From a virus: a DNA stretch of 63,687 nucleotides. Location: the IMG/VR virus record IMGVR_UViG_3300035034_001489, positions 1-63,687 of that record. One strand, given 5' to 3'. A program made the position numbers and the translations under genes. This document shows, piece by piece, positions 1 to 63,687 of the stretch; the stretch's first letter is position 1, and each line of letters begins with the position of its first letter. The notes beneath the pieces are model-generated. The model was not told where the DNA came from and ran no database searches. It saw only the letters and a list, made by a program, of their open reading frames with translations.

Positions 1-276
1 AAAATGAAAATCAACCAATCCGCCAAATCCGAATCCTCCGCCCATGAAATCCTATCCTTCATCCAAGGCGACGAGGACACCGCCGCCAGCCGTCAAAACG
101 CTGTCGTGAGCATTAGCGAGGACGGAGATCTGCTGTTCTACAATGCCGCCTGCGGAACTGACGACAGCGAAACGGTTCTGATCGACCGCATGGAGTCCGA
201 CTCAATGGGAGACGGATGGGAGTCCGCTACTGCCGCCGATGTCATCGAATGGCTCGAAACCAACTGCGACGCATGA
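1..276 (+). CDS. small acidic early protein (3' part; gene wraps the circular junction)
   Basis: On the circle this gene begins at 63534 and runs through the junction to the stop at 276, giving 100 residues. The ATG at position 4 is an internal Met of the same frame. The wrapped start is preferred because it sits behind a GGGGTGCAATG leader like those of the next genes. The product is small and very acidic, with no domain I recognise. Its first residues, MNNH, match those of the next gene, as if their starts were duplicated. It is the first gene of the rightward early operon. Confidence 0.7.
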   Translation, partial: KMKINQSAKSESSAHEILSFIQGDEDTAASRQNAVVSISEDGDLLFYNAACGTDDSETVLIDRMESDSMGDGWESATAADVIEWLETNCDA

Positions 277-317
277 ACCCCGAGGACAAAGCAACCCGCG
301 AAAAGCTTGGCCTGTAA
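273..317 (+). CDS. possible 14-residue peptide
   Basis: An ATGA overlap joins this reading frame to the stop of the preceding gene: the ATG is at 273 and the upstream TGA at 274-276. It encodes MNPEDKATREKLGL and ends just before the first hairpin-SD cassette. Such coupling is common elsewhere in this genome, but so short a frame may be chance. Confidence 0.2.
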   Translation: MNPEDKATREKLGL

Positions 318-336
318 TCCCCCTAATGCCCCCCCC

Positions 337-381
337 AGCCTGTCGTCCTCTTATGAGGCGACAGGCTTAAGGGGTGCAATG
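337..381 (+). promoter_or_regulatory. hairpin-SD cassette, copy 1
   Basis: The outer stem AGCCTGTCG pairs with CGACAGGCT (337-367), and an inner CCTC/GAGG stem closes a TTAT loop. The stem runs directly into TTAAGGGGTGCA and the ATG at 379. The pyrimidine-rich lead-in from 312 is also shared with copy 2, so the duplicated unit is about 70 bp. Confidence 0.85.
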
Positions 382-864
382 AATAACCATGAAGAAACAA
401 TTCAAACTCTCATTTCTAACCTCTCGTATGAGACAAGAGAGCTAATCGACTATCCCCGGGATTTGAACGACGCGAGCTGGGAACATGCCGACAACCACGA
501 AAATGTGATCTACCCTGTAAAGGCTCATGAGAACATCAAAAATGCCGGGAGCGATGAGCTTTTAGAGGCAGAGTCCCGCTTTGAGGATTGCGGGGGGATG
601 GGCGACGACGCCAACGAAAGAGGGGGAGTCTATAACCGTGTCGCTCAACTCCTCTCTTATCACCTGGAAGACTACCGTTTTCAGTCACTTGTGAGAGGTG
701 AGCTTGAAGAGTTGCAAGGTGAGCTTGAACAAGTCGAGTGTGATATTGAGGCAGAGATTGAGGAGAGAGAAGAGAATGAAGAGGACCCTTGCGAGGACTT
801 GGAAAATGCCTTGTGCAAGGCTCAAGAGCGCTTGGAAAACATCAAGACAATTCTCGACCTGTAG
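379..864 (+). CDS. acidic coiled-coil-like early protein
   Basis: The product has 161 residues. The start at 379 is chosen over an in-frame ATG at 307 because the hairpin-SD cassette ends there. The C-terminal half is rich in Glu and has heptad-like spacing (LEELQGELEQVECDIEAEIE), suggesting a helical coiled coil. I recognise no enzymatic motif. It lies in the early operon of small acidic proteins, a class that phages often use to inhibit host proteins. That role is an inference from position and composition only. Confidence 0.7.
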   Translation: MNNHEETIQTLISNLSYETRELIDYPRDLNDASWEHADNHENVIYPVKAHENIKNAGSDELLEAESRFEDCGGMGDDANERGGVYNRVAQLLSYHLEDYRFQSLVRGELEELQGELEQVECDIEAEIEEREENEEDPCEDLENALCKAQERLENIKTILDL

Positions 865-883
865 TCCCCCTAACGCCCCCCCC

Positions 884-928
884 AGCCTGTCGTCCTCTTA
901 TGAGGCGACGGGCTTAAGGGGTGCAATG
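884..928 (+). promoter_or_regulatory. hairpin-SD cassette, copy 2
   Basis: The outer stem AGCCTGTCG/CGACGGGCT contains a G-U pair where copy 1 has a Watson-Crick pair. The inner CCTC/GAGG stem closes a TTAT loop. TTAAGGGGTGCA and the ATG at 926 follow. The 24 bases upstream are nearly identical to those before copy 1. Confidence 0.85.
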
Positions 929-1162
929 AAACAACTAAGACCAACAACCAAGAAAATGACCACCGAACAACAAACAGTAGCCGAAATCATCCAAGACATC
1001 CAGGAATCCAGGGGCTACCCAAATCTCCAATCCTTGATCAACTCAGGAATGACTAGCGCGAGAGTGCATTACAAATCAGCCGCCGGAGCTCTTGATGAGG
1101 ATGATCTTCTGGAGGCTCAAGAAGCAGGATTTGACGCCGCTGAGGATTCACGTGAGGACTAG
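926..1162 (+). CDS. hypothetical early protein, 78 aa
   Basis: The start at 926 follows the hairpin-SD cassette. A second Met at 956 (MTTEQQTV) would give 68 residues. The product has a basic N-terminus (MKQLRPTTKK) and an acidic C-terminus ending AAEDSRED. I do not recognise a domain. Its position suggests co-expression with the neighbouring early proteins that carry the same cassette. Confidence 0.65.
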   Translation: MKQLRPTTKKMTTEQQTVAEIIQDIQESRGYPNLQSLINSGMTSARVHYKSAAGALDEDDLLEAQEAGFDAAEDSRED

Positions 1163-1185
1163 CGCAAACCGACCTCTCGCCCCGT

Positions 1186-1230
1186 CGCCTGTCGTCCTCT
1201 TATGAGGCGACGGGCTTAAGGGGTGATATG
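1186..1230 (+). promoter_or_regulatory. hairpin-SD cassette, copy 3
   Basis: This copy has the CGCCTGTCG...CGACGGGCT outer stem and the CCTC-TTAT-GAGG inner hairpin. The SD reads TTAAGGGGTGAT before the ATG at 1228, which is closer to the full anti-SD complement than the GTGCA form of the other copies. Confidence 0.85.
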
Positions 1231-1638
1231 AAACCATTAAAAGACTTCCAACTGGATTGGCTTGCATCGTTCTTTGAATACAAACTTTTCTTGGATGAGG
1301 AATATGAGCGGGAAACCCACGAAGAAAATGAGGGTGAGTTCAAGGAGGACTTATTCACCGCTCACGAAGTGGACGACGAAAGCGCAAGGCTCATCTTCAA
1401 CAAGCTTAAAGCGATGGAGACAAGGATTCACGAAAGCGAAAGGTTAGGAGATTACTTGAACGATTGCGACCGTGAAACCGCTTGGGAGCTTTACCTCTCG
1501 ACAAGTGGACATGGAGCGGGATTTTTTGATCATTCGACTGATGAGGCTGATGAGATTCAAGCCATTCTCGACAAGGAATTTCGATACGCTACGGAAGATT
1601 GGCGTTTCTACTGCCAGGAGGGAAAGCTTCACTTTTAA
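1228..1638 (+). CDS. small phage protein with GHGAGFFD motif
   Basis: The product has 136 acidic residues and starts behind hairpin-SD cassette copy 3. Near residue 93 it carries SGHGAGFFD followed by a helical stretch. From memory, this resembles the GHGAGFWD motif of small uncharacterised phage proteins. No function is known to me. The N-terminal third is rich in Glu. It belongs to the early operon between two other cassette-led genes. Confidence 0.65.
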   Translation: MKPLKDFQLDWLASFFEYKLFLDEEYERETHEENEGEFKEDLFTAHEVDDESARLIFNKLKAMETRIHESERLGDYLNDCDRETAWELYLSTSGHGAGFFDHSTDEADEIQAILDKEFRYATEDWRFYCQEGKLHF

Positions 1639-1665
1639 GGGTATCAACTAGACCGCTCACCCATC

Positions 1666-1708
1666 AGCCTGTCGTCTCGCAAGAGCGACGGGCTTAAGGG
1701 GTGCAATG
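1666..1708 (+). promoter_or_regulatory. hairpin-SD cassette, copy 4 (GCAA loop variant)
   Basis: The outer stem AGCCTGTCG/CGACGGGCT is kept, but the inner part is CTC-GCAA-GAG instead of CCTC-TTAT-GAGG. The changed inner arm still pairs and closes a GNRA-type loop, which supports RNA structure as the conserved property. The ATG is at 1706. The lead-in AGACCGCTCACCCATC is shared with copy 6. Confidence 0.85.
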
Positions 1709-2455
1709 AATACGTTAGAAATCAAATTAGATACAGTCCCGACTCTCACCCTTATCCGTGATGAGGATATGGGGAGATGGGACTTTGAAGAGAACTTCCA
1801 AGTGATTCAATCGGGAGGCTACCGGGATGATTGTATCCTTGCGCTTGTCGAATATGGAAACCTCCCCCCGATTGAGGACTTGCAAGAGTGCTACGATTGG
1901 AGGTCTTGCGATTGGAGAGAAGCCCGTCGATCTGTCGTCTCTTATTTGATTGAGGTTGGAGGGATGAGTGTCTTGAGTGTGAAAGACGCAATCCAGGCCG
2001 CTATTGAAAATGGCTATTACTCCCCCCGTGAGGGGTGGGTTGACGTCTTGCAAGAATTGATCCTTGAGGACTTCACCATTCAAGACTTTTGCCGGGAGGA
2101 CGACGGGCTTGCATCGCTCACAAATTGCCTTGAAGACATTGCGATTGTCCAGACAGTGACAGGCTACTCTCAAGGGGACTTGGCTCATGTTCTCATTCAC
2201 GGCCGGGAGTTTGAAAAGCTCGCCGGGAAACCGTGGCAAGAAACACGAGACCGCTGCTCGCTTGAAAATCTCATCTTCAATCAACCTCTTTACGTCGAGA
2301 TGGACCTAAGCCGCGACGACTTTGAGCCCGTGCAATTCGAACTTAAAGACCAGTATGATTATGACCGTGACGAAATTGTTGAGCTTTGCCGTACTCATGG
2401 AGCTAGCGAGCAAGAGATCGAATTGATTGAAGAGTCTCTTCCTGACTACGCCTAG
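1706..2455 (+). CDS. hypothetical acidic early protein, 249 aa
   Basis: This is the largest of the cassette-led early genes, at 249 residues and strongly acidic. Tyr, Trp and Cys residues are spread through it (for example YDWRSCDWREARR). No catalytic motif or membrane segment is visible. The gene ends only 3 bases from the stop of the opposing HTH gene, with no terminator between them, so the two transcription units converge here. Confidence 0.7.
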   Translation: MNTLEIKLDTVPTLTLIRDEDMGRWDFEENFQVIQSGGYRDDCILALVEYGNLPPIEDLQECYDWRSCDWREARRSVVSYLIEVGGMSVLSVKDAIQAAIENGYYSPREGWVDVLQELILEDFTIQDFCREDDGLASLTNCLEDIAIVQTVTGYSQGDLAHVLIHGREFEKLAGKPWQETRDRCSLENLIFNQPLYVEMDLSRDDFEPVQFELKDQYDYDRDEIVELCRTHGASEQEIELIEESLPDYA

Positions 2456-2458
2456 CCT

Positions 2459-3091
2459 TCACTTTCTGAATACCTTGCGCTTCTCATCCTTATCGGGGGT
2501 GACATCCCGCTCTTGTTCTTCATCAGGCGAGACAACTTTCGATCTTTGCTTTGCCTGTTCATTCAAGAGAGTCGAAGCGGCTTTTAGGTGTGAACCTAGA
2601 CCGCTCGCCGCTTCCCAGACTGCCCGGACTTTGAGAAATTGAGCCATGATTCCATCCCTTGTTTTAACGGTTCGACAAAAGTTGCCAATGAGCGTTTGGA
2701 GCTTCGCAAATTCCTGTTCATCGAATCCAAAACCGCTTCTAAAGTCGCGGAGCATGTCAAAAAGTTCCTCATGGCATTCTTCCGCCTGTTCATATTCAAT
2801 TTTGAGCTTGTCTTTTTGGATTTCAAGCCAATCACGATCATCGTTGAAACGTTCCCATGCCCCCTCACTTAGTGCCACCCCTAGCCCAAATCCACTGCTA
2901 TTCCTCGCCATCTCCTCAGCCTCTTTATTCCAATCGGGAGCGTGTCTTTGCAACGTCGTTTCGCTCACCCCCGATTCTTTCGCTAATAAGCGAAGGTTTC
3001 GAACGGGCTTCCCACCACCATTTCCCCACAAATACAATCGCCTTGCGTCCGCAGTTTCTTGCTTTACTACTTTTCCATTGATAATTGCCAT
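2459..3091 (-). CDS. HTH DNA-binding protein; possible small terminase or regulator
   Basis: The product has 210 residues, on the opposite strand to all surrounding early genes. Residues about 32-52 (LRLLAKESGVSETTLQRHA) form a plausible helix-turn-helix. A long helical middle and a charged C-terminus follow. An SD (GGGAGGGTGA) lies just upstream of the ATG. No small terminase was recognised next to the large terminase gene, and an HTH plus coiled-coil plan would fit TerS. Its place next to the concentric palindromes also fits a repressor or origin-binding protein. I cannot decide between these. Confidence 0.6.
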   Translation of the reverse strand: MAIINGKVVKQETADARRLYLWGNGGGKPVRNLRLLAKESGVSETTLQRHAPDWNKEAEEMARNSSGFGLGVALSEGAWERFNDDRDWLEIQKDKLKIEYEQAEECHEELFDMLRDFRSGFGFDEQEFAKLQTLIGNFCRTVKTRDGIMAQFLKVRAVWEAASGLGSHLKAASTLLNEQAKQRSKVVSPDEEQERDVTPDKDEKRKVFRK

Positions 3092-3148
3092 GCTTCACCC
3101 TCCCTCACCTCCCCAATCCTTACAAGACCGTTCTCACCCTCAATTCGA

Positions 3149-3665
3149 CGACGAAAAGTTGAAAGGTGCAACTAAGGTCTTTTCGGGGGGTGCAGGTCCT
3201 ACCAGACCGCGCAATCCCTTCTCCCGCCTTAGTTCCAGCCCCTTCATTCTCACCACTCAAATCTCACCCCAAAATCACACTTCACCAATCTCACGATACA
3301 CGCTTACGGCCATAAGGATTCCAGCTTACAGGACTTGGGTGCAGTTACCCTACCCCTTTCGAGACCCTAAGCCCGGACCAAAAAGCCGAAAAATTTACAG
3401 TATTACTATACACGATTTTAAACTTTCTCTCTTTTCTTATCTCTTCTTTACTCTTTATAGTGGTAGGGTAACTGCACCCAAGTCCTGTAAGACACAAACC
3501 CTTATTCCATATAGCCTCCAGCCTCTTATTTTGACCCATGATTCCAGGGTGAAACTAGACCGAAAACAAAAACCCTCCCAAGCCCTTACACCCCAAGGCT
3601 TTAAACCGTGGTGCACCTAAAACACCCCCAAAAACACCTTAGTTGCACCTTTCAACTTTTCATCG
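3149..3665. repeat. outer inverted repeat pair (arms 3149-3178 and 3636-3665)
   Basis: The 30-bp left arm and the reverse complement of the right arm differ at one position. The arm centre contains GGTGCAACTAAGG and its complement. The midpoint is about 3407, the same as that of the inner pair. Partial matches continue inside the arms, for example a TTTT-GGGGG tract next to each outer arm. Confidence 0.9.
3325..3491. repeat. inner inverted repeat pair (arms 3325-3354 and 3462-3491)
   Basis: Two perfect 30-bp arms (CTTACAGGACTTGGGTGCAG... and its reverse complement) are separated by 107 bp. The midpoint of about 3408 coincides with the outer pair. The spacer carries TTTACAGTATTACTATACACG followed by a long CT-rich run. 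A cruciform, a paired protein-binding site or an invertible segment are all possible. Confidence 0.9.
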
Positions 3666-3760
3666 CCAAAACTTTCTTAAATTTCTACTCGACAACCTTT
3701 CAAGCGTCGAATACCTTCTCTCCGACAACGAAACTAAAACCAATCCAACAAACCGGACCA

Positions 3761-4141
3761 ATGACAACTACCGCCTCCTCCATCCCTGCCACCACGATCA
3801 ATCACGAAACACGCGAAACACGATTCGATCTTGTCCTTGACCTCATCGCGAACGTCACGCTCGCCATCCAAGAAAAGATCGACAAGACCGATTGGAGTGA
3901 CCCGGACCTTGCCGACCCGATTGACACCGATTGTGACCCGTCCATCGAAGTGACCTTCGCAATTGACCGAGACTTCAATCACACGCTGGTCTCTGGCGAC
4001 AACTCCTTGTCAGGTCCCCACGAATCCTTCCCCCACTGGGGAGTCTCTTGGATTACCAAGTTGTCTCGTTCGTTGAAGAACTCATCGAGCACGGGTCCGC
4101 CACGTTCATCAGTTGAAACGATTCATTGCACGACTCACTAA
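3761..4141 (+). CDS. hypothetical early protein, possibly frameshifted near its end
   Basis: The product has 126 residues from the ATG at 3761. The N-terminal 90 residues look coding and are acidic (SDPDLADPIDTDCDP). The last 35 residues (from about 4035) turn Ser-rich and basic. A -1 shift at the C-run near 4031-4035 would instead give DYQVVSFVEELIEHG and a stop at 4114-4116, which looks more protein-like. Either a sequencing indel or a true slip could explain this. No function is recognised. Confidence 0.5.
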   Translation: MTTTASSIPATTINHETRETRFDLVLDLIANVTLAIQEKIDKTDWSDPDLADPIDTDCDPSIEVTFAIDRDFNHTLVSGDNSLSGPHESFPHWGVSWITKLSRSLKNSSSTGPPRSSVETIHCTTH

Positions 4142-4181
4142 TGTCACCTTTTTCAGAAAAGTGACAAAGATGAGTCACCCA

Positions 4182-4224
4182 AGCCTGTCGTCTCGCAAGA
4201 GCGACGGGCTTAAGGGGTGCAATG
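4182..4224 (+). promoter_or_regulatory. hairpin-SD cassette, copy 5 (GCAA loop variant)
   Basis: The AGCCTGTCG/CGACGGGCT stem with a CTC-GCAA-GAG inner hairpin matches copy 4. TTAAGGGGTGCA and the ATG at 4222 follow. A separate GTCAC/GTGAC stem (4143-4165) lies just upstream. Confidence 0.85.
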
Positions 4225-4479
4225 CCTAAAGAAAAACCATTCGTTTCAATCGCCGACCAGTTGCGCCTCTGTAAAGAGGGACAATCTTTTCTCACCCCGC
4301 ATCGTTCAAAGACGGTGACAGCTCATGCTAGGAGGCTGAGGAAAACAGATGAGATGATCGTTGAAGTCAAGACCGCTCAATTTATCACCGTTCCCATGTT
4401 CTCCCCAGAGGGGAAGCCGTGCGAAGTCTTGACCAAAGTGACCGTAACCTTTAAATTCAAAACCAATGACCAAAGTTAA
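4222..4479 (+). CDS. hypothetical basic early protein, 85 aa
   Basis: The start is set by cassette copy 5. The product is basic, unlike the acidic proteins before it, with an Arg/Lys patch (HARRLRKTDE) and a beta-rich C-terminus (VLTKVTVTFKFKT). Its end overlaps the next gene by 14 bases, which suggests translational coupling. No family is recognised. Confidence 0.65.
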   Translation: MPKEKPFVSIADQLRLCKEGQSFLTPHRSKTVTAHARRLRKTDEMIVEVKTAQFITVPMFSPEGKPCEVLTKVTVTFKFKTNDQS

Positions 4480-4738
4480 ATTAAACCGCGACGTTCAAGC
4501 CCTCGCCGACCGCTACCTCCTCCATGAGCGCAAGAGCTACAATTTGTCGGACGACTTTGACACCGAGCGAAGGGTACTTGTGAAAGAGTTCCAGAGACTC
4601 CATGACGCCGACCCGGAAGTGAAGAAGTTCGGGAGGAAGCAAATCCTCATCATGATCGTTCTCCACCGCAAGCTTCGACCAATCCCATCTCAATTCCTGT
4701 TCGCCAAGGCCGACGAGGAAGCAGGACTCCTCGACTGA
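4466..4738 (+). CDS. hypothetical helical early protein, 90 aa
   Basis: The product has 90 charged, mostly helical residues, including RKQILIMIVLHRKLRPIPSQ. The ATG lies inside the preceding gene, with no cassette of its own, so it is probably translated by coupling. No catalytic or binding motif is evident. Confidence 0.65.
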   Translation: MTKVKLNRDVQALADRYLLHERKSYNLSDDFDTERRVLVKEFQRLHDADPEVKKFGRKQILIMIVLHRKLRPIPSQFLFAKADEEAGLLD

Positions 4739-4766
4739 TTCAAACAAACAAGACCGCTCACCCATC

Positions 4767-4811
4767 AGCCTGTCGTCCTCTTATGAGGCGACGGGCTTAA
4801 GGGGTGCAATG
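4767..4811 (+). promoter_or_regulatory. hairpin-SD cassette, copy 6
   Basis: This copy has the AGCCTGTCG/CGACGGGCT outer stem and the CCTC-TTAT-GAGG inner hairpin, then TTAAGGGGTGCA and the ATG at 4809. The upstream AGACCGCTCACCCATC equals that of copy 4, although copy 4 has the other loop type. This hints at recombination between copies. Confidence 0.85.
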
Positions 4812-5003
4812 AAACCGTATTCCTACCAAATCGCCATCGGCCAAGACGAAAAGCTCACCTTCACACCATGGGGAGAGGACACCGACGCCCTCATCACTCA
4901 TATCGCCGACCTGAAAGCCTGTCCCCGTCGAATCGTGAAGATCCTAAGCTGCAAAGACCTCGTTACGAAAGAGGTTTGCATCTTCCACCCACCCAAGAGG
5001 TGA
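4809..5003 (+). CDS. hypothetical early protein, 64 aa
   Basis: The product has 64 residues and is led by cassette copy 6. It looks like a compact alpha/beta fold (YQIAIGQDEKLTFTPWGED, then a helix and a VKILSCKDL strand). It ends in a GTGA overlap with the following short gene. No function is recognised. Confidence 0.65.
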   Translation: MKPYSYQIAIGQDEKLTFTPWGEDTDALITHIADLKACPRRIVKILSCKDLVTKEVCIFHPPKR

Positions 5004-5158
5004 AGGCTACACTCACTCTGGAAGTTTCAACCTGCCTATACCACGACCAAATCTGTCACGCTGTTCTCGCCTTCGCCGGACACGCTGACCAGGACCTCCT
5101 CAGCGTCCACGGCTTGGTTGTCGAAGAGGAGGCTGAAACCTACGGAAACGAAAGCTAA
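5000..5158 (+). CDS. hypothetical 52-aa protein with GTG start
   Basis: The GTG at 5000 overlaps the TGA of the preceding gene (GTGA), giving 52 residues starting (M)KATLTLEVST. The product is acidic near the end (EEEAETYGNES). The stop lies in a short palindrome (AAAGCT...AGCTTT, 5151-5168). The coupling pattern matches other GTG and ATG overlaps in this operon. Confidence 0.5.
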   Translation: MKATLTLEVSTCLYHDQICHAVLAFAGHADQDLLSVHGLVVEEEAETYGNES

Positions 5159-5209
5159 GTAGAGCTTTACAAACGAATCTAATTAGAGTAATTATAAGCC
5201 GACCGACCA

Positions 5210-5749
5210 ATGAATGCAACTGACCGACTCCTAGAAGCCCACCGTCACCATGTTCTTGAAAAACTCACACCGAGCGAAGACATGCAAAACAGGGCCATTG
5301 CCCACCACTATCTCCGTGTATTCACTCTCGCAAGGGACTTACAGGTGATGATTCATCTCCGTGATCAAATCCCGCCAGATGGAAGCCTCAAAAAGAGCGA
5401 CGAAATGATTGAAGCTCTCGCATCCCGGATCAGGGAAGCTCACCTCGCGGACTTTGGCCTGCCTTTGGAATGGGTGGACAGGTCCGAAGCTCCCGAGTTT
5501 GAACAAGCTTGGCTGGGTGAATTTGTCAGGTCCGAACCAGAGGCCATCAAAAAGAGATTTCTGGAAGCAGGTTGGCGGGTAGCTTCACGATCACTCAACT
5601 TGATGTTTGGAGATGAAATGGTTGCACCGGGATCGCCTCCAGATTCCAAAGAGAAAGATCTTACGATCATTCGTATCGGGGATCTCGAAAGGCTCCCGGA
5701 ACCTCAAAGAGAGGAAGAAATTCAACGTCTCTTGAAACCCAAGAAATAG
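5210..5749 (+). CDS. hypothetical protein, 179 aa
   Basis: The product has 179 residues, mostly helical and soluble, with a Pro-rich linker near residues 140-145. It begins a new run of genes after a 50-bp gap that contains TAATTAGAGTAATTATAAG, a motif also seen in the divergent control region. A promoter here is plausible. No conserved motif is recognised. The gene is followed within 4 bases by another small gene. Confidence 0.65.
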   Translation: MNATDRLLEAHRHHVLEKLTPSEDMQNRAIAHHYLRVFTLARDLQVMIHLRDQIPPDGSLKKSDEMIEALASRIREAHLADFGLPLEWVDRSEAPEFEQAWLGEFVRSEPEAIKKRFLEAGWRVASRSLNLMFGDEMVAPGSPPDSKEKDLTIIRIGDLERLPEPQREEEIQRLLKPKK

Positions 5750-5753
5750 ACCG

Positions 5754-5921
5754 ATGGACACTTTACTTCAAGAAGTCGCCGGGGAAATTGAGGTTTCAAT
5801 AATGCCAGAGGGGGCCGACCCCGGAGACTTTGAGCCTATGTTTTTCCTATCCCCCGCCGAAGCTCTTGGCCTTGCTGAGAAGCTCACCTACACCGCTAAC
5901 AAAATGCTCAACGAAGAATAA
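5754..5921 (+). CDS. hypothetical 55-aa protein
   Basis: The frame from ATG 5754 to TAA 5921 encodes 55 acidic residues (MDTLLQEVAGEIEV...). It ends in a helix LSPAEALGLAEKL, reminiscent of substrate-side helices in small phage proteins. The spacing of 4 bases from the previous stop and 4 to the next start supports a real gene in a tightly packed run. Confidence 0.5.
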   Translation: MDTLLQEVAGEIEVSIMPEGADPGDFEPMFFLSPAEALGLAEKLTYTANKMLNEE

Positions 5922-5925
5922 AACC

Positions 5926-5988
5926 ATGGAACTAACTATTGCTTTAATTGTCCTTATCACCCTCTTTTTACTCCGCCGCAAACGCTAG
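5926..5988 (+). CDS. 20-residue single-span membrane microprotein
   Basis: The frame encodes MELTIALIVLITLFLLRRKR: a 15-residue hydrophobic stretch followed by a positive cluster, which would be a minimal N-out transmembrane peptide. It sits between two compact genes, with its ATG 4 bases after the previous stop. The composition is strongly non-random, so I favour a genuine membrane microprotein, though no homologue is known to me. Confidence 0.45.
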   Translation: MELTIALIVLITLFLLRRKR

Positions 5989-5990
5989 AC

Positions 5991-6044
5991 ATGAGACCCG
6001 ACTTAAAAATCAAGTCCCTCAACCAAGGGATGATTGTGGAATGA
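5991..6044 (+). CDS. possible 17-residue leader peptide
   Basis: The ATG at 5991 lies 2 bases after the previous stop. It encodes MRPDLKIKSLNQGMIVE and ends in an ATGA overlap with the next gene. It may be a coupling peptide that delivers ribosomes to 6041. It is too short to judge by composition. Confidence 0.3.
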   Translation: MRPDLKIKSLNQGMIVE

Positions 6045-6280
6045 CATACAGCTACGATCAACGAGTTCAGGGAATTTGCGCGGCCATCGAGCGCGGATTC
6101 TCCAAAGGTCTCACCGCTGAAAAGATCGAGACGCTCGTTGGAGAGCAAAGACCCTACAACATCGAGACCGCAGACCTGAACTCGTTGGTCCGGCATATCC
6201 AGAAGACCCTCAAGCTCCAGACCGAAGGAAAGCCGACACCTTGGATGATTCATGAACAACTCGAACTTTTCACAATGTGA
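6041..6280 (+). CDS. hypothetical protein, 79 aa
   Basis: The product has 79 residues from the ATG at 6041, which overlaps the preceding TGA. Helices dominate (ICAAIERGFSKGLTAEKIETL). The frame continues upstream without a better start. It ends in a GTGA overlap with the Lar-like gene. No family is recognised. Confidence 0.6.
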   Translation: MTYSYDQRVQGICAAIERGFSKGLTAEKIETLVGEQRPYNIETADLNSLVRHIQKTLKLQTEGKPTPWMIHEQLELFTM

Positions 6281-6627
6281 ACCCGGAACCCGAAATACAC
6301 CAACCCCAGCTCACTGAGTCTCAGATCCTCAAGTCTCTTGATTTAACGAGACCGAAGTCGAAAACAAAAAAGAAGAGGAAGGTCAAAAAGACACCTCTCC
6401 CATGTCCTTTTTGCAGTTTCAACAAACCCCAACTTATTTCAGGAATCTTCGTTTGGAGGCAGGGACGGATTTATTACTACACCTGCCCTAAGTGCGCTTG
6501 TCAGTCTCGTAATCGGAAACAAGCAGCTCTTAACGCTTGGAATAGGAGACCCAACCCCCAAGCTGATAAGCTGAAGAAAAAGAACGCTAAGAAGGAAGCC
6601 AAAACCGTCGCTAAGAAAAAGAAATGA
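6277..6627 (+). CDS. Lar-like zinc-ribbon protein (restriction alleviation family)
   Basis: The product has 116 residues and starts with GTG at 6277, overlapping the previous stop. PCPFC (C43, C46) and CPKC (C70, C73) form a zinc ribbon, followed by AALNAWNRR. This is the layout of the Lar family, whose Rac-prophage member modulates type I restriction-modification. The flanks are Lys-rich tails that bear no family signal. Family membership is fairly clear. An anti-restriction role here is inferred from the family and the early position. Confidence 0.7.
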   Translation: MNPEPEIHQPQLTESQILKSLDLTRPKSKTKKKRKVKKTPLPCPFCSFNKPQLISGIFVWRQGRIYYYTCPKCACQSRNRKQAALNAWNRRPNPQADKLKKKNAKKEAKTVAKKKK

Positions 6628-6932
6628 AGCTAGAACCGCATTGGCCAAACAACACACCTTTCCATTTTCCTATGAAAACACAACTAATCTACATGACTCC
6701 CGAAATGGGAACCGAAGCCGTCCTCATGCACTGTTTTCTCCAGGGGCAACAGCAGGGCCACTACGTTGGGAAGGACTTGAGCTATCTCAAGAAAACCAAA
6801 GGAGACCCACAACCTATTCTCGTTCAGGATGGCGAGATTGTAGCGAAAGGGTTCGTTGCGCTTGTCAACCTCTGGAAAGACGAAGGGAGACTTTTAGTTA
6901 AAATTAGTCCTTGCCAAACTCTATCAAGATAA
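6624..6932 (+). CDS. hypothetical protein, 102 aa
   Basis: The ATG at 6624 overlaps the preceding stop as ATGA. A second Met at 6672 (MKTQLIYMTPEMG) is an alternative start and gives 86 residues with a neater N-terminal strand. The product has a mixed alpha/beta look with a central GHYVGKDLSYLKK stretch. No motif is recognised. Confidence 0.6.
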   Translation: MKLEPHWPNNTPFHFPMKTQLIYMTPEMGTEAVLMHCFLQGQQQGHYVGKDLSYLKKTKGDPQPILVQDGEIVAKGFVALVNLWKDEGRLLVKISPCQTLSR

Positions 6933-6953
6933 AAGATACAATATAGAAACCCA

Positions 6954-7373
6954 ATGAAAGTCGCCTACTGCTTCCTTTTGCTCGACGAGCCTGTCTTTTC
7001 TGCCGTGTGGCGGAAGTGGCTGGGTGACGACACTTTGGTAAAGGTAAATGCCAGAGAGTCGTCCCAGTTCGTCTCTTTGACTCGGAATGACGCCCTGCGT
7101 TGTTTGGTGCGCGGGGTGGGTGGTTTTGAGAACTGCCAGGTTCCTGCGGACGAGCATTACTTCGCTATGGTCCTGCCCACTTTCGGAAGCCAGCTTCAGA
7201 AGGGGCCGCTGACTTACGCCCGATTTCAACCATACCACTCCCATCCCGACGAAATCGTCGAACTCCCCTACGAACCTGCCGACAGGCTTGGGTTCTTTTT
7301 TATCCGAAAAGTCACCAAGAACACGAAGATGACCTCTGGTTATCTTGAGTGGATCTTGGGCGACAAATCCTAA
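6954..7373 (+). CDS. hypothetical protein, 139 aa
   Basis: The product has 139 residues from the ATG at 6954, behind an A-rich leader (AGAAACCCAATG). The first residues (MKVAYCFLLLDEP) look like the opening strand of a Rossmann-type or glycosyltransferase fold, but the protein is too short for such an enzyme and lacks a DxD motif. It is a soluble globular protein of unknown role. Confidence 0.6.
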   Translation: MKVAYCFLLLDEPVFSAVWRKWLGDDTLVKVNARESSQFVSLTRNDALRCLVRGVGGFENCQVPADEHYFAMVLPTFGSQLQKGPLTYARFQPYHSHPDEIVELPYEPADRLGFFFIRKVTKNTKMTSGYLEWILGDKS

Positions 7374-7380
7374 AAACAAA

Positions 7381-7683
7381 ATGAAGACATCAGTAACAAA
7401 CCCGACCATGGAAGAATTCCAATCAGCCCTGCTGACTCACTCAGTCAACGTCCACCTGTTGGTGGAGAACCACAACAAAGGAACCATCACTTCTGGATAC
7501 TTCCACGAAGATCTACAAATGATCACCGAAGAGTTTTTGAATGATTGGTATGAACCAGCCAAAGCACCACCACCATACGAAGGGATCTTTGACATCCTGG
7601 TTATGAACTTCCTTAGAGGTCTCTTTATCGTTCTTGGCCTCGCATCAGGAGTTGCCCTCTTAGTTTACCTCATTACATTGTAG
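7381..7683 (+). CDS. small membrane protein, C-terminal anchor
   Basis: The product has 100 residues from the ATG at 7381 behind AAAAACAAA. A soluble N-terminal part is followed by one strong hydrophobic span near residues 77-100 (GLFIVLGLASGVALLVYLIT). It would be a tail-anchored membrane protein with its N-terminus in the cytoplasm. Phage proteins of this kind act in host-envelope interference or superinfection exclusion, but nothing specific points to either. Confidence 0.6.
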   Translation: MKTSVTNPTMEEFQSALLTHSVNVHLLVENHNKGTITSGYFHEDLQMITEEFLNDWYEPAKAPPPYEGIFDILVMNFLRGLFIVLGLASGVALLVYLITL

Positions 7684-7685
7684 CC

Positions 7686-7985
7686 ATGGAAACTGGAGGA
7701 AAATCATACTCGCTAGAAGAGAGGCTTCAAGAAGCTCTCAAAGCAGATCACGAGCTTGAACTGGCCAGGATCAAAGTCACGACGGAGCAAAAAGCTCTCG
7801 GAGAAATCTTGACCATGATCCACGAAGAACATGGCCTCACGCTGCAAAAGCTCGCCGATAAAACCAAAATCGGATTCGGAAAGCTCTATAATGTGGCCAA
7901 CGGTCGAACCAAGCTCGAACAAGCAACAATCATCCTTCGCGAAGTGGGTCAAATCCTCAACCCACCCAACCCATTTAAATCATGA
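7686..7985 (+). CDS. XRE-like HTH protein
   Basis: The product has 99 residues. A helical N-terminus precedes an HTH-like segment at about residues 45-80 (MIHEEHGLTLQKLADKTKIG, then KLYNVANGRTK). This has the usual Cro/CI helix-2/helix-3 spacing, with LxxLAxxxxI and a following N-G. It is probably a DNA-binding regulator within the early operon. It ends in an ATGA overlap with the next gene. Confidence 0.65.
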   Translation: METGGKSYSLEERLQEALKADHELELARIKVTTEQKALGEILTMIHEEHGLTLQKLADKTKIGFGKLYNVANGRTKLEQATIILREVGQILNPPNPFKS

Positions 7986-8365
7986 ATTTTGAACAATTTG
8001 ACCTTAAGAAAAGACTCAGCCCCAAGAGATTGGAACAGTTTGCCGAATGCCTCATAAAACTCAGCGACCAAATCGGGATTAAAGTCAGCTCCCGAGGCTG
8101 GGGCTACCAGAGGGAGCAAGAGCGGCTCATTGACAAGAACCAGTTTGACAAGGTAGAAGCGGCCATCATCCCGTTCCCAAGAGTGGCCGAAAAGCTGATT
8201 ACTGATGCTTTTGAAAAATACCTTGGCCCCGATGCTCCTAAGCGTTTTAGAAAGAAACGTGATGAGGCAGATGAGGAATATGCTGAAGTTCTTGACACTT
8301 GCGGAGTTGACCTGCAAGAAGTTGAAGACGCTATTCGCAAACTTAACGGGGAAGAAGAGGACTAA
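7982..8365 (+). CDS. hypothetical protein, 127 aa
   Basis: The product has 127 residues, coupled by ATGA to the HTH gene. It is predominantly helical, with basic and acidic patches and an acidic tail (LNGEEED). It is possibly a partner of the HTH protein because of the coupling. No motif is visible. Confidence 0.6.
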   Translation: MNFEQFDLKKRLSPKRLEQFAECLIKLSDQIGIKVSSRGWGYQREQERLIDKNQFDKVEAAIIPFPRVAEKLITDAFEKYLGPDAPKRFRKKRDEADEEYAEVLDTCGVDLQEVEDAIRKLNGEEED

Positions 8366-8366
8366 A

Positions 8367-8585
8367 ATGAAAGCGGGAAACAAGGGTGATCGTTTTGAAT
8401 GGGAAGACGCAATGGATAGACTCATTGCTCAAGCCCCCGAAGAACCCCCACCCCCTGATGAACCCAAAGAGTCCTCTTCAGATTGCCACGTTTGCACACA
8501 AACATTTCGTATCTCTAATACAAGAACCTGCAATTGCGGGAACACTCTCTGCTTTGATTGCACCTGTGATCAATGCGAAACCTAA
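8367..8585 (+). CDS. small RING-like zinc-finger protein
   Basis: The product has 72 residues from the ATG at 8367. An acidic, Pro-rich N-terminal half is followed by a dense Cys cluster: CHVC, CNCG, CFDC, CDQC. The eight or so Cys residues in C-x2-C pairs suggest a cross-braced two-zinc module similar to RING or FYVE fingers. Binding of a host protein is plausible. No ligase activity should be assumed. Confidence 0.6.
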   Translation: MKAGNKGDRFEWEDAMDRLIAQAPEEPPPPDEPKESSSDCHVCTQTFRISNTRTCNCGNTLCFDCTCDQCET

Positions 8586-8597
8586 AATACCAAAACA

Positions 8598-9182
8598 ATG
8601 ATTAGTCCAGATAATGACATCTCTTCAGCTCACGAAGAGTCTCACGAAGAGTCTCACGAAGAGTCTCACGAAGAGTCACACGAAGAAAGGCTCAAGCGAG
8701 TCGTCGAAACCATCAGCCAGCTCCTTGACGAAAACAACCTCATGGGTTGTGTCAGTGTTGTAGCTCCGGGCTGCAACGCCATGTTCCTCAATCTCAAAGC
8801 AGATTGGAGTGCCGCGAAACCCGGAGAGGAAGACATCAAGATCGAGTATGATCGTGAACTCTCTCACAGTGAGGCAATGGCGAAGCTCGAAGCCACTTAT
8901 GCAACGATCTATGAGCTGGCCGGAATGGCGGAGTTCAACGGTCGGAACATGCAGACGGTTCTTGAACAATTGAACCAATTCCCAATGGGGAATTACTTCT
9001 TACACAAGGTTGTTCTCGCCGCTCAGTTGAAGAAGGGTGGACATGACCCGGAGACGACTGCAAAGCTCAAGCGAACCTATGACAAAATTTGCAAGGATGG
9101 GCCCCCTCCCGTTGACCAAGACAGCGAACCTAAGAAGCCTGTCATTGACGAACCCGAAGAGCCTACTAACGAAGAAGGCTAA
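8598..9182 (+). CDS. acidic protein with HEES repeats
   Basis: The product has 194 residues. The N-terminus carries five near-identical SHEE units encoded by a 12-bp tandem repeat (8629-8688). A globular helical core follows (about residues 35-165), then a Pro/Glu-rich tail (EPKKPVIDEPEEPT). The His-Glu repeats could bind metal ions. The function is unknown. Confidence 0.65.
   Translation: MISPDNDISSAHEESHEESHEESHEESHEERLKRVVETISQLLDENNLMGCVSVVAPGCNAMFLNLKADWSAAKPGEEDIKIEYDRELSHSEAMAKLEATYATIYELAGMAEFNGRNMQTVLEQLNQFPMGNYFLHKVVLAAQLKKGGHDPETTAKLKRTYDKICKDGPPPVDQDSEPKKPVIDEPEEPTNEEG
8629..8688 (+). repeat. 12-bp tandem repeat inside a gene
   Basis: The unit CACGAAGAGTCT is repeated about five times in frame, encoding the HEES units. 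The copies are nearly identical, so the array is probably young and prone to slippage. Confidence 0.85.
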
Positions 9183-9216
9183 AACCAATCTCTTAACCAA
9201 AACAAAAAAGCAGCTA

Positions 9217-9888
9217 ATGAATAAAATTGACGTAAAAAAGCCCGTATTCCTCAAAGATGGAAGATCCGCAAACCTCATCTCCTATGACCTTGTCAAAAAG
9301 ACAGTGACTGGGTTAGTGGCGGGGGTTCAAGATGCCTCAGGGAATGATACCTTGACCTGGGACGAATATGGAAAACTTCAAGGAACCAAGGTTCTCGGGC
9401 CAACCAAAGTAAACAGTCTGGAAGATCTCACCATTCAAAACGAGTGGAAGGATGAACCTCAAGTCCGACTCCTCACTCCTGAAGGCGTCACAGAGGTCAT
9501 TCTCACTCCTGAAGAATACCGGGCAATGACGGAAGCAGCCGACCAGAACGATTGGGCGACACTGGCACAACAAGTCCCCAAAATCTTGGCAAGACACGCC
9601 AAGGAAATGGCTGAAATTGATTCGGAGATTGACAGCCACGAAGAACGTCTTAAGGCTCATTTGGAGGGGGTCCGCCAAGTCGTGGATGAAGACAGCTTCG
9701 AGGACTTGGGAATTGAAGTAACGGATGGTTACTCTGAGTCTCCAAAACCCGATTGGAAATTCACGCATGGACCTGACCTCGCCATGGACGACAAGTGTCG
9801 CTTTCAAATTTGTCAGGCAGTCGAAAGGGCTCAAATCCGTCGAACCAAGTCTCGTGTCATTCACGGTCACTTCCACACCGAAGGATAA
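9217..9888 (+). CDS. hypothetical acidic protein, 223 aa
   Basis: The start at 9217 (MNKIDVKKPVF) is chosen over upstream in-frame codons because those overlap the previous gene. The upstream leader is A-rich (AACAAAAAAGCAGCTA). The product has a beta-rich N-terminal half, a helical middle (about residues 100-165, DSEIDSHEERLKAHLEGV) and a basic end. No catalytic motif is recognised. Confidence 0.6.
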   Translation: MNKIDVKKPVFLKDGRSANLISYDLVKKTVTGLVAGVQDASGNDTLTWDEYGKLQGTKVLGPTKVNSLEDLTIQNEWKDEPQVRLLTPEGVTEVILTPEEYRAMTEAADQNDWATLAQQVPKILARHAKEMAEIDSEIDSHEERLKAHLEGVRQVVDEDSFEDLGIEVTDGYSESPKPDWKFTHGPDLAMDDKCRFQICQAVERAQIRRTKSRVIHGHFHTEG

Positions 9889-9894
9889 CAGCTC

Positions 9895-10344
9895 ATGTTC
9901 AAGCACAAGTCATTCACTGGAACAGCCGCAGCTCTAGCCTCTTGGGTCAACCAAAGGACTGCGACGGTTGACCCCGTCAGCGTTGTTTGTGAGAAAGGAA
10001 AACTCATCCTTTTTTACAGGGACAAGACTTTTAATGGAGCTGATAATGCACAGACTAACATCGTTCTTAGGCACGTTGACAGGCTCTGCAACCTCGACTC
10101 TGATTCAAAGTATCGTTATGAGTTCCCTAAGCAGATGCACGAGAAGTGTGCTTGTCCATTCTCCAGACTCTTTTCAACGGTGAGAAATTTGAAGCAATTC
10201 AAGGATCTCGAACCCGCTCAGATAAGGGAAGCTATCAAAGACGCTCTCGATGGGTCCGAATACCATTTGATCGAAAACAAAACGAAAGCGAAAGCCCTTG
10301 TTGGATCAAGGGTGGTTTGTTTCGTTCACGAGGACCTTTTATAG
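9895..10344 (+). CDS. hypothetical protein, 149 aa
   Basis: The product has 149 residues with beta strands around SVVCEKGKLILFYRDKTF and a C-terminal helix. Cys residues (CACP) are present but not in a clear zinc pattern. It ends in a TAGTG overlap with the next gene, implying coupling. No family is recognised. Confidence 0.6.
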   Translation: MFKHKSFTGTAAALASWVNQRTATVDPVSVVCEKGKLILFYRDKTFNGADNAQTNIVLRHVDRLCNLDSDSKYRYEFPKQMHEKCACPFSRLFSTVRNLKQFKDLEPAQIREAIKDALDGSEYHLIENKTKAKALVGSRVVCFVHEDLL

Positions 10345-10628
10345 TGGAGAAATCTGACTTCCAGCATCCCTCTTATGTGGATGAACTTCCAAGAGACCTC
10401 TTGGTTCCGCACTACCTCATTCACTGCTACCTCTACTATAAACTGGACTCGGAGATCATCAACGACCACCAGTTCAACCAACTTGCAAGGAGGTTGAAGA
10501 AGGAGTGGAAGAAAGTGGATCACCGCCACCAGGAATGTCTTCGTCGAAAAGAACTAACCACCACTGGGTGCAGCATTGAATACCCTCTGATGGTGGTGGG
10601 GTCAGCGAAGTCCTTAATTAAGCATTGA
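10344..10628 (+). CDS. small conserved-looking phage protein with GTG start
   Basis: The GTG at 10344 overlaps the preceding TAG, giving 94 residues. The segment CYLYYKLDSEIINDHQFNQL resembles the YY-x-x-x-D/P-x-IxDxxFDxL pattern of small phage proteins, which recalls the N-terminal Ia domain of NAD-dependent ligases. There is no catalytic ligase motif. It is the last gene before a rho-independent terminator. Confidence 0.55.
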   Translation: MEKSDFQHPSYVDELPRDLLVPHYLIHCYLYYKLDSEIINDHQFNQLARRLKKEWKKVDHRHQECLRRKELTTTGCSIEYPLMVVGSAKSLIKH

Positions 10629-10700
10629 CAGACCTCGTTGGACACGTAAGAGTGTCCCCGGAAACTATCCTTGGTCGGCTAATTCCACCGTCTATGAAAG

Positions 10701-10736
10701 AAAGCCCTTCTGCTGAAAAGTAGAAGGGCTTTTTTG
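10701..10736 (+). terminator. rho-independent terminator
   Basis: AAAGCCCTTCT pairs with AGAAGGGCTTT around a GCTGAAAAGT loop, followed by a run of T. It closes the first early transcription unit, 73 bp after the last stop. The replication genes then start at 10796. Confidence 0.85.
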
Positions 10737-10795
10737 TTTTCAAAAACCTAAAAAATGAGGTTGACCATCTTAGGAAGCTCACATAGCTTCGCCAC

Positions 10796-11002
10796 ATGCC
10801 GACCGAATCCGGGAGACTGACCATCTCTCAAAAGCTGAAACAGCTCATTAAAAACGACGAACGATCCCTGACAGAGATCGCTTCTTTGTCGGGAGTTGAC
10901 TATGAGACCCTTCGAAAGTGGTTCAGGGGAGACGTTCACAAATTAGATGTCGAGAATGCGGACAAGGTCCACCAAGTTTTAACCAACAGCTCATTAGGAT
11001 AG
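10796..11002 (+). CDS. Cro/CI-type HTH protein, 68 aa
   Basis: The product has 68 residues, almost entirely one HTH domain (SLTEIASLSGVDYETLRKWF at about 21-40), as in small Cro-like regulators. It is the first gene after the 10.7-kb terminator and lies 1 base upstream of the primase-helicase gene, so it may autoregulate the replication operon. A TTGACC (10761-10766) and TAGCTT (10784-10789) pair at 17-bp spacing lies just upstream but is weak. Confidence 0.7.
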   Translation: MPTESGRLTISQKLKQLIKNDERSLTEIASLSGVDYETLRKWFRGDVHKLDVENADKVHQVLTNSSLG

Positions 11003-11003
11003 A

Positions 11004-13589
11004 ATGGCAAAGCATTGGTTCTACGGCGGGAAGTCAGTGAGGGACGGACAGCAATGTCGTCTAAAAACTCACACGTTCCAAGATTTTGTGAAGAGCTACA
11101 TCAACGTGCCGATCCCAATGAGGACGACACGGGAAGAGTTTCACAACTATGATGAGGACACTCAGAAGAAATTTAAAGATGTTCCGTATATTTGTGCTTG
11201 TTCTTTTAAGAAAGGTCTTAACAAGCGAAATGATAAGAACGCTTCTAAGCTCCTCATGGTCGCTCTTGACATTGACGCCCCCAGCAAGAAGGAAAAGAAA
11301 CAGGGGTTCAAAGCATACGCTGACGATTTTGTTGAGAGTCCAGAAGCCCTTCGGGATGCTCTCTACCCTTTCAACTTCGCAGCCTATGAAACAGCTTCAA
11401 GCACACCGAAGCATCGAAATTTGAGGATCTTGGTCGAAGTCAAGCCATGTGATCTGAAGCACCACAAAGCACTCGTGGCCACTGTTGCCCGACTCCTCGG
11501 AATGGACCTTGAGAAGTGGAAAGGGAATCGAGAGTCCAACGTGATTTCCCAGCCGATGTATCGTCCCGTTGCTTTCCAGGAAGAAGAGGACAGAAACCCA
11601 GTTCTTTGCTCCCGGACCAATGGAGAGCCGCTCACTAAGCAGGACGTTCCCAAGGGGATTCACAACGATTTTAAGAAGACCAGCATGGCTTTTGATTTCG
11701 ATGAGAGTGAGGAAATCAAATCGTCGCTCATGTTCATGCCTGTGCCTGAACTCACCATTCGGGAAGCTGAATCGGCTCTTGATCATGTTGACCCGGATTG
11801 TGGCTATCTGATGTGGACCAAGATCGCCTCAGCGTTGCGCCACCAGTTTCGGGGTGAAGAGGCTGACGAGGCTTTCGATGTCTTTGATCAGTGGTCTTCG
11901 ACAGGGTCAAAGTATCAGGGGGCCAGTGATACCTCCCTCAAGTGGAGGAGCTTCAAGCCCGATGCTGAGGGGAAGAACCCCACGACAATCAGGACTTTGT
12001 TCCAGTATGCGATTGAAGGTGGTTGGAACTCTTCAGAGGTAGCTTCCAAGGTTCAGGCAACGGTTGAAGAGTGGATCGTGTCATGCACCGACTCATCACT
12101 GTTGATGACTGAAGGGATTGAACGAATTGCCGCCATTCCTTTTCAAAATGATGTGGTTGAGGAGGCTTTGATCTCCCACTTGCAAGAAGCTTCAAAAGAG
12201 ATCAATGGTGTTCGGGTAGAGCGGGGGGTCTATCGCAAGGCTGTCAAAGCAGCTCGCCGGAAATCGGTTCGAGAAAAAGCAGCAACTGAAGACAACTCCC
12301 CGGCTTGGTTGCGGCCTTGGGTTTACATCTCCACCACGAACACTTTCTACAACATGACGACAGGCGTCATCCTCGGGCCTGATGCTTTCAATAACAACTA
12401 TGCTAAGGAGCTAATCAATCAGGATGACATTGACGAAATGATGGGACGCCCTTCGATCATGCCGAAAGATTTTGCCTTGAACATCCAGCAGATCAAACGA
12501 GTCGATGGTTTCGTTTATGACCCTCGGAACAATGCAGAGCCCTTCCTTGAATACAAGGGTGTGAGCTGCCTCAACACCTACCGACAGTCCTCAGTCCCGA
12601 AAGAGACGCCTCTCTATTCAGACAAAGCATTCAAGATTTTGAAGAAATTTTTGAAGATGCTTTTGGGAGACCCGGAAGCAGTCGCCCACATGATTGACTT
12701 CCTCGCCCACACAGTTCAGCACCCAGGACACAAGATTCGTTGGGCTTTCCTCATCCAGTCAGCCCACGGGGCCGGAAAGACCTTGCTTGCCGATGTCATG
12801 GGAGAGGTCATGGGGATCGACAATGTGAAGTATGTCCACACGAAGTCATTGACCTCCGACTTCAACGATTGGGCGGTGGACAACTGCTTCACCGTGTTCG
12901 AGGAACTCTGGGTGAAGGCGAGCCTCCGGTTTGAGCTGGGAAACGCTGTGAAGGATGTCATCTCCAATGACAGGATCTCAGTTCGAAAGAAGTTCGAAGG
13001 GATGAGCGTCGGTCTCAACGTGACGAACAGCATCGCCTTCACAAACTACCACGACGCCATCCACATGGACGCCAGTGACCGCCGCTGGCTTGCAGTCGAG
13101 TCACCATTGCAAACCAAGGAGCAATGCGTTAGGGCCGCGAAACAGGGCCTCTTCAAAGGAATGGTGAAGCTCAAAAAGAAATGGGGAGGCTCACTGAGGT
13201 ATGCTCTTCTGAACTACAAGATCTCCAAGAAGTTTCCTGTCAATGGTCCGGCCCCAATGACAGCATATCGGCAGGAGCTTGTTGAAGAGAGTAAACCTCG
13301 TTTGCTCATCGACATTGGAGATGTCATCGAAGATCCAGATGTCCCCGAAGTAGGTCATGACATCATTCACTCACAGGCACTCCACACAGCCCTCGTGACC
13401 CCATCGAACTCCGAGAAGCCCACTCATTATCTCAGACAGTTGGGTTACAAGCCCTATGGGGGTGGGAAGAAGGTCAGCATTCAGAACCAAAAGACGACGC
13501 TTTGGTTCAACCCTGCGGAGTTCAACGAAAAGAAGAAAGATGCAGCCGAAGTATTGCGTAAGCGGTTAAAAGTCCTAGAATCAGACTAA
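11004..13589 (+). CDS. AEP primase-SF3 helicase fusion
   Basis: The product has 861 residues. The N-terminal part has an archaeo-eukaryotic-primase look: ALDID at about 87-91 supplies two acidic metal ligands, and HRNLRILVEV at 137-146 holds the typical His and basic residues. Residues about 250-335 resemble the PriCT connector (YLMWTKIASALRHQF). The C-terminal half is an SF3/D5-like helicase with Walker A QSAHGAGKT (585-593) and Walker B FEELW about 45 residues later. It would prime and unwind DNA at the phage fork. Length and order fit the family. Confidence 0.85.
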   Translation: MAKHWFYGGKSVRDGQQCRLKTHTFQDFVKSYINVPIPMRTTREEFHNYDEDTQKKFKDVPYICACSFKKGLNKRNDKNASKLLMVALDIDAPSKKEKKQGFKAYADDFVESPEALRDALYPFNFAAYETASSTPKHRNLRILVEVKPCDLKHHKALVATVARLLGMDLEKWKGNRESNVISQPMYRPVAFQEEEDRNPVLCSRTNGEPLTKQDVPKGIHNDFKKTSMAFDFDESEEIKSSLMFMPVPELTIREAESALDHVDPDCGYLMWTKIASALRHQFRGEEADEAFDVFDQWSSTGSKYQGASDTSLKWRSFKPDAEGKNPTTIRTLFQYAIEGGWNSSEVASKVQATVEEWIVSCTDSSLLMTEGIERIAAIPFQNDVVEEALISHLQEASKEINGVRVERGVYRKAVKAARRKSVREKAATEDNSPAWLRPWVYISTTNTFYNMTTGVILGPDAFNNNYAKELINQDDIDEMMGRPSIMPKDFALNIQQIKRVDGFVYDPRNNAEPFLEYKGVSCLNTYRQSSVPKETPLYSDKAFKILKKFLKMLLGDPEAVAHMIDFLAHTVQHPGHKIRWAFLIQSAHGAGKTLLADVMGEVMGIDNVKYVHTKSLTSDFNDWAVDNCFTVFEELWVKASLRFELGNAVKDVISNDRISVRKKFEGMSVGLNVTNSIAFTNYHDAIHMDASDRRWLAVESPLQTKEQCVRAAKQGLFKGMVKLKKKWGGSLRYALLNYKISKKFPVNGPAPMTAYRQELVEESKPRLLIDIGDVIEDPDVPEVGHDIIHSQALHTALVTPSNSEKPTHYLRQLGYKPYGGGKKVSIQNQKTTLWFNPAEFNEKKKDAAEVLRKRLKVLESD

Positions 13590-13656
13590 GCAGCTTGACA
13601 ATAGCAAAAACTCTTGAGAAGCTAATGCCTCTCCTAACCAAAACGAAAACAAAACC

Positions 13657-14271
13657 ATGTTGAAAAAACAAAGCGAGGACCTCCTCATCATTCTGGCCGA
13701 CATCGCCACAAACCTTGTCACCGAAAACAAAGAACTCAACGACCAGCTCGAAGAGATCACGGGTAAACCCATCAAGCGTCCCTCTAAGGACGAAGATGAG
13801 GGCGACTCCGATGAGGGCGACTCCGATGAGGGCGACTCCGATGAGGGCGACTCCGATGAGAAGCCGGACAAGGAACCCAAAGACAAGAAGAGTAAGAAGT
13901 CGAAAGACGAGAAGCCTGAAAAGTCCAAGGACAAAAAGAAGGGTAAGAAAGATAAGAAGTCCAAGAAAAAGGACAAGAAATCTGACAAGCCTGAAGACTC
14001 CGAAGGCTCCAGCGACAAGGTCGATGAACTCGAAGAAATCCGCAAAGTCCTCCGGGACACTCGGACGGGAATCCGCAAAGCCTCCGAAAAGGCAGGGAAC
14101 GACAAGAAGAAGACTGACAAGTTGATCGACAAGTTCCGCGATGAGTGGGCTTCTTACCTCGAAAAGAACGAGTGGGAAAAAATCCAGGCCATCGACAAAA
14201 AGCACCTCTCCGGTGCGCTTGAGGACTGCAAAGAAATTGCAGCGAAGATCCTCAAAAAAGCCAAGAAGTAA
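13657..14271 (+). CDS. low-complexity Lys/Asp-rich protein
   Basis: The product has 204 residues. An N-terminal helical segment (1-45) is followed by four EGDSD units encoded by a 15-bp repeat. Next comes a long Lys/Asp/Ser-rich stretch and a C-terminal helical region (about 120-204, LEEIRKVLRDTRTGIRKAS). The alternating charges resemble the tails of the ssDNA-binding protein at 15965 and of the protein at 53343. The role is unknown. The operon position suggests a replication accessory. Confidence 0.6.
   Translation: MLKKQSEDLLIILADIATNLVTENKELNDQLEEITGKPIKRPSKDEDEGDSDEGDSDEGDSDEGDSDEKPDKEPKDKKSKKSKDEKPEKSKDKKKGKKDKKSKKKDKKSDKPEDSEGSSDKVDELEEIRKVLRDTRTGIRKASEKAGNDKKKTDKLIDKFRDEWASYLEKNEWEKIQAIDKKHLSGALEDCKEIAAKILKKAKK
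13795..13860 (+). repeat. 15-bp tandem repeat inside a gene
   Basis: GATGAGGGCGACTCC is repeated four times with no visible mismatches, plus a final GATGAG. It encodes acidic DEGDS units and is a likely slippage hot spot. Confidence 0.85.
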
Positions 14272-14285
14272 TCAAACCAATTGAT

Positions 14286-14306
14286 CGGCCCTCTCTTCGG
14301 GGGCCG
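14286..14306. other. GC-rich hairpin between genes
   Basis: CGGCCC pairs with GGGCCG around TCTCTTCGG. No T-run follows (TTAACAAC), so it may be an RNA-processing or stability element rather than a terminator. Confidence 0.4.
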
Positions 14307-14329
14307 CTTAACAACCCAAAACCATAGAC

Positions 14330-15799
14330 ATGAGTGGATCAGCCAACCATCACCATTCCATTTCACCTTCAGCAGCCGAACGCTGGGGGTCCTGCACAGC
14401 CCAACCAGCATTTGAAGCAGAAAATCCCGAGAAAATCCTAATTTACAATCTCGAACACACTTTCCCCGAACTCATTCACTACATGAGAACGGAACTCCCA
14501 GACGAAGAGTGGAACGAAGACGAACTCGAATATGTTCCCGTCGTGGAGAGCCTGATGAAAGGCCAAAGCTCCGTTGCAAAGCTCAAAAAGGAGCAACTCC
14601 AAGGATGCCTCCGCATCATTGGCAGTGTCCCGGCCCGGACAGGCACGAGGGCTCACGATTTCGCCGAACAGATCCTCAATGGTGAAGTGGCTCTGGGTGA
14701 GATTCCTGAACAGTTCCAAGAGGGCGTCGGTCAATACGTTGCGAAGTGCGAACAGGTCATGGAAGACAACGAGGATTCAGAGCCTTTTGTGGAGCTTCGA
14801 GTTCCACTATTCTACGATAAGAAAGGGAAAGGAACTCTCGACTTCGGTCTTGCCACTCCTGAGCTTATTGAAATCGTTGACTATAAAAACGGTTCAGGGA
14901 AGTTTGTCTCAGCCGAAGAGAACCCCCAGCTTGGGGCCTATGCTGTGAGCTTTGCGGAGTTTCTCGAAGACGAAGGTCTCTATGACTTTGGACCCGCCAC
15001 AGTTGTTCGCATGACGATCGTTCAACCCAACCATCAGCAAGGGCCTCCAGTCAGAACCTCCGAAACGACACTTGCGGACCTTCGCTCGATGACCAAGTTT
15101 CTCGACAAAGCAGCCAAGAAAATCCACAAGGGGAAGACCAAATTCAAGGGCTCTCCCGAAGCTTGCTACTTCTGCCCTTGCCGACCCTTCTGTGAGCATC
15201 GCATCACCCAAGCTACGGCAGCTTTCCCCCAGCTTTTGGAAGATGAGGTGCTTGAGGCTTTCCCAGATCTCTCAACACGAGGGGCTACCCCCAAGTTCGA
15301 CAAGAAGACTCCCGAAGAGCGAATCGCGGCTCATGGCCTGAACACGCTCTCCCTGAAGAGAATGGTGAAGCTCTGGAAGCATCGGAAGCAGGTCGAGAAA
15401 GCCTACGCTGATATGGATGCCTACCTCACTGCGGAAGCAAAGTTCGGTGAGATGCCTCCAGGTCTTAAGCTGGTCATGGGTCGGGAAGGGAACACAGCGT
15501 GGAAGAATGAAGATGACGCCGACACCTTCTTGAAAAATCAGAAAGTCACGGTCGAAGAGAGACGCAAATCTTCAGTCATCACCCCAACGGCTGTTAAGAC
15601 GATGTTTAAGGACAAACTTAATGAAAAGCGTCCTGAATACTCTAAGCGATTTGCTGATAAGTTCGAAGACCTCACAACTCGTTCAGCCGCTAAGGAAGTG
15701 ATCACTCTCGAAGAAGATTCTCGTGAGCCTGTCTCAAATGTCCTCGACATGTTCCCCGACAGAGACAAAGATGCACCGGAACCGGAAGATATTCCATAG
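14330..15799 (+). CDS. DUF2800 family Cas4/RecB-like nuclease
   Basis: The product has 489 residues. GTRAHDFAEQIL (about 104-115), GTLDF and ELIEIVDYKNG match the PD-(D/E)XK core, with D in the LDF motif and the E/D-x-K of VDYKNG as metal and catalytic residues. The CYFCPCRPFCEH cluster (about 282-293) is the Cys-rich region of Cas4-like 4Fe-4S nucleases. DUF2800 genes are typically neighbours of DUF2815 and family A polymerase genes in phages, exactly as here. Its likely role is 5'-end processing or recombination of phage DNA. Confidence 0.85.
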   Translation: MSGSANHHHSISPSAAERWGSCTAQPAFEAENPEKILIYNLEHTFPELIHYMRTELPDEEWNEDELEYVPVVESLMKGQSSVAKLKKEQLQGCLRIIGSVPARTGTRAHDFAEQILNGEVALGEIPEQFQEGVGQYVAKCEQVMEDNEDSEPFVELRVPLFYDKKGKGTLDFGLATPELIEIVDYKNGSGKFVSAEENPQLGAYAVSFAEFLEDEGLYDFGPATVVRMTIVQPNHQQGPPVRTSETTLADLRSMTKFLDKAAKKIHKGKTKFKGSPEACYFCPCRPFCEHRITQATAAFPQLLEDEVLEAFPDLSTRGATPKFDKKTPEERIAAHGLNTLSLKRMVKLWKHRKQVEKAYADMDAYLTAEAKFGEMPPGLKLVMGREGNTAWKNEDDADTFLKNQKVTVEERRKSSVITPTAVKTMFKDKLNEKRPEYSKRFADKFEDLTTRSAAKEVITLEEDSREPVSNVLDMFPDRDKDAPEPEDIP

Positions 15800-15805
15800 T
15801 TTCAA

Positions 15806-15879
15806 TGGCATGTAGCTCAGTGGTAGAGCAAGGGACAAATAACCCCGAGACGTTGGTTCAATTCCAAACTTGCCTCCCA
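15806..15879 (+). tRNA. tRNA-like gene, degenerate anticodon arm
   Basis: The 74-base stretch has the tRNA plan: T8-A9, a perfect D-stem GCTC/GAGC, T-arm GTTGG-TTCAATT-CCAAA and an encoded 3' CCA. It resembles phage tRNA-Met (AGGGACTCATAACCCC in typical genes), but the loop reads CAAATAA, so U33 is replaced by A and the nominal anticodon is AAT. The acceptor stem has T-T mismatches at pairs 1 and 6, and the anticodon stem has A-C and A-G mismatches. It may be a decaying or recruited tRNA-like RNA. Confidence 0.6.
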
Positions 15880-15964
15880 ATTTTCGAAAACAACCCAAAG
15901 GCCATCAGAGCATCACGGCCCGAAAGCTCACAAAAAAGTTAAAGCAAACAAATAGAATAAAACA

Positions 15965-16693
15965 ATGGCTACTAAGACAAAAAAGAAGAACTACTACAAG
16001 GTCCTCATCCCCCACACTCGGGGTGCATTTCTCCACCTCTTTTCTAGGGAGGAATACAAGGGGGAACAAAAGGGTTACTCGATGGTCTGCCTTCTCGATC
16101 CCAAGCGGAAAGAGCATAAGGACACTATCAAGGAACTTAACAAGACAATCAAGAAGGCCGCTAAAGACGGGGGCTTCAAGATTGACGAAGACAACAACCC
16201 TCTGAAGGACGGCAACGACAAGCCAAACCTTGACGGCTACAAGAACATGGTTTTCATCAAACCCTCTTCGAACAAAAACCGTCCAGCGGTCTATGATCGC
16301 GACAAGCGGCCATGCACGGAAGATGATGAACTCCACTACGCCGGGGCTCACTTTGATGTCCTTGTGACAATCACCCATTTCAGCAATAAGCACGGTGACT
16401 TCGTGGCGGTGAACTTGGAGGCCGTGAGGTTTGTCAAACACGATGAACCCTTTGGAGGCGGCGGGTCTCATCACGATGCCGATGAGGACTTCCCAGATCG
16501 TGAGGAAGAGGAGGAAGAGGAGGAAGAGGAAGATGAGGACGACAATCCCAAAAAGTCCAAGAAGGGCAAAAAGGACAAGAAGGGTGCGAAATCTAAAAAA
16601 TCCAAATCCGATGAGGAAGAGGAAGAGAAGGATGACAAGCCTAAGAAGTCCAAGAAAGGCAAAAAGGACAAGAAGGGTAAGAAAAAGAAATAA
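15965..16693 (+). CDS. DUF2815 single-stranded DNA-binding protein
   Basis: The product has 242 residues. The first 165 match the DUF2815 plan of an OB-fold-like ssDNA-binding protein, with beta-rich segments, basic N-terminus TKTKKKNYYKVLIP and aromatic residues at GAHFDVLVTITHF. The remainder is an acidic run (EEEEEEEEEEDEDD) and then alternating Lys/Asp, similar in spirit to SSB tails that recruit partners but much longer. The leader is A-rich (AGAATAAAACA). It lies upstream of the polymerase gene as in other phages with this module. Confidence 0.75.
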   Translation: MATKTKKKNYYKVLIPHTRGAFLHLFSREEYKGEQKGYSMVCLLDPKRKEHKDTIKELNKTIKKAAKDGGFKIDEDNNPLKDGNDKPNLDGYKNMVFIKPSSNKNRPAVYDRDKRPCTEDDELHYAGAHFDVLVTITHFSNKHGDFVAVNLEAVRFVKHDEPFGGGGSHHDADEDFPDREEEEEEEEEEDEDDNPKKSKKGKKDKKGAKSKKSKSDEEEEEKDDKPKKSKKGKKDKKGKKKK

Positions 16694-16719
16694 CCCATTT
16701 CGGCAAAACCAGCCAAAGC

Positions 16720-16748
16720 ACCCCGTGTGTCCGAAAGGGCCACGGGGT
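16720..16748 (+). other. hairpin before the polymerase gene
   Basis: ACCCCGTG pairs with CACGGGGT around a 13-base loop and is followed by TTTCC, 17 bp before the polymerase ATG. It could attenuate transcription or control translation, but the T-run is too short for a confident terminator. Confidence 0.4.
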
Positions 16749-16764
16749 TTCCGGGCAACCGACC

Positions 16765-19089
16765 ATGCCTTCTACGTACCACATCGACTACGAGACAGCC
16801 TCCAGTGTTATCCTGGGTGGAAAAGGGGGCCTCGGAGGCTATCGCTATGCGTGTGATGAATCCACTGTCATCTTGATGTTTGCGATTCGGAAGAACGATG
16901 GTGATGTTTTTGTTTGGGACTCCCAGGACTCTAAGAGTTCTGAGTCTAAGAAAGCTAAGAAAATGTTCAAGCAAGCTTCTAAGAAAGGATCTGTTTGCTA
17001 CGCTTGGAATGCTCCTTTCGAACATGCTGTTTCACGTTATCAGTTGGAGAAACAAGTGGGGATTAAACCAATCAAGATTGAGAATTGGCGTTGCGTTGCC
17101 GCTATGGGTGCAAGGGCTGGAATGCCTCGGGCTCTCGCAGCAGCCGCAAAGATCCTCAACAAAGATGAGGGTTCTCAGAAAGACAAGATTGGCGGGTCAC
17201 TGATAGGAATTTTTTCAGATTTGAACAAGGTTGTAACTCTGAAGCCCCCTATTGGAGCAAAGGATTACACGAAAAGCGAACGAGGCCGGAAACCTGCAAA
17301 CCGAAAAACCTTTTCACCCATTCAAGGATGGTTTGAAGTGACGAAAGAAGGCGTTTCTTTTCATGATGAAATTCTTTGGGACTGGTTGGTTTCTGCTGGT
17401 GGAGAGGAAATGACTGTTCGAAAGGCATGGGACCTCTTCAAAGAATACAACCGTCAAGATGTTATCGTAGAGTCCGAAGTTCATGACAAACTTCACCATT
17501 TTGAATTGAAGGGCCGAATCCTCAAAAGCTTCCAGTTTAGCATGAGGATGAACGACAAGGGGATTCCAGTGAATCGAGAAGCGTTGGCAGGGGCTTTGAA
17601 GATCGTTGAAGCGTATCAAGATAGGATTGGAACGCGCTTCAAAAACATCACGGGTCTTGCCCCTTCTCAGAACATCAAGTTTAAAGCTTGGATGCAGGAG
17701 CGTGGTTATCCATACGATAACTTGAAAGCTGACACTGTTACTAAGGCGATTAAAGACGACCGTAAGCTGATCAAGAAGAAAGCCTATAAGGCGTTAAAGC
17801 TGCTTCAGCTCGTGAATTTTGCAGCCCTGAAAAAGATCCCTACGATGCTGAACGCTGTCTGCCCTGATGGCATGGTTCGCGGGACCATGAGGTGGCATGG
17901 CGCACGAACAGGTCGAGCCACGGGACAGGTTGTTCAGCCTCAGAACATGAAAAAGGCTCAAATGGAAACAGAGCTTGCCTATCGAATGCTTTGTGAGGGA
18001 ACCAGTCTTGAAGAAATTGAAGAGTTTTGGGATTCTCCCCTTGAAGTGATTGCTTCGTGCGCCCGACACTTCATTCATGAGCCGGGAACAATGTTCTTCG
18101 ATTCCGACTACACGGGTGTTGAGGCCCGGATCACCCCCTGGCTCGCTGGGGATAAGAAGAAAATGGACTCGATCCTTCGTGGTGAATGTCAGTACCTTAA
18201 GGTTGCAGAGACAATCTACAAGGTTCCATACGACAAGCTCAAGAGACTCTATAAAGCCAAGGATGCAAAGGTGGGCAAATGGCGAACTACTTCAAAGCCC
18301 GTCGAGCTGGGTTGCTGTTTTGGGGTTGGAGGACGCGCTTTGCAGAAAGATCTTCGCGAAAAGTATGGAGTGAAGATTTCTCTCGATGAGGCCAAGGCCA
18401 TCGTCAAAACCTACCGGGAAAACAGCTCTGAAACAGTCGATGCTTGGAGGGCTATTGAAGATGCCGTTAAAGCAGTGATCCCGGTCGATGACAGGATTGA
18501 CCCAGCCGACAGGAAGAAAGCGACATCACCTCCACCAGAAATGCCCCGCCATGGTTACAAGAAGCCAATCACGATTTTGAATGGTCGAGTCACCATTGGG
18601 ACCAAAAAGACGGGAGGGATCAGATACCTCTTCATTGAGCTACCCTCGGGGCGTCGGCTCTACTATCCCCGAGCCAAGTTTAAGTGTGTGTGGCGCGGCT
18701 ATTCCGAAGATGACTTGCTGGAAGTCAAAGTGCAGAGTATTGAGAAGTGGAAGAAGATGAAAAAAGCCAAGGGGTCCTGGCGGAAAGAAATTCGGTTTTG
18801 GGGCTCCAAAGACAGCAAGCCTTTCAGCTGGGTCGCAACTTGGGGTTCACGTTTCTTTGAGAACATCGTTCAAGCAATCGGCGTCGATCTCCTCGACTAT
18901 GGTTGTCTTCAGTTGGAGAAACATGGACACGACATCTTCATGATCGTGCATGACCAAACTATTGGTCGTAAGAACGGCCTTGGTCGCAAACACTTTAAGA
19001 AGCACTTTTGCGCTCGTGAGAAATGGTCTAAGACGTTCCCTCTTGACGCTTCTGTTGACTACGCTAAATACTACCTCAAAGAAGATTAA
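16765..19089 (+). CDS. family A DNA polymerase with 3'-5' exonuclease
   Basis: The product has 774 residues. The exonuclease domain has IDYETAS (D8, E10), a second motif in YAWNAPFEHAV and YNRQDV near 232. The polymerase domain shows MRWHGARTGRATG (template and primer contacts), motif A FFDSDYTGVEAR (D446, D448), a motif-B region LGCCFGVGGRALQ and motif C HDQ at 729-731. The family usually has HDE; here Glu is replaced by Gln while the catalytic Asp is kept. It would be the replicative polymerase. Confidence 0.9.
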   Translation: MPSTYHIDYETASSVILGGKGGLGGYRYACDESTVILMFAIRKNDGDVFVWDSQDSKSSESKKAKKMFKQASKKGSVCYAWNAPFEHAVSRYQLEKQVGIKPIKIENWRCVAAMGARAGMPRALAAAAKILNKDEGSQKDKIGGSLIGIFSDLNKVVTLKPPIGAKDYTKSERGRKPANRKTFSPIQGWFEVTKEGVSFHDEILWDWLVSAGGEEMTVRKAWDLFKEYNRQDVIVESEVHDKLHHFELKGRILKSFQFSMRMNDKGIPVNREALAGALKIVEAYQDRIGTRFKNITGLAPSQNIKFKAWMQERGYPYDNLKADTVTKAIKDDRKLIKKKAYKALKLLQLVNFAALKKIPTMLNAVCPDGMVRGTMRWHGARTGRATGQVVQPQNMKKAQMETELAYRMLCEGTSLEEIEEFWDSPLEVIASCARHFIHEPGTMFFDSDYTGVEARITPWLAGDKKKMDSILRGECQYLKVAETIYKVPYDKLKRLYKAKDAKVGKWRTTSKPVELGCCFGVGGRALQKDLREKYGVKISLDEAKAIVKTYRENSSETVDAWRAIEDAVKAVIPVDDRIDPADRKKATSPPPEMPRHGYKKPITILNGRVTIGTKKTGGIRYLFIELPSGRRLYYPRAKFKCVWRGYSEDDLLEVKVQSIEKWKKMKKAKGSWRKEIRFWGSKDSKPFSWVATWGSRFFENIVQAIGVDLLDYGCLQLEKHGHDIFMIVHDQTIGRKNGLGRKHFKKHFCAREKWSKTFPLDASVDYAKYYLKED

Positions 19090-19093
19090 AGCT

Positions 19094-19237
19094 ATGAGAG
19101 TTATCAAAAGAAAAAGAATTGGTAAATTGTGGTCCTACACTCTTTTGAAGTGTGGGACACGAATAGGCTTCAGCCCCGACCCTAGAATAATATGCCTCCC
19201 CCTCACTAAGTTTGGAATACTTCTTCAGAAGAAATGA
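19094..19237 (+). CDS. small basic protein, 47 aa
   Basis: The product has 47 basic residues (MRVIKRKRIGKLWSY...) from the ATG 4 bases after the polymerase stop. It ends in an ATGA overlap with the VRR-NUC gene. It may bind nucleic acid. No family is recognised. Confidence 0.5.
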   Translation: MRVIKRKRIGKLWSYTLLKCGTRIGFSPDPRIICLPLTKFGILLQKK

Positions 19238-19521
19238 GTGACCTTTCTGAAAAACAAGTTGAAGCAGCCCTCGTAAAGTATGCACGGGCCAATGGTGTTT
19301 TGACCTACAAGTTTCATGGCCCTGGTGCTAGGGGGAAGCCTGATCGAATTTTCATTGCGAACCATCAAACTCTCTTTCTGGAGATCAAACGCCCCAAAGC
19401 AAAGCCTTCTGTTTTGCAGCTCAAAAACATCTCAGACATCAGGAACCATGGAGGACTCGCCGACTGGTGTGACGGGATCATGAAGGGCAAAGAAATGCTC
19501 AACAATTACCTCGATCTCTGA
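19234..19521 (+). CDS. VRR-NUC domain nuclease
   Basis: The product has 95 residues, the usual length of standalone phage VRR-NUC proteins. Key segments are an N-terminal helix with E (KQVEAALVKYA), GKPDRIFI (metal-binding Asp) and FLEIKRPKAK (the E-x-K catalytic pair), followed by a Q and helix. It is probably a Holliday-junction or flap endonuclease acting with the helicase encoded immediately downstream, whose start overlaps its stop. Confidence 0.85.
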   Translation: MSDLSEKQVEAALVKYARANGVLTYKFHGPGARGKPDRIFIANHQTLFLEIKRPKAKPSVLQLKNISDIRNHGGLADWCDGIMKGKEMLNNYLDL

Positions 19522-21044
19522 TGTCCACAATTTACAACCCATTTCAAAAGCCCTATAAATATCAGGGAAAGAAAATGATCCCTTGGCTTGAGGATCGAGA
19601 CTTTGCGGCTCTCTTTGCAGATCCCGGACTCGGGAAGTCTGTCACCACTCTCAAAGCTTTTGATACGAACTTCTGGGATGGGAGAACGAAAGGAGCTTTG
19701 ATTGTCGCTCCGATTCGGGTTTGCAACATTACTTGGCCCTCACAGGCTTCTGAGTGGGACTTTAGCCAGTGGATGAGAGTTGCCAACATGCGGACCCCCG
19801 AAGGCATCAAAATGTGGCACGAAAAGTCAGCAGACCTCTACCTTGTCAACCCAGAGATGCTCGCCAGTCGGGTGGTCCGGGTGAAATGCAAGGTGTGCCG
19901 CCAGATTCCGAAACTCACCAAGAAGTGCAAACACTGCGATGATGAAGGGCTCGTTGCACGGAAGTATAAAGGGTTCTGCGAGCGTTACCTCAAGGGTCAA
20001 CGTCAAAAAGACCTCCCAATCGACATGCAGGTCATTGACGAACTAAGTCTTGCTAAGAATCGAAACGCAAAGAGCTTTGGAGCTTTGAGAGCATACCGTG
20101 AGGCTTTCAACATTTTCTGGGGACTGACAGGGTCCCCGACCCCCAACAGCTACCTCGATCTTTGGAATCAGATGCGGATGCTGGACGATGGTGAAAGCTT
20201 GGGTCGGAATTTCTTTCAGTTTCGCAAGAGATTCTTCCACGAGACTGACTACATGGGTTATAAGCACGAGATCAATGATGGGGGTAAGGAGGCGATTCAC
20301 AAAAAACTTTCTAATATCGCTTTGGTCATGAAGAGTGAGGACTATTTGAACGTCCCAACTCCAGACTATCTGGACGAAGAGATTAAACTCGGAGTCCAGG
20401 CAATGAAGGCTTACCATACTCTGAAACAGGAACTTCTTCTTCAAATCGAATCAGGGGAGATCGAAGCTCTGAATGCAGCGGCCCTGACTCAAAAGCTTCT
20501 TCAAGTGACTGGAGGAACTGTCTATGGGTCGGGTCACAATGACGAAGAGGACGCTAAGAAAACTCCTCTTTACATTCATGATAAGAAGCTCAAAGCCCTT
20601 GCAACGATTCGGAAAAGACACCCCAAAGAGCCTTTGTTGATCTTGACTCAATTCAAGCATGAGAGGGCGCGAATCCTCAAAGCTTTCCCGGAAGCGAGAG
20701 AGTTCGATGAACGTGATATGGACAAATGGCAAAGGGGGAAAATCCCGATGTGGATTTGTGACCCTCGTTCAATGTCCCACGGAATTGACGGAATGCAAAA
20801 AGGAGGTCGAATTGCGGTTTGGTTCACCTTGACTTATTCCTATGAATCCTATCTTCAAACCAACGCTCGATTGGTCCGAACAGGGCAAAAGCTTCGATCC
20901 TTGATCTACCGTATCATTGCCCAAGACACTGTTGACGAAGCAGTTGCTGAAGCCTTGAGGTTCAAAAAGGAAGGACAGAATGGACTCTTTGCAGCTTTGA
21001 AGAATCTTCAGCAGTTGGAGAAGTCGATGAAGAGAGCTGCTTGA
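19521..21044 (+). CDS. SNF2-type helicase/ATPase
   Basis: The product has 507 residues. Walker A is ADPGLGKS (33-40), the DEAD-box-like motif is VIDELS (about 171-176), motif III is GLTGSPTPN and the second RecA domain holds LVRTGQ (motif VI). A four-Cys zinc-ribbon insertion (CKVC...CKHC) sits near residues 117-137, between motifs I and II. Phage SNF2 proteins are usually paired with VRR-NUC and polymerase genes, as here. It is probably a DNA translocase in replication or recombination. Confidence 0.85.
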   Translation: MSTIYNPFQKPYKYQGKKMIPWLEDRDFAALFADPGLGKSVTTLKAFDTNFWDGRTKGALIVAPIRVCNITWPSQASEWDFSQWMRVANMRTPEGIKMWHEKSADLYLVNPEMLASRVVRVKCKVCRQIPKLTKKCKHCDDEGLVARKYKGFCERYLKGQRQKDLPIDMQVIDELSLAKNRNAKSFGALRAYREAFNIFWGLTGSPTPNSYLDLWNQMRMLDDGESLGRNFFQFRKRFFHETDYMGYKHEINDGGKEAIHKKLSNIALVMKSEDYLNVPTPDYLDEEIKLGVQAMKAYHTLKQELLLQIESGEIEALNAAALTQKLLQVTGGTVYGSGHNDEEDAKKTPLYIHDKKLKALATIRKRHPKEPLLILTQFKHERARILKAFPEAREFDERDMDKWQRGKIPMWICDPRSMSHGIDGMQKGGRIAVWFTLTYSYESYLQTNARLVRTGQKLRSLIYRIIAQDTVDEAVAEALRFKKEGQNGLFAALKNLQQLEKSMKRAA

Positions 21045-21108
21045 TTAAAGGCTTGACTAAAGGCTTGCTCAAAAGCTATGCTTGACCATATTTTTTTTCA
21101 AAGACCTG

Positions 21109-21438
21109 ATGAACACACTGACACTCTTCATTGTAATCCTCGGAACAGCCACTGTTGTTCTATCCATCATCGTGGCCTGTTGGTTCCGAGCTCATCGCAG
21201 GAGGATTCCTGGAGATCCAGCGAAGCTGGTTGGGGCTCTCTCGTGGCAACTGTGGGGGGAAGCCTTGCTGGGGTTGGGGACACTCACTTTCTCCGTAGCT
21301 GCTCACTTTGAGTGGCTTCCCGAATGGCCTTCTGCTTTCAAAGGGAGTCTGAGACTCATGATGTTTTTGGCAACTTCGGTTACGACAGCGCACCTTTTTT
21401 GGGTCGTTTACACTCTCCACAACAGCAAAAGAAAGTAA
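21109..21438 (+). CDS. three-span membrane protein, holin candidate
   Basis: The product has 109 residues from ATG 21109 (a TTG at 21082 would add nine). Three hydrophobic spans (about 3-28, 43-62, 75-102) and a basic tail (HNSKRK) resemble class I holins. It is the first of two coupled membrane-protein genes. The recognised endolysin lies in the other arm, so the lysis genes are split. Confidence 0.55.
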   Translation: MNTLTLFIVILGTATVVLSIIVACWFRAHRRRIPGDPAKLVGALSWQLWGEALLGLGTLTFSVAAHFEWLPEWPSAFKGSLRLMMFLATSVTTAHLFWVVYTLHNSKRK

Positions 21439-21764
21439 TGCCTACAATTCTTGCTTCAACAGAAGGCTCTATTTGGGCTGAAAACGGGGGCCTCCTCGGG
21501 CTTGTGTTGTTTACTTTTTTTGGATTTCTGGGAGTGATGTTCGCCACTTTCATGAAGGCTTCTTCTAAAAAAGATATGGACCATGCGAATTCTTCTTTCG
21601 AAAAAGATTTGAAGAACAGAGAGTTCATCCAGACACTCCTCAGCGATAGCCGGGAAGAGAGAAAGGAGGATCGGAGCGAACATAAGGAAGCCTATTCAGC
21701 TTTGAGCAACGCCTTATCGGAGCTGACAGATCACCTTCGAAACGAAAAATCGAAGAAAGACTAA
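21438..21764 (+). CDS. membrane-anchored coiled-coil protein; inner spanin or holin-like
   Basis: The product has 108 residues. Its ATG overlaps the previous stop (TAATG). One N-terminal membrane span (LLGLVLFTFFGFLGVMFATF, about 19-38) is followed by a charged helical region to the end. This is the layout of inner-membrane spanin subunits and of BhlA/UviB-like small holins. Pairing with the holin candidate supports a lysis role. A lipoprotein at 42590 could be its outer partner. Confidence 0.5.
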   Translation: MPTILASTEGSIWAENGGLLGLVLFTFFGFLGVMFATFMKASSKKDMDHANSSFEKDLKNREFIQTLLSDSREERKEDRSEHKEAYSALSNALSELTDHLRNEKSKKD

Positions 21765-21801
21765 TTTAGTCATTGTCTTAGTCACGCAAGGGTGCATAGT
21801 C

Positions 21802-22133
21802 ATGGCGATGAAAGTATTACTTTACTTCAGTCCTAATTGCAGCCCTCAGCACTTCTCTAAGTGCTTTCGCCATTAGTGACCCACCTCCCTTCGAGAAGGT
21901 TATCGTCATCGAGAAGGAACAGAACCTTTGAGAACGAAGAGACCCTTGCCGCCATGCGTGTTTGGGTTGCCAGCGAACTCCAGGTTGTGATCACCAACAA
22001 TAAGGGAGCCACTCTCACGCCGCTTGTCGCTGTGAAGTCTCCTGAATATGGTTCCTTCACCGTCGCCGAAACGCCCTCCCATACTGTGGTCGTGCCTCGC
22101 CAGGTCTTCCATCGTGCAAGGGATGATCTCTAG
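21802..22133 (+). pseudogene. secreted-protein gene with two +1 frame disruptions
   Basis: Reading across frames gives a convincing secretory signal (KYYFTSVLIAALSTSLSAFA), then ISDPPPFEKVIVIEKEQNL and a beta-rich domain ending at the TAG at 22131. The ATG at 21808 needs a +1 shift at about 21811-21814 to reach the signal frame. A second +1 shift is needed at CTT TGA (21926-21931), the same slippery codon pair used by prfB. It is either a decaying gene, sequence errors, or a recoded gene. The position suggests a lysis or envelope role. Confidence 0.5.
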
Positions 22134-22162
22134 GTTGAAAAGATGTCGATTCTGATTATTAG

Positions 22163-22192
22163 AAAGAGCCCCGGTTCGCCGGGGCTCTTTTT
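22163..22192. terminator. bidirectional terminator between the two arms
   Basis: AAAGAGCCCCGG-TTCG-CCGGGGCTCTTTTT is a 12-bp stem with a UUCG tetraloop, flanked by A on the left and T on the right so that it can act in both directions. It lies between the rightward replication arm and the end of the leftward virion arm. Confidence 0.95.
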
Positions 22193-22207
22193 ATGTCATG
22201 ATATGAC

Positions 22208-25200
22208 TCACTCTTCAGATTCCTCACGGAGCTGTGCAGGTGTCTTCAACCCAAGTTGCTCGTTGTATTTAAGGACACCTTTACGCCAGTAGCCAGACAT
22301 AGTATCACCGAAGTGCTTATCATCCATAGAGTCTAGCTCATTACGATTCTCTCTAAACAATCTAAGAGTTTCCTTAATACGAGCCTGCTTGGCAACCTCA
22401 AGAATGTCCGCGCTATATTCGCGACCATTGTCTTCCAACTTTTTCTTGAAAGCGGGGATGTTGAATGAACCCCCGAAATACTTTCGTCTTTCAAACTCTT
22501 CAATGGCTTCGGCTTTCAAGGGGTCTCTGCTTTCCCTTTTTACTTTCCAATAGACAGGGAGACCCAGCCCTTTCAAAGCATCTCCAGCCGTCCATTCAAG
22601 TTCTTCGCCAAGGACGTTCTGCATCAAGACAACCCCATCAGCTCCTGGAACGACGTAGAAGGGGTTGTTATACCACCATGCTGCATCCGAAGCTTTCTCG
22701 TCCACTTTGGGTTGCGCTCTCTTCACTGATTTCAGAAGTCCCGAGAAGGGGACAAATTGATCAGCTCGTGAGAGAAGCGTTCCGCCAAGCCCCTTTCTTT
22801 CGAAGTCCTTACCATCTCCCTTGATCTGGGAGACGCCAGGAATGTAGAGTTCGAACAGTCCTTTTTGAATGTAGAGAAGCTCCTCCCCAAATCTGTCTTC
22901 AGATGAAGCTTTCGTGAGTCGGTTGAGGGCCATCGCCATGACAGCAGTTGGAAGGAGAACCTGAGCGAAGCCTTTATCAAGCCGGAATCGCTGGTCCCCA
23001 ATCGAAAGAGTGTATTCATCCCACTGGTTATGGTTGGCGTTCCAACGCTTAATCTCGTCAGCATCACCAGAGGGGTAGGACAGTGTCATCCACAGCCACT
23101 TGTCCTCGTCTTCTAGTTCATCGTTGGCTTTGAATGCCGCAGCCAGGGCAAACACTGCACCGTTCGAAAACAAGATCGCAGCTTGGCGTCTTTTGAAGAG
23201 CCAGTCGGATGTGATGCTCTTATAGACTTCGGCTCTTCTTTCGGGAGAGAGCCTTTTGTAATTTGCCCACTTTGCAATGCTGAGTCCTGGAGTCCACCAT
23301 GTAAGATACTCCATGACGATTCCCACCGTTCGAACAGCCGGGAGAGCCCAAGCTAATGGAACTCCGGCACGTTGAGCTGCAATCACCCCATCAGAAAGAG
23401 CATTAGTGACAATCCCAATGTAGGTGCCGTCGGTTACTCCAGTTCCAATTTGTGCTTGAACATCGGCAACCGACTCTTCAAGCAGCGTGGAGGAAACGCC
23501 GCGACCAATCAGCTCATTCATGATACCTCCTTCGGTTCGGTCATGGATCTCTAAAGCGATAAGGTCCGGGTCCGTGATCCCCAAGTTGTCCCTCATGTGA
23601 GCGGCAACTGCCTCAGCGTCGGCACGAGCTGCTTGGACATAACCGTCCATATCCTCTTTGGTGATCCCAATGGATTTGGCTTCGCGATTTGCTAGAATTG
23701 AGGCTTGAAACTGGGAGTAGAAACGAGTGACACCAGAGTCAACAGCAGAGAGCGCACGAAGAGTGAGGAACTGAATTGAGGTCATTGAAGCAATGATCTC
23801 TTTCGCTTGGTCACGGGTGATTTTCGCTCCTTTCTTCCCTTTCATGAGACGAAGGCGACGACGGGCGATATCATAGCGTTCGGTGAGTGCATCCAAGAAC
23901 ACTTGATCACTCAGGGCCTTTTCTTGGCCTCCTTGAAGCTGGTCGGCGTAAGCGGCCCCTTTTTTGAACGTCGCTCGAATTTGCCTGAGCGCGGGAACGA
24001 TTAGTTTGAAGAACTTCCCCCAAATGTCGAGGACCTCTGAGGGACTCCTACGCGCTACCAAGGCGATTGTTGTTTCACTCACGAGTTGGCCGCTCAAGGC
24101 AAAAAAGGCAGCAACAAAGCTGATTCCTTGGGATGACCCGGCTGAATAAACAGAGCCACGGAACCAAGCGTTCCAGAACTCAGCCTTAGTTGGCGGGACA
24201 CCTACCGCAGCAGAGATGATTCGAGCTTGCTCAAAGAGGAAAGCATGAGACGCGAAGGAAGCCAGTCCGAGTCGGTCGATGTTTCGTTGCAGCTCAACCA
24301 GTCGGGTGGTCTCTTTTGTGGTCAGACCATTCCAACCCAATAGTGCAGAAACACTGGTTGCGAAGGTGTATTTCGGGTCAAGAATTTGAAGTCTGATTGC
24401 CTTCTCAATTTGTTCTTTTGTGAGGTTCTTGCCAGCACCCAGAGCTTTAAAAATAGGCTCTGCTGCTTTCATTTTTGCTTCGAATAACTTGTTCCCAAGT
24501 TGAGCTTCAATGTTCCTCGCTACTGACTTGACCTGAGCTTCTGGTAGGTCAAACCTTTCCCTGATGATCTGTTCAGCAAGCTCGATGCGTTCAGCTTCGG
24601 TGCTGACTCTTCTAAGAGGGTTGTTGATCACATCTTCCCTAATGATTTGAGCAATGCTTCTCTTTTCAGATTTCTTCCGTGGCTTGACAGGGTTGAGAAT
24701 TTTCTCAGCCTTGGAGACTTCTGACTTCAGTTTTTTGAGACTTTTGCGGGTCTCTTCGACTTTCGCTTTAGCAGCGGCCCTTCGTTTTTCAGCTTGTCTC
24801 CGGGCAACGGCTTTGGTTGCGAGGTTGGAGATTTGATTGGGCGTCAGCAATGGCTTGCCATCACGGTCTTTTAAGTTGGCAAGGTCAGTTTCCAATTCTG
24901 AAACAGTTCGCTCCGGTTTCTTGGGGTTTGTGAACTCATTGTAAAGCTGCTTTAATGTGGGGAGTTTCTTACCACTTTTCTTAGCGGGACTGTTGTCGAT
25001 CTCATCAATGGTTTTATCAAGACTGTCTTTAGCCTTTTTCGCTTTCTTGGCAGCGGCTTCATTGAGACGTTTTGCTTTATCTTTTGAAGTCTTGTCGGCC
25101 TTGAGATTTGCCGCAAGATCAGCTGCTTCGACAGCAGCTTTTCGGGCTTCAATGGATTTAGCAACAGCAGCGACTACCTGCTTCTTCGTCAGAAGTGGTG

Positions 25201-28200
25201 TGTTCCCATCAGCCGTTGTGAGTGCTGTTAGCTCTTTGGTTAAAGCTTCAACCGACTTTTCATCAACTTTAGGATCAATGAACTGATCAAAGAGTTTCTT
25301 GAGGGTTTGCTTTTTGAGTCCTTCTTTCTTTTCAGCTTTCTGGCCAAGTTCATCGACCAACTTGTCTCCTTTTTCTTTGATTCTTTGAAGCTTATCCTTG
25401 GCTTTTTTGGCTTCTTGCTCTGCTTTGTCAGCTTCCTTTTTGGCTTCCTTTCGAGCATCTTCAGATTTTTTGAAATCGTTGATTTTTGTGTGGGACTCGA
25501 AAAGTTGTTGAGCTGTTTCAGGTGTGACACCCAGATCCGTTGCTTCTTTTATGAAAGCATCTTCATCCAAGTCCTTTTCAAGAAGCTCATCAAATCGTTT
25601 TTCTAATTCGGTTTTTACTTTTGGCCGCTTGGGGCTCCCGAGGTTATTAGCTTTCCGAGTAACACGGACAGCAAGTGCATCAGCCGTTGTCTGCTTACGA
25701 GCTTTATTAAGCTTTTTACGAACAGGTTTAGGGATTCCTTCAGAACCCAAAAGAGAAATAACTTCCTCCATAGTGTCGAGTCGGGCAAAGAGATCATCAT
25801 TGTTTTTGTTCTGCTTCTGAAAGTCCTCAAAAGCGTCTTGGGCTTTTCGTTGAAACTTGGCTTTGGAATTTCCAAACAGGGGGGCGAGGAGCTTTTCAAT
25901 CTGTCGGAGCGCGACATCAATTCTTCTTTCGGCTTTTCTGAGCTTTTCAGCTTGCTCCGGGTTCTGCATTTCGCCAGTTGCCTTTTCAGAGACTTCATCT
26001 TTTTCAGTTTCCGTGTTCTGAGATTTTTTGTCGATCCCGTCCGCCGTTTCAGCCGCATCGGAGCCAAGAGCATCTTCAGCGACTTTCTTCCGACCTTTTG
26101 CTTCAAGCTCAAACAGAGTGACGAGAGCGCCACCGTCAAAACTTCTGAGGCTTCGCAAAGCGAGACCCAGCTCTGAAGCTGAGTCGCCATGCTTGTCGAA
26201 CTCCAAGAGGAACTTGATGTCTTGGGCAAGTCGATAGCCACTATCTATGAGGCTTCTCGCAGTGTCAACATCACTCTCGATGAAACGGGAGGCGTAAGCA
26301 AAATAGGCGGCACGAGCGACACCTGTGGTGGCGAGAGAGGCATTCCCTTGGAACCCCGCATCTACAACCCTCTGTTGTAATCGCTCAATAAAATCAACGT
26401 CAGTAAGGTTTGCAAGGAACTCCAAAGCTTGGCGAGATCCATCTTTATCGAGAGGTAAGTTGCGCCAATCAAAAACATCTTTGACTGCCTTTTCAACGGC
26501 AACAAACTTTCGAGTTTCTTTGTCCCGGTTGGGGTCAAAAGTCCCCTGAACTTGGGGGTTCTTTCCAGCCTTACCTTGCTTGAATGTTTTCCGGGGCTTG
26601 TCACTTTTCCCTTTCTTCTTGCGGCTGAACCTAACGCTTGAAGATTCTGAATCCATTTCACCTCCAACAATTGAGTCGATCAAAAAAGATTCGGCAGCTT
26701 CGTTTGCAGCTTCGACATCATTGAGGAACTTAGCTGTCCCTTGGTTGTTGATCTTGAGAAACTTCAAAAGGTCTCTGAGAAATTGAGCAATCTTTTGAAC
26801 GGCTGAGGGGACATTCTCCGAAAGGTTTTGCCAGAACGCAGGATCAACGGCTCTGTCAGCCAGAAAGTCTGCAAGAAACTCTTCCTTGTTACCATCAAAA
26901 GTTCCAGTCTCTCTTTCGTTGTTCTCTTCAATATATTCTCCAAGTCGAACATCAACGGCCTCAGCAAACTCTTGATAAGCTTCTTCATTAGTGGCTCTAA
27001 AAGAGTGGAGAAGCTCATGAAAGAACACAGATAGCTCCGGTTTGTCTGTTTTGCTGGACAGTAGAATGATGTCTGGGTTGTTAGCATAGAAAAGGCCATT
27101 TTGTTCGAGTCCATCGACAACAACTACTTGGCGTCCAAACTTTCGACCTGTCGCCACTGCTGCTAGGTGGCTCTCAGAGGGTTTGGCCGTGAGGGTGACT
27201 CTGGATGCTGCTTCACGAGCTTCAACGGCATCAGGCCCCGTGTCTCGTTGCAAGTTGGCAACCACTTCGGCAAGAGCTTCTTCATTTGATCGTCCAGGAG
27301 GTGCTTGTTCTTCGGGAGGCAGTGGCTCAAAAGAAGATTCCTTTTCACTTTCAAACTGAGTCTTTAGAGCTTTCCGGGCTCTGGAGAGGTCTCCTCGGAC
27401 TGTCGTTTCAGTGACACCTCTACGGGCCGCGATGTCTTTGATGGACTCACCATTGGTGACAGACTCGATGGCTTCTCTTTGTTTTGCTGGCAGGGCTTCA
27501 ATTGCCTTGGAGACTTGATCGAGTTTTTCCCGATTTTCGACTTTGGAATCAGCCGTGTCATCGGATTGGTTGTTTAGAACATCTTCATCAGTAGTAATTC
27601 GTCCTTCGGCTTTTACACGACCACCCTTAACTCTGGTTTGGTCAACAACGGCATTACGGGCAATAGTAGAAAGGCCTCTATCAGATGTAGAAGGGTCTTT
27701 AATAAGTTGGTCAACAACGGCATCACGAGCTGCATCAATTAGTTCGATCTTATCACCCTTAACAGATCTCTTAGCAATGCTCTCAGCTTTTTGAAATGTA
27801 TCTTGATCTACTTCAGAAGGGGTTTCCTCTTGGGTCTTTGAGTTGTCATAAACATCTCCGGCCAGTTTTCCAGCTTTGGAGTAAGATTCGACCGAAACAT
27901 TTGGAGCCACTCTCTGGATTTGCGTTCTAAGAGAATCAGTGATTTCAGAGTGAGCTTCGTTTACCAGGACACCCCCAATATCATCTGACGAACGAATTAC
28001 ATTGACCCCTGGTTTTGCCACGAGAACAAAAGGTCCGTCGTTGTAGGTATTCCCCGAGGCAGTCGCTCCACCATTCCCTTCAGATCCTGTCAGTGGTGCT
28101 GTGTCCAGTTTTCCACCCCCTCTGTTTGGGTCGATCCCATCAGTGAAAATGCTGATAAGACTTTCAAGCCCCCCGCTCAAGGTTGATGATTTGGACATGC

Positions 28201-30517
28201 CGTGGGCTGCGAGCAACTCACCATCACCACGTTGCCTCATAACCCGAAGGGCGTCATCAAACCCCGTCAGTGATGCTTCGTTGGCGTTACCCCCTTCAAA
28301 CCATTCGTCAGACCGAATGTTTCTATTCGCTCGATCCCACTCTGCGGCTGCTTCTTTCAATCCGGCTTCGATGCCTTCACCGGAAATGTTGTTCGTCTCA
28401 GTTTCTGTCACCTCTTCAGGATCTGTCACCTCTTCAGGATCTGTAACTCTTTCAACCTCAGTAGTCTCTTCACTACTTTGCTCTGAATTGACGGGTTCAG
28501 TGTCAGTTGTCCGGTCCGCCGCTGTTGGGTCGGGTCCATCCGCTCCACCAGCTTCTTCCCGAAGCTCCACAGCCTCCACCGCTGCACGCACGGCACTACC
28601 CCTGGTCTCCTCCCCGAGATCACCCATTGCGTCGTCAGCGACCCGCAAGAGCTGGCCATCGGTGAGCTGGGAAGTGGGCTTCGACTTGAGATTGGGAAGA
28701 CTGGTGACAGCCGGACCACCTCCACCCATGGCAGCTCCGAGAGCAAAAGCATGAAGGGCTCCCTCCACATGCTGGTGTGTGGTTGCATCTGGATTGAGTT
28801 TTTGCTGAGTCGTAAGGGACGAAAGAACAGAGTCTGTTAGCTCTTCGATGCCTTCGTTTGCTGCCCCTTTCAAGATCGTTCCGAAATATTCTTTGAGGCT
28901 GTTTCGGAACCCGACTCGAAGCTCTCCAGTAACGAGTCCTTCAATGCCGCTCCTGTTTCCGCCAGCAGCCGCAACGCCAGCAGTGATCAAAAAGGATTGG
29001 AGTCCAAGCGTCAGAGCTTCATCGGGGTCAAAACCCTTGGCGAGAGCTTCGTTATAGGTCCTAGTTCCACTTCCAAGTCCTGAACCAGCAGCAGCACCGA
29101 AAAGGGTCGCAGCTTTCTTACCATTGGTGAGGATCTTTGGTGCAGCCTTTCCGGTGATTCCGAAAAGACGAGCGATTCGAGAGACACCTGTTGCAGCACC
29201 ACTACCAGCACCCGCACCCCCACGGGCCAAGAGGAGATCTGGCAGGATAGCAGTGAGATCACCCGAAAAGTTGGCAAGGTCACTTGCTTGACGGAACTCA
29301 TTGATTTTCGCATCTCTTTCTTCAAGGAACTGAGTCCCATCGGCCATGCGCTTTGCAAACTCATCTTTCCCAAAAGCACCTGCAAGCGATGAGACGAGTC
29401 CCCCCGATAGGCTTCTAAGAGACGCTGCTAATTTCTGAGTCGCAACACCGTCAAAGCCAAAGAAACCCGAGTTCTCTTCTTTCAAGGTCCTCATGGCTTG
29501 CTCAACTCCTTCGGGGGTGCTGAGTAGATCTTCTTGGAATTCCTTCTGTTCGTTGGTGAAGTTCCTGAAGAGAGCCCGACGTTCGCCCTCTGGGAGGACA
29601 TCAAGATCATTTGACTCGATGGCGTCCCTCAACACTTGGGCAACTTGTTCGGAAGCCTCTTTCTTCATCGCTGGCGCTTGGGCCATGAATCTTTTCTTCG
29701 CTGCTGGAGCCACTCCAAGGCCATCTACAACTTTCTCAATTTCCGAGATAGATTGAGAAGCCAATGCTTTTCCATCGGCGGTGACTTCTCCGAGTCTGTT
29801 GAGCTTGATCCCTTCGGGGTTGTCTCTGAACTGATCTTCGAAATCAAGGATGTCGGAGACCTCACTGTTTACCTCATCGGGAGACTTGTCACCTCTATCC
29901 AGAAGGCGTTTTGAAATCTGATCACGGGCCGAACGTGCAATTTCTAACTGATTTCTAAAGACAGAGCCAGCGTCACCATCGACAACGATACCACTAGCGA
30001 CAGCTAGAGCGTCATCAAGGGTCTCACTACTGCTTCTCTTAAAGTCGTCGAAGACACTGTCATCCCTTGTTTCATCGAGTCTTTTCTCACGAGCTTCTTG
30101 ACGGGTGAAATCATTGTTGAGAACTTCTTGAGCATGGAAAGAAATGTTTTCCTCTACATGAACTCGCCCCTGGAACTCGCTATTAATGTTGGTAACACGA
30201 GCCGCATGGCGACCAAATGCTTGTTCACGAAAAGCTTTTGTGTCCTCCTCAGTCCCTCCTTCAAAACTTTGAATCTCCTTGCGAAGTTCTTGGAGGCTTT
30301 TGTTCTGTTTCTGAAGAAAGTTTTGGCGTAAAGGCGTTTCGTTTCGGAAGGATTCATCGAGATCAACCCGCTGCTTTAAAAAGAAAGGCTCCGTTTCGTG
30401 AAGATCCGAAGTTTCAGCTTCAGGGTCTTTGAAAAAATTATCGAGATACCTCTTCTTATTGGATGAATCAGCGTTCTTATAAATTGGGTCACTGATGATG
30501 TCGCTAAGAGTTGCCAT
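22208..30517 (-). CDS. giant internal virion (polyvalent) protein with sigma-like and zinc-peptidase motifs
   Basis: The product has 2769 residues; its ATG overlaps the previous stop. Gly/Ala-rich hydrophobic stretches at about 430-610 and several spans in the last 750 residues suit a membrane-penetrating ejection protein. Residues about 740-900 hold an ART-like stretch (HGMS, then FTDGIDPNRG), weakly supported. Residues about 905-1054 look like an ECF sigma factor: region 2-like STIARNAVVDQ and region 4 with LPAKQREAIE and VTETTVRGDLSRARKAL. FFHELLHSF (HELLH at 1167-1171) with a downstream Glu is a zinc-peptidase motif. Residues 1240-2000 are charged coiled coil with about 115-residue repeats. 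The plan fits large polyvalent proteins injected with phage DNA. Confidence 0.8.
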   Translation of the reverse strand: MATLSDIISDPIYKNADSSNKKRYLDNFFKDPEAETSDLHETEPFFLKQRVDLDESFRNETPLRQNFLQKQNKSLQELRKEIQSFEGGTEEDTKAFREQAFGRHAARVTNINSEFQGRVHVEENISFHAQEVLNNDFTRQEAREKRLDETRDDSVFDDFKRSSSETLDDALAVASGIVVDGDAGSVFRNQLEIARSARDQISKRLLDRGDKSPDEVNSEVSDILDFEDQFRDNPEGIKLNRLGEVTADGKALASQSISEIEKVVDGLGVAPAAKKRFMAQAPAMKKEASEQVAQVLRDAIESNDLDVLPEGERRALFRNFTNEQKEFQEDLLSTPEGVEQAMRTLKEENSGFFGFDGVATQKLAASLRSLSGGLVSSLAGAFGKDEFAKRMADGTQFLEERDAKINEFRQASDLANFSGDLTAILPDLLLARGGAGAGSGAATGVSRIARLFGITGKAAPKILTNGKKAATLFGAAAGSGLGSGTRTYNEALAKGFDPDEALTLGLQSFLITAGVAAAGGNRSGIEGLVTGELRVGFRNSLKEYFGTILKGAANEGIEELTDSVLSSLTTQQKLNPDATTHQHVEGALHAFALGAAMGGGGPAVTSLPNLKSKPTSQLTDGQLLRVADDAMGDLGEETRGSAVRAAVEAVELREEAGGADGPDPTAADRTTDTEPVNSEQSSEETTEVERVTDPEEVTDPEEVTETETNNISGEGIEAGLKEAAAEWDRANRNIRSDEWFEGGNANEASLTGFDDALRVMRQRGDGELLAAHGMSKSSTLSGGLESLISIFTDGIDPNRGGGKLDTAPLTGSEGNGGATASGNTYNDGPFVLVAKPGVNVIRSSDDIGGVLVNEAHSEITDSLRTQIQRVAPNVSVESYSKAGKLAGDVYDNSKTQEETPSEVDQDTFQKAESIAKRSVKGDKIELIDAARDAVVDQLIKDPSTSDRGLSTIARNAVVDQTRVKGGRVKAEGRITTDEDVLNNQSDDTADSKVENREKLDQVSKAIEALPAKQREAIESVTNGESIKDIAARRGVTETTVRGDLSRARKALKTQFESEKESSFEPLPPEEQAPPGRSNEEALAEVVANLQRDTGPDAVEAREAASRVTLTAKPSESHLAAVATGRKFGRQVVVVDGLEQNGLFYANNPDIILLSSKTDKPELSVFFHELLHSFRATNEEAYQEFAEAVDVRLGEYIEENNERETGTFDGNKEEFLADFLADRAVDPAFWQNLSENVPSAVQKIAQFLRDLLKFLKINNQGTAKFLNDVEAANEAAESFLIDSIVGGEMDSESSSVRFSRKKKGKSDKPRKTFKQGKAGKNPQVQGTFDPNRDKETRKFVAVEKAVKDVFDWRNLPLDKDGSRQALEFLANLTDVDFIERLQQRVVDAGFQGNASLATTGVARAAYFAYASRFIESDVDTARSLIDSGYRLAQDIKFLLEFDKHGDSASELGLALRSLRSFDGGALVTLFELEAKGRKKVAEDALGSDAAETADGIDKKSQNTETEKDEVSEKATGEMQNPEQAEKLRKAERRIDVALRQIEKLLAPLFGNSKAKFQRKAQDAFEDFQKQNKNNDDLFARLDTMEEVISLLGSEGIPKPVRKKLNKARKQTTADALAVRVTRKANNLGSPKRPKVKTELEKRFDELLEKDLDEDAFIKEATDLGVTPETAQQLFESHTKINDFKKSEDARKEAKKEADKAEQEAKKAKDKLQRIKEKGDKLVDELGQKAEKKEGLKKQTLKKLFDQFIDPKVDEKSVEALTKELTALTTADGNTPLLTKKQVVAAVAKSIEARKAAVEAADLAANLKADKTSKDKAKRLNEAAAKKAKKAKDSLDKTIDEIDNSPAKKSGKKLPTLKQLYNEFTNPKKPERTVSELETDLANLKDRDGKPLLTPNQISNLATKAVARRQAEKRRAAAKAKVEETRKSLKKLKSEVSKAEKILNPVKPRKKSEKRSIAQIIREDVINNPLRRVSTEAERIELAEQIIRERFDLPEAQVKSVARNIEAQLGNKLFEAKMKAAEPIFKALGAGKNLTKEQIEKAIRLQILDPKYTFATSVSALLGWNGLTTKETTRLVELQRNIDRLGLASFASHAFLFEQARIISAAVGVPPTKAEFWNAWFRGSVYSAGSSQGISFVAAFFALSGQLVSETTIALVARRSPSEVLDIWGKFFKLIVPALRQIRATFKKGAAYADQLQGGQEKALSDQVFLDALTERYDIARRRLRLMKGKKGAKITRDQAKEIIASMTSIQFLTLRALSAVDSGVTRFYSQFQASILANREAKSIGITKEDMDGYVQAARADAEAVAAHMRDNLGITDPDLIALEIHDRTEGGIMNELIGRGVSSTLLEESVADVQAQIGTGVTDGTYIGIVTNALSDGVIAAQRAGVPLAWALPAVRTVGIVMEYLTWWTPGLSIAKWANYKRLSPERRAEVYKSITSDWLFKRRQAAILFSNGAVFALAAAFKANDELEDEDKWLWMTLSYPSGDADEIKRWNANHNQWDEYTLSIGDQRFRLDKGFAQVLLPTAVMAMALNRLTKASSEDRFGEELLYIQKGLFELYIPGVSQIKGDGKDFERKGLGGTLLSRADQFVPFSGLLKSVKRAQPKVDEKASDAAWWYNNPFYVVPGADGVVLMQNVLGEELEWTAGDALKGLGLPVYWKVKRESRDPLKAEAIEEFERRKYFGGSFNIPAFKKKLEDNGREYSADILEVAKQARIKETLRLFRENRNELDSMDDKHFGDTMSGYWRKGVLKYNEQLGLKTPAQLREESEE

Positions 30518-31440
30518 TACTGTCCGAGGGGTGTGTCATTTGGGTTCGGGGTAAAGACACGGCCTTTGACCCTGAAAGTTCCGTTCATGATTTCAGTTCG
30601 TTTTCCTTCCTGTTCAGAAATACGATCTCGCAAGGCAGACACTTCTTTAGGGTCTGTTGTCTTCGCAATTTCTCGTCTCAAAGAGTCAATCTCAACTTCG
30701 ACATCGTTGAGTTGGGCTGAACTCACTGGGTCTAGTTCAGCTGGATCAATTGAGGCTCCGTTTTGAACAGGCAGCACAGACCTCCCAGCTCCTGCAAGGT
30801 TCCCAAGGTTGTCAAGAGCTGTTGCTGAAACACCCAGTGTTGGGTCTGAGAGACCTACGAAAGCTTTTTGCTTCCCAGCGAGATCCGGGGCGTTGTTAAA
30901 AGCTCCCAAGAGTTCATTCACTTTGGCATTGTTCGCTGTGGCGAGCTTCTTGGTTTCACCAAGCTCTGTCCTCTCTGCCCGAATATCTTCGGCTTTGAGT
31001 TTGTTGATGTCGATGCGGGAATCAGACTCCAATTTTGATTGAGTTGCAGCTTGCCCTTGGAGTTTGAGACCCTCTCCGGCAAGGGCATTCCGTTCGCCAC
31101 CCAAGAGGAAGTTCAGGCTTTGCCCTCTGGCTTGGAGGGCGCGTCCTTCAGCTCTCCCTTGCTCTGAAACGTTGAACTGCCTTTGGCCCTCACCAAGGCT
31201 TGCGTCAAATCGGCGACGTCCTTCATCGAAATCAGCCCGACGTTGACGGAGGTTGATTTCACGACGACGCTCAGTTTGAAAATCTCGCTCTTGTTGCGCT
31301 TGTAGGTTCACTTGGTTCCTTCCATCTTGAAAAGAGTTGGAGAGAATGGAGGAAAGTGTTGCACCTCCTTGAGCTAGGAGAGATGTCAGGACATTGCCCT
31401 GTTGGCCACCACTTGAGGAAGATGAAATTGGAACGATCAT
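30517..31440 (-). CDS. coiled-coil internal virion protein
   Basis: The product has 307 residues. A Ser/Gly-rich N-terminus precedes a long Arg/Gln/Glu-rich helix (about 45-170) with little aromatic content, then a second coiled coil near 240-290. Proteins like this, encoded immediately before a giant virion protein, are usually ejected core components. Its stop overlaps the start of the giant gene (TAATG), so the two are translated in a linked way. The function is inferred from position and composition. Confidence 0.6.
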   Translation of the reverse strand: MIVPISSSSSGGQQGNVLTSLLAQGGATLSSILSNSFQDGRNQVNLQAQQERDFQTERRREINLRQRRADFDEGRRRFDASLGEGQRQFNVSEQGRAEGRALQARGQSLNFLLGGERNALAGEGLKLQGQAATQSKLESDSRIDINKLKAEDIRAERTELGETKKLATANNAKVNELLGAFNNAPDLAGKQKAFVGLSDPTLGVSATALDNLGNLAGAGRSVLPVQNGASIDPAELDPVSSAQLNDVEVEIDSLRREIAKTTDPKEVSALRDRISEQEGKRTEIMNGTFRVKGRVFTPNPNDTPLGQ

Positions 31441-31455
31441 TCGATTGGTTTTTTG

Positions 31456-31839
31456 TTATAGAGCAAAGCCCTTGCGTTGTGAAGTGATTCCATTGGTGAA
31501 GGCGATGCCTTCGGCATTAGAGGTGTCCAGTCCAAGAAGAGTAGCAAAGGAACTTCCTTGAGGGCCTGATAAGAGGTCATTGACCGTCGAACCTGTTCGA
31601 GCTGCTTGTTCGAGCCCTCGCTTTGCTTCTTGGGTTTGGGTTGCTTTTTGATCGACTTGAGCCTGTTCAGCTCTCCTGTCACGAGCTGCTTCGTCTTCAC
31701 CATCAAGATCGACTTCGGGATCTACTGTTGATAGCAATGCCGGGGCAAGAACTTGGTTTAAAAGATCGGTTGGTTTGATCTTCGTAAAGTCCGTGGGGTC
31801 CGAAGGGTCCTTCGAGAAAAGCTTTGATTGTAAATCCAT
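31456..31839 (-). CDS. small virion-associated protein, 127 aa
   Basis: The product has 127 residues with an acidic stretch (EVDLDGEDEAARDRRAEQ) and a helical centre. It has an A-rich leader and no SD. It sits in the internal virion protein cluster and so is probably a structural or ejected component. No motif is recognised. Confidence 0.55.
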   Translation of the reverse strand: MDLQSKLFSKDPSDPTDFTKIKPTDLLNQVLAPALLSTVDPEVDLDGEDEAARDRRAEQAQVDQKATQTQEAKRGLEQAARTGSTVNDLLSGPQGSSFATLLGLDTSNAEGIAFTNGITSQRKGFAL

Positions 31840-31864
31840 ACAGAATTTTTATTTAAGACTAACC

Positions 31865-32950
31865 TCAGCCAAGGCCACTCTTAGAGCCACTGTCCCTGGC
31901 ACTCGATGGATTGACGTTTTGCTGCTGGTAGTTTCCACCAACGCTTGGAGAGTTGTAAGAACTTCGAGTGAGGTCAGGCCCGGCTCCTTGGACTCCTCTC
32001 ACCTGACCACCTCCGAAGACATCACCAACGGCTGAGATGAACGGCTGCAACGTCGCAAGATCATTCGGAACGTAACCGTTGGTTGCTGCAACTTTCGCCA
32101 TCTCTGATTGCAGAACAGTCACACAACGATTCAAGCGAACTTGAAGTTTTGCCAACTCTGCTGGGGGCTTCCTGGCTTTGGCATTGTTGAAATTTTGAAG
32201 AGAGTTCTGAATGAGTTGAGCTTGTGTGACTGCAAGGTTGAGCCGTTGTTCGGGAGTGTGCATCATCTCCCGGATGTCAGCTTGGCGACTGATTGGTGAT
32301 ACATCCCTGTTCAGCGTCCCGAGAAGATTCCGGTGTTCAGCACGGCCTTCAGCTTTCATGCGAAGAAACGAAACGCCAACGGCTCTTGCAGTCATGTGGC
32401 CGCATCCTCCGATTTTCCCTAAGAGGCAAGATGCTTCTGCAACGTCCCCGAGGATTTCACGCATGTCGGAGATGGGGGTGTTTCCCCTCATCATGTCACT
32501 TACGGAGCGGGAATGATTGTCCATCGTCGAAACGTATCTTGAATCGAGAGCAATGGATCTGATGATGTCGTTTTGTTCGTGCAGCCTGTTGATGCACCTT
32601 GCCCAAGCATCCGCTCCGGGGATGTTGATAGTGTTGTCAGCAATGGTGTCTCTCAAAAGTTGGACAGGCTCAATGGGAACATACTCAGCAGCTTCAGGAA
32701 CGTCGTCATAAGCATCGTCGAAGAGAGGCATTTGATTCTCAATACAACCCACGTAACGAGAGACACTTCTAGTGATCTCAGCTTTCTTATCATCAGAGAT
32801 GTCGTCCCAGTGGTCTTTCTGTCTGTCAGCCAGTTTGATGTTGGCAATTGCTTGAGCTGCTGGGAGCAAAAGAGCTTGAACCCAACTCAAGGCGTTGGAC
32901 GCTGAATAGACAACAGCGGCTGCGGCGTGGTCATAGTTGAATGCGCTCAT
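31865..32950 (-). CDS. putative virion protein, 361 aa
   Basis: The product has 361 residues from ATG 32950, which overlaps the previous stop as ATGA. An in-frame ATG at 33106 lies inside the upstream gene and is rejected. The product is mostly helical with a Gly/Ser/Asn-rich tail (SVGGNYQQQNVNPSS). Position before the internal virion proteins suggests a tail or core structural role, perhaps an adaptor. No domain is recognised. Confidence 0.6.
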   Translation of the reverse strand: MSAFNYDHAAAAVVYSASNALSWVQALLLPAAQAIANIKLADRQKDHWDDISDDKKAEITRSVSRYVGCIENQMPLFDDAYDDVPEAAEYVPIEPVQLLRDTIADNTINIPGADAWARCINRLHEQNDIIRSIALDSRYVSTMDNHSRSVSDMMRGNTPISDMREILGDVAEASCLLGKIGGCGHMTARAVGVSFLRMKAEGRAEHRNLLGTLNRDVSPISRQADIREMMHTPEQRLNLAVTQAQLIQNSLQNFNNAKARKPPAELAKLQVRLNRCVTVLQSEMAKVAATNGYVPNDLATLQPFISAVGDVFGGGQVRGVQGAGPDLTRSSYNSPSVGGNYQQQNVNPSSARDSGSKSGLG

Positions 32951-33729
32951 AGAATAGGGGGTCTTTTTACTTTCTCTTGGCGAAGATCGTTCCAGTCTGT
33001 TTTCTCCTGCCACCAAATGTTGGCCGCTGGCATCTTCGGGTCGTCCCAAGGCTTTCGAGGTGTGCTGTAATGGAGAACAAAACCCCAATCTGCTGGTTTC
33101 TCCCACAGGGGGCAGCAGTTCCAGCTATAAGGCCATTCCCTAATCCGACCTTCAACTGCAAGGGCAATGGAGAGCTGCTCTTCCCAACCCAATTTGTTTT
33201 GGTAGCCAACAATCTTTTCCCAAGTGTTTTCAGCTCGCATCTGGGAGAGGTTGAACATGCAGCCAAGCCAAGGCCACTTAGCTTCGTAGAGGTGGCTGAG
33301 ATCTGAAGGGAGTTGACGTTGGAACCACTCGGAGGCAGCTTTGATGATTGTTTCCTCATCCAACCTTGCGGCCATGAGGTTGTCTCCCATGTCCTGCTTG
33401 AAGAACTCCGCAACGTCCATTAGGCAAAGCTGATCCCAGTCCAGCATGAGTGCCTTGTCCCAATCGGTGAAATCACGAACACCAGAAACCCTGTCAAAAC
33501 AAGGCAGTGTGATGTGAGCCGGGATTGTCCCCACCAATGGGTTGACCACATCCAGGAACTCCACCTTCAGCCAACCTTGGTAAGCTGTGAAGTCACTTGG
33601 TTTGTCAGACCCACGATAATAGCACCTGATGTGAATAGGCACACTGGAACGTCGGAGAATAGACGCCACCAAAGTTGCGTGGGGTCCCAACCCCTTATTG
33701 TCCGTTCCTAAAATGATTTTCGCGGTCAT
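32947..33729 (-). CDS. GT8-like glycosyltransferase
   Basis: The product has 260 residues from ATG 33729. An N-terminal Rossmann-like strand (AKIILGTDNKG) precedes LMLDWDQLCLMD (DWD at 97-99), a DxD-type metal and sugar-nucleotide site. It also has FNLSQMR and a late His in VLHYSTPRKPWDD, as in GT8 and related GT-A enzymes. It probably transfers a sugar to a virion or host-surface acceptor. It lies divergently from the GT25-like moron gene, 79 bp away. Confidence 0.65.
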   Translation of the reverse strand: MTAKIILGTDNKGLGPHATLVASILRRSSVPIHIRCYYRGSDKPSDFTAYQGWLKVEFLDVVNPLVGTIPAHITLPCFDRVSGVRDFTDWDKALMLDWDQLCLMDVAEFFKQDMGDNLMAARLDEETIIKAASEWFQRQLPSDLSHLYEAKWPWLGCMFNLSQMRAENTWEKIVGYQNKLGWEEQLSIALAVEGRIREWPYSWNCCPLWEKPADWGFVLHYSTPRKPWDDPKMPAANIWWQEKTDWNDLRQEKVKRPPIL

Positions 33730-33808
33730 TCTTGAATACCTTACTACAGTGATCAAGATGCTGAAAGAAAAAAAAAAGATCGAACTAAAGGGCTCTCGGG
33801 GCTACTGA

Positions 33809-34987
33809 ATGCTCATGGAATCACCAAAAGAAGAGCTGTCACTATCAGTCATTTGCGCGAATCTCCGTCGCCGAAAAGACCGACGTTTTTATGTGGAAAA
33901 CAAGATCAAGAGTATTTTGGGGCAACCTGTTGAGATTCTGACAGCAGTGGATGGTGATGAGGTTTCTGAAGCGCGTATTGCGAGGTACCCGAAAGGGGTC
34001 AGCACTTCCAGTTTTGCCGTTCGGATCACAAAGCTCTTGGCACTTCGAAATTTCTTGAGATCTGGAAAATCCCATCTGCTCTTTTTGGAAGACGATGTCG
34101 CCTTGTTACCGGAATTTGAAGAAACTCTCAAAAGAGCTATGAAGAGCGATGGTGACGTTGTTTATTTGGGTGCTAACCACGTAGAGCCTCCGACACCTGG
34201 TGAAGAATGGGACCACTGCACTTATGTCTATTCTAATCACGCTTTACTCTTTTCAAGAGAAGGAGCTTTGAAAGCGCGTCGTATGCTCTTAGAGTGGAAC
34301 TTCCCTCAAAGTGATGTTGAGTTTGCCGAAAACATTCGTTCAGGGAAGCTCAAAGCTCTTTGTCCTCGAAAGTTGGTCGCTTACCAACGCATGACCAAAA
34401 GCAATAACTGTGGCCACCCAGGAGACCTCTCACTTGCCCGAGGTCTCTCGATGGACCTAACAGGGGATGATGTCGCTGTTCTCGAAGCAGCTTTAGTTGG
34501 GTGTTATTCAGCCATCGAGTGGGGGACTGGCGGGACTTCTGCTTTCATTAGTCAATGTCTCGGGTTCTTCGGGATGCTAACCAGTGTTGAACACAATAGC
34601 GATTGGGCGTCCACCACACGAAATCTCCTAAAGACTAAAGGGGTTTCCACATACCGTCTCTTGGTCCGTCCTCCCCAATCGTCCCGCCCCGTCGAAATGT
34701 ATAACCGTTTCTCTGTTCGAGAACTATCCAGCTACATCAACGCTCCGGGACGCTACGTGCAGAATGGAAGGGTAGATCTGGCTCTCGTGGATGGAAGGCA
34801 GAGGATTGAGTGTGCCTTAGCTTCAGCAAAATGGTTGAGAAAAGGCGGAAAACTTTTGATCCATGATTTTTGGGGAAGAGCTAGATACAGGGCTCGTCTT
34901 CATGAATTGCTGGAACTTTTTGACTATGTTCTTGAGTCCCCGAATCTTGGTGATCGACAAGGGTTTGCTCTCTTCACCAAGAAGTAA
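33809..34987 (+). CDS. GT25 glycosyltransferase-methyltransferase fusion (moron-like)
   Basis: The product has 392 residues. Residues 12-210 look like GT25: VICANLRRRKDRR, HLLFLEDDVAL (EDD at 94-96) and a later SREGALKARRML helix. Residues about 225-392 look like a class I SAM methyltransferase: AIEWGTGGTS as the glycine loop and VDLALVDGRQR then KWLRKGGKLLIHDF. It is the only rightward gene in the 41-kb leftward arm, ending base-to-base against the GNAT-like gene. That makes it a candidate moron with its own promoter, which I cannot identify. A start at 33815 is also possible. Confidence 0.75.
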   Translation: MLMESPKEELSLSVICANLRRRKDRRFYVENKIKSILGQPVEILTAVDGDEVSEARIARYPKGVSTSSFAVRITKLLALRNFLRSGKSHLLFLEDDVALLPEFEETLKRAMKSDGDVVYLGANHVEPPTPGEEWDHCTYVYSNHALLFSREGALKARRMLLEWNFPQSDVEFAENIRSGKLKALCPRKLVAYQRMTKSNNCGHPGDLSLARGLSMDLTGDDVAVLEAALVGCYSAIEWGTGGTSAFISQCLGFFGMLTSVEHNSDWASTTRNLLKTKGVSTYRLLVRPPQSSRPVEMYNRFSVRELSSYINAPGRYVQNGRVDLALVDGRQRIECALASAKWLRKGGKLLIHDFWGRARYRARLHELLELFDYVLESPNLGDRQGFALFTKK

Positions 34988-35452
34988 TCAAGCAAGCAAG
35001 TGCTTAACGAAGACCTTCTCCAATAGGTCAAACTCATACTTCTCCCACAGGTCTTCAATCCCTTCCTCTTCGGCCCCGAGGTAGTGCCAACTGGAAACAA
35101 CCGCAACATTGCAGAGGTTGTTCTTTGCATAAGCAAAGAAGCTCTCCATTAAGTCCTTAATTAGAGGAAGTGCTTTTCTGGTTCTTCGAACTTCGGGTTT
35201 CACCCAAATGAGATTCGCAACAGCAAAGGAGCCGGGGAGAATTGGATTCCTGCTGATAGCCGCCACCAAGCAAGAGCTGGGGTCTTCCAAGTCATCAACG
35301 TATGCTGCACAGATCCGATGCTTGTAAGCTTCTTCAACGTTGGCAATTGTGAATTCTGAAGTTGTCCAACCTTCAAGATTTGATTCTTCAATTCTTTGTT
35401 CGAAAATCGGCTCCAAAATTGAAGCCAAATCTTTTTGCGGGATCGGTTTCAT
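34988..35452 (-). CDS. GNAT-like acetyltransferase
   Basis: The product has 154 residues. The centre AVANLIWVKPEVRRTRKALPL followed by a helix (LIKDLMESFFAYAKNN) matches the strand-4, acetyl-CoA loop and helix-3 arrangement of GNAT folds, with an R-R-x-x-K/G-type phosphate loop. The start directly abuts the upstream stop. The acceptor is unknown. Grouping with glycosyltransferases suggests modification of sugars or virion proteins. Confidence 0.55.
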   Translation of the reverse strand: MKPIPQKDLASILEPIFEQRIEESNLEGWTTSEFTIANVEEAYKHRICAAYVDDLEDPSSCLVAAISRNPILPGSFAVANLIWVKPEVRRTRKALPLIKDLMESFFAYAKNNLCNVAVVSSWHYLGAEEEGIEDLWEKYEFDLLEKVFVKHLLA

Positions 35453-36460
35453 CTACCTGCGAATGTAGCCATTTGGGAGAGCGTTAGGCATCGGGTTGGG
35501 CTGTGCCATCACGACCGTTCCATCTTGGTTGGATCTCCCATCAATTCTTGCAAAAACACCATTTAGGTTTTCGATCATTTGACCTTTTTCAAAATTGGCT
35601 TTTCTGAGGTCAGAATCTTCTTTGGTATTAGATCCATAGCGAAGGAAAGAAGCACCATGCTTAAGAACCAGTAGATCACCAATCTCCATAATGTCATTAT
35701 CATCGAAGATCTTAGTAAACCTACGAGGGCCTTGGACAAGAACAACTTGAGGATTTCGAAGAGAGTGGTAGAAGCAATCTGAGGTAAGCCTGAACCTTTC
35801 AAAAGATGGGATTGTAATCCCAGGGCCATAGACGCTGAGAGTGTCCCCACCTTCGCCCCTGATGGCCGTGGACCCAACTAGGTCTTCAGGAAGAATCACC
35901 GACTCAATGGAAACGGCGACTGAGTTCGACATGCGCCAATGGTCACTGCATAATCTGAACTTGATCTTTTTCTGAGTTCCGCAGTGGAGGTTCACCCTCA
36001 CTTCGACGATCTTATCATCGTCACAAGAGCTTGAAGACTTGATCTGAATGCGAGCTGGGTGGAGCAAGTCCAACTCTGTCACACTGGTCTTCATTGCAGG
36101 GATCGACTCGTATTCCACAGCATACTTGTCAATGATCCCAACTTGGAGTTCACGCCACCGGGAACGAAGAGTGACAGGGTCTTTCCCCACAAAAACCCCA
36201 TCAACTCCAGCGAGGTCCAAAGGAAGACTGAACCCTCTGAACTTAAAACCTCCAGCGTCAATGAAGGAACTGACAGGAATTGCGTAAGTCGCATTTCTGA
36301 AGATGGGGTTGTCCGGGAACAGGTTTCTGATCAGCGTTCGCAGCTCGTTGATACGGTGGACAATTTCATCTCGATCATTAGGCCAACGTTTCCCTAATGG
36401 TTCAGCCATGAGCCTTCCCGCTTCTTTTAAGGTGATCGCTTCTGGTGCAATGCTTCTCAT
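35453..36460 (-). CDS. putative tail or adaptor protein, 335 aa
   Basis: The product has 335 residues from ATG 36460, which overlaps the previous TGA (ATGA). A helical N-terminus is followed by a beta-rich body with Cys and Arg pairs. The location between the collagen-like fibre and glycan genes suggests a virion component. I recognise no family signature. The C-terminus is Pro/Asn-rich ([11 protein letters not shown]). Confidence 0.55.
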
Positions 36461-37449
36461 CGTTTTAAAATCCACACACCCTTGATCCTATCAAGAGTGA
36501 GCTTGTGGTAGCCGGGGGTTAGAGAGACCATTTTTGCAGCCGTAGGTGCTGGGTCTGGAATGGGATGTGGCTCTGTTTTTTCAAAGTTCGCTGTTGCTGA
36601 AAAATCGAGAAGGACTGCACTTCCACCATTCACTTTTACAGTGATCAGCATTTGAGCAAAACCGTCCGCCGAAGTTTGAAAGGGTCCTTGCCCTGGATCA
36701 AGAGCGGTAAGAACCTTGTTTCCTGACAACTCCATGTAGTGGTGCTGGTTTGGGGCTAGTGTAACCCCATTGGATGGTGTCTCAATGGGAGGGCCAAAAG
36801 TTCCGATTGCAAAACCCTCACCCCATGAATTTGCGAACTTGGGTCCATAGAGGGTCAAGGGCCAAGTTTGTTGGAAATAGATTTGGCCCGTTTGTCCGTC
36901 CGTTGCCGTTGGTGGCTCAGTCCCTCCGAGAAATCCCAAATTGGCAGGACCAATAGGACCTGTTTGTCCCGGCTCTCCAGTGTCTCCCTTTGCCCCTGTT
37001 GCGCCCCGGTCTCCGACTTCACCTTTCTCCCCAGGAACCCCTCGCTCTCCGGGAATCCCTCTTTCTCCAGTGTCACCTTTTGCGCCTGGTTCACCTTTTG
37101 CGCCCGGTCCCCCTTCGGGGCCTGGATCTCCTCTTTCTCCTTTCGTGCCGGAACCTGAACCCCCCGATTCAGATTCAGACTCAGTTCCGGGGATTGGGGC
37201 TACAACGCCCGAGGGGTCAAACCATTCGCTTCCATTGAAGAATCGAAGGCCACCTACGGGGTGGTTGTTTCCGTTGGTCTTTTGCCATGCCATCTTGGAA
37301 TCAAAGGGGGGCGTAGGCCCGAAATGAACGATCTGTCCATTGCGAGGTAGGCAGACACTGAGAAGACGGGAGAGCGCACCTACTGAGAGCCCTTCTAGGG
37401 CTGTTGCGGCTTCTCCTTTTAGCGGTTGGATTTTAAGTGGTTCTCCCAT
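36457..37449 (-). CDS. collagen-like fibre protein
   Basis: The product has 330 residues. An N-terminal domain (1-95) precedes an acidic Ser/Gly linker. An uninterrupted run of 23 Gly-X-Y triplets follows (101-169), such as [20 protein letters not shown] beta-rich C-terminal domain (170-330) probably provides a knob. Five triplets have Lys in the Y position (GTK, GAK, GEK), the position modified and glycosylated in animal collagens. It would form a trimeric stalk. The start overlaps the preceding gene by 31 bp. Confidence 0.85.
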
Positions 37450-39467
37450 CGTTCTTTGGCTGGTGATTCGTTGGTCTCAAAAAGATCTAAGACGTTTGAT
37501 GATACTTCGTTTTCCTCACTATCTCCAGACTTTGTTTTTCCGGCAGAAGCTTCGAGTTGAAGCCTTTCAATTTCGCAGTACCCAAGACCTTCAATTCGAA
37601 TTTGAAACCAAGAAGAATCGTTTAGGGAAGACGGTGGTTCGCCCAAGGGGATCGTCTTTCTTTTGGTCTTGTCCACATTGATTTCTTCAAAACCATATTC
37701 GACCCAATCGTTTGTCTTGTCAGACCTGATTAAGATTCGAATGGCCTTAGTGTGAGTCCCGACAACCACTTGAAGAGACCCATTTTTGATGGTGTCAAGA
37801 GTCTGGTGATTGGATGGGGATTCTTGACATGTCTCAAGAGACCATTCAATAGGCTTAAAACTTCCACAATGACAGTCCTCTTTAAGAGACTTATTGATGT
37901 AAGCAAAAAGAACCTCACCACCGTTTTTAGAACAGAGAAACCCAAGAGAGTTACTGGTGTTCCTGTCTTTCAGATTTAGAAAATTATGAATGCCTGAGAT
38001 AGAGGCATCAGTGATCCAAAGGCCCTCCCACCTTGCAATGTTAGTGAGGTCCTCTGTGAATCGAGTGGCTTGATTGTATGAAACGAACCCCACACCCATT
38101 GGAGAGGCTGAAATCTTTGGATCCACTCTCATTCCAACGGAGCTGAAAATCCTGTTCCCACCAACCCACCAACCGCAAGCAGACCCCGAGAGTAAATCTT
38201 CATCATCGCTTGACAGGATTGGGTCCACATCTTGTGAGATCCGATCAATTTGCTCTGTTTGAAAAGTCTTTTCTCCTAGAAGTCTCGACAAGAAGTGAAG
38301 GCCGTGAGGAGATCGAAAAACTTGGTCATTGGAGACACCTCGAACAGCATACCGTCCAACCGCGCTAACATCCTCCACGATTCTGTTGTAAAGACGCTTC
38401 TTCTCCCACCCCTCAGTAATTGTCTCACCTTTACCCGATGAACGGGTATCACGGGGGAACTGATTAGTGTTGTAACGAGCCACACCATTAGAGAAGTAAG
38501 CAATTAGATCCCCCTGACCATTTGACGAATCTCCAGAAGTAAGAACGTGGAGGGCGACCATTTCCCCCAAGTCAGAGTTCCAAGTCAAAGGGTCTCCATA
38601 TCTTGGAAGGGCCTGTTCTTCCATTAGGATCAGATCCTCTGTGGTTTTGTAGCCCGTCTTATGAACCATATCACTCACAAAGACTGCGAAAGGGTTCTGC
38701 TGATGGACTCGTCCGTGCGCGTAGATCCCCAACCCAGCTCCGTTGATCAGATAGTTTTCACGACCATCCATGCAAAAGGTATCATGAGATTCTTCGGAGA
38801 AATCCCCGCAGACATCTTGATACTTTTTCATGATTGATGCTTTCTTGTCAGCAAGTGACCCCCCGTTGCCGGGGCCTACTGATGTAGATGTTGGAATGGA
38901 TGTGGGGGGCTCAGTTGTTCCAGGGCCTTTTGTGTCCACATCCATTGGCCTAAGCTCAACGCAGAGGTGTTCCTCAAATTGAGGACAGCCGCTCATTCCG
39001 GGGCTTGGCTTGGCGCATCCCTCACCATTCCAGAAGATCGTATGGCTTCGAAGATTTTGAGCAACAAGCCAATTTTCTGCTGAGAAGATATTCACTTCGC
39101 CCCGGCCACAGAAGTCGTAGTTTCCACAAAGGGGGATCGCTGGACATTCAATCTGGTTGTATGAGGTCTCTGCGAGGAACAAGACACCATTCACACACAC
39201 AACAAGGGCTGTGTGATTGGATGCAAACACTCCTGCTGAGAGGCCCTTTGAAGGGGAGTAAAAGTGAGATCCTTGGACCTGCCCCTTGATCCCAAGAGAC
39301 TGATAATCAAATCCGGGCCTAACCTTGATCGCGCCATTTTCAAAAGCCAAGTTAGTGGCACTCGAAAGCCTCCCCGCCCCAATAGAGAGGGGGTGCTGGA
39401 GCATGTCCACTCCATCTGTTCCTGATGGATCTTGCTTAGAGGGGATCTTGATTAGTTCGAACTTCAT
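37419..39467 (-). CDS. tail nozzle-like protein
   Basis: The product has 682 residues, beta-rich. The opening ([19 protein letters not shown], then IKVRPGFDY) resembles the start of podovirus tail nozzle proteins, where a short motif gives way to beta-propeller-like repeats. A Pro/Thr/Ser/Gly linker (about 180-200) and several Cys residues follow. The start overlaps the stop of the GT25 gene by 4 bases. The assignment rests on N-terminal pattern, length and position next to a fibre. Confidence 0.45.
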
Positions 39468-40072
39468 CTGGTTCCAATGAAACTTCCGATCACGGGGTTC
39501 TGTCTCACAATCTGTGTTTTAGAAAGGAGCGTTTTGAGGTGTCCTTCCCAAGACAAATGATGAAGTAAGTGATCGGATGACTTCACGATAGGGTTTGAAT
39601 GTTCGAGCAAGATCTTAGCACCTTCAACGGTGGCGTAGTAGCCCTGCGTCCCCCAGGGAAGCCCTTTGGTGATGTGATCCCGTTCCCGCTCTTGAACGAG
39701 TTCATAAATACTCTTATTACCAGCCTCGAATTGATCATTGAGGTTGCAGAGGAGTTTCACATGCTCAACATGCTCGAAGTCTTTGTGGCTGATCCAGCTC
39801 TCAAAGTAGGCATCGTCTTCCAAGATCAAGCAGTCTTTTCCGAGCTCGATCATCTTCTGATAGGCAAGGCGGTGGGAATATGCACAAGCGATTTCACCCG
39901 CTGTCAGGTGGGTGTCTTGGCTCAACGGGATCTCCCGGAAACGGGTAGTTTGGTAGTCCACAGCTTCAATCTGGGTGACATGGAAACCCCACCCCTCAAG
40001 CTGTGTCTTGAGAAAGGAAGAGTTTAGAGCCCTTACGGGGTCTGTCATTAGAGTAACGATAAGAGCGTGCAT
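39464..40072 (-). CDS. GT25 family glycosyltransferase
   Basis: The product has 202 residues. ACAYSHRLAYQKMIE (about 62-76), CLILEDDAYF (EDD at 85-87) and GTQGYYATVEGAKILLEH match the GT25 (LPS glycosyltransferase and procollagen galactosyltransferase) pattern of S-H-x-x-x-W/Y, EDD and a later helix. The length is near that of bacterial GT25 domains. It overlaps the GT8-like gene upstream and the nozzle gene downstream, so it is part of the virion operon. Confidence 0.8.
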   Translation of the reverse strand: MHALIVTLMTDPVRALNSSFLKTQLEGWGFHVTQIEAVDYQTTRFREIPLSQDTHLTAGEIACAYSHRLAYQKMIELGKDCLILEDDAYFESWISHKDFEHVEHVKLLCNLNDQFEAGNKSIYELVQERERDHITKGLPWGTQGYYATVEGAKILLEHSNPIVKSSDHLLHHLSWEGHLKTLLSKTQIVRQNPVIGSFIGTR

Positions 40073-40854
40073 TAGTCGAGCTGGTAGGTGTATTTTTCAG
40101 CGTAGTATTTGAGTGCGCGGAGCTTTTTATTTTCAGCCAAAGAGTAACCCGCAGCATGAATGGCAACAGGTGTCGGCCTTTCGCCAGCCTGTCGGATCAT
40201 TGAAAGATCTTCAGTTGCTTTTCTCGCAATGTCAGCAGCAAGCTGCATCTCTTCAGCAACGCCATAGACTGAGGACTTACCTGCGGCATCTCTCGCAAAG
40301 TCACGAGCGGCAAGAAATCCCGCAGCCGCATTGGCAGCGGCAGGAACGTAGTTGTAGCTGTTCGGTAGAAGGGAGAGCTTGCAGTGTTTTTGGACTCCGG
40401 CATTCAGACAGCTTTGCTCTCCAAAATCATTGATAGCTTTCCCGTGACTGTTTAGAAGCCTACGAGCTTCGGCAAACGCTTCAATATGGCGTTGATTCCA
40501 GATGTAGAATCCAGTGTTGAAATACCTGGTGTTGTCAATCCCCAAGACTTTGCTGTCGTGGTATGGGAAAATATAAGGGTCCTCTCTCCCAGGGTCGGCA
40601 ACTGCGAAGAACTCCTCACGGTCGTTAAAAGGCGAAAGGTCGCAATCTCGAATGAACCACAGGTCTGCATCAAAAAAGACAATGGTCTCCTTGATGTGGT
40701 TGAACATCTTTGAGAGGTTCAGCTTATAATGGTAGTTCCTATCCTCATTGGTGTGCATCACGAAACACTCAAGCCCCGTGTGTTTTGCGAACCGCTCCCT
40801 TGCTTTCTCTGCCAGTTTAGAAAAAGAGGGCGACGAAAGAGTAATTCCGATCAT
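40072..40854 (-). CDS. GT8-like glycosyltransferase
   Basis: The product has 260 residues. TIVFFDADLWFIRD (DAD at 62-64) is a clear GT8 DxD motif. YFNTGFYIWN (about 109-118) and IHAAGYSLAENK (about 233-244, His for the metal) follow in GT8 order. The enzyme would use a nucleotide sugar. It is followed directly by the GT25 gene, suggesting that the two act in sequence on one glycan. Confidence 0.8.
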   Translation of the reverse strand: MIGITLSSPSFSKLAEKARERFAKHTGLECFVMHTNEDRNYHYKLNLSKMFNHIKETIVFFDADLWFIRDCDLSPFNDREEFFAVADPGREDPYIFPYHDSKVLGIDNTRYFNTGFYIWNQRHIEAFAEARRLLNSHGKAINDFGEQSCLNAGVQKHCKLSLLPNSYNYVPAAANAAAGFLAARDFARDAAGKSSVYGVAEEMQLAADIARKATEDLSMIRQAGERPTPVAIHAAGYSLAENKKLRALKYYAEKYTYQLD

Positions 40855-40857
40855 TTC

Positions 40858-41694
40858 TTAGAAAAGAGAGTTCTCTTGTTCGGGGTTTTCTGAGATCTGT
40901 TCGAAAGACAGAACGCCATTATTGGAGACCAGCGAGTGCTTCCCCTCCGAAGGGATCTCTAAAACGTTGGCAACCGTTTGGATTCTTGTTCCAGTTCCGC
41001 AATCACAAGCACAATCACATTCACATGTGGTCGGTGCTGGGATCTGTTTCAAAACTACAATCCCATTTCCAGCAAGAGCTTTGAGGTCGCTGATGTCCTT
41101 TCCGTCTCCAGGATTTGAGAGAGCGTCATACCCTGTCAACCGAAGGTTATTTCCTTCTGAAATAAAACCCTGGTGTGACTTGCTTGCTTTGGAGACAGTG
41201 ATGACTCTCCACATGCCATCGACATGACGGATGACGGCTTCCGAACCATCTTCGAGACCTGCAATCCCATGTCCAAAACCCTGGTTGTCGCCAATGGCAA
41301 GGAAAGGTGCTGGGTTTGGATCTGATTGAGCGACAGGTCCCCAAGGACCTTTCCTGATCCACTTATGCCACAAGCTGTGAAGTCTGATCGGGATTCCAGG
41401 CTTCAAGACAGCTTTCCCCTTACGGACCCAGATAGCCCCGGTTCCGGCAAAGGTAGCGAAGCATTTCCCGAGGCTACCAAAAAGCTTGATAGGCTCATCA
41501 GTTGCCAAGAGGTCTTCCATGTTGTGGGGGACTTTTGAACCAGGAGCTGGTTGGTCAAGTTCAGAAGAGGTGCATGGCTCTTCACCGAGGACAGGGGTGA
41601 TAGGTGCATACTCCTCAATGGGGACATTGGGAGGGCTGACTTGGGAAGCACGACCATATTCATCTTGCTTCAGAACGTGATTATTTTGACTCAT
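40858..41694 (-). CDS. putative virion protein with Cys cluster
   Basis: The product has 278 residues. A Pro-rich N-terminus precedes a beta-rich core (about 70-190) and a compact Cys run CECDCACDC near 226-234 that could bind metal or form disulfides. The C-terminus ends in an acidic stretch. It sits between the endolysin and glycosyltransferase genes. I recognise no family. The composition suits a tail or fibre-associated protein. Confidence 0.55.
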   Translation of the reverse strand: MSQNNHVLKQDEYGRASQVSPPNVPIEEYAPITPVLGEEPCTSSELDQPAPGSKVPHNMEDLLATDEPIKLFGSLGKCFATFAGTGAIWVRKGKAVLKPGIPIRLHSLWHKWIRKGPWGPVAQSDPNPAPFLAIGDNQGFGHGIAGLEDGSEAVIRHVDGMWRVITVSKASKSHQGFISEGNNLRLTGYDALSNPGDGKDISDLKALAGNGIVVLKQIPAPTTCECDCACDCGTGTRIQTVANVLEIPSEGKHSLVSNNGVLSFEQISENPEQENSLF

Positions 41695-41695
41695 C

Positions 41696-42583
41696 TTATA
41701 CTGGTTTTGGGAGTGTTTTCCAAGCCTCTTCCAAAGCTGCGCGGAACTCTACAATTGTTGCTGAAAGCGAACCTCCAACATCGTTTTTGCGACGAGGTGC
41801 AATCTCATCATGGCTTCGAACGTTGTCAAAAGAGAAGCCTTTTGGATCGTTCCACTTGAGCCAGAGGCAGAGCTGAAAGAGAGTTTCTTCCTGCTCGTCA
41901 CTAAACTTGTAGTAAAGACCCGCCTTAACGTTGTCTTTAGCTTCGACAATACGACAGTCTTTAAGGTCGAACATGCGGGGGAACCAAGACTTAGCCTTGC
42001 CATTGGCTTCTGTCATTTTTCCAGGACAAGAAACTTCACAACCGACCAGGTAGTAGTCGGCGCGATTCGGAAAACCAGCTTTCTCGGAACCTGAATGTTT
42101 TCCCTTTTGGTTAAGCGGATTTGATTGCCCAAGTGTTCCGTCCTGGACAATGAAAAGGTATGAAAATGGTGAATCAGCAGCTTGGCCTGAACGATTTTCA
42201 AACGATTCGTCAGGATGACCAGCAGTGAAGTGAACAGTGAGTCCACAAGGCATTCCCCCGTTGCTGAGGTAGGCTCCACGATTGCGTTGAGTTTTGGCGT
42301 CACGAGCCCAAGGAATCCACCTAGAAAGTTTCCCATAAGCGGACACGGGGAAGAGTTGTTTAAGGTCATCCTCATCGACATCACCATCGTCGTCAAAATC
42401 AAGAAGTGGGTTCAGATCTTTGAAAGGACCAAATTCGTCCCCCGTGCAATTGTCAGGATTTGATAATGGGGGCGTTTCGCCGGGACGAGGTCCCAGCTCT
42501 TCATCTAAAAATGAAAGAGCTGAACTCACATCAGGAGTGGGACGGGTGAGGAGATACCTCAACGTAAAAAGAGATTCTTTCAT
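41696..42583 (-). CDS. N-acetylmuramoyl-L-alanine amidase endolysin with EF-hand-like loop
   Basis: The product has 295 residues. The catalytic domain is of Amidase_2 type: LTVHFTAGH (H118 as zinc ligand), YLFIVQDGTLGQ, KHSGSE, and RSHDEIAPRRKNDVGG (H258 and D268 as the other ligands). It would cleave the peptidoglycan amide bond. An N-terminal region (62-73) reads DFDDDGDVDEDD, an EF-hand or dockerin-like calcium loop. No signal peptide is present, so a holin would be needed. The lipoprotein gene lies just upstream. Confidence 0.8.
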   Translation of the reverse strand: MKESLFTLRYLLTRPTPDVSSALSFLDEELGPRPGETPPLSNPDNCTGDEFGPFKDLNPLLDFDDDGDVDEDDLKQLFPVSAYGKLSRWIPWARDAKTQRNRGAYLSNGGMPCGLTVHFTAGHPDESFENRSGQAADSPFSYLFIVQDGTLGQSNPLNQKGKHSGSEKAGFPNRADYYLVGCEVSCPGKMTEANGKAKSWFPRMFDLKDCRIVEAKDNVKAGLYYKFSDEQEETLFQLCLWLKWNDPKGFSFDNVRSHDEIAPRRKNDVGGSLSATIVEFRAALEEAWKTLPKPV

Positions 42584-42589
42584 TGGAGA

Positions 42590-42784
42590 TTATTTTCCAG
42601 AGTTTTGATCGACTGCGTTTTCATTGAAACGATCAGCAGCTTCGGCAGTGGTTTTTGCGGCTTCTGACCTGTTTACAGATGCGCTAATCCGGCCCGTTCT
42701 AGGGTTATAGGAGACTGAACAAGAAGCCAGCCCCAAGAGAGCGATTAGGAGAAGAATAAAGAGGATGATGATGTGGTCTTTCAT
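42590..42784 (-). CDS. small lipoprotein, outer spanin candidate
   Basis: The product has 64 residues from ATG 42784, which follows an A-rich leader (TTTAAACAAAACGACA). A basic start is followed by a hydrophobic signal (HIIILFILLLIALLGLASC) ending in an LASC lipobox, so the mature protein would be lipidated at Cys. A Ser/Ala-rich tail follows. Small lipoproteins beside endolysins are typical outer-membrane spanins. This implies a diderm host. Confidence 0.7.
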   Translation of the reverse strand: MKDHIIILFILLLIALLGLASCSVSYNPRTGRISASVNRSEAAKTTAEAADRFNENAVDQNSGK

Positions 42785-42847
42785 TGTCGTTTTGTTTAAG
42801 GTGAAACCAATATACCAGTTGACGCCCTGATCCCAAGAAGATATTGA

Positions 42848-42872
42848 GCGGGGTGGGCTATTCCACCCCGCC
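42848..42872 (-). other. GC-rich hairpin after the 360-aa gene
   Basis: GCGGGGTGG pairs with CCACCCCGC. On the - strand it follows the stop of the gene at 42879 and has no T-run, so it may stabilise a 3' end or act as a weak terminator. Confidence 0.45.
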
Positions 42873-42878
42873 AAATTC

Positions 42879-43961
42879 TTAAAGGGAAGCGACTTTTTTC
42901 AAAGTCAACGTCCCTGGGATTGTCAGCGCATTTTGGAGGGCTGCGCTATTTCGGACTTTCACCCCAACGGTATCTTCAGGTGTCAATCGGAGGGGGACCA
43001 CAAGCGTCTCATTGGCAACCACAGAGTTTCCGTCTTCAAGTCTCACACCAATGATTTGAGAATTGTCTGGGTCTGCATCATTCACTGAGATTCCAAACTC
43101 AATAAGCGGGTTGTTAGCCTCCGCAGCCGCAGTGAATCGAGGATTTAGGACCAGTTCATAAACCCCACCATGGCCTTCAGGAATCTCGAAGGTGTTCACA
43201 TCCATCTCTAAATTTGAGAGGTTGTCACCATCGTTGTCGAGGAACGAAAGGTTGTCCCATTGCCCAACGGCCTGAAAAGAGACGGCATCACCGGAGTCTC
43301 TTTTAGCTACTCCATACTTGTGGAAGTTTTCTTCAGGGAGTCGCTGTCTGCTGAACCATTCGATTGGGTTTCCCCCAGATCTCGGAGTGTAACTGAACTT
43401 CACAACGCCCGAACCTGCAAAAGTTTCAGCAAAGGTGAACACGGGCTCGATGTCACCCGCCACGCGGGCATCAGTCTCTTGGTCAATACGATTTCCTAGA
43501 ATGGCATCAGCGGACTCACGAGCTTGTTCGTCGAAAGACTTATCAGAATCAATCCGTGTGAAAATCCGGTTGACCTCAGAATTGATGTAATCTGTCTGTG
43601 AGACAATCACTTCGTCGATCCTGTCATTAACAACATCGCAGCAAGTCACGCATTCCATTGTCAGGATGTCACAAGGTTCCAGGACATACCCTGAAATATC
43701 TTCATCTTCATAGTCAATGGTGTATTGGGTCCCATCTACGAGGGCTGCGGGTTGGCCTTGAGCTGTTTCAGGGTCCACCACTTCAACATCCAAAACAGGG
43801 GCTTGCACAACCCCAAAGATGAATTCCGGTAAGTCTGTCTCAAGAGCTTCATTATTCTCTTGATTCAAATTGAGGCGAACGGAGTCACCCGCTGCCATTG
43901 GGGGTCCGCCTGGTCCGCATTTTACGCAGCCGACGACCTTAATAACGATAGTCCTAGTCAT
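42879..43961 (-). CDS. putative head decoration or fibre protein, 360 aa
   Basis: The product has 360 residues. The N-terminal 115 contain paired Cys (CVKCGPGG; CDILTMECVTCC). A coiled-coil middle (about 112-170) precedes a beta-rich C-terminal domain (about 175-360) with the look of a jelly-roll or C1q-like head. This stalk-and-knob plan, next to the capsid gene, suggests a head fibre or decoration protein. No family is certain. Confidence 0.5.
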   Translation of the reverse strand: MTRTIVIKVVGCVKCGPGGPPMAAGDSVRLNLNQENNEALETDLPEFIFGVVQAPVLDVEVVDPETAQGQPAALVDGTQYTIDYEDEDISGYVLEPCDILTMECVTCCDVVNDRIDEVIVSQTDYINSEVNRIFTRIDSDKSFDEQARESADAILGNRIDQETDARVAGDIEPVFTFAETFAGSGVVKFSYTPRSGGNPIEWFSRQRLPEENFHKYGVAKRDSGDAVSFQAVGQWDNLSFLDNDGDNLSNLEMDVNTFEIPEGHGGVYELVLNPRFTAAAEANNPLIEFGISVNDADPDNSQIIGVRLEDGNSVVANETLVVPLRLTPEDTVGVKVRNSAALQNALTIPGTLTLKKVASL

Positions 43962-43984
43962 TTTAATTAGTTGAGCTTTTAGGT

Positions 43985-44019
43985 TAAAAAAGGGAGGAGA
44001 GATAAAATCCCTCCTCCCT
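43985..44019 (-). terminator. rho-independent terminator after the capsid gene
   Basis: On the - strand, AGGGAGGAG and CTCCTCCCT form a stem around an 11-base loop, followed by TTTTTT. It lies 24 bp after the capsid stop. It should limit read-through so that capsid mRNA is more abundant. Confidence 0.85.
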
Positions 44020-44042
44020 GAAAAAGCAGGAGTCTCTTACGA

Positions 44043-45902
44043 TTAGTCGGAGAGATCCTTGATCTTGATTGTAGCTAACCCGGCCCCGTTCGCAATGCTG
44101 GCATCGCTGAGGGCTGAGAGAACGATGGTGAAATCGATGTCAACGTCTGCGTCTCCAGAACCATCGGTGATCAGGAGTTCAATGTATTTGACGGAATCGT
44201 CGTTGACACCCCAGACGTGGCTTCCACCGCCACTTACGACGGTGTAGTGGGTTCCGGGGTCTGCCGTCCCTGCGAAAACATCGACGGATACGGAAGATTC
44301 TTGAGCGAGTTCACCCTCACGGCGAATTCCGATCCGAACAACTTTGTTCCCTTCTGCGTCATCAAAAATGACTGTGGAGGTTCCGGCAGGAACCAAACGG
44401 AAGGAGCTGTCAGCGAGGTCAATGGGATCAACACACTGTCCGTCCAAACGGGGGACATCACCATCTTCACAAGCGTCACAGTTCCCGAGAGTCATGCTGT
44501 CAACGATGTCATGCTGGCGGTATTTCTCAGGTCCGGCAAAGCTGGTCTCAGTGACAATCTTATTGCGGCGAACCACGGGGAGAATGTAACCAGGACGGCG
44601 ACCGTGCCTGTATGCAATACAGCCCGAAAGCTGAGGGTATTTCGCCTTGAACCGGAACTCGTGGCGAGCCACAAGCTGGAACATGTCATTGTGCTTGTTG
44701 TCCGGGATGTAAGCTTTGTCGATGACCTCGACGTTGTAGTTCACACCATGGTTGGCACTTCCCATTGGCTTCTTGGGCTTCTCAAATTGGAAGTGTTGGA
44801 ACGAAGCAGGGTGGATGTGGGGTGCAAGAGTCACCATGTCGTATGGGATTCCATCGACTTCGATGGTGTCTTGACGGTATTCGTGGTTGGGGATTTGAAC
44901 GAGGCCACCTTCACCACCAATGTCGTTGATGGTTGGGTAAGCCCGAACGAAGTTGTAAGTGGGGCTCCCGTTACCGTCTGTTCCAGTTTGACGGAAGTGA
45001 CCACGAATAGGTTCGTCGTTAAAGTAGCAACGAATGTTTCCGTAGTCCGAATACTTCCGGCCACGCATGTCGGATTCAGGGTCTTTGAGCATCTCACCAT
45101 GGAAGCGTGTGAGGGACTGACCGTTGCCATCCACCATTCCGTGGATCTGGATGAGGTCTTCTTTCACGGCGTCAAGCCAGTCGATCAGAGGAAGCTCAAC
45201 TTCGAGCATCATGTTCGGGTTCACTTCGAGGTTGAGAGTTCTCATCTCAGAGATGATGTGATCGCGGTACTCCTCAAGGAAGTGGATGGTGATTCGGTTC
45301 TTGGGGGGAGCTTTCCACCCTCCACGAGTCACTTCGAATTCGTCGGGACCCTGCACAGAGGCGTTGGCCTCTCCTCGCTCAATGACGAGGTTGAGAAGGT
45401 TGTCCGAAAAGTTGTCCATCCCATAGACGGTGAACTGGGTTCGGAAGCCGTCGAAGTAACCTTCAATCTCAGCATTGTCCATACGCTCCAAATCACGGGC
45501 GCACTTCACGGGCGTTTCGAGATCGAGGCCGAAGTCTTCGGTTCCAATCCGGCGATAGCCTTGGGAGAAGTCGATCTGGGTTCGGCCATGACAAGCATTG
45601 TCATCGAGGTCATTGATGGATGTTTGGAAGAGACCATTTCGGCCATTAAGCTTCCGTCCACGCATCTCACCATCAATCAGTTCACGAGGCTCGTGGTCCA
45701 GATTTCGGTAAGCGATTGCTTCTTGGCGAGCCTGTCCATAGATGACAGAGTCGTTGTTTTGGTTTCGGCGAACGACGCCTCCACTTTTGATTTTACGAAG
45801 AGCCAGTCTGTCTGAAGTGTTTACCTTCTCATAGACGATGTCCTTCACGGTTTCCTTCTCTTCATGAAGAGAAGCGATAATTTTGTCGTAGTCGCAAGCC
45901 AT
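44043..45902 (-). CDS. major capsid protein with C-terminal Calx-beta-like domain
   Basis: The product has 619 residues from ATG 45902, chosen over an upstream in-frame ATG by its A-rich leader and the gap. Its place after the scaffold-like gene, its own terminator and its size fit a major capsid protein. Residues to about 480 would be the shell fold. The last 130 or so residues contain VSVDVFAGTADPGTHYTVV and WGVNDDSVKYIELLITDG, the pattern of a Calx-beta domain, perhaps displayed on the capsid surface. A 219-bp gap upstream (45903-46121) could hold a capsid promoter; I see only a weak TTGACT there. Confidence 0.7.
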   Translation of the reverse strand: MACDYDKIIASLHEEKETVKDIVYEKVNTSDRLALRKIKSGGVVRRNQNNDSVIYGQARQEAIAYRNLDHEPRELIDGEMRGRKLNGRNGLFQTSINDLDDNACHGRTQIDFSQGYRRIGTEDFGLDLETPVKCARDLERMDNAEIEGYFDGFRTQFTVYGMDNFSDNLLNLVIERGEANASVQGPDEFEVTRGGWKAPPKNRITIHFLEEYRDHIISEMRTLNLEVNPNMMLEVELPLIDWLDAVKEDLIQIHGMVDGNGQSLTRFHGEMLKDPESDMRGRKYSDYGNIRCYFNDEPIRGHFRQTGTDGNGSPTYNFVRAYPTINDIGGEGGLVQIPNHEYRQDTIEVDGIPYDMVTLAPHIHPASFQHFQFEKPKKPMGSANHGVNYNVEVIDKAYIPDNKHNDMFQLVARHEFRFKAKYPQLSGCIAYRHGRRPGYILPVVRRNKIVTETSFAGPEKYRQHDIVDSMTLGNCDACEDGDVPRLDGQCVDPIDLADSSFRLVPAGTSTVIFDDAEGNKVVRIGIRREGELAQESSVSVDVFAGTADPGTHYTVVSGGGSHVWGVNDDSVKYIELLITDGSGDADVDIDFTIVLSALSDASIANGAGLATIKIKDLSD

Positions 45903-46121
45903 TGGTTTGGATAATTGGAGTTTGAAATGGGAGATACGATCTCCACTTTTTCCCTTCAACTATCGAGCCACCGACAATCTACAATTTGTCTTCCACAGGG
46001 GAACGTCGCCACTCGTTCCGGCTGGCTACCTGCTTTCAACAATCGCTGTTAGTCTCGGGAGAGCTAACTAGGCTGAGTGCAGATAACCAGCTATTAGAGG
46101 CTTAGTCAATAATTTTTTTTC

Positions 46122-47672
46122 TCAGTCGTTGCTCAGGTATTTTGAAATTGCAAGAGGACGATTCTTTGCAGGTCCTGGATCAACCTTCTTAGCAGCTTTC
46201 TTACGAGGCTTTTTCTTGCGAGAAGCTTTAGCAATCGTTCGAAGCTCTTTCTTCTTCTTGTCTTGCTTAATGACTTTTTTCTTACCTTTCTTAAGAGACT
46301 CTTCAAGAGAGTCTTCAAGAGCTGCAAGCCTAATTAGCTTAGGAATCAGCTCACTACGAATCTTAGTAAGCTGCTTCTCCTTCGTCTTACGGTAGCCATC
46401 AATGTCAACGCCCTTGCTGTCAAGCTTCTCGATTTGAGCTTGGGTAAGAGGACGGTTCCCATATACCAAACGAATCACTTGGTCTTTTAAAGTTTCGAGT
46501 TTTTTAGCCGCTTCCTTATCATTCGAAACGAGAGCGGCCAGTGAAGCCTCCAAGGAGTCCGGGTTGTCCTCAATAAAGGCTTCATCTTCCTTTCCGATGT
46601 CTTCAATGATGTCGAGGGCTCCTTTAACCTGTGCATCGTATGCAGAAACTCCCGATGACAACCTCCCTTTCTTTGCTTTGTCTTGGAGAGTGTTGTAAGT
46701 CTCCATCATGCGGTTAGCAATGGGGATGTTCTTGTCGAACATTTCCATGATGTCGTTTGCCACAGGGTCCAACTCCCGACGTTCTTCAGGAGTCATTTCT
46801 GAATACTTGACTTCGGACCCACCAAAGAGGTCGATCATTTTGGCCTTGTAGGCATTGACAGCTTTGACATCTCCTTTTTCTTCGGCCTCAAGAACACCTT
46901 GATACTCCGTAGCGAATTCATTAAACTGCTCCCGGAGGACATGCTTGTTTGACCCAGGGATGCGACGGAGGCTTGTCCGCATGTTAGAGAGGATGGACTC
47001 TCGGAACCCAACGACTTCGGGGTCATTTCCAGCATCATAGGAAGCTGCTTGAACATCCCCGAGTTGGGTTTCAGCAGTGGTTAGCTTTGTCCGAATGTCC
47101 GCAATCTCAACGAGAAGATCTGCATTTTCTTTTTCGAGCTTTTTTGCTTTCCGACCGTTAATACGTGCGTCTTTTCGAGCTTGAGTCTCCTGACTTTCCT
47201 CGTCTTCCTCGTCTTCCCCGTCTTCCCCGTCTTCCCCGTCTTCGTCTTCAGAGTTTTCGTCCTCACTCAAAGGATCTTCCTCTTCGTCTTCAGAATCCTC
47301 TTCAGACTCTTCTTCAGGATCTTCCTCCTCTTCGTCTTCGTCTTCGTCCAAAGGATCTTCCTCCTCTTCGTCTTCAGACTCTTCTTCAGGATCTTCCTCC
47401 TCTTCCTCTTCGGGATCTTCCTCTTCGGGATCTTCCTCTTCTTCAGGGTCTTCCTCTTCTTCAGGGTCTTCATTACTGGATCGACCCAAGAGCTTATCCA
47501 TGTTCTTCTTGCTCCTTTCCATGGCCTCTTTTTCGATGGGTCCTTGACCCCCTATCATCGGGTCGTCCTCTTCTCCTTCTGAAAAGACAGCCAAGGGTTT
47601 GACCAAACTGTTCAGCATGGTCGTGATAAATGCAAAGATACCTGCAAGCGGGTGGTGGGTAGTGTATGTCAT
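46122..47672 (-). CDS. acidic scaffold-like protein
   Basis: The product has 516 residues. A short hydrophobic N-terminus (about 1-32) is followed by a very acidic low-complexity region (about 70-160, runs of EEEDPEEE), a helical body and a strongly basic C-terminal tail (KKKKELRTIAKASRKKKPRK). Location between portal and capsid, with an acidic N-terminus and basic C-terminus, fits an assembly scaffold whose basic tail binds capsid. The hydrophobic start is unusual for a scaffold. No maturation protease motif is visible. Confidence 0.6.
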   Translation of the reverse strand: MTYTTHHPLAGIFAFITTMLNSLVKPLAVFSEGEEDDPMIGGQGPIEKEAMERSKKNMDKLLGRSSNEDPEEEEDPEEEEDPEEEDPEEEEEEDPEEESEDEEEEDPLDEDEDEEEEDPEEESEEDSEDEEEDPLSEDENSEDEDGEDGEDGEDEEDEESQETQARKDARINGRKAKKLEKENADLLVEIADIRTKLTTAETQLGDVQAASYDAGNDPEVVGFRESILSNMRTSLRRIPGSNKHVLREQFNEFATEYQGVLEAEEKGDVKAVNAYKAKMIDLFGGSEVKYSEMTPEERRELDPVANDIMEMFDKNIPIANRMMETYNTLQDKAKKGRLSSGVSAYDAQVKGALDIIEDIGKEDEAFIEDNPDSLEASLAALVSNDKEAAKKLETLKDQVIRLVYGNRPLTQAQIEKLDSKGVDIDGYRKTKEKQLTKIRSELIPKLIRLAALEDSLEESLKKGKKKVIKQDKKKKELRTIAKASRKKKPRKKAAKKVDPGPAKNRPLAISKYLSND

Positions 47673-47678
47673 TTGTTT

Positions 47679-47975
47679 TTATTTAAGATTTGAAGGGGCT
47701 TTTCCAGCGTCGATGAAATCAGCTCTCATCTTAAAAGCTAGGGCGATGTCAAGAAATTCGGCAATAGCCTCAATCTTGTGGAGACGGGCATCCCCATCTT
47801 CGGATTTGTCCCTTGAGGTGTCTCTCTGGCATTGCTCCATCAGTTTTTTGATGTCGTCATAACCTGCACGGACCCCACGACAAACTTGATCATCTCTGAT
47901 GAGCGTCTGGAGTTCGACAGATCCTTTAAGCCCTTGGGCGGGGTCCGATGTTGAGATAGGTGTTTCTTGGCTCAT
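47679..47975 (-). CDS. hypothetical protein, 98 aa
   Basis: The product has 98 residues, helical and soluble, with an A-rich leader (AACTAAAACAAAATG). It lies between portal and scaffold. Small genes here often encode head-assembly cofactors, but no motif is seen. Confidence 0.6.
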   Translation of the reverse strand: MSQETPISTSDPAQGLKGSVELQTLIRDDQVCRGVRAGYDDIKKLMEQCQRDTSRDKSEDGDARLHKIEAIAEFLDIALAFKMRADFIDAGKAPSNLK

Positions 47976-47985
47976 TTTGTTTTAG

Positions 47986-50340
47986 TTAAGAGTCGTTACT
48001 GTCTTGCTTATTGGCTGATTCGTCAATGCTCTTTTGCTGGAGTTGCAAACGCTTCGCCTCAGTTACTTCGCGAGCGTGTTGCTGACGGTTCGAAAGTCGG
48101 GCGCGGTCTTCGCGGACTTGACGAATGCTTCTCAAATCTTCGGACATGATCCCAAGCTTGATTGACTCTCGTTTCTCTTTTTCAATCTTGAGTTGCATTT
48201 CGAGTTGCTCTTTCGCAGAGAGTCCGGCGAGTGGGTCATCTCCCCCCTGTTGTTGGTCTCTTTCCTGCTCCACTCGTTTGAAGATACTTGTCGCCGCTCC
48301 AATGAGCTTCTGGAAATCTTCTTTGAAAGGAGCTGCCTCCAGAACTGTTCCAGGGTTGGTTGAGAGAATGTCCAAGTGTTCTTTGACATGCTCAACAGCA
48401 GCACTAAAGACGAGGGTCTGCTTGTATTTCCAAGGTTCAATCCCGTCTTCAGCAATCATGGCTTGGAGATCGAGCATGTGAGTCTGCAAGTGGTCTTGGT
48501 GGACATCAGACTTGTTCGTAGAGATGAGGCCACCACTCATTGCTCTTCGAGCAATGGTGTCAAATTCGTTCTCAGCAGTGACACGTTGGTTGTTGAGCAT
48601 CGTTTCTGGGATCTCAACGAGGTCTTCTGCTAGATCTGGGTCCCTAGTCCAGACTTGTGTTGCCAGACGTAGAATGATTGGTCTGGCCGCTGGGTTGAAG
48701 TTGGCCAAGTTGTTCATCAACCTCTCGACAGCTGCTTCGCTCGATGCGCTGTCCCCGGTTGCAATGTTCCTCGTGACAGAGACTGAGAGAAACTTAAAGC
48801 GACCATACTCTCTCGTTGCGAAAGTCTTGAAATCAATGCCTTGTTCAGTGAGCTGAGATTGAACCCACATAATGTCATCGTAGCCTTCCATTCCTGGCTC
48901 AATCTCGGACGAGAGAACACGGTAAACGATTTGTTCGGCAAGGATGTCGAGAGAGTCATAGGCCGCTCCTAGTCGAACCTGTTGAACATCAGAGCTGACT
49001 TGCTGACGGTGGACTGAATTGACCCGGAGTTCGTCATTTCCAGTTGCCTGGTTGATAGGGGCTCCTGTGATTCCAGCCACGTTCCCTTCCAGAAGCGCAA
49101 GGGGGGTTTGAAGATGACTTGACCCTCCTTCGATCTGTTTCATCTCAAGATTTGCAGGGGTCAAGTTATCCCGGTATGGGTCCCACTTGGCAATTGCCCC
49201 CATGTTCAGATCTCCAGTCGGTTGGAACCTGACCATGGAACGCATCTTGTCTCCTTCGATAATGGTGTTCAAAAGTTCCTCCATTTCGGACGAAGAAGGA
49301 TACATGACTTCTGCTGGCCCCCTCAAAGTGTCCGTGGTTTTATTTCCCCCAATCTCGGTGTCAACATAGAGCATTGTCATCCATTCGTAGGCATCTTCAA
49401 AAGCTCTGTCTTCGTAAGAAATGATCCAACGATTTTCGTCTTTATCATCGGGAGCAAGTTTGTTGTTAGACTTGTCCTCAATGTTTAAAGCCCCGAATAC
49501 TTTCTGGTCTGTAAAGATGGTCTTACTAACGTAGCGGTTGCCTGTCTTGTCATCGAACTTGACCTCATAAAACTCCCAGCAATCAAAGACCATGAGATTC
49601 TCACTCTCTCTATCGTCACGGGCTGACGAGGTGAGGTATTCATCAAGCCTTTCAGACCCTTTCTGCCTGTCCTTTGTTTGCTGCTTCAGAAGGTCTCTCA
49701 CATACTCCAAATTCTTCCGAATGAAGACTTCCCCATCTCCCTCTTCGATTTGTTTGAGAAAAGTCTCAATGTCATTCAAGTCATACTGCGTTGGGTTGAA
49801 GGCACAAGGAATGTCGTCAGATAGTAGGCTTGATCCTTCTGGGAAAAACATGTCGATCTCGACAGATGGGAGCCAGCCTTCTTGATCTCTGAACATTGCT
49901 GGAACGCCTCCAGCCATCACAATTTCGCCGGAGACGGTGTCCCAGAAATGCCGGAGCTTCCCTTTTCTCCTTGCCAGTCCTTTGTTCAGGATGGAGGAGA
50001 TTTGAGCTGAAACACGGTAGTCTTGTTCGGCATTGTTAGTGTCCACTTTAATTTTGAACAGGTTCTTCGTGCCAGTCACCATTGACTGGTAGGTTGCGGC
50101 CATCATCGCAAGCTTGCTGTAAGTGATGAGGTGGTTTACGATCTCTCGCTTGTTCAGCTTCTTGGCTTGCTCCAAGGTGAGAACAGAAAGGCCATTACTG
50201 AATTTCCGAACGACATCCAGATTCTCTCGCCTATCTTTGACGACGGACCAAGCATCGTCCTTTCCCTCGATCAAGTTTTGAGCGGTTTGGTAACGCTCAG
50301 ACTTGAATCTTACTTTGGATTTTTTACCTTGTTTAGCCAT
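47986..50340 (-). CDS. portal protein
   Basis: The product has 784 residues, typical of podovirus-type portals. A helical N-terminus, a long alpha/beta centre and a Gln-rich coiled-coil C-terminus (about 690-784, EQERDQQQGG, RLQLQQKSIDE) fit a portal with an extended barrel. It lies downstream of the terminase and upstream of the scaffold and capsid genes, the standard packaging order. It would form the dodecameric DNA channel at the capsid vertex. Confidence 0.8.
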   Translation of the reverse strand: MAKQGKKSKVRFKSERYQTAQNLIEGKDDAWSVVKDRRENLDVVRKFSNGLSVLTLEQAKKLNKREIVNHLITYSKLAMMAATYQSMVTGTKNLFKIKVDTNNAEQDYRVSAQISSILNKGLARRKGKLRHFWDTVSGEIVMAGGVPAMFRDQEGWLPSVEIDMFFPEGSSLLSDDIPCAFNPTQYDLNDIETFLKQIEEGDGEVFIRKNLEYVRDLLKQQTKDRQKGSERLDEYLTSSARDDRESENLMVFDCWEFYEVKFDDKTGNRYVSKTIFTDQKVFGALNIEDKSNNKLAPDDKDENRWIISYEDRAFEDAYEWMTMLYVDTEIGGNKTTDTLRGPAEVMYPSSSEMEELLNTIIEGDKMRSMVRFQPTGDLNMGAIAKWDPYRDNLTPANLEMKQIEGGSSHLQTPLALLEGNVAGITGAPINQATGNDELRVNSVHRQQVSSDVQQVRLGAAYDSLDILAEQIVYRVLSSEIEPGMEGYDDIMWVQSQLTEQGIDFKTFATREYGRFKFLSVSVTRNIATGDSASSEAAVERLMNNLANFNPAARPIILRLATQVWTRDPDLAEDLVEIPETMLNNQRVTAENEFDTIARRAMSGGLISTNKSDVHQDHLQTHMLDLQAMIAEDGIEPWKYKQTLVFSAAVEHVKEHLDILSTNPGTVLEAAPFKEDFQKLIGAATSIFKRVEQERDQQQGGDDPLAGLSAKEQLEMQLKIEKEKRESIKLGIMSEDLRSIRQVREDRARLSNRQQHAREVTEAKRLQLQQKSIDESANKQDSNDS

Positions 50341-50942
50341 TGGTTTTTCTGTTGGAACTCAGTGTAATTCAGGGAAGTCGTCAAGGAAAGCTTTTGATTG
50401 ATGTCGTTGAAGAGGTCAAAAGAAAGCTTTCTAGCTTTGTTACGAGAAAAGTGACTCATTGGACTAGCTCTCAAAACAGTTTTGCTAGTTAAAAGTGAGA
50501 TTATTGACATATCGGAAGTTTTAGCCAGCCTATCAATTAGAACCTCACTAAGAGAGCTAATCAGTCTCCTAAAGACAGAAGCATTAACATTGTCTGCTAG
50601 GAGATACATCCCAACCACCTCATGATACAATTCAACCCAGGATTGGTTGGTCATCGGATTCGCTTTGAAAAAGCCATTTAGGCTCATCAGCCTCTTGTCC
50701 TTTGGGCATTGCAGCAACGACCACAGGTTCACGTTGAGCGCAACCTGATCTCTTTCAGTTTCCGGTTCTGAGGTTAGGTGTCTTCGAATCACTTCATCTT
50801 TGAGAAGCAAAAGATCTCTGGAAACCTCCCAGGAAACAATCTCTTTGAGTTCAAAGCATACAATCCACCCGCCTTCGGGCATCCCGGAAGACTTTACAAG
50901 AATGGCACCAGGTGTGCTTGAGTTGGAGGATTTAAAACGCAT
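50310..50942 (-). CDS. hypothetical protein between terminase and portal, 210 aa
   Basis: The product has 210 residues from ATG 50942, which overlaps the end of the terminase gene. The body is helical and Leu/Ser-rich with no recognisable motif. It overlaps the portal start by 31 bp, indicating tight coupling. A packaging or head-completion role is possible from position only. Confidence 0.55.
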   Translation of the reverse strand: MRFKSSNSSTPGAILVKSSGMPEGGWIVCFELKEIVSWEVSRDLLLLKDEVIRRHLTSEPETERDQVALNVNLWSLLQCPKDKRLMSLNGFFKANPMTNQSWVELYHEVVGMYLLADNVNASVFRRLISSLSEVLIDRLAKTSDMSIISLLTSKTVLRASPMSHFSRNKARKLSFDLFNDINQKLSLTTSLNYTEFQQKNQWLNKVKNPK

Positions 50943-53019
50943 GGGGTAAGTGGACTCTTTCTCGGGGCTGTCCAAACCCCATCTCTCTCAATTGGTCAAA
51001 AAGATCATCCTCCATCTCACCCGTTCCCCCTTTTAGTTCGTCTTTCCGAAACCCTCTAAGGTGTGCCATCCCCACGATCCCCATGAGAACGTCTCGGGCA
51101 TCTGGTGACTTTTGAGCCCAACGACTCTTGTAAGCTGCTTTGTCTTCCACGAGGTATTTCTTACCTTTCTCCTCATAGTTAGTTCGGCTCAGTTGGAGTG
51201 TCGCCGTTTCGACCAGCTCCCCACCTCGGACTTGTTTGGTGAGGAAAAGGTCAGACGCAAGGAAAGCCAACTCAGAACATCTATTGTAACACACCTCATC
51301 AGTTGGTCTCTTAAAGTGATGAAGCTTATAACCTTCAGGTTCTCTATTGTAGTTGAAAGCAACTGCGTCCTTGCCAACGATTTGAGTGATCGCCGAAACG
51401 ATGTCGGGCCTCATTGAGAAGTCATATCCAAAGTTTTCGGCTGGGATGTCCATTTCTTTGTTCAACTCCCGGCATTGAATTGCAACTTGCTGTTCGAACG
51501 ATAGTGAAGCCCCTTGATCAAAGTTGCTTGTTTTCAGTCCAACCTCTTGCATTCGGTTCAGCCAATACTCGTTCACGATGGCGTCCTTCACCAACTTCAG
51601 AGTTTTCATGTGTTTTTCGAAGACAAGGAGTTCTTGTCGAAAGGGAACTCCTTCGGCGTCTTTCACAATGGCGACTCCGAACCTAGCACCACCCCACACT
51701 GACGAATCTCGACCACCAAATGAAGGGTCACAGAAACTGACAGACCCATCAATTCGAACCATTTGGAAGAAAACATCTTTGTGTCTCGAACTGGATAGTC
51801 GGGCTTTTGGCAAAACTGAGTTTTTCTCTGAACTACGAATAGGGAAAGATCTTCCTTGGGAGTAATATGTCAGGGACTGATCGCCCCCACCCATTTCCTT
51901 CAGTCTTTCAAGATCACCCTTGTTGATGAGGTATGGGTAGATGATTCTGCCTGATAAAACGTTGGGTGCTTTATGCCCGTCAAACCGGAGGGTTACAGAG
52001 GCTTTTGCGCTATACCAATGAAAGTCTGAGTCAATGTCGAGATCGTCAAAATTATTAACTTGGTCATAAATTCCAGAGGGCTCAGTGATGAGGCCACCCA
52101 TGTCTTGCTCATCTTTAAAATTTTGAGATGTGATCGCAAAGAAAGAAGCCTGAGAAGAAAGGTTGTCGAGCGATTTAAGAAACGACATGTTATCAATCTC
52201 GTTAATCTCGTCAACAAGTGTCAACATGACTCCTCTATGAGTCTGCCTACCACGGCTCTTAGAACCTTTTGATTTACCAGTATGCTTAATATGCTTCAGC
52301 TCGATCCTCCCACCTTTTGGGATCTTTGGGACCAGAACAATTTTTCTGGGGTTGTTTTTATAGACGATGGCTTTTGGGAAGAGGGAGCATTTATCTTCAT
52401 CCTTAGCATCGACATCTGAAAGGGGAAACTCTTGGCAGAGTTCACCCCACATCTCTTCCACTTCACCCCAAATGGTGGCGTCTGCGGCGTTGTCAAAAGG
52501 GTTGGCCACATACCCGACACTGTATTCAGGATCAATGAAAAGGCAGACGAACATGATGCGGACCCCTCCTGCGGTCTTTCCGGCGTTTTGACATCCAATG
52601 AGGTTCAGGATCTTGCGGAAGCCAAAGCTCATGCAGAAGAACATCACGGTGTCGGCAATGGCCGGAGTGATGTCCGTGTTTGGAAACATGAGCTTCATTA
52701 AGCTCAAAAAATGTTGGTAAAAAGGTTTCCCATACAAGCTGTCTTCGAACCAGAAATCTCGACCTCCTTCAAGAAGGATCAGCCTTTCAATTTGAAGAGC
52801 GTTTTGGGTTGTGATGACGGGGTCTCCGTCTTCATCGAGACGAACTGCACCCTCTTTGTCCTTCTCGTGATAATCTTCAAAATCCTCGTGATACCAATAC
52901 GAGTGTGTCCCCAGGAACTCTGAGGTCACGAAATCCGCATCGACTTGAGGGTCGTCCCAGTCGATGCGGTCGTGGTGAAGGACAATGTCCTTGAACCTAT
53001 CTTCAGTCGAGTTGGACAT
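50932..53019 (-). CDS. terminase large subunit
   Basis: The product has 695 residues from ATG 53019 (a longer in-frame start at 53160 lies within the upstream gene). Walker A is GCQNAGKT (142-149) and Walker B is LTLVDE (D270, E271). The nuclease domain begins at FCDPSFGGRDSS (D431 as metal ligand). Conserved order and spacing fit TerL. It drives DNA translocation into the prohead and cuts concatemers. It lies directly before the portal block. Confidence 0.9.
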   Translation of the reverse strand: MSNSTEDRFKDIVLHHDRIDWDDPQVDADFVTSEFLGTHSYWYHEDFEDYHEKDKEGAVRLDEDGDPVITTQNALQIERLILLEGGRDFWFEDSLYGKPFYQHFLSLMKLMFPNTDITPAIADTVMFFCMSFGFRKILNLIGCQNAGKTAGGVRIMFVCLFIDPEYSVGYVANPFDNAADATIWGEVEEMWGELCQEFPLSDVDAKDEDKCSLFPKAIVYKNNPRKIVLVPKIPKGGRIELKHIKHTGKSKGSKSRGRQTHRGVMLTLVDEINEIDNMSFLKSLDNLSSQASFFAITSQNFKDEQDMGGLITEPSGIYDQVNNFDDLDIDSDFHWYSAKASVTLRFDGHKAPNVLSGRIIYPYLINKGDLERLKEMGGGDQSLTYYSQGRSFPIRSSEKNSVLPKARLSSSRHKDVFFQMVRIDGSVSFCDPSFGGRDSSVWGGARFGVAIVKDAEGVPFRQELLVFEKHMKTLKLVKDAIVNEYWLNRMQEVGLKTSNFDQGASLSFEQQVAIQCRELNKEMDIPAENFGYDFSMRPDIVSAITQIVGKDAVAFNYNREPEGYKLHHFKRPTDEVCYNRCSELAFLASDLFLTKQVRGGELVETATLQLSRTNYEEKGKKYLVEDKAAYKSRWAQKSPDARDVLMGIVGMAHLRGFRKDELKGGTGEMEDDLFDQLREMGFGQPRERVHLPHAF

Positions 53020-53338
53020 CGAAGTCTGGTAGAGATCCGTCCGACATTGTCCAAAAATTCCCGTTGTAATTAGCGAAAGGAAGTTCGTCGAATTTCGGGT
53101 TGTCAAAAAACTCAACGTTTCCCTCTTCGTCTTCTCGGGAATCAATAGGCCCTTCTCCAAAGAGATCTTCGCAGATCTTGTTCATGAACGCTTTGGCTAC
53201 AATCTTGCGTTCGCCTTCAAGAAGGGCTCTCACCGGACGATGAGAGCCCACAATCTTGAAGCCCTTATAGGTGAAAATGGGTGAGTAGCCTTTTTCATCT
53301 TCTGCAAAGAAGACACCCGTTTTTGAGGGCTTACCCAT
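53003..53338 (-). CDS. hypothetical protein before terminase, 111 aa
   Basis: The product has 111 residues from ATG 53338. The N-terminus looks like a beta-rich fold (PIFTYKGFKIVGSHRPVRAL). The C-terminal half is acidic. It overlaps TerL by 17 bp. It could be considered for a small terminase by position, but no HTH is seen, so I leave it unassigned. Confidence 0.55.
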   Translation of the reverse strand: MGKPSKTGVFFAEDEKGYSPIFTYKGFKIVGSHRPVRALLEGERKIVAKAFMNKICEDLFGEGPIDSREDEEGNVEFFDNPKFDELPFANYNGNFWTMSDGSLPDFDVQLD

Positions 53339-53342
53339 TGGT

Positions 53343-54023
53343 TTAGAGAGCGAGGGCAATTGCGGCCTGGAGGCCAACAACGGGGTATGACTTCCCACCA
53401 ATGGTGAGTGTGTTTTCCGTCGCTGTCATGACCTCCGAAACATTGATGTCAACGAGTTCTCCCCCAAGGTTCACTCGGGCAACCCGTTCCGACGCTTCGA
53501 TGAGAACAATGGAGTTTCCTTTCTGCTTCTTTACCATGAGTTCTGAAGCGGAACCATCTTCCTTTAAGAGAAGATACTTTGGAGGTGTCGGAGATTCTTC
53601 CAGCGGAGTTGGATCTTCCTCAACGACTTCTTCGGGAGTCTCTTCAGAGTCAGTTTCCTTGCTCTTTTTCTTAGACTTCTTATCCTTCTTTTTCTTGGAT
53701 TTTTTGTCCTTCTTTTTCTTGGACTTCTTAGAAGGCTCTTCGTCCTCTTCCTCAACGCCCTCGCTATCAGACGAATCGTTGATGGTTTCCTCCTCCACTT
53801 CAGGAGCTTCGTCTTCACTCCCTTCGATGAGTTTGAACTGCTTCTTCTTCAAGCCGACGCCTGAATCTTCGAGTTCCTTACGGGCCTGTTCGACGTAGCC
53901 TTGGATGAGCTTTGGAACTTTCACGTTGATAATCGCCGTGAGGTCGTCGTTGACTGTTCCACCTTTTTGAAAGTGATTTTTCAATCTCTTCAGTTTGACT
54001 GGGATAAATTTTTGTCCTGACAT
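53343..54023 (-). CDS. protein with long Lys/Asp/Ser low-complexity linker
   Basis: The product has 226 residues with an A-rich leader (AAAAAACAAAACA). A folded N-terminus (1-65) precedes an acidic stretch, then a Lys-rich run (KKSKKKKDKKSKKKK) and a second folded C-terminal domain (about 147-226, beta-rich: YLLLKEDGSASELMV). The linker resembles those of two replication proteins in this genome. The function is unknown. Confidence 0.6.
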   Translation of the reverse strand: MSGQKFIPVKLKRLKNHFQKGGTVNDDLTAIINVKVPKLIQGYVEQARKELEDSGVGLKKKQFKLIEGSEDEAPEVEEETINDSSDSEGVEEEDEEPSKKSKKKKDKKSKKKKDKKSKKKSKETDSEETPEEVVEEDPTPLEESPTPPKYLLLKEDGSASELMVKKQKGNSIVLIEASERVARVNLGGELVDINVSEVMTATENTLTIGGKSYPVVGLQAAIALAL

Positions 54024-54191
54024 TGTTTTGTTTTTTCTTGAATTTTGAAGACTCCTACAACCATTCTCTTAGCTAAAACACCGGGGCAGCGGACCCGGAA
54101 AAAGCTTGTCCGATTTATTCGGCAAAGGGCGAACCCACTCTGAAACTCAGAGTCTTCTTCGGTATCTTGTCTTGAGCTAATATAAGCGTCA

Positions 54192-54234
54192 ATGAAAGAA
54201 AAGCCTCTCACGGAACGGATTCCGGGAGAGGCTT
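54192..54234 (-). terminator. rho-independent terminator (leftward)
   Basis: On the - strand, AAGCCTCTC and GAGAGGCTT form the stem, with GGAA/TTCC continuing inside, followed by TTTCTTTC. It follows the 96-aa gene by 22 bp. It divides the tail and adhesin operon from the packaging operon. Confidence 0.8.
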
Positions 54235-54255
54235 ATTCCCCCTTAGAAGCTGGGT

Positions 54256-54546
54256 TTAGGAGAACTTTTTAAGGGTTTCGGCGGCTTGCTGTTCCGACTT
54301 GGCTGTCAGCGCGTCTTTGACAGAACGACGGGTGACAGAAACTTTGACTGAGTCAGATCCGAGCATCTCGATCAGATCTTTTGCCGACAGCATTTGATGC
54401 CCTCGGAAGTTACTTCTCTCGGTGTCTTCCGCTTTCTTTGCTGGAGCCTCCGGTTTGACCTCTTTTGAGGGGGTGTCTTTTGGAAGGGTGACGTTGCGGG
54501 CTTCTTTCTTAGCAGCTTGCTTTTTTGGAGTTTTCTTTCCGGCCAT
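54256..54546 (-). CDS. basic Lys/Ala-rich protein, 96 aa
   Basis: The product has 96 residues with an A-rich leader. The N-terminal 40 are Lys/Ala/Pro-rich (GKKTPKKQAAKKEARN), similar to histone-like tails. The C-terminal half is helical (SAKDLIEMLGSD). It could be a nucleic-acid-binding protein packed with DNA. That is inferred only from composition. Confidence 0.55.
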   Translation of the reverse strand: MAGKKTPKKQAAKKEARNVTLPKDTPSKEVKPEAPAKKAEDTERSNFRGHQMLSAKDLIEMLGSDSVKVSVTRRSVKDALTAKSEQQAAETLKKFS

Positions 54547-54623
54547 TGATTTGGTTTGTTTTGTTTAAAGACCCGTTATCGGGTTGAGGACAAAACTAGC
54601 TACCAACTCTCTAAGGTCAACCA

Positions 54624-54968
54624 CTAATCGACATTTTCCCCAAACCAACACTCAGCAGGTCGATTAGCTGCTTGATCAGGATTGTCCTTATGAGGCTCTT
54701 CTTCTTTCGAAGGAATGATCATTAAGAGAGCGCACCCACACACGCTGCAAGCATAGTCCTTAACTTTTGGGTCAACTCTGTTCTTATTCGCAAACATCCC
54801 AGCTACCCGTGAAATCTGAGAACCCACCATTCCCCTTGTGATCTTTTTTCTTTTCGGGCATTTCAAACAAGTCCGGGTTCTCGAAAGAACTTGATCGGGG
54901 CTTGCTGTGTCCCCCCCCACACCTTCTTTGAAAGCTCTCAAAAAATCTGTTACCCCTTTCTGATTCAT
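54624..54968 (-). CDS. small zinc-ribbon phage protein
   Basis: The product has 114 residues from ATG 54968, which overlaps the preceding TGA (ATGA). Two Cys pairs, CLKC and CSVCGC, separated by about 38 residues suggest one zinc ribbon. The tail is Pro/Asp-rich and ends with CWFGENVD. Such ribbons occur in uncharacterised phage proteins of this size. No enzymatic motif is seen. Confidence 0.6.
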   Translation of the reverse strand: MNQKGVTDFLRAFKEGVGGDTASPDQVLSRTRTCLKCPKRKKITRGMVGSQISRVAGMFANKNRVDPKVKDYACSVCGCALLMIIPSKEEEPHKDNPDQAANRPAECWFGENVD

Positions 54969-55324
54969 GACGGAAGGAATCTGCGACGAAGCCACTTCTG
55001 GAACCAAGTGGGTAGAGTATCGTATGCACCCAGCATGAACAAATAGAGCCACCGTCGCCTTGCTGGCACTCCATCTTCGATCATTTTCGAATTGAAAAGT
55101 CTTCGACACTGATGGAGGTCGAGGCCGTGTTGCTGCCTGTTGTCCACGAGCCAGTCGTGGAGGGCTCCGGCTGCATCTGCTCTTGGGTCTTTAATGATGA
55201 AAGAAACACCATCCGTCTGGTAGCCCTTATTGATCAAGAACCCCGAACAGACCCAGTCTTCCACCAAGACACGACACCCCAGTGATGGGACGTAGCGTGT
55301 CGCTGGTGAGGGGTGATGCTTCAT
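54965..55324 (-). CDS. DUF1353-like protein
   Basis: The product has 119 residues with an A-rich leader. GYQTDGVSFIIKDP and AAGALHDWLVDNR, then CRRLFNSKMIEDGV, follow the DUF1353 pattern (an F/Y-x-T-D-G-S/V loop, A-x-x-x-H-D-W/Y, and a later D/x-x-F). DUF1353 proteins are small phage proteins of unknown function, sometimes encoded with lysis genes. The C-terminus is Arg/Leu-rich. Confidence 0.6.
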   Translation of the reverse strand: MKHHPSPATRYVPSLGCRVLVEDWVCSGFLINKGYQTDGVSFIIKDPRADAAGALHDWLVDNRQQHGLDLHQCRRLFNSKMIEDGVPARRRWLYLFMLGAYDTLPTWFQKWLRRRFLPS

Positions 55325-55363
55325 TGTTTTGGTTTACCTAACCGTAGGTCAACCCCCCTAGGA

Positions 55364-55813
55364 CTAAGGGCTTTCGGCAGGCATGGGGGGAAGATCCTCC
55401 GGCTTTAAAAGATCATCAAACACAGGGATTAACTCGGACATCTTGAGGTAGTCCTGCCCGTCACTCATCTCGATGAATGTCCGGTCACCGACAACGTGAG
55501 GTGTGCGCCACTCGGCCCATGTTTTGACGGTCTCAACCTCGTTTTCATCGATTGAGGTGCGGTTCTTGATACCGACTGTTACCTCAGTGGTTGTGTCAAC
55601 CTCAATCCAGAGTGGGTAATTGGTGACCTCTCCACCTACGGAGATGATAAACTTGGCAACGTCGAGGATGAGTTTGTCTGCACCTACGTAGTAGTGGACG
55701 TTTGGACCTTCCGCTTCAATACGCGCCCCTTTGATTGCCGCGTTCGTGGCAAGCTGCTGCGCTTGTGTGTTGGAGTCCATGAGAGACTGAGGGAGGATGA
55801 TTTTTGTTGTCAT
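55364..55813 (-). CDS. hypothetical virion-cluster protein, 149 aa
   Basis: The product has 149 residues. Beta-rich segments (WIEVDTTTEVTVGIKNRTS) and an acidic, Pro-rich C-terminus (EDLPPMPAESP) stand out. It lies 4 bp after the adhesin gene. It is possibly a chaperone or a minor fibre component for the adhesin. No motif is recognised. Confidence 0.55.
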   Translation of the reverse strand: MTTKIILPQSLMDSNTQAQQLATNAAIKGARIEAEGPNVHYYVGADKLILDVAKFIISVGGEVTNYPLWIEVDTTTEVTVGIKNRTSIDENEVETVKTWAEWRTPHVVGDRTFIEMSDGQDYLKMSELIPVFDDLLKPEDLPPMPAESP

Positions 55814-55817
55814 GATT

Positions 55818-58742
55818 TTATTGGGTTACTCCGTTGATTTTAATGGCCCACGGTGAGCCGTAGCCCTTGAGAGTTGTAATTGCGGTTGTCGTTGCCCCAG
55901 TCAATCCCGCCCCGTTATAGTCGATGGTAATTTCGTTCCCCGATGCTGGCCCCTCTACACCACTGGCGGCGATGCTGACAAGGATGTTCTCGACGGCGGT
56001 GGGTGTGAGTCCGGTGTTATTCCCCCATGATTCGAGGAAGCAGTTGGTTGCTGGTGTTGCGGACCAACTATCAAACAATCCCGCTGTCCATGATGTGAGG
56101 TTGTTGTCACTCCATGCGAAGCGACAGGTAGTAACACCAGCGGGTATCTCAGTGTTCCATGATGTGAGATTATTACCAGACCATGCAGTGGAGCAGTCAG
56201 TCAGTCCAGCAGGTAATTCCACAGTCCACGATGTGAGGCTGTTAAAACGCCATGCGTTGGAGCAGCTAGTCAGTCCAGCAGGTAATTCCACAGTCCATGA
56301 TGTGAGATCATTGTTATACCATGCATGTGAGCAGTCAGTCAGTCCAGCAGGTAGATCGACTGCCCATGATGTGAGGTTGTTATCACGCCATGCAGAGGAG
56401 CAGGTAGTCAGGCTAGTTGGTAGCGCGATAGTCCATGATGTGAGGCTGTTACCAAGCCATGCGAGGCGACAGGTAGTCAGGCTAGCAGGTAGATCGACTG
56501 TCCATGAGGTGAGGTTGTTGTCATTCCATGCAAAGGAGCAGTCAGTCAGTCCAGCAGGGAGAGCTACCGTCCACGCTGTGAGGTCGTTGGCATACCATGC
56601 GTAGGAGCAGTTAGTCAGACTCGCAGGTAGCGCGACTGTCCACGCTGTGATGTCGTTGTCACGCCACGCAGCGGCGCAGGTAGTCACCCCCGTCATGTCA
56701 ACCACTGGGAATGAGTTCATTTCATCATCTCTCCACGCTTCCGTCCAGTCCGTGCCTAGTAGTGAGACTTGATACTCGACGCCTTTGAGATACTGCACGA
56801 TGGATTCATCAGGCACTAGACCCACCGCGAATAGACGTGTCCATTCTCCCGGCGCGATAAACATTGGGTTAATGACGAGGTCGCCGGGGGCATAGGCGTC
56901 AGGCACCGTGAGTTTCGTCACCCCATCGGCCTTGTAGATGTTACTCAGTATAGGCGGGATGCCGCCGTTCTCTGCTACGTTGAGGTAGTCAATGACGCCC
57001 TCGAAGTCGTTGTGGGTTGGTGATGGTGGGTGGTCCAGTTCTTTTGTGTAACCGGACGCAGGGGTGATACTTAGTGGGTTGCCGTCCGAGCCGTATGGGA
57101 CTCTGATGTCGTCAAGAGTAGCGTGCTCGTATAGTGTAAACCCATCCCTGAAATTTTTGGCATACACGTCCTGCGTCCCAGCCCAAAACGGGGTGAGGGT
57201 TGCGTTGGTAATCGTGCCGTGGTTGCCGTTGGCTATGTCGTGGACGGTAGATCCTGCGCCCTCTGAAAAAGGGAAGCTGTGTTGGGTAACTCCTGCCTTA
57301 ACTATACTTACCCCCCAGATTTGACCATCGAATGTTCCCCACGACGTTGCTTGTCCACGAGACAACCCTACACTGTCCAAGGTAATTGTTCCTGACACTG
57401 TCTGAGAATCTACCACCACGCCGTCCACTGTGAGGGTTACTCCAGTTCCGACTCTCACCACTTTAACCTCATAATCTGTATCTACTACGAAAGTGAAGCC
57501 TGAGAATCTGACTTCCGTGTTTGAATCATCCCAGACTGAAAGATACCCTAATACATTGAGTGCAATTCGTGCAAATCCTCCTGGAGCGTTATTTGCCAAG
57601 ATGTGACGTTCCGTTACATCATCTCCATTTATTGAGAAATTAATCTCGAAGTCTGCATCTAGTGCGACACTTGTGAATTTCACTCCATCGTTAGTACCAT
57701 CAAAAGTTCCGCACGCATTGCCTCGTGGAATGGCGATGAGTTTGGCGAGGCCGTTGTATTGGAGCGGGTTGCCGAGAACGTCCTTAGCTATGTCGCTCTC
57801 GTCGCGAGGGATGAACACGCCTACCACTGCTCCGTTTGATCCATCTCCCTCGGTATACCCCACCTGATTCTGATAACTATAAACATCCTGCTCCGCGTGG
57901 AAACTGGAGAGCGTGGCGTTTTGGATGGCCCCATGGTTACCATTGCCAGATGAGTCATAGGCGACAAGCCCAACCCGATCATCCATCTTGAGTTGAAGCT
58001 CTAGGTCTTCAACCGTTGGATCGGTTCCGGCATCACCATGCGTGAGGAGATAGAGTCGTTCATCCGCAGTAAGCACTCGACCATAAACCCTGCCGTCCCA
58101 CATCTTACCCTCCATCGAACCGCCTCCGCCATTGCTGCCCCCGCCAAATGTGAGGTTGACGCCCGGAGGAACCTTCGTGGTGTCCGAGACTGTTACTTCC
58201 AGCACCCCGTTGACATACAGATTAAGAACGGAGCCGGTTGAGGTGACAACCACGTGTGTATCCTCCCCTAAAGTCACCTGTGATCCCGCACCAAAAGTGG
58301 TGTCCGCCTGTAGACGCCACGTCCCGTCATTGTTGATCCATGCGAGAACCCCCTTGGCGCTAGCCCACTCCTCAAAGATAACCCGATAAGCCAACTTATG
58401 GGTAGGGTTCATCCACAATGACACCGTGAACGCGACCATCGCGGGGAGGTTCACATCTGGAACATCCACATAATCAGCGACCCCGTCGAACTCATAGCAC
58501 CGCCCCGGCTGCAACGGTCGCTCCTCATCACCGATGGACGAGAGTAAGGTGCCGTCTGCGCGTGGACCGGTCTGGAAGTGGGAGACAATCCCTAATCCTT
58601 CGAGGGGAGGGAGGGAGCCTACATAACCGGGAGAAAGCCCCCAAACAGGGTAATGCGAAACACGCTCATAGGGACTCAATGAGTTGCCCAAAGATGAGGT
58701 GGTTCCTGAGCCCCAAACAGGGGATCTGTGAGTAGGTCGCAT
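55818..58742 (-). CDS. LamG-domain adhesin with 23-residue Trp/Cys repeats
   Basis: The product has 974 residues from ATG 58742, which overlaps the previous TAA (TAATG). Residues about 82-238 are a LamG/concanavalin A-like domain (CYEFDGVADYVDVP at its start, DGRVYGRVLTADER near its end), and a second lies at about 325-470. Residues about 684-891 hold nine 23-residue repeats of the form TxCSxAWxxNxLTSWTVxLP, a leucine-rich-repeat-like solenoid. It is probably a receptor-binding tail protein on the virion surface. The repeats could allow rapid variation. Confidence 0.75.
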   Translation of the reverse strand: MRPTHRSPVWGSGTTSSLGNSLSPYERVSHYPVWGLSPGYVGSLPPLEGLGIVSHFQTGPRADGTLLSSIGDEERPLQPGRCYEFDGVADYVDVPDVNLPAMVAFTVSLWMNPTHKLAYRVIFEEWASAKGVLAWINNDGTWRLQADTTFGAGSQVTLGEDTHVVVTSTGSVLNLYVNGVLEVTVSDTTKVPPGVNLTFGGGSNGGGGSMEGKMWDGRVYGRVLTADERLYLLTHGDAGTDPTVEDLELQLKMDDRVGLVAYDSSGNGNHGAIQNATLSSFHAEQDVYSYQNQVGYTEGDGSNGAVVGVFIPRDESDIAKDVLGNPLQYNGLAKLIAIPRGNACGTFDGTNDGVKFTSVALDADFEINFSINGDDVTERHILANNAPGGFARIALNVLGYLSVWDDSNTEVRFSGFTFVVDTDYEVKVVRVGTGVTLTVDGVVVDSQTVSGTITLDSVGLSRGQATSWGTFDGQIWGVSIVKAGVTQHSFPFSEGAGSTVHDIANGNHGTITNATLTPFWAGTQDVYAKNFRDGFTLYEHATLDDIRVPYGSDGNPLSITPASGYTKELDHPPSPTHNDFEGVIDYLNVAENGGIPPILSNIYKADGVTKLTVPDAYAPGDLVINPMFIAPGEWTRLFAVGLVPDESIVQYLKGVEYQVSLLGTDWTEAWRDDEMNSFPVVDMTGVTTCAAAWRDNDITAWTVALPASLTNCSYAWYANDLTAWTVALPAGLTDCSFAWNDNNLTSWTVDLPASLTTCRLAWLGNSLTSWTIALPTSLTTCSSAWRDNNLTSWAVDLPAGLTDCSHAWYNNDLTSWTVELPAGLTSCSNAWRFNSLTSWTVELPAGLTDCSTAWSGNNLTSWNTEIPAGVTTCRFAWSDNNLTSWTAGLFDSWSATPATNCFLESWGNNTGLTPTAVENILVSIAASGVEGPASGNEITIDYNGAGLTGATTTAITTLKGYGSPWAIKINGVTQ
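56068..56690 (-). repeat. 69-bp tandem repeats encoding the adhesin solenoid
   Basis: Nine imperfect 69-bp units are in frame. Identical blocks of 15-20 bases recur, such as CCATGATGTGAG and CAGTCAGTCCAGCAGG. The mix of identical and divergent blocks suggests repeated recombination between units. Confidence 0.85.
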
Positions 58743-59035
58743 TAGACTGAGTATGGGACGTTCGTTCCACCGAAAGTGACGCTCACACCTGAAGGGGCTC
58801 CGCTCCACTCGATGCGAAACTCAATGCCCTTTGGGAGATAAACCGCTTTGGCCGCTTTGGCCGTGAAAGTGTAAGTCGCATCCTCAAACCATCCCGAGTC
58901 CATGTCGGGTCTTGTGACGAGTTTTGCAGTCTGTCCATTGAAATTTCCTTCAAAATAAATGATCGAATCAATCCCTTGAGAGATGAGAGTTTGAGAAGGT
59001 TTAGAAGAAGTGTGATTGGATTGGAGACGGAGCAT
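58742..59035 (-). CDS. hypothetical tail-cluster protein, 97 aa
   Basis: The product has 97 residues, beta-rich in its second half (RIEWSGAPSGVSVTFGGTN). The stop overlaps the adhesin start. Small beta-proteins next to fibres are often fibre-tip or trimerisation partners, but no motif is recognised. The upstream stretch carries a duplicated fragment of another gene in this cluster. Confidence 0.55.
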   Translation of the reverse strand: MLRLQSNHTSSKPSQTLISQGIDSIIYFEGNFNGQTAKLVTRPDMDSGWFEDATYTFTAKAAKAVYLPKGIEFRIEWSGAPSGVSVTFGGTNVPYSV

Positions 59036-59064
59036 GAACTTAGGGGTTTAATTAGAGAGTTTAT

Positions 59065-59145
59065 TAGAGCTGTCGAAACTTGAACCAACGAGTGTCCTGA
59101 GTCACGAAGGCCCTGAAGCCGATAACAGAGCCGGGAAGAACATGG
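59065..59145 (-). pseudogene. C-terminal remnant of the 59992 tail gene
   Basis: These 81 bases match 60137-60217 with three differences. Translated on the - strand they give VLPGSVIGFRAFVTQDTRWF and KFRQL, then a stop. The intact gene reads VLPGSVTDFRAFVTQDTRWF. The fragment has no start and lies between two genes, so it is a duplicated and decaying piece. Confidence 0.75.
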
Positions 59146-59146
59146 T

Positions 59147-59485
59147 CTATTCTGGTTCGGCGGCTTTGAGTGCTGCCAGCCTCGCCGCTTCTTTGGCCGC
59201 GATCCACGCTCGTAGTGACTCAACCGATGCGAAAATAGCCTCCATTGCTGTCTGCAATTCTGGCACTTCACCGATGGCTTCCCATAGGTCGGATGTTTCG
59301 ATAGCTACCATGTCCTCGCCTGATCCAATCTCACCAGTGTCCCCGTTAAACGGGACAGTTTCGATCTTAACTTTGCCGCTCTTGGTCGATGGAGCGGAGA
59401 CAATGATGTTTGTGATCCAGAGATGCGGGAATGTTTTTTCCGCGACTGCTGGTTTTGTGATGGTGGTGGTGTTTAGTAAGGGCAT
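59147..59485 (-). CDS. hypothetical tail-cluster protein, 112 aa
   Basis: The product has 112 residues. A beta-rich N-terminal half (PHLWITNIIVSAPS) is followed by a Glu/Ala-rich helix (about 75-112). The A/E-rich helical tail could trimerise. It stands just before the duplicated gene fragment. No family is recognised. Confidence 0.55.
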   Translation of the reverse strand: MPLLNTTTITKPAVAEKTFPHLWITNIIVSAPSTKSGKVKIETVPFNGDTGEIGSGEDMVAIETSDLWEAIGEVPELQTAMEAIFASVESLRAWIAAKEAARLAALKAAEPE

Positions 59486-59505
59486 ATTTTTGTTAGTTAG
59501 AGTTG

Positions 59506-59988
59506 TTACGAAATGATTGCGCGATCAGTTGAGCGTCTCCAGTCCGATCCGTCATAGGTTGCCATGACCGCTCCGCCTGTCTCGTCGGTTACGTAGACGG
59601 ATGATCCCGCGACCATGCCCGTTAGAGCGTTGGTTTCGACGACGGTTTTTGATGCGGAGTTGATGACGCCGGATGCGGTGAGGTCGCCACCCGCCACCAA
59701 ACCCCCGTCAACCTCAACGTCACGCACAACGCCCGTGCCTGTCGCGGCTGTTCGTATCAAAAAGTTACCATCTGATTGCTGTTTAAAATTGATCGACTCT
59801 GAATTTCCAAGCCCGTCATCAAAACCCAAGATCGTCAGCCCCGCCGAGCCCGTCAAATTAGCATCCGCGAACTCCACAGAGTCAGTCGTCCCCAACCCTG
59901 ACGCCGTGGCGATGGTTGATTTCTGCGTGTCGGTCAGTGTCTCGCCTGTGATGAGGTTCCAGCCTGCCTCTATTAAATTTTTGTCCAT
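59506..59988 (-). CDS. tail-fibre-like protein, 160 aa
   Basis: The product has 160 residues. A short N-terminal helix precedes a Gly/Thr/Ser/Asp-rich beta body (TILGFDDGLGNSESINFKQQ) and a C-terminal VYVTDETGGAVMATYDGSDW, a fold and composition typical of fibre repeats and of base-plate or carbohydrate-binding tips. It is probably a minor tail fibre. No enzymatic motif is seen. Confidence 0.6.
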   Translation of the reverse strand: MDKNLIEAGWNLITGETLTDTQKSTIATASGLGTTDSVEFADANLTGSAGLTILGFDDGLGNSESINFKQQSDGNFLIRTAATGTGVVRDVEVDGGLVAGGDLTASGVINSASKTVVETNALTGMVAGSSVYVTDETGGAVMATYDGSDWRRSTDRAIIS

Positions 59989-59991
59989 AAG

Positions 59992-60969
59992 TTATGAGGG
60001 TTCCACGTTGTATTTTGTGCCGTCTGGTGAGACGAGGTTGATCGTTGTTGAGTTAGAGAGGGGGCGGATGAGGCGGTTGCCGTTGGTGGGGTGGCGGAGG
60101 GAATTAGTGGTTGGGTTGACAGCAACCGCCCCCCAATAGAGCTGTCGAAACTTGAACCAACGAGTGTCCTGAGTCACGAAGGCCCTGAAGTCGGTAACAG
60201 AGCCGGGAAGAACGTGGAATGTTTGGGGGAGGTATTCTTCTGAACGGTTTAGAGGTTTTTCAATGTGAAAAGATCCATCGAAATGATTTGAATTTACGGT
60301 TTCAAACTCAGCCGTGGGGGAAGTGGTTGGCGGGAGGTTTGCTTCTCCGGGTCTTTCAGGAAAAGAGACAAAGCCACCAACCTCTGCCAAGATTGATAGT
60401 TGAGCATGTCTGGGGGCTGTCACTTCGACAGTCTTCCCCCCTGGAATCGTTTCGGCTGTCGCAATACTGCCAACCACTGTTTGAGTCGTGAGCTGTTCCT
60501 GGGCTTCAACAAACCCAATCTTAACAGGGGGACGAGCGGGGTCTCCAGGGTTGGCGAGGGGACGGGGGTCTTCTACGACCAAGAATTCGGTCGAACTTGT
60601 TTGAACCATTCGAATTCGGATGGAAGGCTGCAACCCGTCTTGAGCAACTTGGACCCGCTCCAGTGAAATCTCAATGTCAGCTAGGTTCTGAACATGCAAA
60701 GCAATCTCACTTGATACCTGCTGAACACTTTTTCCTTCGGTTGAAATGGAGAAGAGAACAAACTCTTCAACGGGGTCTTGGGTGATGTCTTCGGCCTTGA
60801 ACTCGACAAGGCCCCCTTCGTCCCAAACCCATGGAGCAACCAGGATCTCTTGTCCCTGACGATTGTCAATGCGAAGAGAACGTGAGAGGAGACTCGGACT
60901 TGTCGAGTTCGTTACTGGGTCGCTCATGGCTGTTTGAAGGATTGAGATGAAAAAGGCTACGAGGCGCAT
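59992..60969 (-). CDS. secreted-looking tail protein, 325 aa
   Basis: The product has 325 residues from ATG 60969, which follows GGAG at a 7-base spacing. The start MRLVAFFISILQTAMS resembles a signal or membrane-inserting N-terminus. An alternative ATG at 61029 also follows a GGAG in the duplicated 27-bp element and would give 345 residues. The body is beta-rich (GGKTVEVTAPRHAQLSILAE). It sits among tail genes. A fragment of its 3' half is duplicated at 59065. Confidence 0.6.
   Translation of the reverse strand: MRLVAFFISILQTAMSDPVTNSTSPSLLSRSLRIDNRQGQEILVAPWVWDEGGLVEFKAEDITQDPVEEFVLFSISTEGKSVQQVSSEIALHVQNLADIEISLERVQVAQDGLQPSIRIRMVQTSSTEFLVVEDPRPLANPGDPARPPVKIGFVEAQEQLTTQTVVGSIATAETIPGGKTVEVTAPRHAQLSILAEVGGFVSFPERPGEANLPPTTSPTAEFETVNSNHFDGSFHIEKPLNRSEEYLPQTFHVLPGSVTDFRAFVTQDTRWFKFRQLYWGAVAVNPTTNSLRHPTNGNRLIRPLSNSTTINLVSPDGTKYNVEPS
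60137..60217 (-). repeat. 81-bp source copy of the duplicated tail-gene segment
   Basis: This is an internal part of the 59992 gene, matching 59065-59145 with three differences in 81 bases. The copies lie about 1.07 kb apart in direct orientation. Recombination between them would delete the two genes in between. Confidence 0.85.
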
Positions 60970-60971
60970 CA

Positions 60972-61059
60972 GGTTACTCCGAACCGGAGTTGGCATCACG
61001 CAGGTAGTCGCTGCTGTTGCTAAATCCATTGCGGTTACTCCGAACCGGAGTTGGCATCA
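60972..61059. repeat. 27-bp direct repeat (60972-60998 and 61033-61059)
   Basis: Two identical 27-bp copies (GGTTACTCCGAACCGGAGTT...) occur. On the - strand, one copy holds the stop of the peptidase-like gene plus an SD for the ATG at 61029, and the other holds the SD for the ATG at 60969. ACTCC/GGAGT can form a hairpin that would hide the SD. Confidence 0.85.
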
Positions 61060-61847
61060 GCCCCCTCAGCAGGGTCCTGGTCTGGGGTCTCGATTTCGTC
61101 CCCTTGGGAGCCTTCGGGGGAATTGTCCGGGTCCGTAGATCCCGAGCCATCGTTTCCCGTCGCTGGGTCCTGAATGATCGGGACGACGTTCCCTTCCTTA
61201 GAAGCGGGGGCTGGCTCTGCGAGATCTTCGACAGGCACTTCACCGGTGGCGAGAGACCACTCATCTCCAGTGAACGTAAGACGCTTCCCACGCTCGATAA
61301 TTGAGGCTCTGTTCCCGGCCACAGATGCCCGGAGAGTGTCCCCTTTGTTGATTCCAACAGCGACGAGATCGGCGCGACCGACATTGACTTTGATCTTCTT
61401 ACGTTGTGCCATAGGCTCGGAATCTACACGTCCCACCATGTTATGCCAAGTTTTATTTTCCGAGCTAAAAGGCTCTCCAGACCACACTAAAGCAAGTGCA
61501 TGCTTGACAACCCATCCCGTGAGGTATGCGAAAAACTCCTCAGCCTTGTAGCTGGGTTTAATCCCAATGTATTCGCCAACGTAGAAGGAGGCATGGAGAG
61601 CTTCGTGTGCGAGGGTCGCGACCCAGGAGGCAGCATGGGGTGGTTCCCTCATCCAGATCCCGACGTAGGGGCCTCCACCCATGTTGAGGCAGATGCCCCG
61701 GCTGTCACCAATCTCAAAGCTCGCGGAAGAAGGCGGGTCGTGGCCCTCGTCTCGGAGTCTTTCGAAGATCTCTTCTCCTGACCAATCTCCGAAGAAAAAA
61801 TAAAATCCAAATTCGTATAAGTCGCATCGTATCTTGTAGAAGTCCAT
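61035..61847 (-). CDS. HEALH metallopeptidase-like protein with acidic tail
   Basis: The product has 270 residues. LAHEALHASFYV (HEALH at 81-85) and AEEFFAYLTGW (Glu at 103-104) form a zincin-like pattern with two His ligands and a downstream Glu, as in small phage proteins resembling ImmA or minigluzincins. Residues from about 146 form a second beta-rich module (IKVNVGRADLVAVGINKG), then a Pro/Glu/Asp-rich disordered tail. Substrate and activity are unknown. The second module may be independently translated (Met at 61412). Confidence 0.6.
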   Translation of the reverse strand: MDFYKIRCDLYEFGFYFFFGDWSGEEIFERLRDEGHDPPSSASFEIGDSRGICLNMGGGPYVGIWMREPPHAASWVATLAHEALHASFYVGEYIGIKPSYKAEEFFAYLTGWVVKHALALVWSGEPFSSENKTWHNMVGRVDSEPMAQRKKIKVNVGRADLVAVGINKGDTLRASVAGNRASIIERGKRLTFTGDEWSLATGEVPVEDLAEPAPASKEGNVVPIIQDPATGNDGSGSTDPDNSPEGSQGDEIETPDQDPAEGADANSGSE

Positions 61848-61848
61848 T

Positions 61849-62046
61849 CTATTTAAGAAACTCAGTGAAAGCTTCGTTCAGATCAATTCGCTTGCCTCGA
61901 TAATCGCAAAGACCACATTTTAGGTGGAAGTTTGCTTCGAGTGGTGACTTCTCTTTGTCAAAATAGAGTTCAGGTAGCAAGTGATCTTTGAAACACTTGG
62001 GACAATTAAGAACATTCTTCTTTGGTGGTTTTGTTAGGTCAGGCAT
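61849..62046 (-). CDS. small zinc-ribbon protein, 65 aa
   Basis: The product has 65 residues from ATG 62046. An in-frame ATG at 62085 would add 13. CPKC and CGLC pairs form one zinc ribbon, as in phage transcription or structural small proteins. The shorter start is preferred because it follows a possible upstream peptide by 4 bases. Confidence 0.5.
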   Translation of the reverse strand: MPDLTKPPKKNVLNCPKCFKDHLLPELYFDKEKSPLEANFHLKCGLCDYRGKRIDLNEAFTEFLK

Positions 62047-62050
62047 TGGT

Positions 62051-62158
62051 TCATTGCTTGTTCGATTTCTTCGAGAGCTTTCCACACTCCTTTTTTCGAT
62101 AGAGAAATTCGCAACGGCTGAGGTAAAGGCACTTTTCTTTTAGGCTTATTCGTATCAT
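62051..62158 (-). CDS. possible 35-residue basic peptide
   Basis: The frame from ATG 62158 to a stop at 62051 encodes 35 residues (MIRISLKEKCLYLSRCEFLY...KKSNKQ), basic and with two Cys. It fills the gap between the methyltransferase and zinc-ribbon genes. No SD is clear. It is a plausible but unproven gene. Confidence 0.3.
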   Translation of the reverse strand: MIRISLKEKCLYLSRCEFLYRKKECGKLSKKSNKQ

Positions 62159-62189
62159 TTGTTCGTTTTCTTTAAGAGATTCTTTTGAG

Positions 62190-63008
62190 CTACCGGACGC
62201 GCTTGCTCCAACACCCACGAGAGATGAGGAACCCATCGGGGAACAGCTCTTCAACGAGCGAGCAGTTGGCTTCTTGCTGAAGCACTTCGGCATTGTCTCC
62301 GGCAATCGTTCCCCCCGGTGTAATTCTCGGGAGGAGAAATTGCAGTGTTTCCCGCAGCGGCATGGCGGAGTGCTTCGAGATGAAGGCGAAATCGAATCGC
62401 TCATTGCGGAGGCTCTGCACGGCCTCCTTGAACCAGGCGTCCTTCCGGTAGCGGAGGGGCCTCACGAGGTGTGCCACAGGTTGGGTGTTCTGCTGCCACT
62501 CGAACCATTGCCCCTCTTCAGTCCTATTGGCGGCACGATACTTCGGACTCTCGGGGTTGCGGGTTTCTTCAGAGCCACACCAATTGTCGAGAACGAAGAG
62601 GGTGTGGGCTCTTTTGGTGTTGTGGAGTTCTACGCCCAGGGCAGCAGTGGTGGCCCCAAGCCCCGCGCCTACGATGAGGGACTTTCCGCCATTAGGGATC
62701 AAGAGAGCGGCATTCGCGATGGTTGGGAGGGCGAACATGTCCTCGCCGATTTGGTTGAAGTAGTGTTCCAGCGCATCATTGTGGTCCCTTTTAGGGGCTT
62801 GATACTTCTCCATTTCCTTCTGGAGTCTGGCAGTGTCCGGGTCCAGGTCTGTGCGGAGGCCATCGTCACCAATGAGTGGGGGGTCATTCGGGTCTGAGGG
62901 AGTGTCGTCCAAGAAGGATGGTTGCGGGTCCATGTAGTGGGTATAAGAAGGGTTGGGGGTGGGGTCAACGCTTTTCTTAGGAAAACTAGGGGGGTAGGGG
63001 TGGGTCAT
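62190..63008 (-). CDS. class I SAM-dependent methyltransferase
   Basis: The product has 272 residues. A Pro/Asp-rich N-terminus (1-60) precedes LIVGAGLGATTAAL (111-124, SAM-binding glycine loop). ERFDFAFISKHSAM and PRITPGGTIAGDNAEV follow, as in Methyltransf_24-type enzymes. It is the first leftward gene from the control region. The substrate is unknown; with the glycosyltransferases it could act on sugar or virion decorations. An alternative ATG at 62933 would trim the N-terminus. Confidence 0.75.
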   Translation of the reverse strand: MTHPYPPSFPKKSVDPTPNPSYTHYMDPQPSFLDDTPSDPNDPPLIGDDGLRTDLDPDTARLQKEMEKYQAPKRDHNDALEHYFNQIGEDMFALPTIANAALLIPNGGKSLIVGAGLGATTAALGVELHNTKRAHTLFVLDNWCGSEETRNPESPKYRAANRTEEGQWFEWQQNTQPVAHLVRPLRYRKDAWFKEAVQSLRNERFDFAFISKHSAMPLRETLQFLLPRITPGGTIAGDNAEVLQQEANCSLVEELFPDGFLISRGCWSKRVR

Positions 63009-63533
63009 CTAATTAGCTCTTTAATTAGATATGTTACTAATGCCGGTGTAGTGGTTTTTCCTACCCCTGATATGAGGGCGAACTGATAGGTGAAAGGGTG
63101 GGTGGTCCCCTCACCCCTAATATGAGGGTGGAATGTTTCGATCTTGTAGTGCAGTTCAATACCCTGAATTCGGGGCGAATCTGTGCGTTACCCCGAATCC
63201 ATAGCGAATCTGTGCGTTACCCCTAATCCATAGCGAATCTGTGCGTGTATGCGAGTGGGTGCGTTTATCGATCAAAGAAGACGATGACTTTTCAATTTCT
63301 TGCGAAGGGTGGGGGGTCCCCTTGCCCCATAACGTCCGGGGGTCCCACACGGGGGGGGGGTGACGCCCTGGCCCTTGGCCCACCGTGCCAAGCGTTCGCC
63401 CCTCACGAGGGGGCGAGCTATGGCAATCAAAGTGCAATCCTAATTAGATGGATTATCACGCTCCTAATTAGAATCCTAAATTAGTTACCTAATCACTAAA
63501 CAATTCGCCCCTTAACTACGTGAACGGGGTGCA
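63009..63533. other. divergent control region, 525 bp
   Basis: No gene is seen. From left to right it holds two TAATTAG motifs (63010, 63022), five iteron-like repeats (63063-63246), a run of 10 G (63351-63360) and a GC hairpin (TCGCCCCTC/GAGGGGGCGA, about 63395-63418). Then come two more TAATTAG motifs (63441, 63465) and the leader of the first early gene. It should contain the promoters of both arms. No standard -35/-10 pair stands out. Confidence 0.75.
63063..63246 (+). repeat. iteron-like repeat array
   Basis: Five related modules begin with ACCC(C)(T/G)(G/A)AT at 63063, 63113, 63161, 63190 and 63219. The last three share GCGAATCTGTGCG and are exact 29-bp tandem units with one base change. 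The first two have TATGAGGG instead. Spacings are 50, 48, 29 and 29 bp. It is a candidate replication origin or operator set. Confidence 0.75.
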
Positions 63534-63687
63534 ATGAATAACCATAACGAAACAACCAATAAAATGAAAATCAACCAATCCGCCAAATCCGAATCCTCCG
63601 CCCATGAAATCCTATCCTTCATCCAAGGCGACGAGGACACCGCCGCCAGCCGTCAAAACGCTGTCGTGAGCATTAGCGAGGACGGAG
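63534..63687 (+). CDS. small acidic early protein (5' part; continues at position 1)
   Basis: The ATG at 63534 follows GAACGGGGTGCA, a degenerate version of the hairpin-SD leader of the next genes. The frame joins at 63561 (= position 1) and ends at 276. Treated as circular, the gene has 100 residues, beginning MNNHNETTNKMKINQ. Confidence 0.75.
   Translation, partial: MNNHNETTNKMKINQSAKSESSAHEILSFIQGDEDTAASRQNAVVSISEDG
63561..63687. repeat. 127-bp terminal overlap (identical to 1-127)
   Basis: All 127 bases match positions 1-127 exactly and in direct orientation. An overlap of exactly 127 is a typical assembler k-mer length for a circular contig. It is therefore more likely an assembly artefact of a circular or circularly permuted molecule than a true terminal repeat. 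Confidence 0.9.

Follow-up and report, generated by a model that had tools for sequence, protein, structure and literature searches.

An ECF sigma-like module within the giant, putatively ejected protein of a phage

The giant gene, its neighbours and its relatives

The window analysed here is the whole of IMG/VR virus record IMGVR_UViG_3300035034_001489, 63,687 nucleotides in length. It bears a direct terminal repeat of 127 bases (positions 1-127 and 63561-63687), and the genome is therefore probably complete. A frame of 2769 codons is open without interruption from 22208 to 30517, the coordinates at which the initial annotation had correctly placed a giant internal virion protein; it lies on the minus strand. 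The features discussed below are collected in Table 1. Approximately 200 residues without any domain match separate the N-terminal part of the protein from the sigma-like module. An ART or GNAT domain was sought in residues 640-905, but profile similarity was absent and the AlphaFold2 model was useless (pLDDT 35.6). Nor did Pfam searches of the giant protein reveal an RNA polymerase domain. The initial statement that the genome encodes no phage RNA polymerase was only weakly borne out, as PF00940 gave no match but the positive control was also silent.

Table 1 Features of the giant gene and its upstream neighbours (window positions; residues are those of the giant protein)
Feature	Positions	Strand	Basis
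Giant ORF, 2769 aa, polyvalent ejected-type protein, last gene of the leftward late operon	22208..30517	-	open frame; same slot in the 7 relatives holding its start
Conserved N-terminal domain, residues 438-630	28628..29206	-	hhalign against six relatives, E 3e-13; translated matches, E ~1e-7
ECF sigma-like module, residues 905-1056	27350..27805	-	Pfam/NCBIfam/ECF profile, alignments, AlphaFold2, Foldseek
Shortened sigma2-like part, residues 905-965, three predicted helices	27623..27805	-	alignments, AlphaFold2; not significant by sequence alone
Sigma70 region 4 (sigma4 helix-turn-helix), residues 1000-1051	27365..27520	-	Pfam Sigma70_r4_2, 3.7e-11
Zincin-like metallopeptidase domain, residues 1158-1255	26753..27046	-	hhalign against relatives' HExxH domains, E 2.4e-4; weak DUF6782, 0.024
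HELLH zinc-binding motif, residues 1167-1171	27005..27019	-	sequence
Lysine/glutamate-rich region, probably coiled-coil, residues 1480-2000	24518..26080	-	composition by eye
Probable virion/internal protein upstream of the giant gene	30517..31440	-	blastp; N-terminus kept in 8/8 relatives
Probable internal virion protein upstream	31865..33106	-	blastp; 39-45% identity in 8/8 relatives

Searched one sequence at a time against phage records and IMG/VR, the giant protein, portal, terminase and helicase gave no close relatives, and the family was reached only via an alignment of DNA polymerases and a two-sequence alignment of terminases. The eight relatives obtained in this way have terminases with approximately 50% identity, and their common gene order starts with terminase and portal, continues with several more conserved proteins and arrives at a giant ORF. 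Where complete, this ORF encodes 2948-3488 aa; it is cut by the ends of the record or stretch in G016, G017 and G018, and it is not seen in G022. The N-terminal domain is common to all seven relatives whose record holds the start of the giant gene, with residues 421-637 of the window protein matching theirs both in translated searches and by profile comparison. The latter detected no homology at the C-terminal end.

Between the N-terminal part and the long charged region, the modules of the relatives differ from one to another. They include GNAT-like modules (weak matches), ART-PolyVal domains (up to 3.8e-11) and, at residues ~1314-1388 of the giant protein of G020 (L137 2093-12556, minus strand), a DUF7178 cargo module (5.8e-32). 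Some of the relatives' proteins carry an HExxH domain and others lack the motif. In the window protein the HELLH domain stands directly downstream of the sigma module and resembles the HExxH domains of the relatives; its match to DUF6782, a putative metallopeptidase family, is weak. Searches with Sigma70_r4_2 and with an ECF profile found no sigma module in any of the relatives. Elsewhere, all Sigma70_r4_2 matches in 57 other phage records fell in open frames of 315 aa or less. L015 is a standalone phage ECF factor. Seven weak matches of the sigma segment to fecal contigs were rejected as further examples, since they were standalone ECF/sigma-like regulators or a response regulator and none lay in a giant protein.

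Polyvalent proteins are large, multidomain and delivered early, and often contain zincin-like metallopeptidases that probably serve in processing; one of their themes is to jump-start transcription or replication (Iyer et al. 2017, PMC5512222). The initial annotation had likened the giant protein to these fusions, and the comparison fits: judged by its slot at the end of a probable late operon, the N-terminal domain common to relatives, the metallopeptidase and the variable effectors that relatives carry as cargo, the protein belongs with the polyvalent ejected proteins. Its sigma module sets it apart from those described; the main text of PMC5512222 nowhere uses the word ‘sigma’, and in the open-access literature we found no account of a polyvalent or virion protein with such a domain.

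The structural gene block also encodes a Glycosyltransferase family 25 protein (7.6e-18) at 39464-40072 and a GT25/methyltransferase-like protein at 33809-34987.

The sigma-derived module

Both peptides on which the sigma-factor-like segment had initially been recognised were found, STIARNAVVDQ at residues 950-960 and LPAKQREAIE...VTETTVRGDLSRARKAL at residues ~1007-1051. The Pfam family Sigma70_r4_2 matched region 4 with 42.9 bits against a cut-off of 25.7, the only match to this family in the genome, and many ECF models of NCBIfam matched residues ~950-1054 (best 9.9e-13). The isolated segment scored 46.4 bits with TIGR02937 (sigma70-ECF; cut-off 42.9), positions 57-164 of the model spanning residues 950-1054 in the order sigma2-linker-sigma4 and with ECF spacing. 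A home-built ECF profile, made from standalone ECF-type proteins only, gave 71.5 bits on the giant protein, the highest score among 2000 shuffled copies being 8.9 bits; its region-4 half alone gave 60.9 bits versus 7.0 for the best shuffle. The segment is 26-34% identical to standalone ECF proteins encoded in genomes of Rhodoblastus, Limnohabitans and Bacteroidales. In region 4 the consensus LP.KQREAI, GESI.DIA...GV...TVR..L.RAR+.L is retained at approximately 30% identity to known ECFs, which suggests selection. The assignment of region 4 to the sigma family is secure, and residues 950-1056 are homologous to ECF sigma factors at a level well above chance.

Region 2 fared differently. Pfam Sigma70_r2 found no match in the giant protein, and a region-2-only profile reached 3.2 bits, under the best shuffle at 10.5. 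Alignments with the compared ECFs show that the N-terminal helix is missing, that the stretch from 2.2 to 2.3 is shorter and that the core-binding signature DxxQE of region 2.2 reads DAARD, with D kept, Q changed to R and E to D. Helix 2.3/2.4 is retained (IARNAVVDQTR). The assignment of a region 2 is a qualified one and depends on what this helix adds to the joint score, together with the fold prediction.

The fold was predicted by AlphaFold2 from the single sequence, without an alignment. The sigma segment had a pLDDT of 72.3, as opposed to 35.6 for residues 640-905 in the same mode; the sigma2 part was modelled as three helices with block values mostly between 77 and 91, and the sigma4 helices had a pLDDT of ~90, with block values up to 94. 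Foldseek against the PDB placed ECF factors at the top (E. coli SigE, 1or7, 3.5e-4), with matches spanning the whole module, and the best 50 matches were sigma chains or transcription complexes, the sigma-NepR complex 5uxx among them. Global TM-scores were low (~0.3) and the rmsd high, as is expected if two domains are misplaced relative to each other; the model therefore supports the two domains but not the way they are arranged.

Like group 4 sigma-70 factors such as SigE, the module has the sigma2-linker-sigma4 order, helix 2.3/2.4 and the sigma4 consensus; unlike them, it is embedded in a protein of 2769 aa. To call it a complete ECF sigma factor, as had been done, is too strong, because sigma2 is trimmed and escapes detection by sequence and because the core-binding signature is altered. 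It is a compact module derived from an ECF factor, in which sigma4 and helix 2.3/2.4 are intact, and not a textbook ECF factor.

A possible role on entry and its alternatives

We propose, with a probability close to even (about 0.47), that the giant protein acts as a polyvalent effector with a sigma cargo. Synthesised late, it would be packaged alongside the DNA and enter the next host by ejection. The middle of the protein would constitute a variable cargo slot, occupied here by the ECF sigma-derived module followed by the zincin-like metallopeptidase, which would probably cleave the chain while it is being packaged or once it has entered, and so free the sigma module. Once freed, the module would engage the core of the host RNA polymerase, sigma4 on the beta flap and helix 2.3/2.4 at the -10 element, biasing initiation to phage promoters before the expression of any phage gene. 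The data establish the homology of the module and of the peptidase, the position of the module, and the slot and N-terminal domain held in common with relatives, whereas the steps from packaging and ejection through cleavage to core binding and the choice of promoters are inferred. Delivery of the giant protein by the virion is likely, and a sigma activity on entry is plausible.

Counting in favour of this proposal are the sigma homology and fold, the retained consensus of region 4, the lack of a second region-4 match in the genome, the HELLH domain next to the module, the precedent of published polyvalent proteins, the number of housekeeping-type promoters in the early region, which is no higher than expected, and the filling of the relatives' slot with GNAT-like or ART-PolyVal domains. 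Families of both kinds have been discussed as modifiers or redirectors of host RNA polymerase (PMC7824862), and a sigma module placed there would fit the theme by recruiting the host core enzyme instead of modifying it. Counted against the proposal are the shortening of region 2, the change of Q to R in the core-binding signature, the failure to find a cognate promoter set, with TTGAC-type sequences ahead of several operons, and the occurrence of the fusion in one phage only, the relatives being without the module. The phage proteins T4 Alt (ART) and Rac (GNAT) likewise bring about changes in host RNA polymerase, and Alt is injected, but they are polymerase-modifying enzymes and the segment described here is a sigma-derived putative binding module. 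Standalone phage sigma factors (phiEco32/7-11 type; L015) also belong to the sigma family and would redirect host RNA polymerase, yet they are small, free and made after infection, in contrast to a module fused to a probable ejected protein.

The parallel with phage N4 that the initial annotation had drawn is a good one, for in almost all cases an N4-like RNA polymerase has a metallopeptidase domain as its fusion partner (PMC5512222). Both systems combine a transcription module and a metallopeptidase in a giant protein, in a late-gene neighbourhood and with presumed action at entry; the difference is that a relative of the sigma subunit would need the host core RNA polymerase. We put somewhat below an even chance, and hold tentatively, the view that the protein is a ‘virion sigma factor’, in which an ECF-type sigma is packaged in a self-processing giant protein, injected, and reprograms host RNA polymerase at time zero without new protein synthesis, as a counterpart of the N4 virion RNA polymerase. 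The known injected jump-starters of transcription are whole polymerases (N4) or, as with T4 Alt, enzymes by which the host RNA polymerase is modified. Delivery of a sigma module, if true, would be a third and far cheaper route, and would mean that sigma domains can travel as cargo of an ejected protein.

The state of region 2 lends itself to a different explanation, which we consider rather unlikely: the module is no longer a full sigma, and its intact sigma4 docks on the beta flap, or together with the housekeeping sigma, in order to redirect or inhibit host transcription in the manner of T4 gp33 or other RNA polymerase appropriators. A near-consensus sigma4 beside a trimmed sigma2 that has lost DxxQE is what this would produce, and minimal single-HTH phage sigma and gp33-type proteins have been described (PMC7824862), although the preservation of helix 2.3/2.4 and the predicted ECF-like two-domain fold speak against it. 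Polyvalent proteins also bear assorted HTH DNA-binding domains (PMC5512222), and the module could be such an element, acting in genome ejection, tethering or packaging and having no role in transcription. This we think improbable, the match being specific to sigma region 4 with flanking 2.3/2.4 at ECF spacing and not to a generic HTH. The position of the gene at the end of a probable late operon would suit action in the producing cell, where the module, before packaging, would serve as a late sigma or bring RNA polymerase to the late genes, and would end up in the virion only incidentally. Sigma-type phage proteins do usually drive middle or late genes, but fusing a late sigma to a giant probable virion protein would be an odd design, and the slot in relatives holds predicted host-modifying enzymes; we give this possibility a small chance.

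Absence of the module from all surveyed relatives, together with a third-position GC of 0.34 in the segment versus 0.45 in the whole gene, could point to a recently captured, non-functional insertion. We regard this as very unlikely: the frame is open, consensus residues are kept at ~30% identity to ECFs, and the peptidase stretch that follows is similarly low in third-position GC, so the bias is not specific to the insert. Titration of a host anti-sigma factor, with the module as a sigma mimic that releases a host stress sigma, has a precedent in PhyR, whose ECF-like domain is used against NepR, and would agree with the sigma-NepR complex found among the fold matches. A pure decoy would have no need of the sigma4 DNA-recognition helix residues, which are kept, and we consider this reading very unlikely as well.

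Promoters and other intergenic elements

The early region was not enriched in sigma-70 consensus promoters (12 in positions 1-20000 versus 13.6 expected), and TTGAC-type hexamers were seen by eye ahead of the primase gene and of several leftward operons. The element GGTTGACC occurs 7 times versus 2.5 expected, with several copies inside genes. Early promoters sharing a non-housekeeping motif, as envisaged at the outset, did not emerge as a sigma-specific set, the best repeated element having only two copies. That element lies in the divergent intergenic region 3092-3760, where two inverted element pairs (33 bp, 97%; 41 bp, 93%) are arranged in like order and with nearly equal spacing on both arms. 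We consider this region a candidate phage promoter/operator pair and the one clear non-housekeeping candidate; none of the relatives showed a similar inverted pair, and no link between these elements and the sigma module was found.

A hairpin leader (GCCTGTCGTC...GCGACGGGCTTAAGGGGTGCAATG), present in six copies, precedes early start codons on the plus strand between 306 and 4813. A Shine-Dalgarno-like AAGGGG is located in or adjoining an outer stem, the folding energies range from -29 to -36 kcal/mol, and the leaders are possibly an element of translation control or RNA processing. At 15806-15876 (plus strand) there is an Rfam tRNA match of 38.5 bits that is absent from the ARAGORN output and has an odd anticodon arm. 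Lastly, iteron-like tandem repeats of ~28 bp (GGGGTAACGCACAGATTCGCTATGGATT) occupy positions 63150-63240, between leftward and rightward genes, and are perhaps an origin; their core GGGTAAC(N)GCAC recurs at 3339 and 3466, giving 4 sites versus 0.01 expected.
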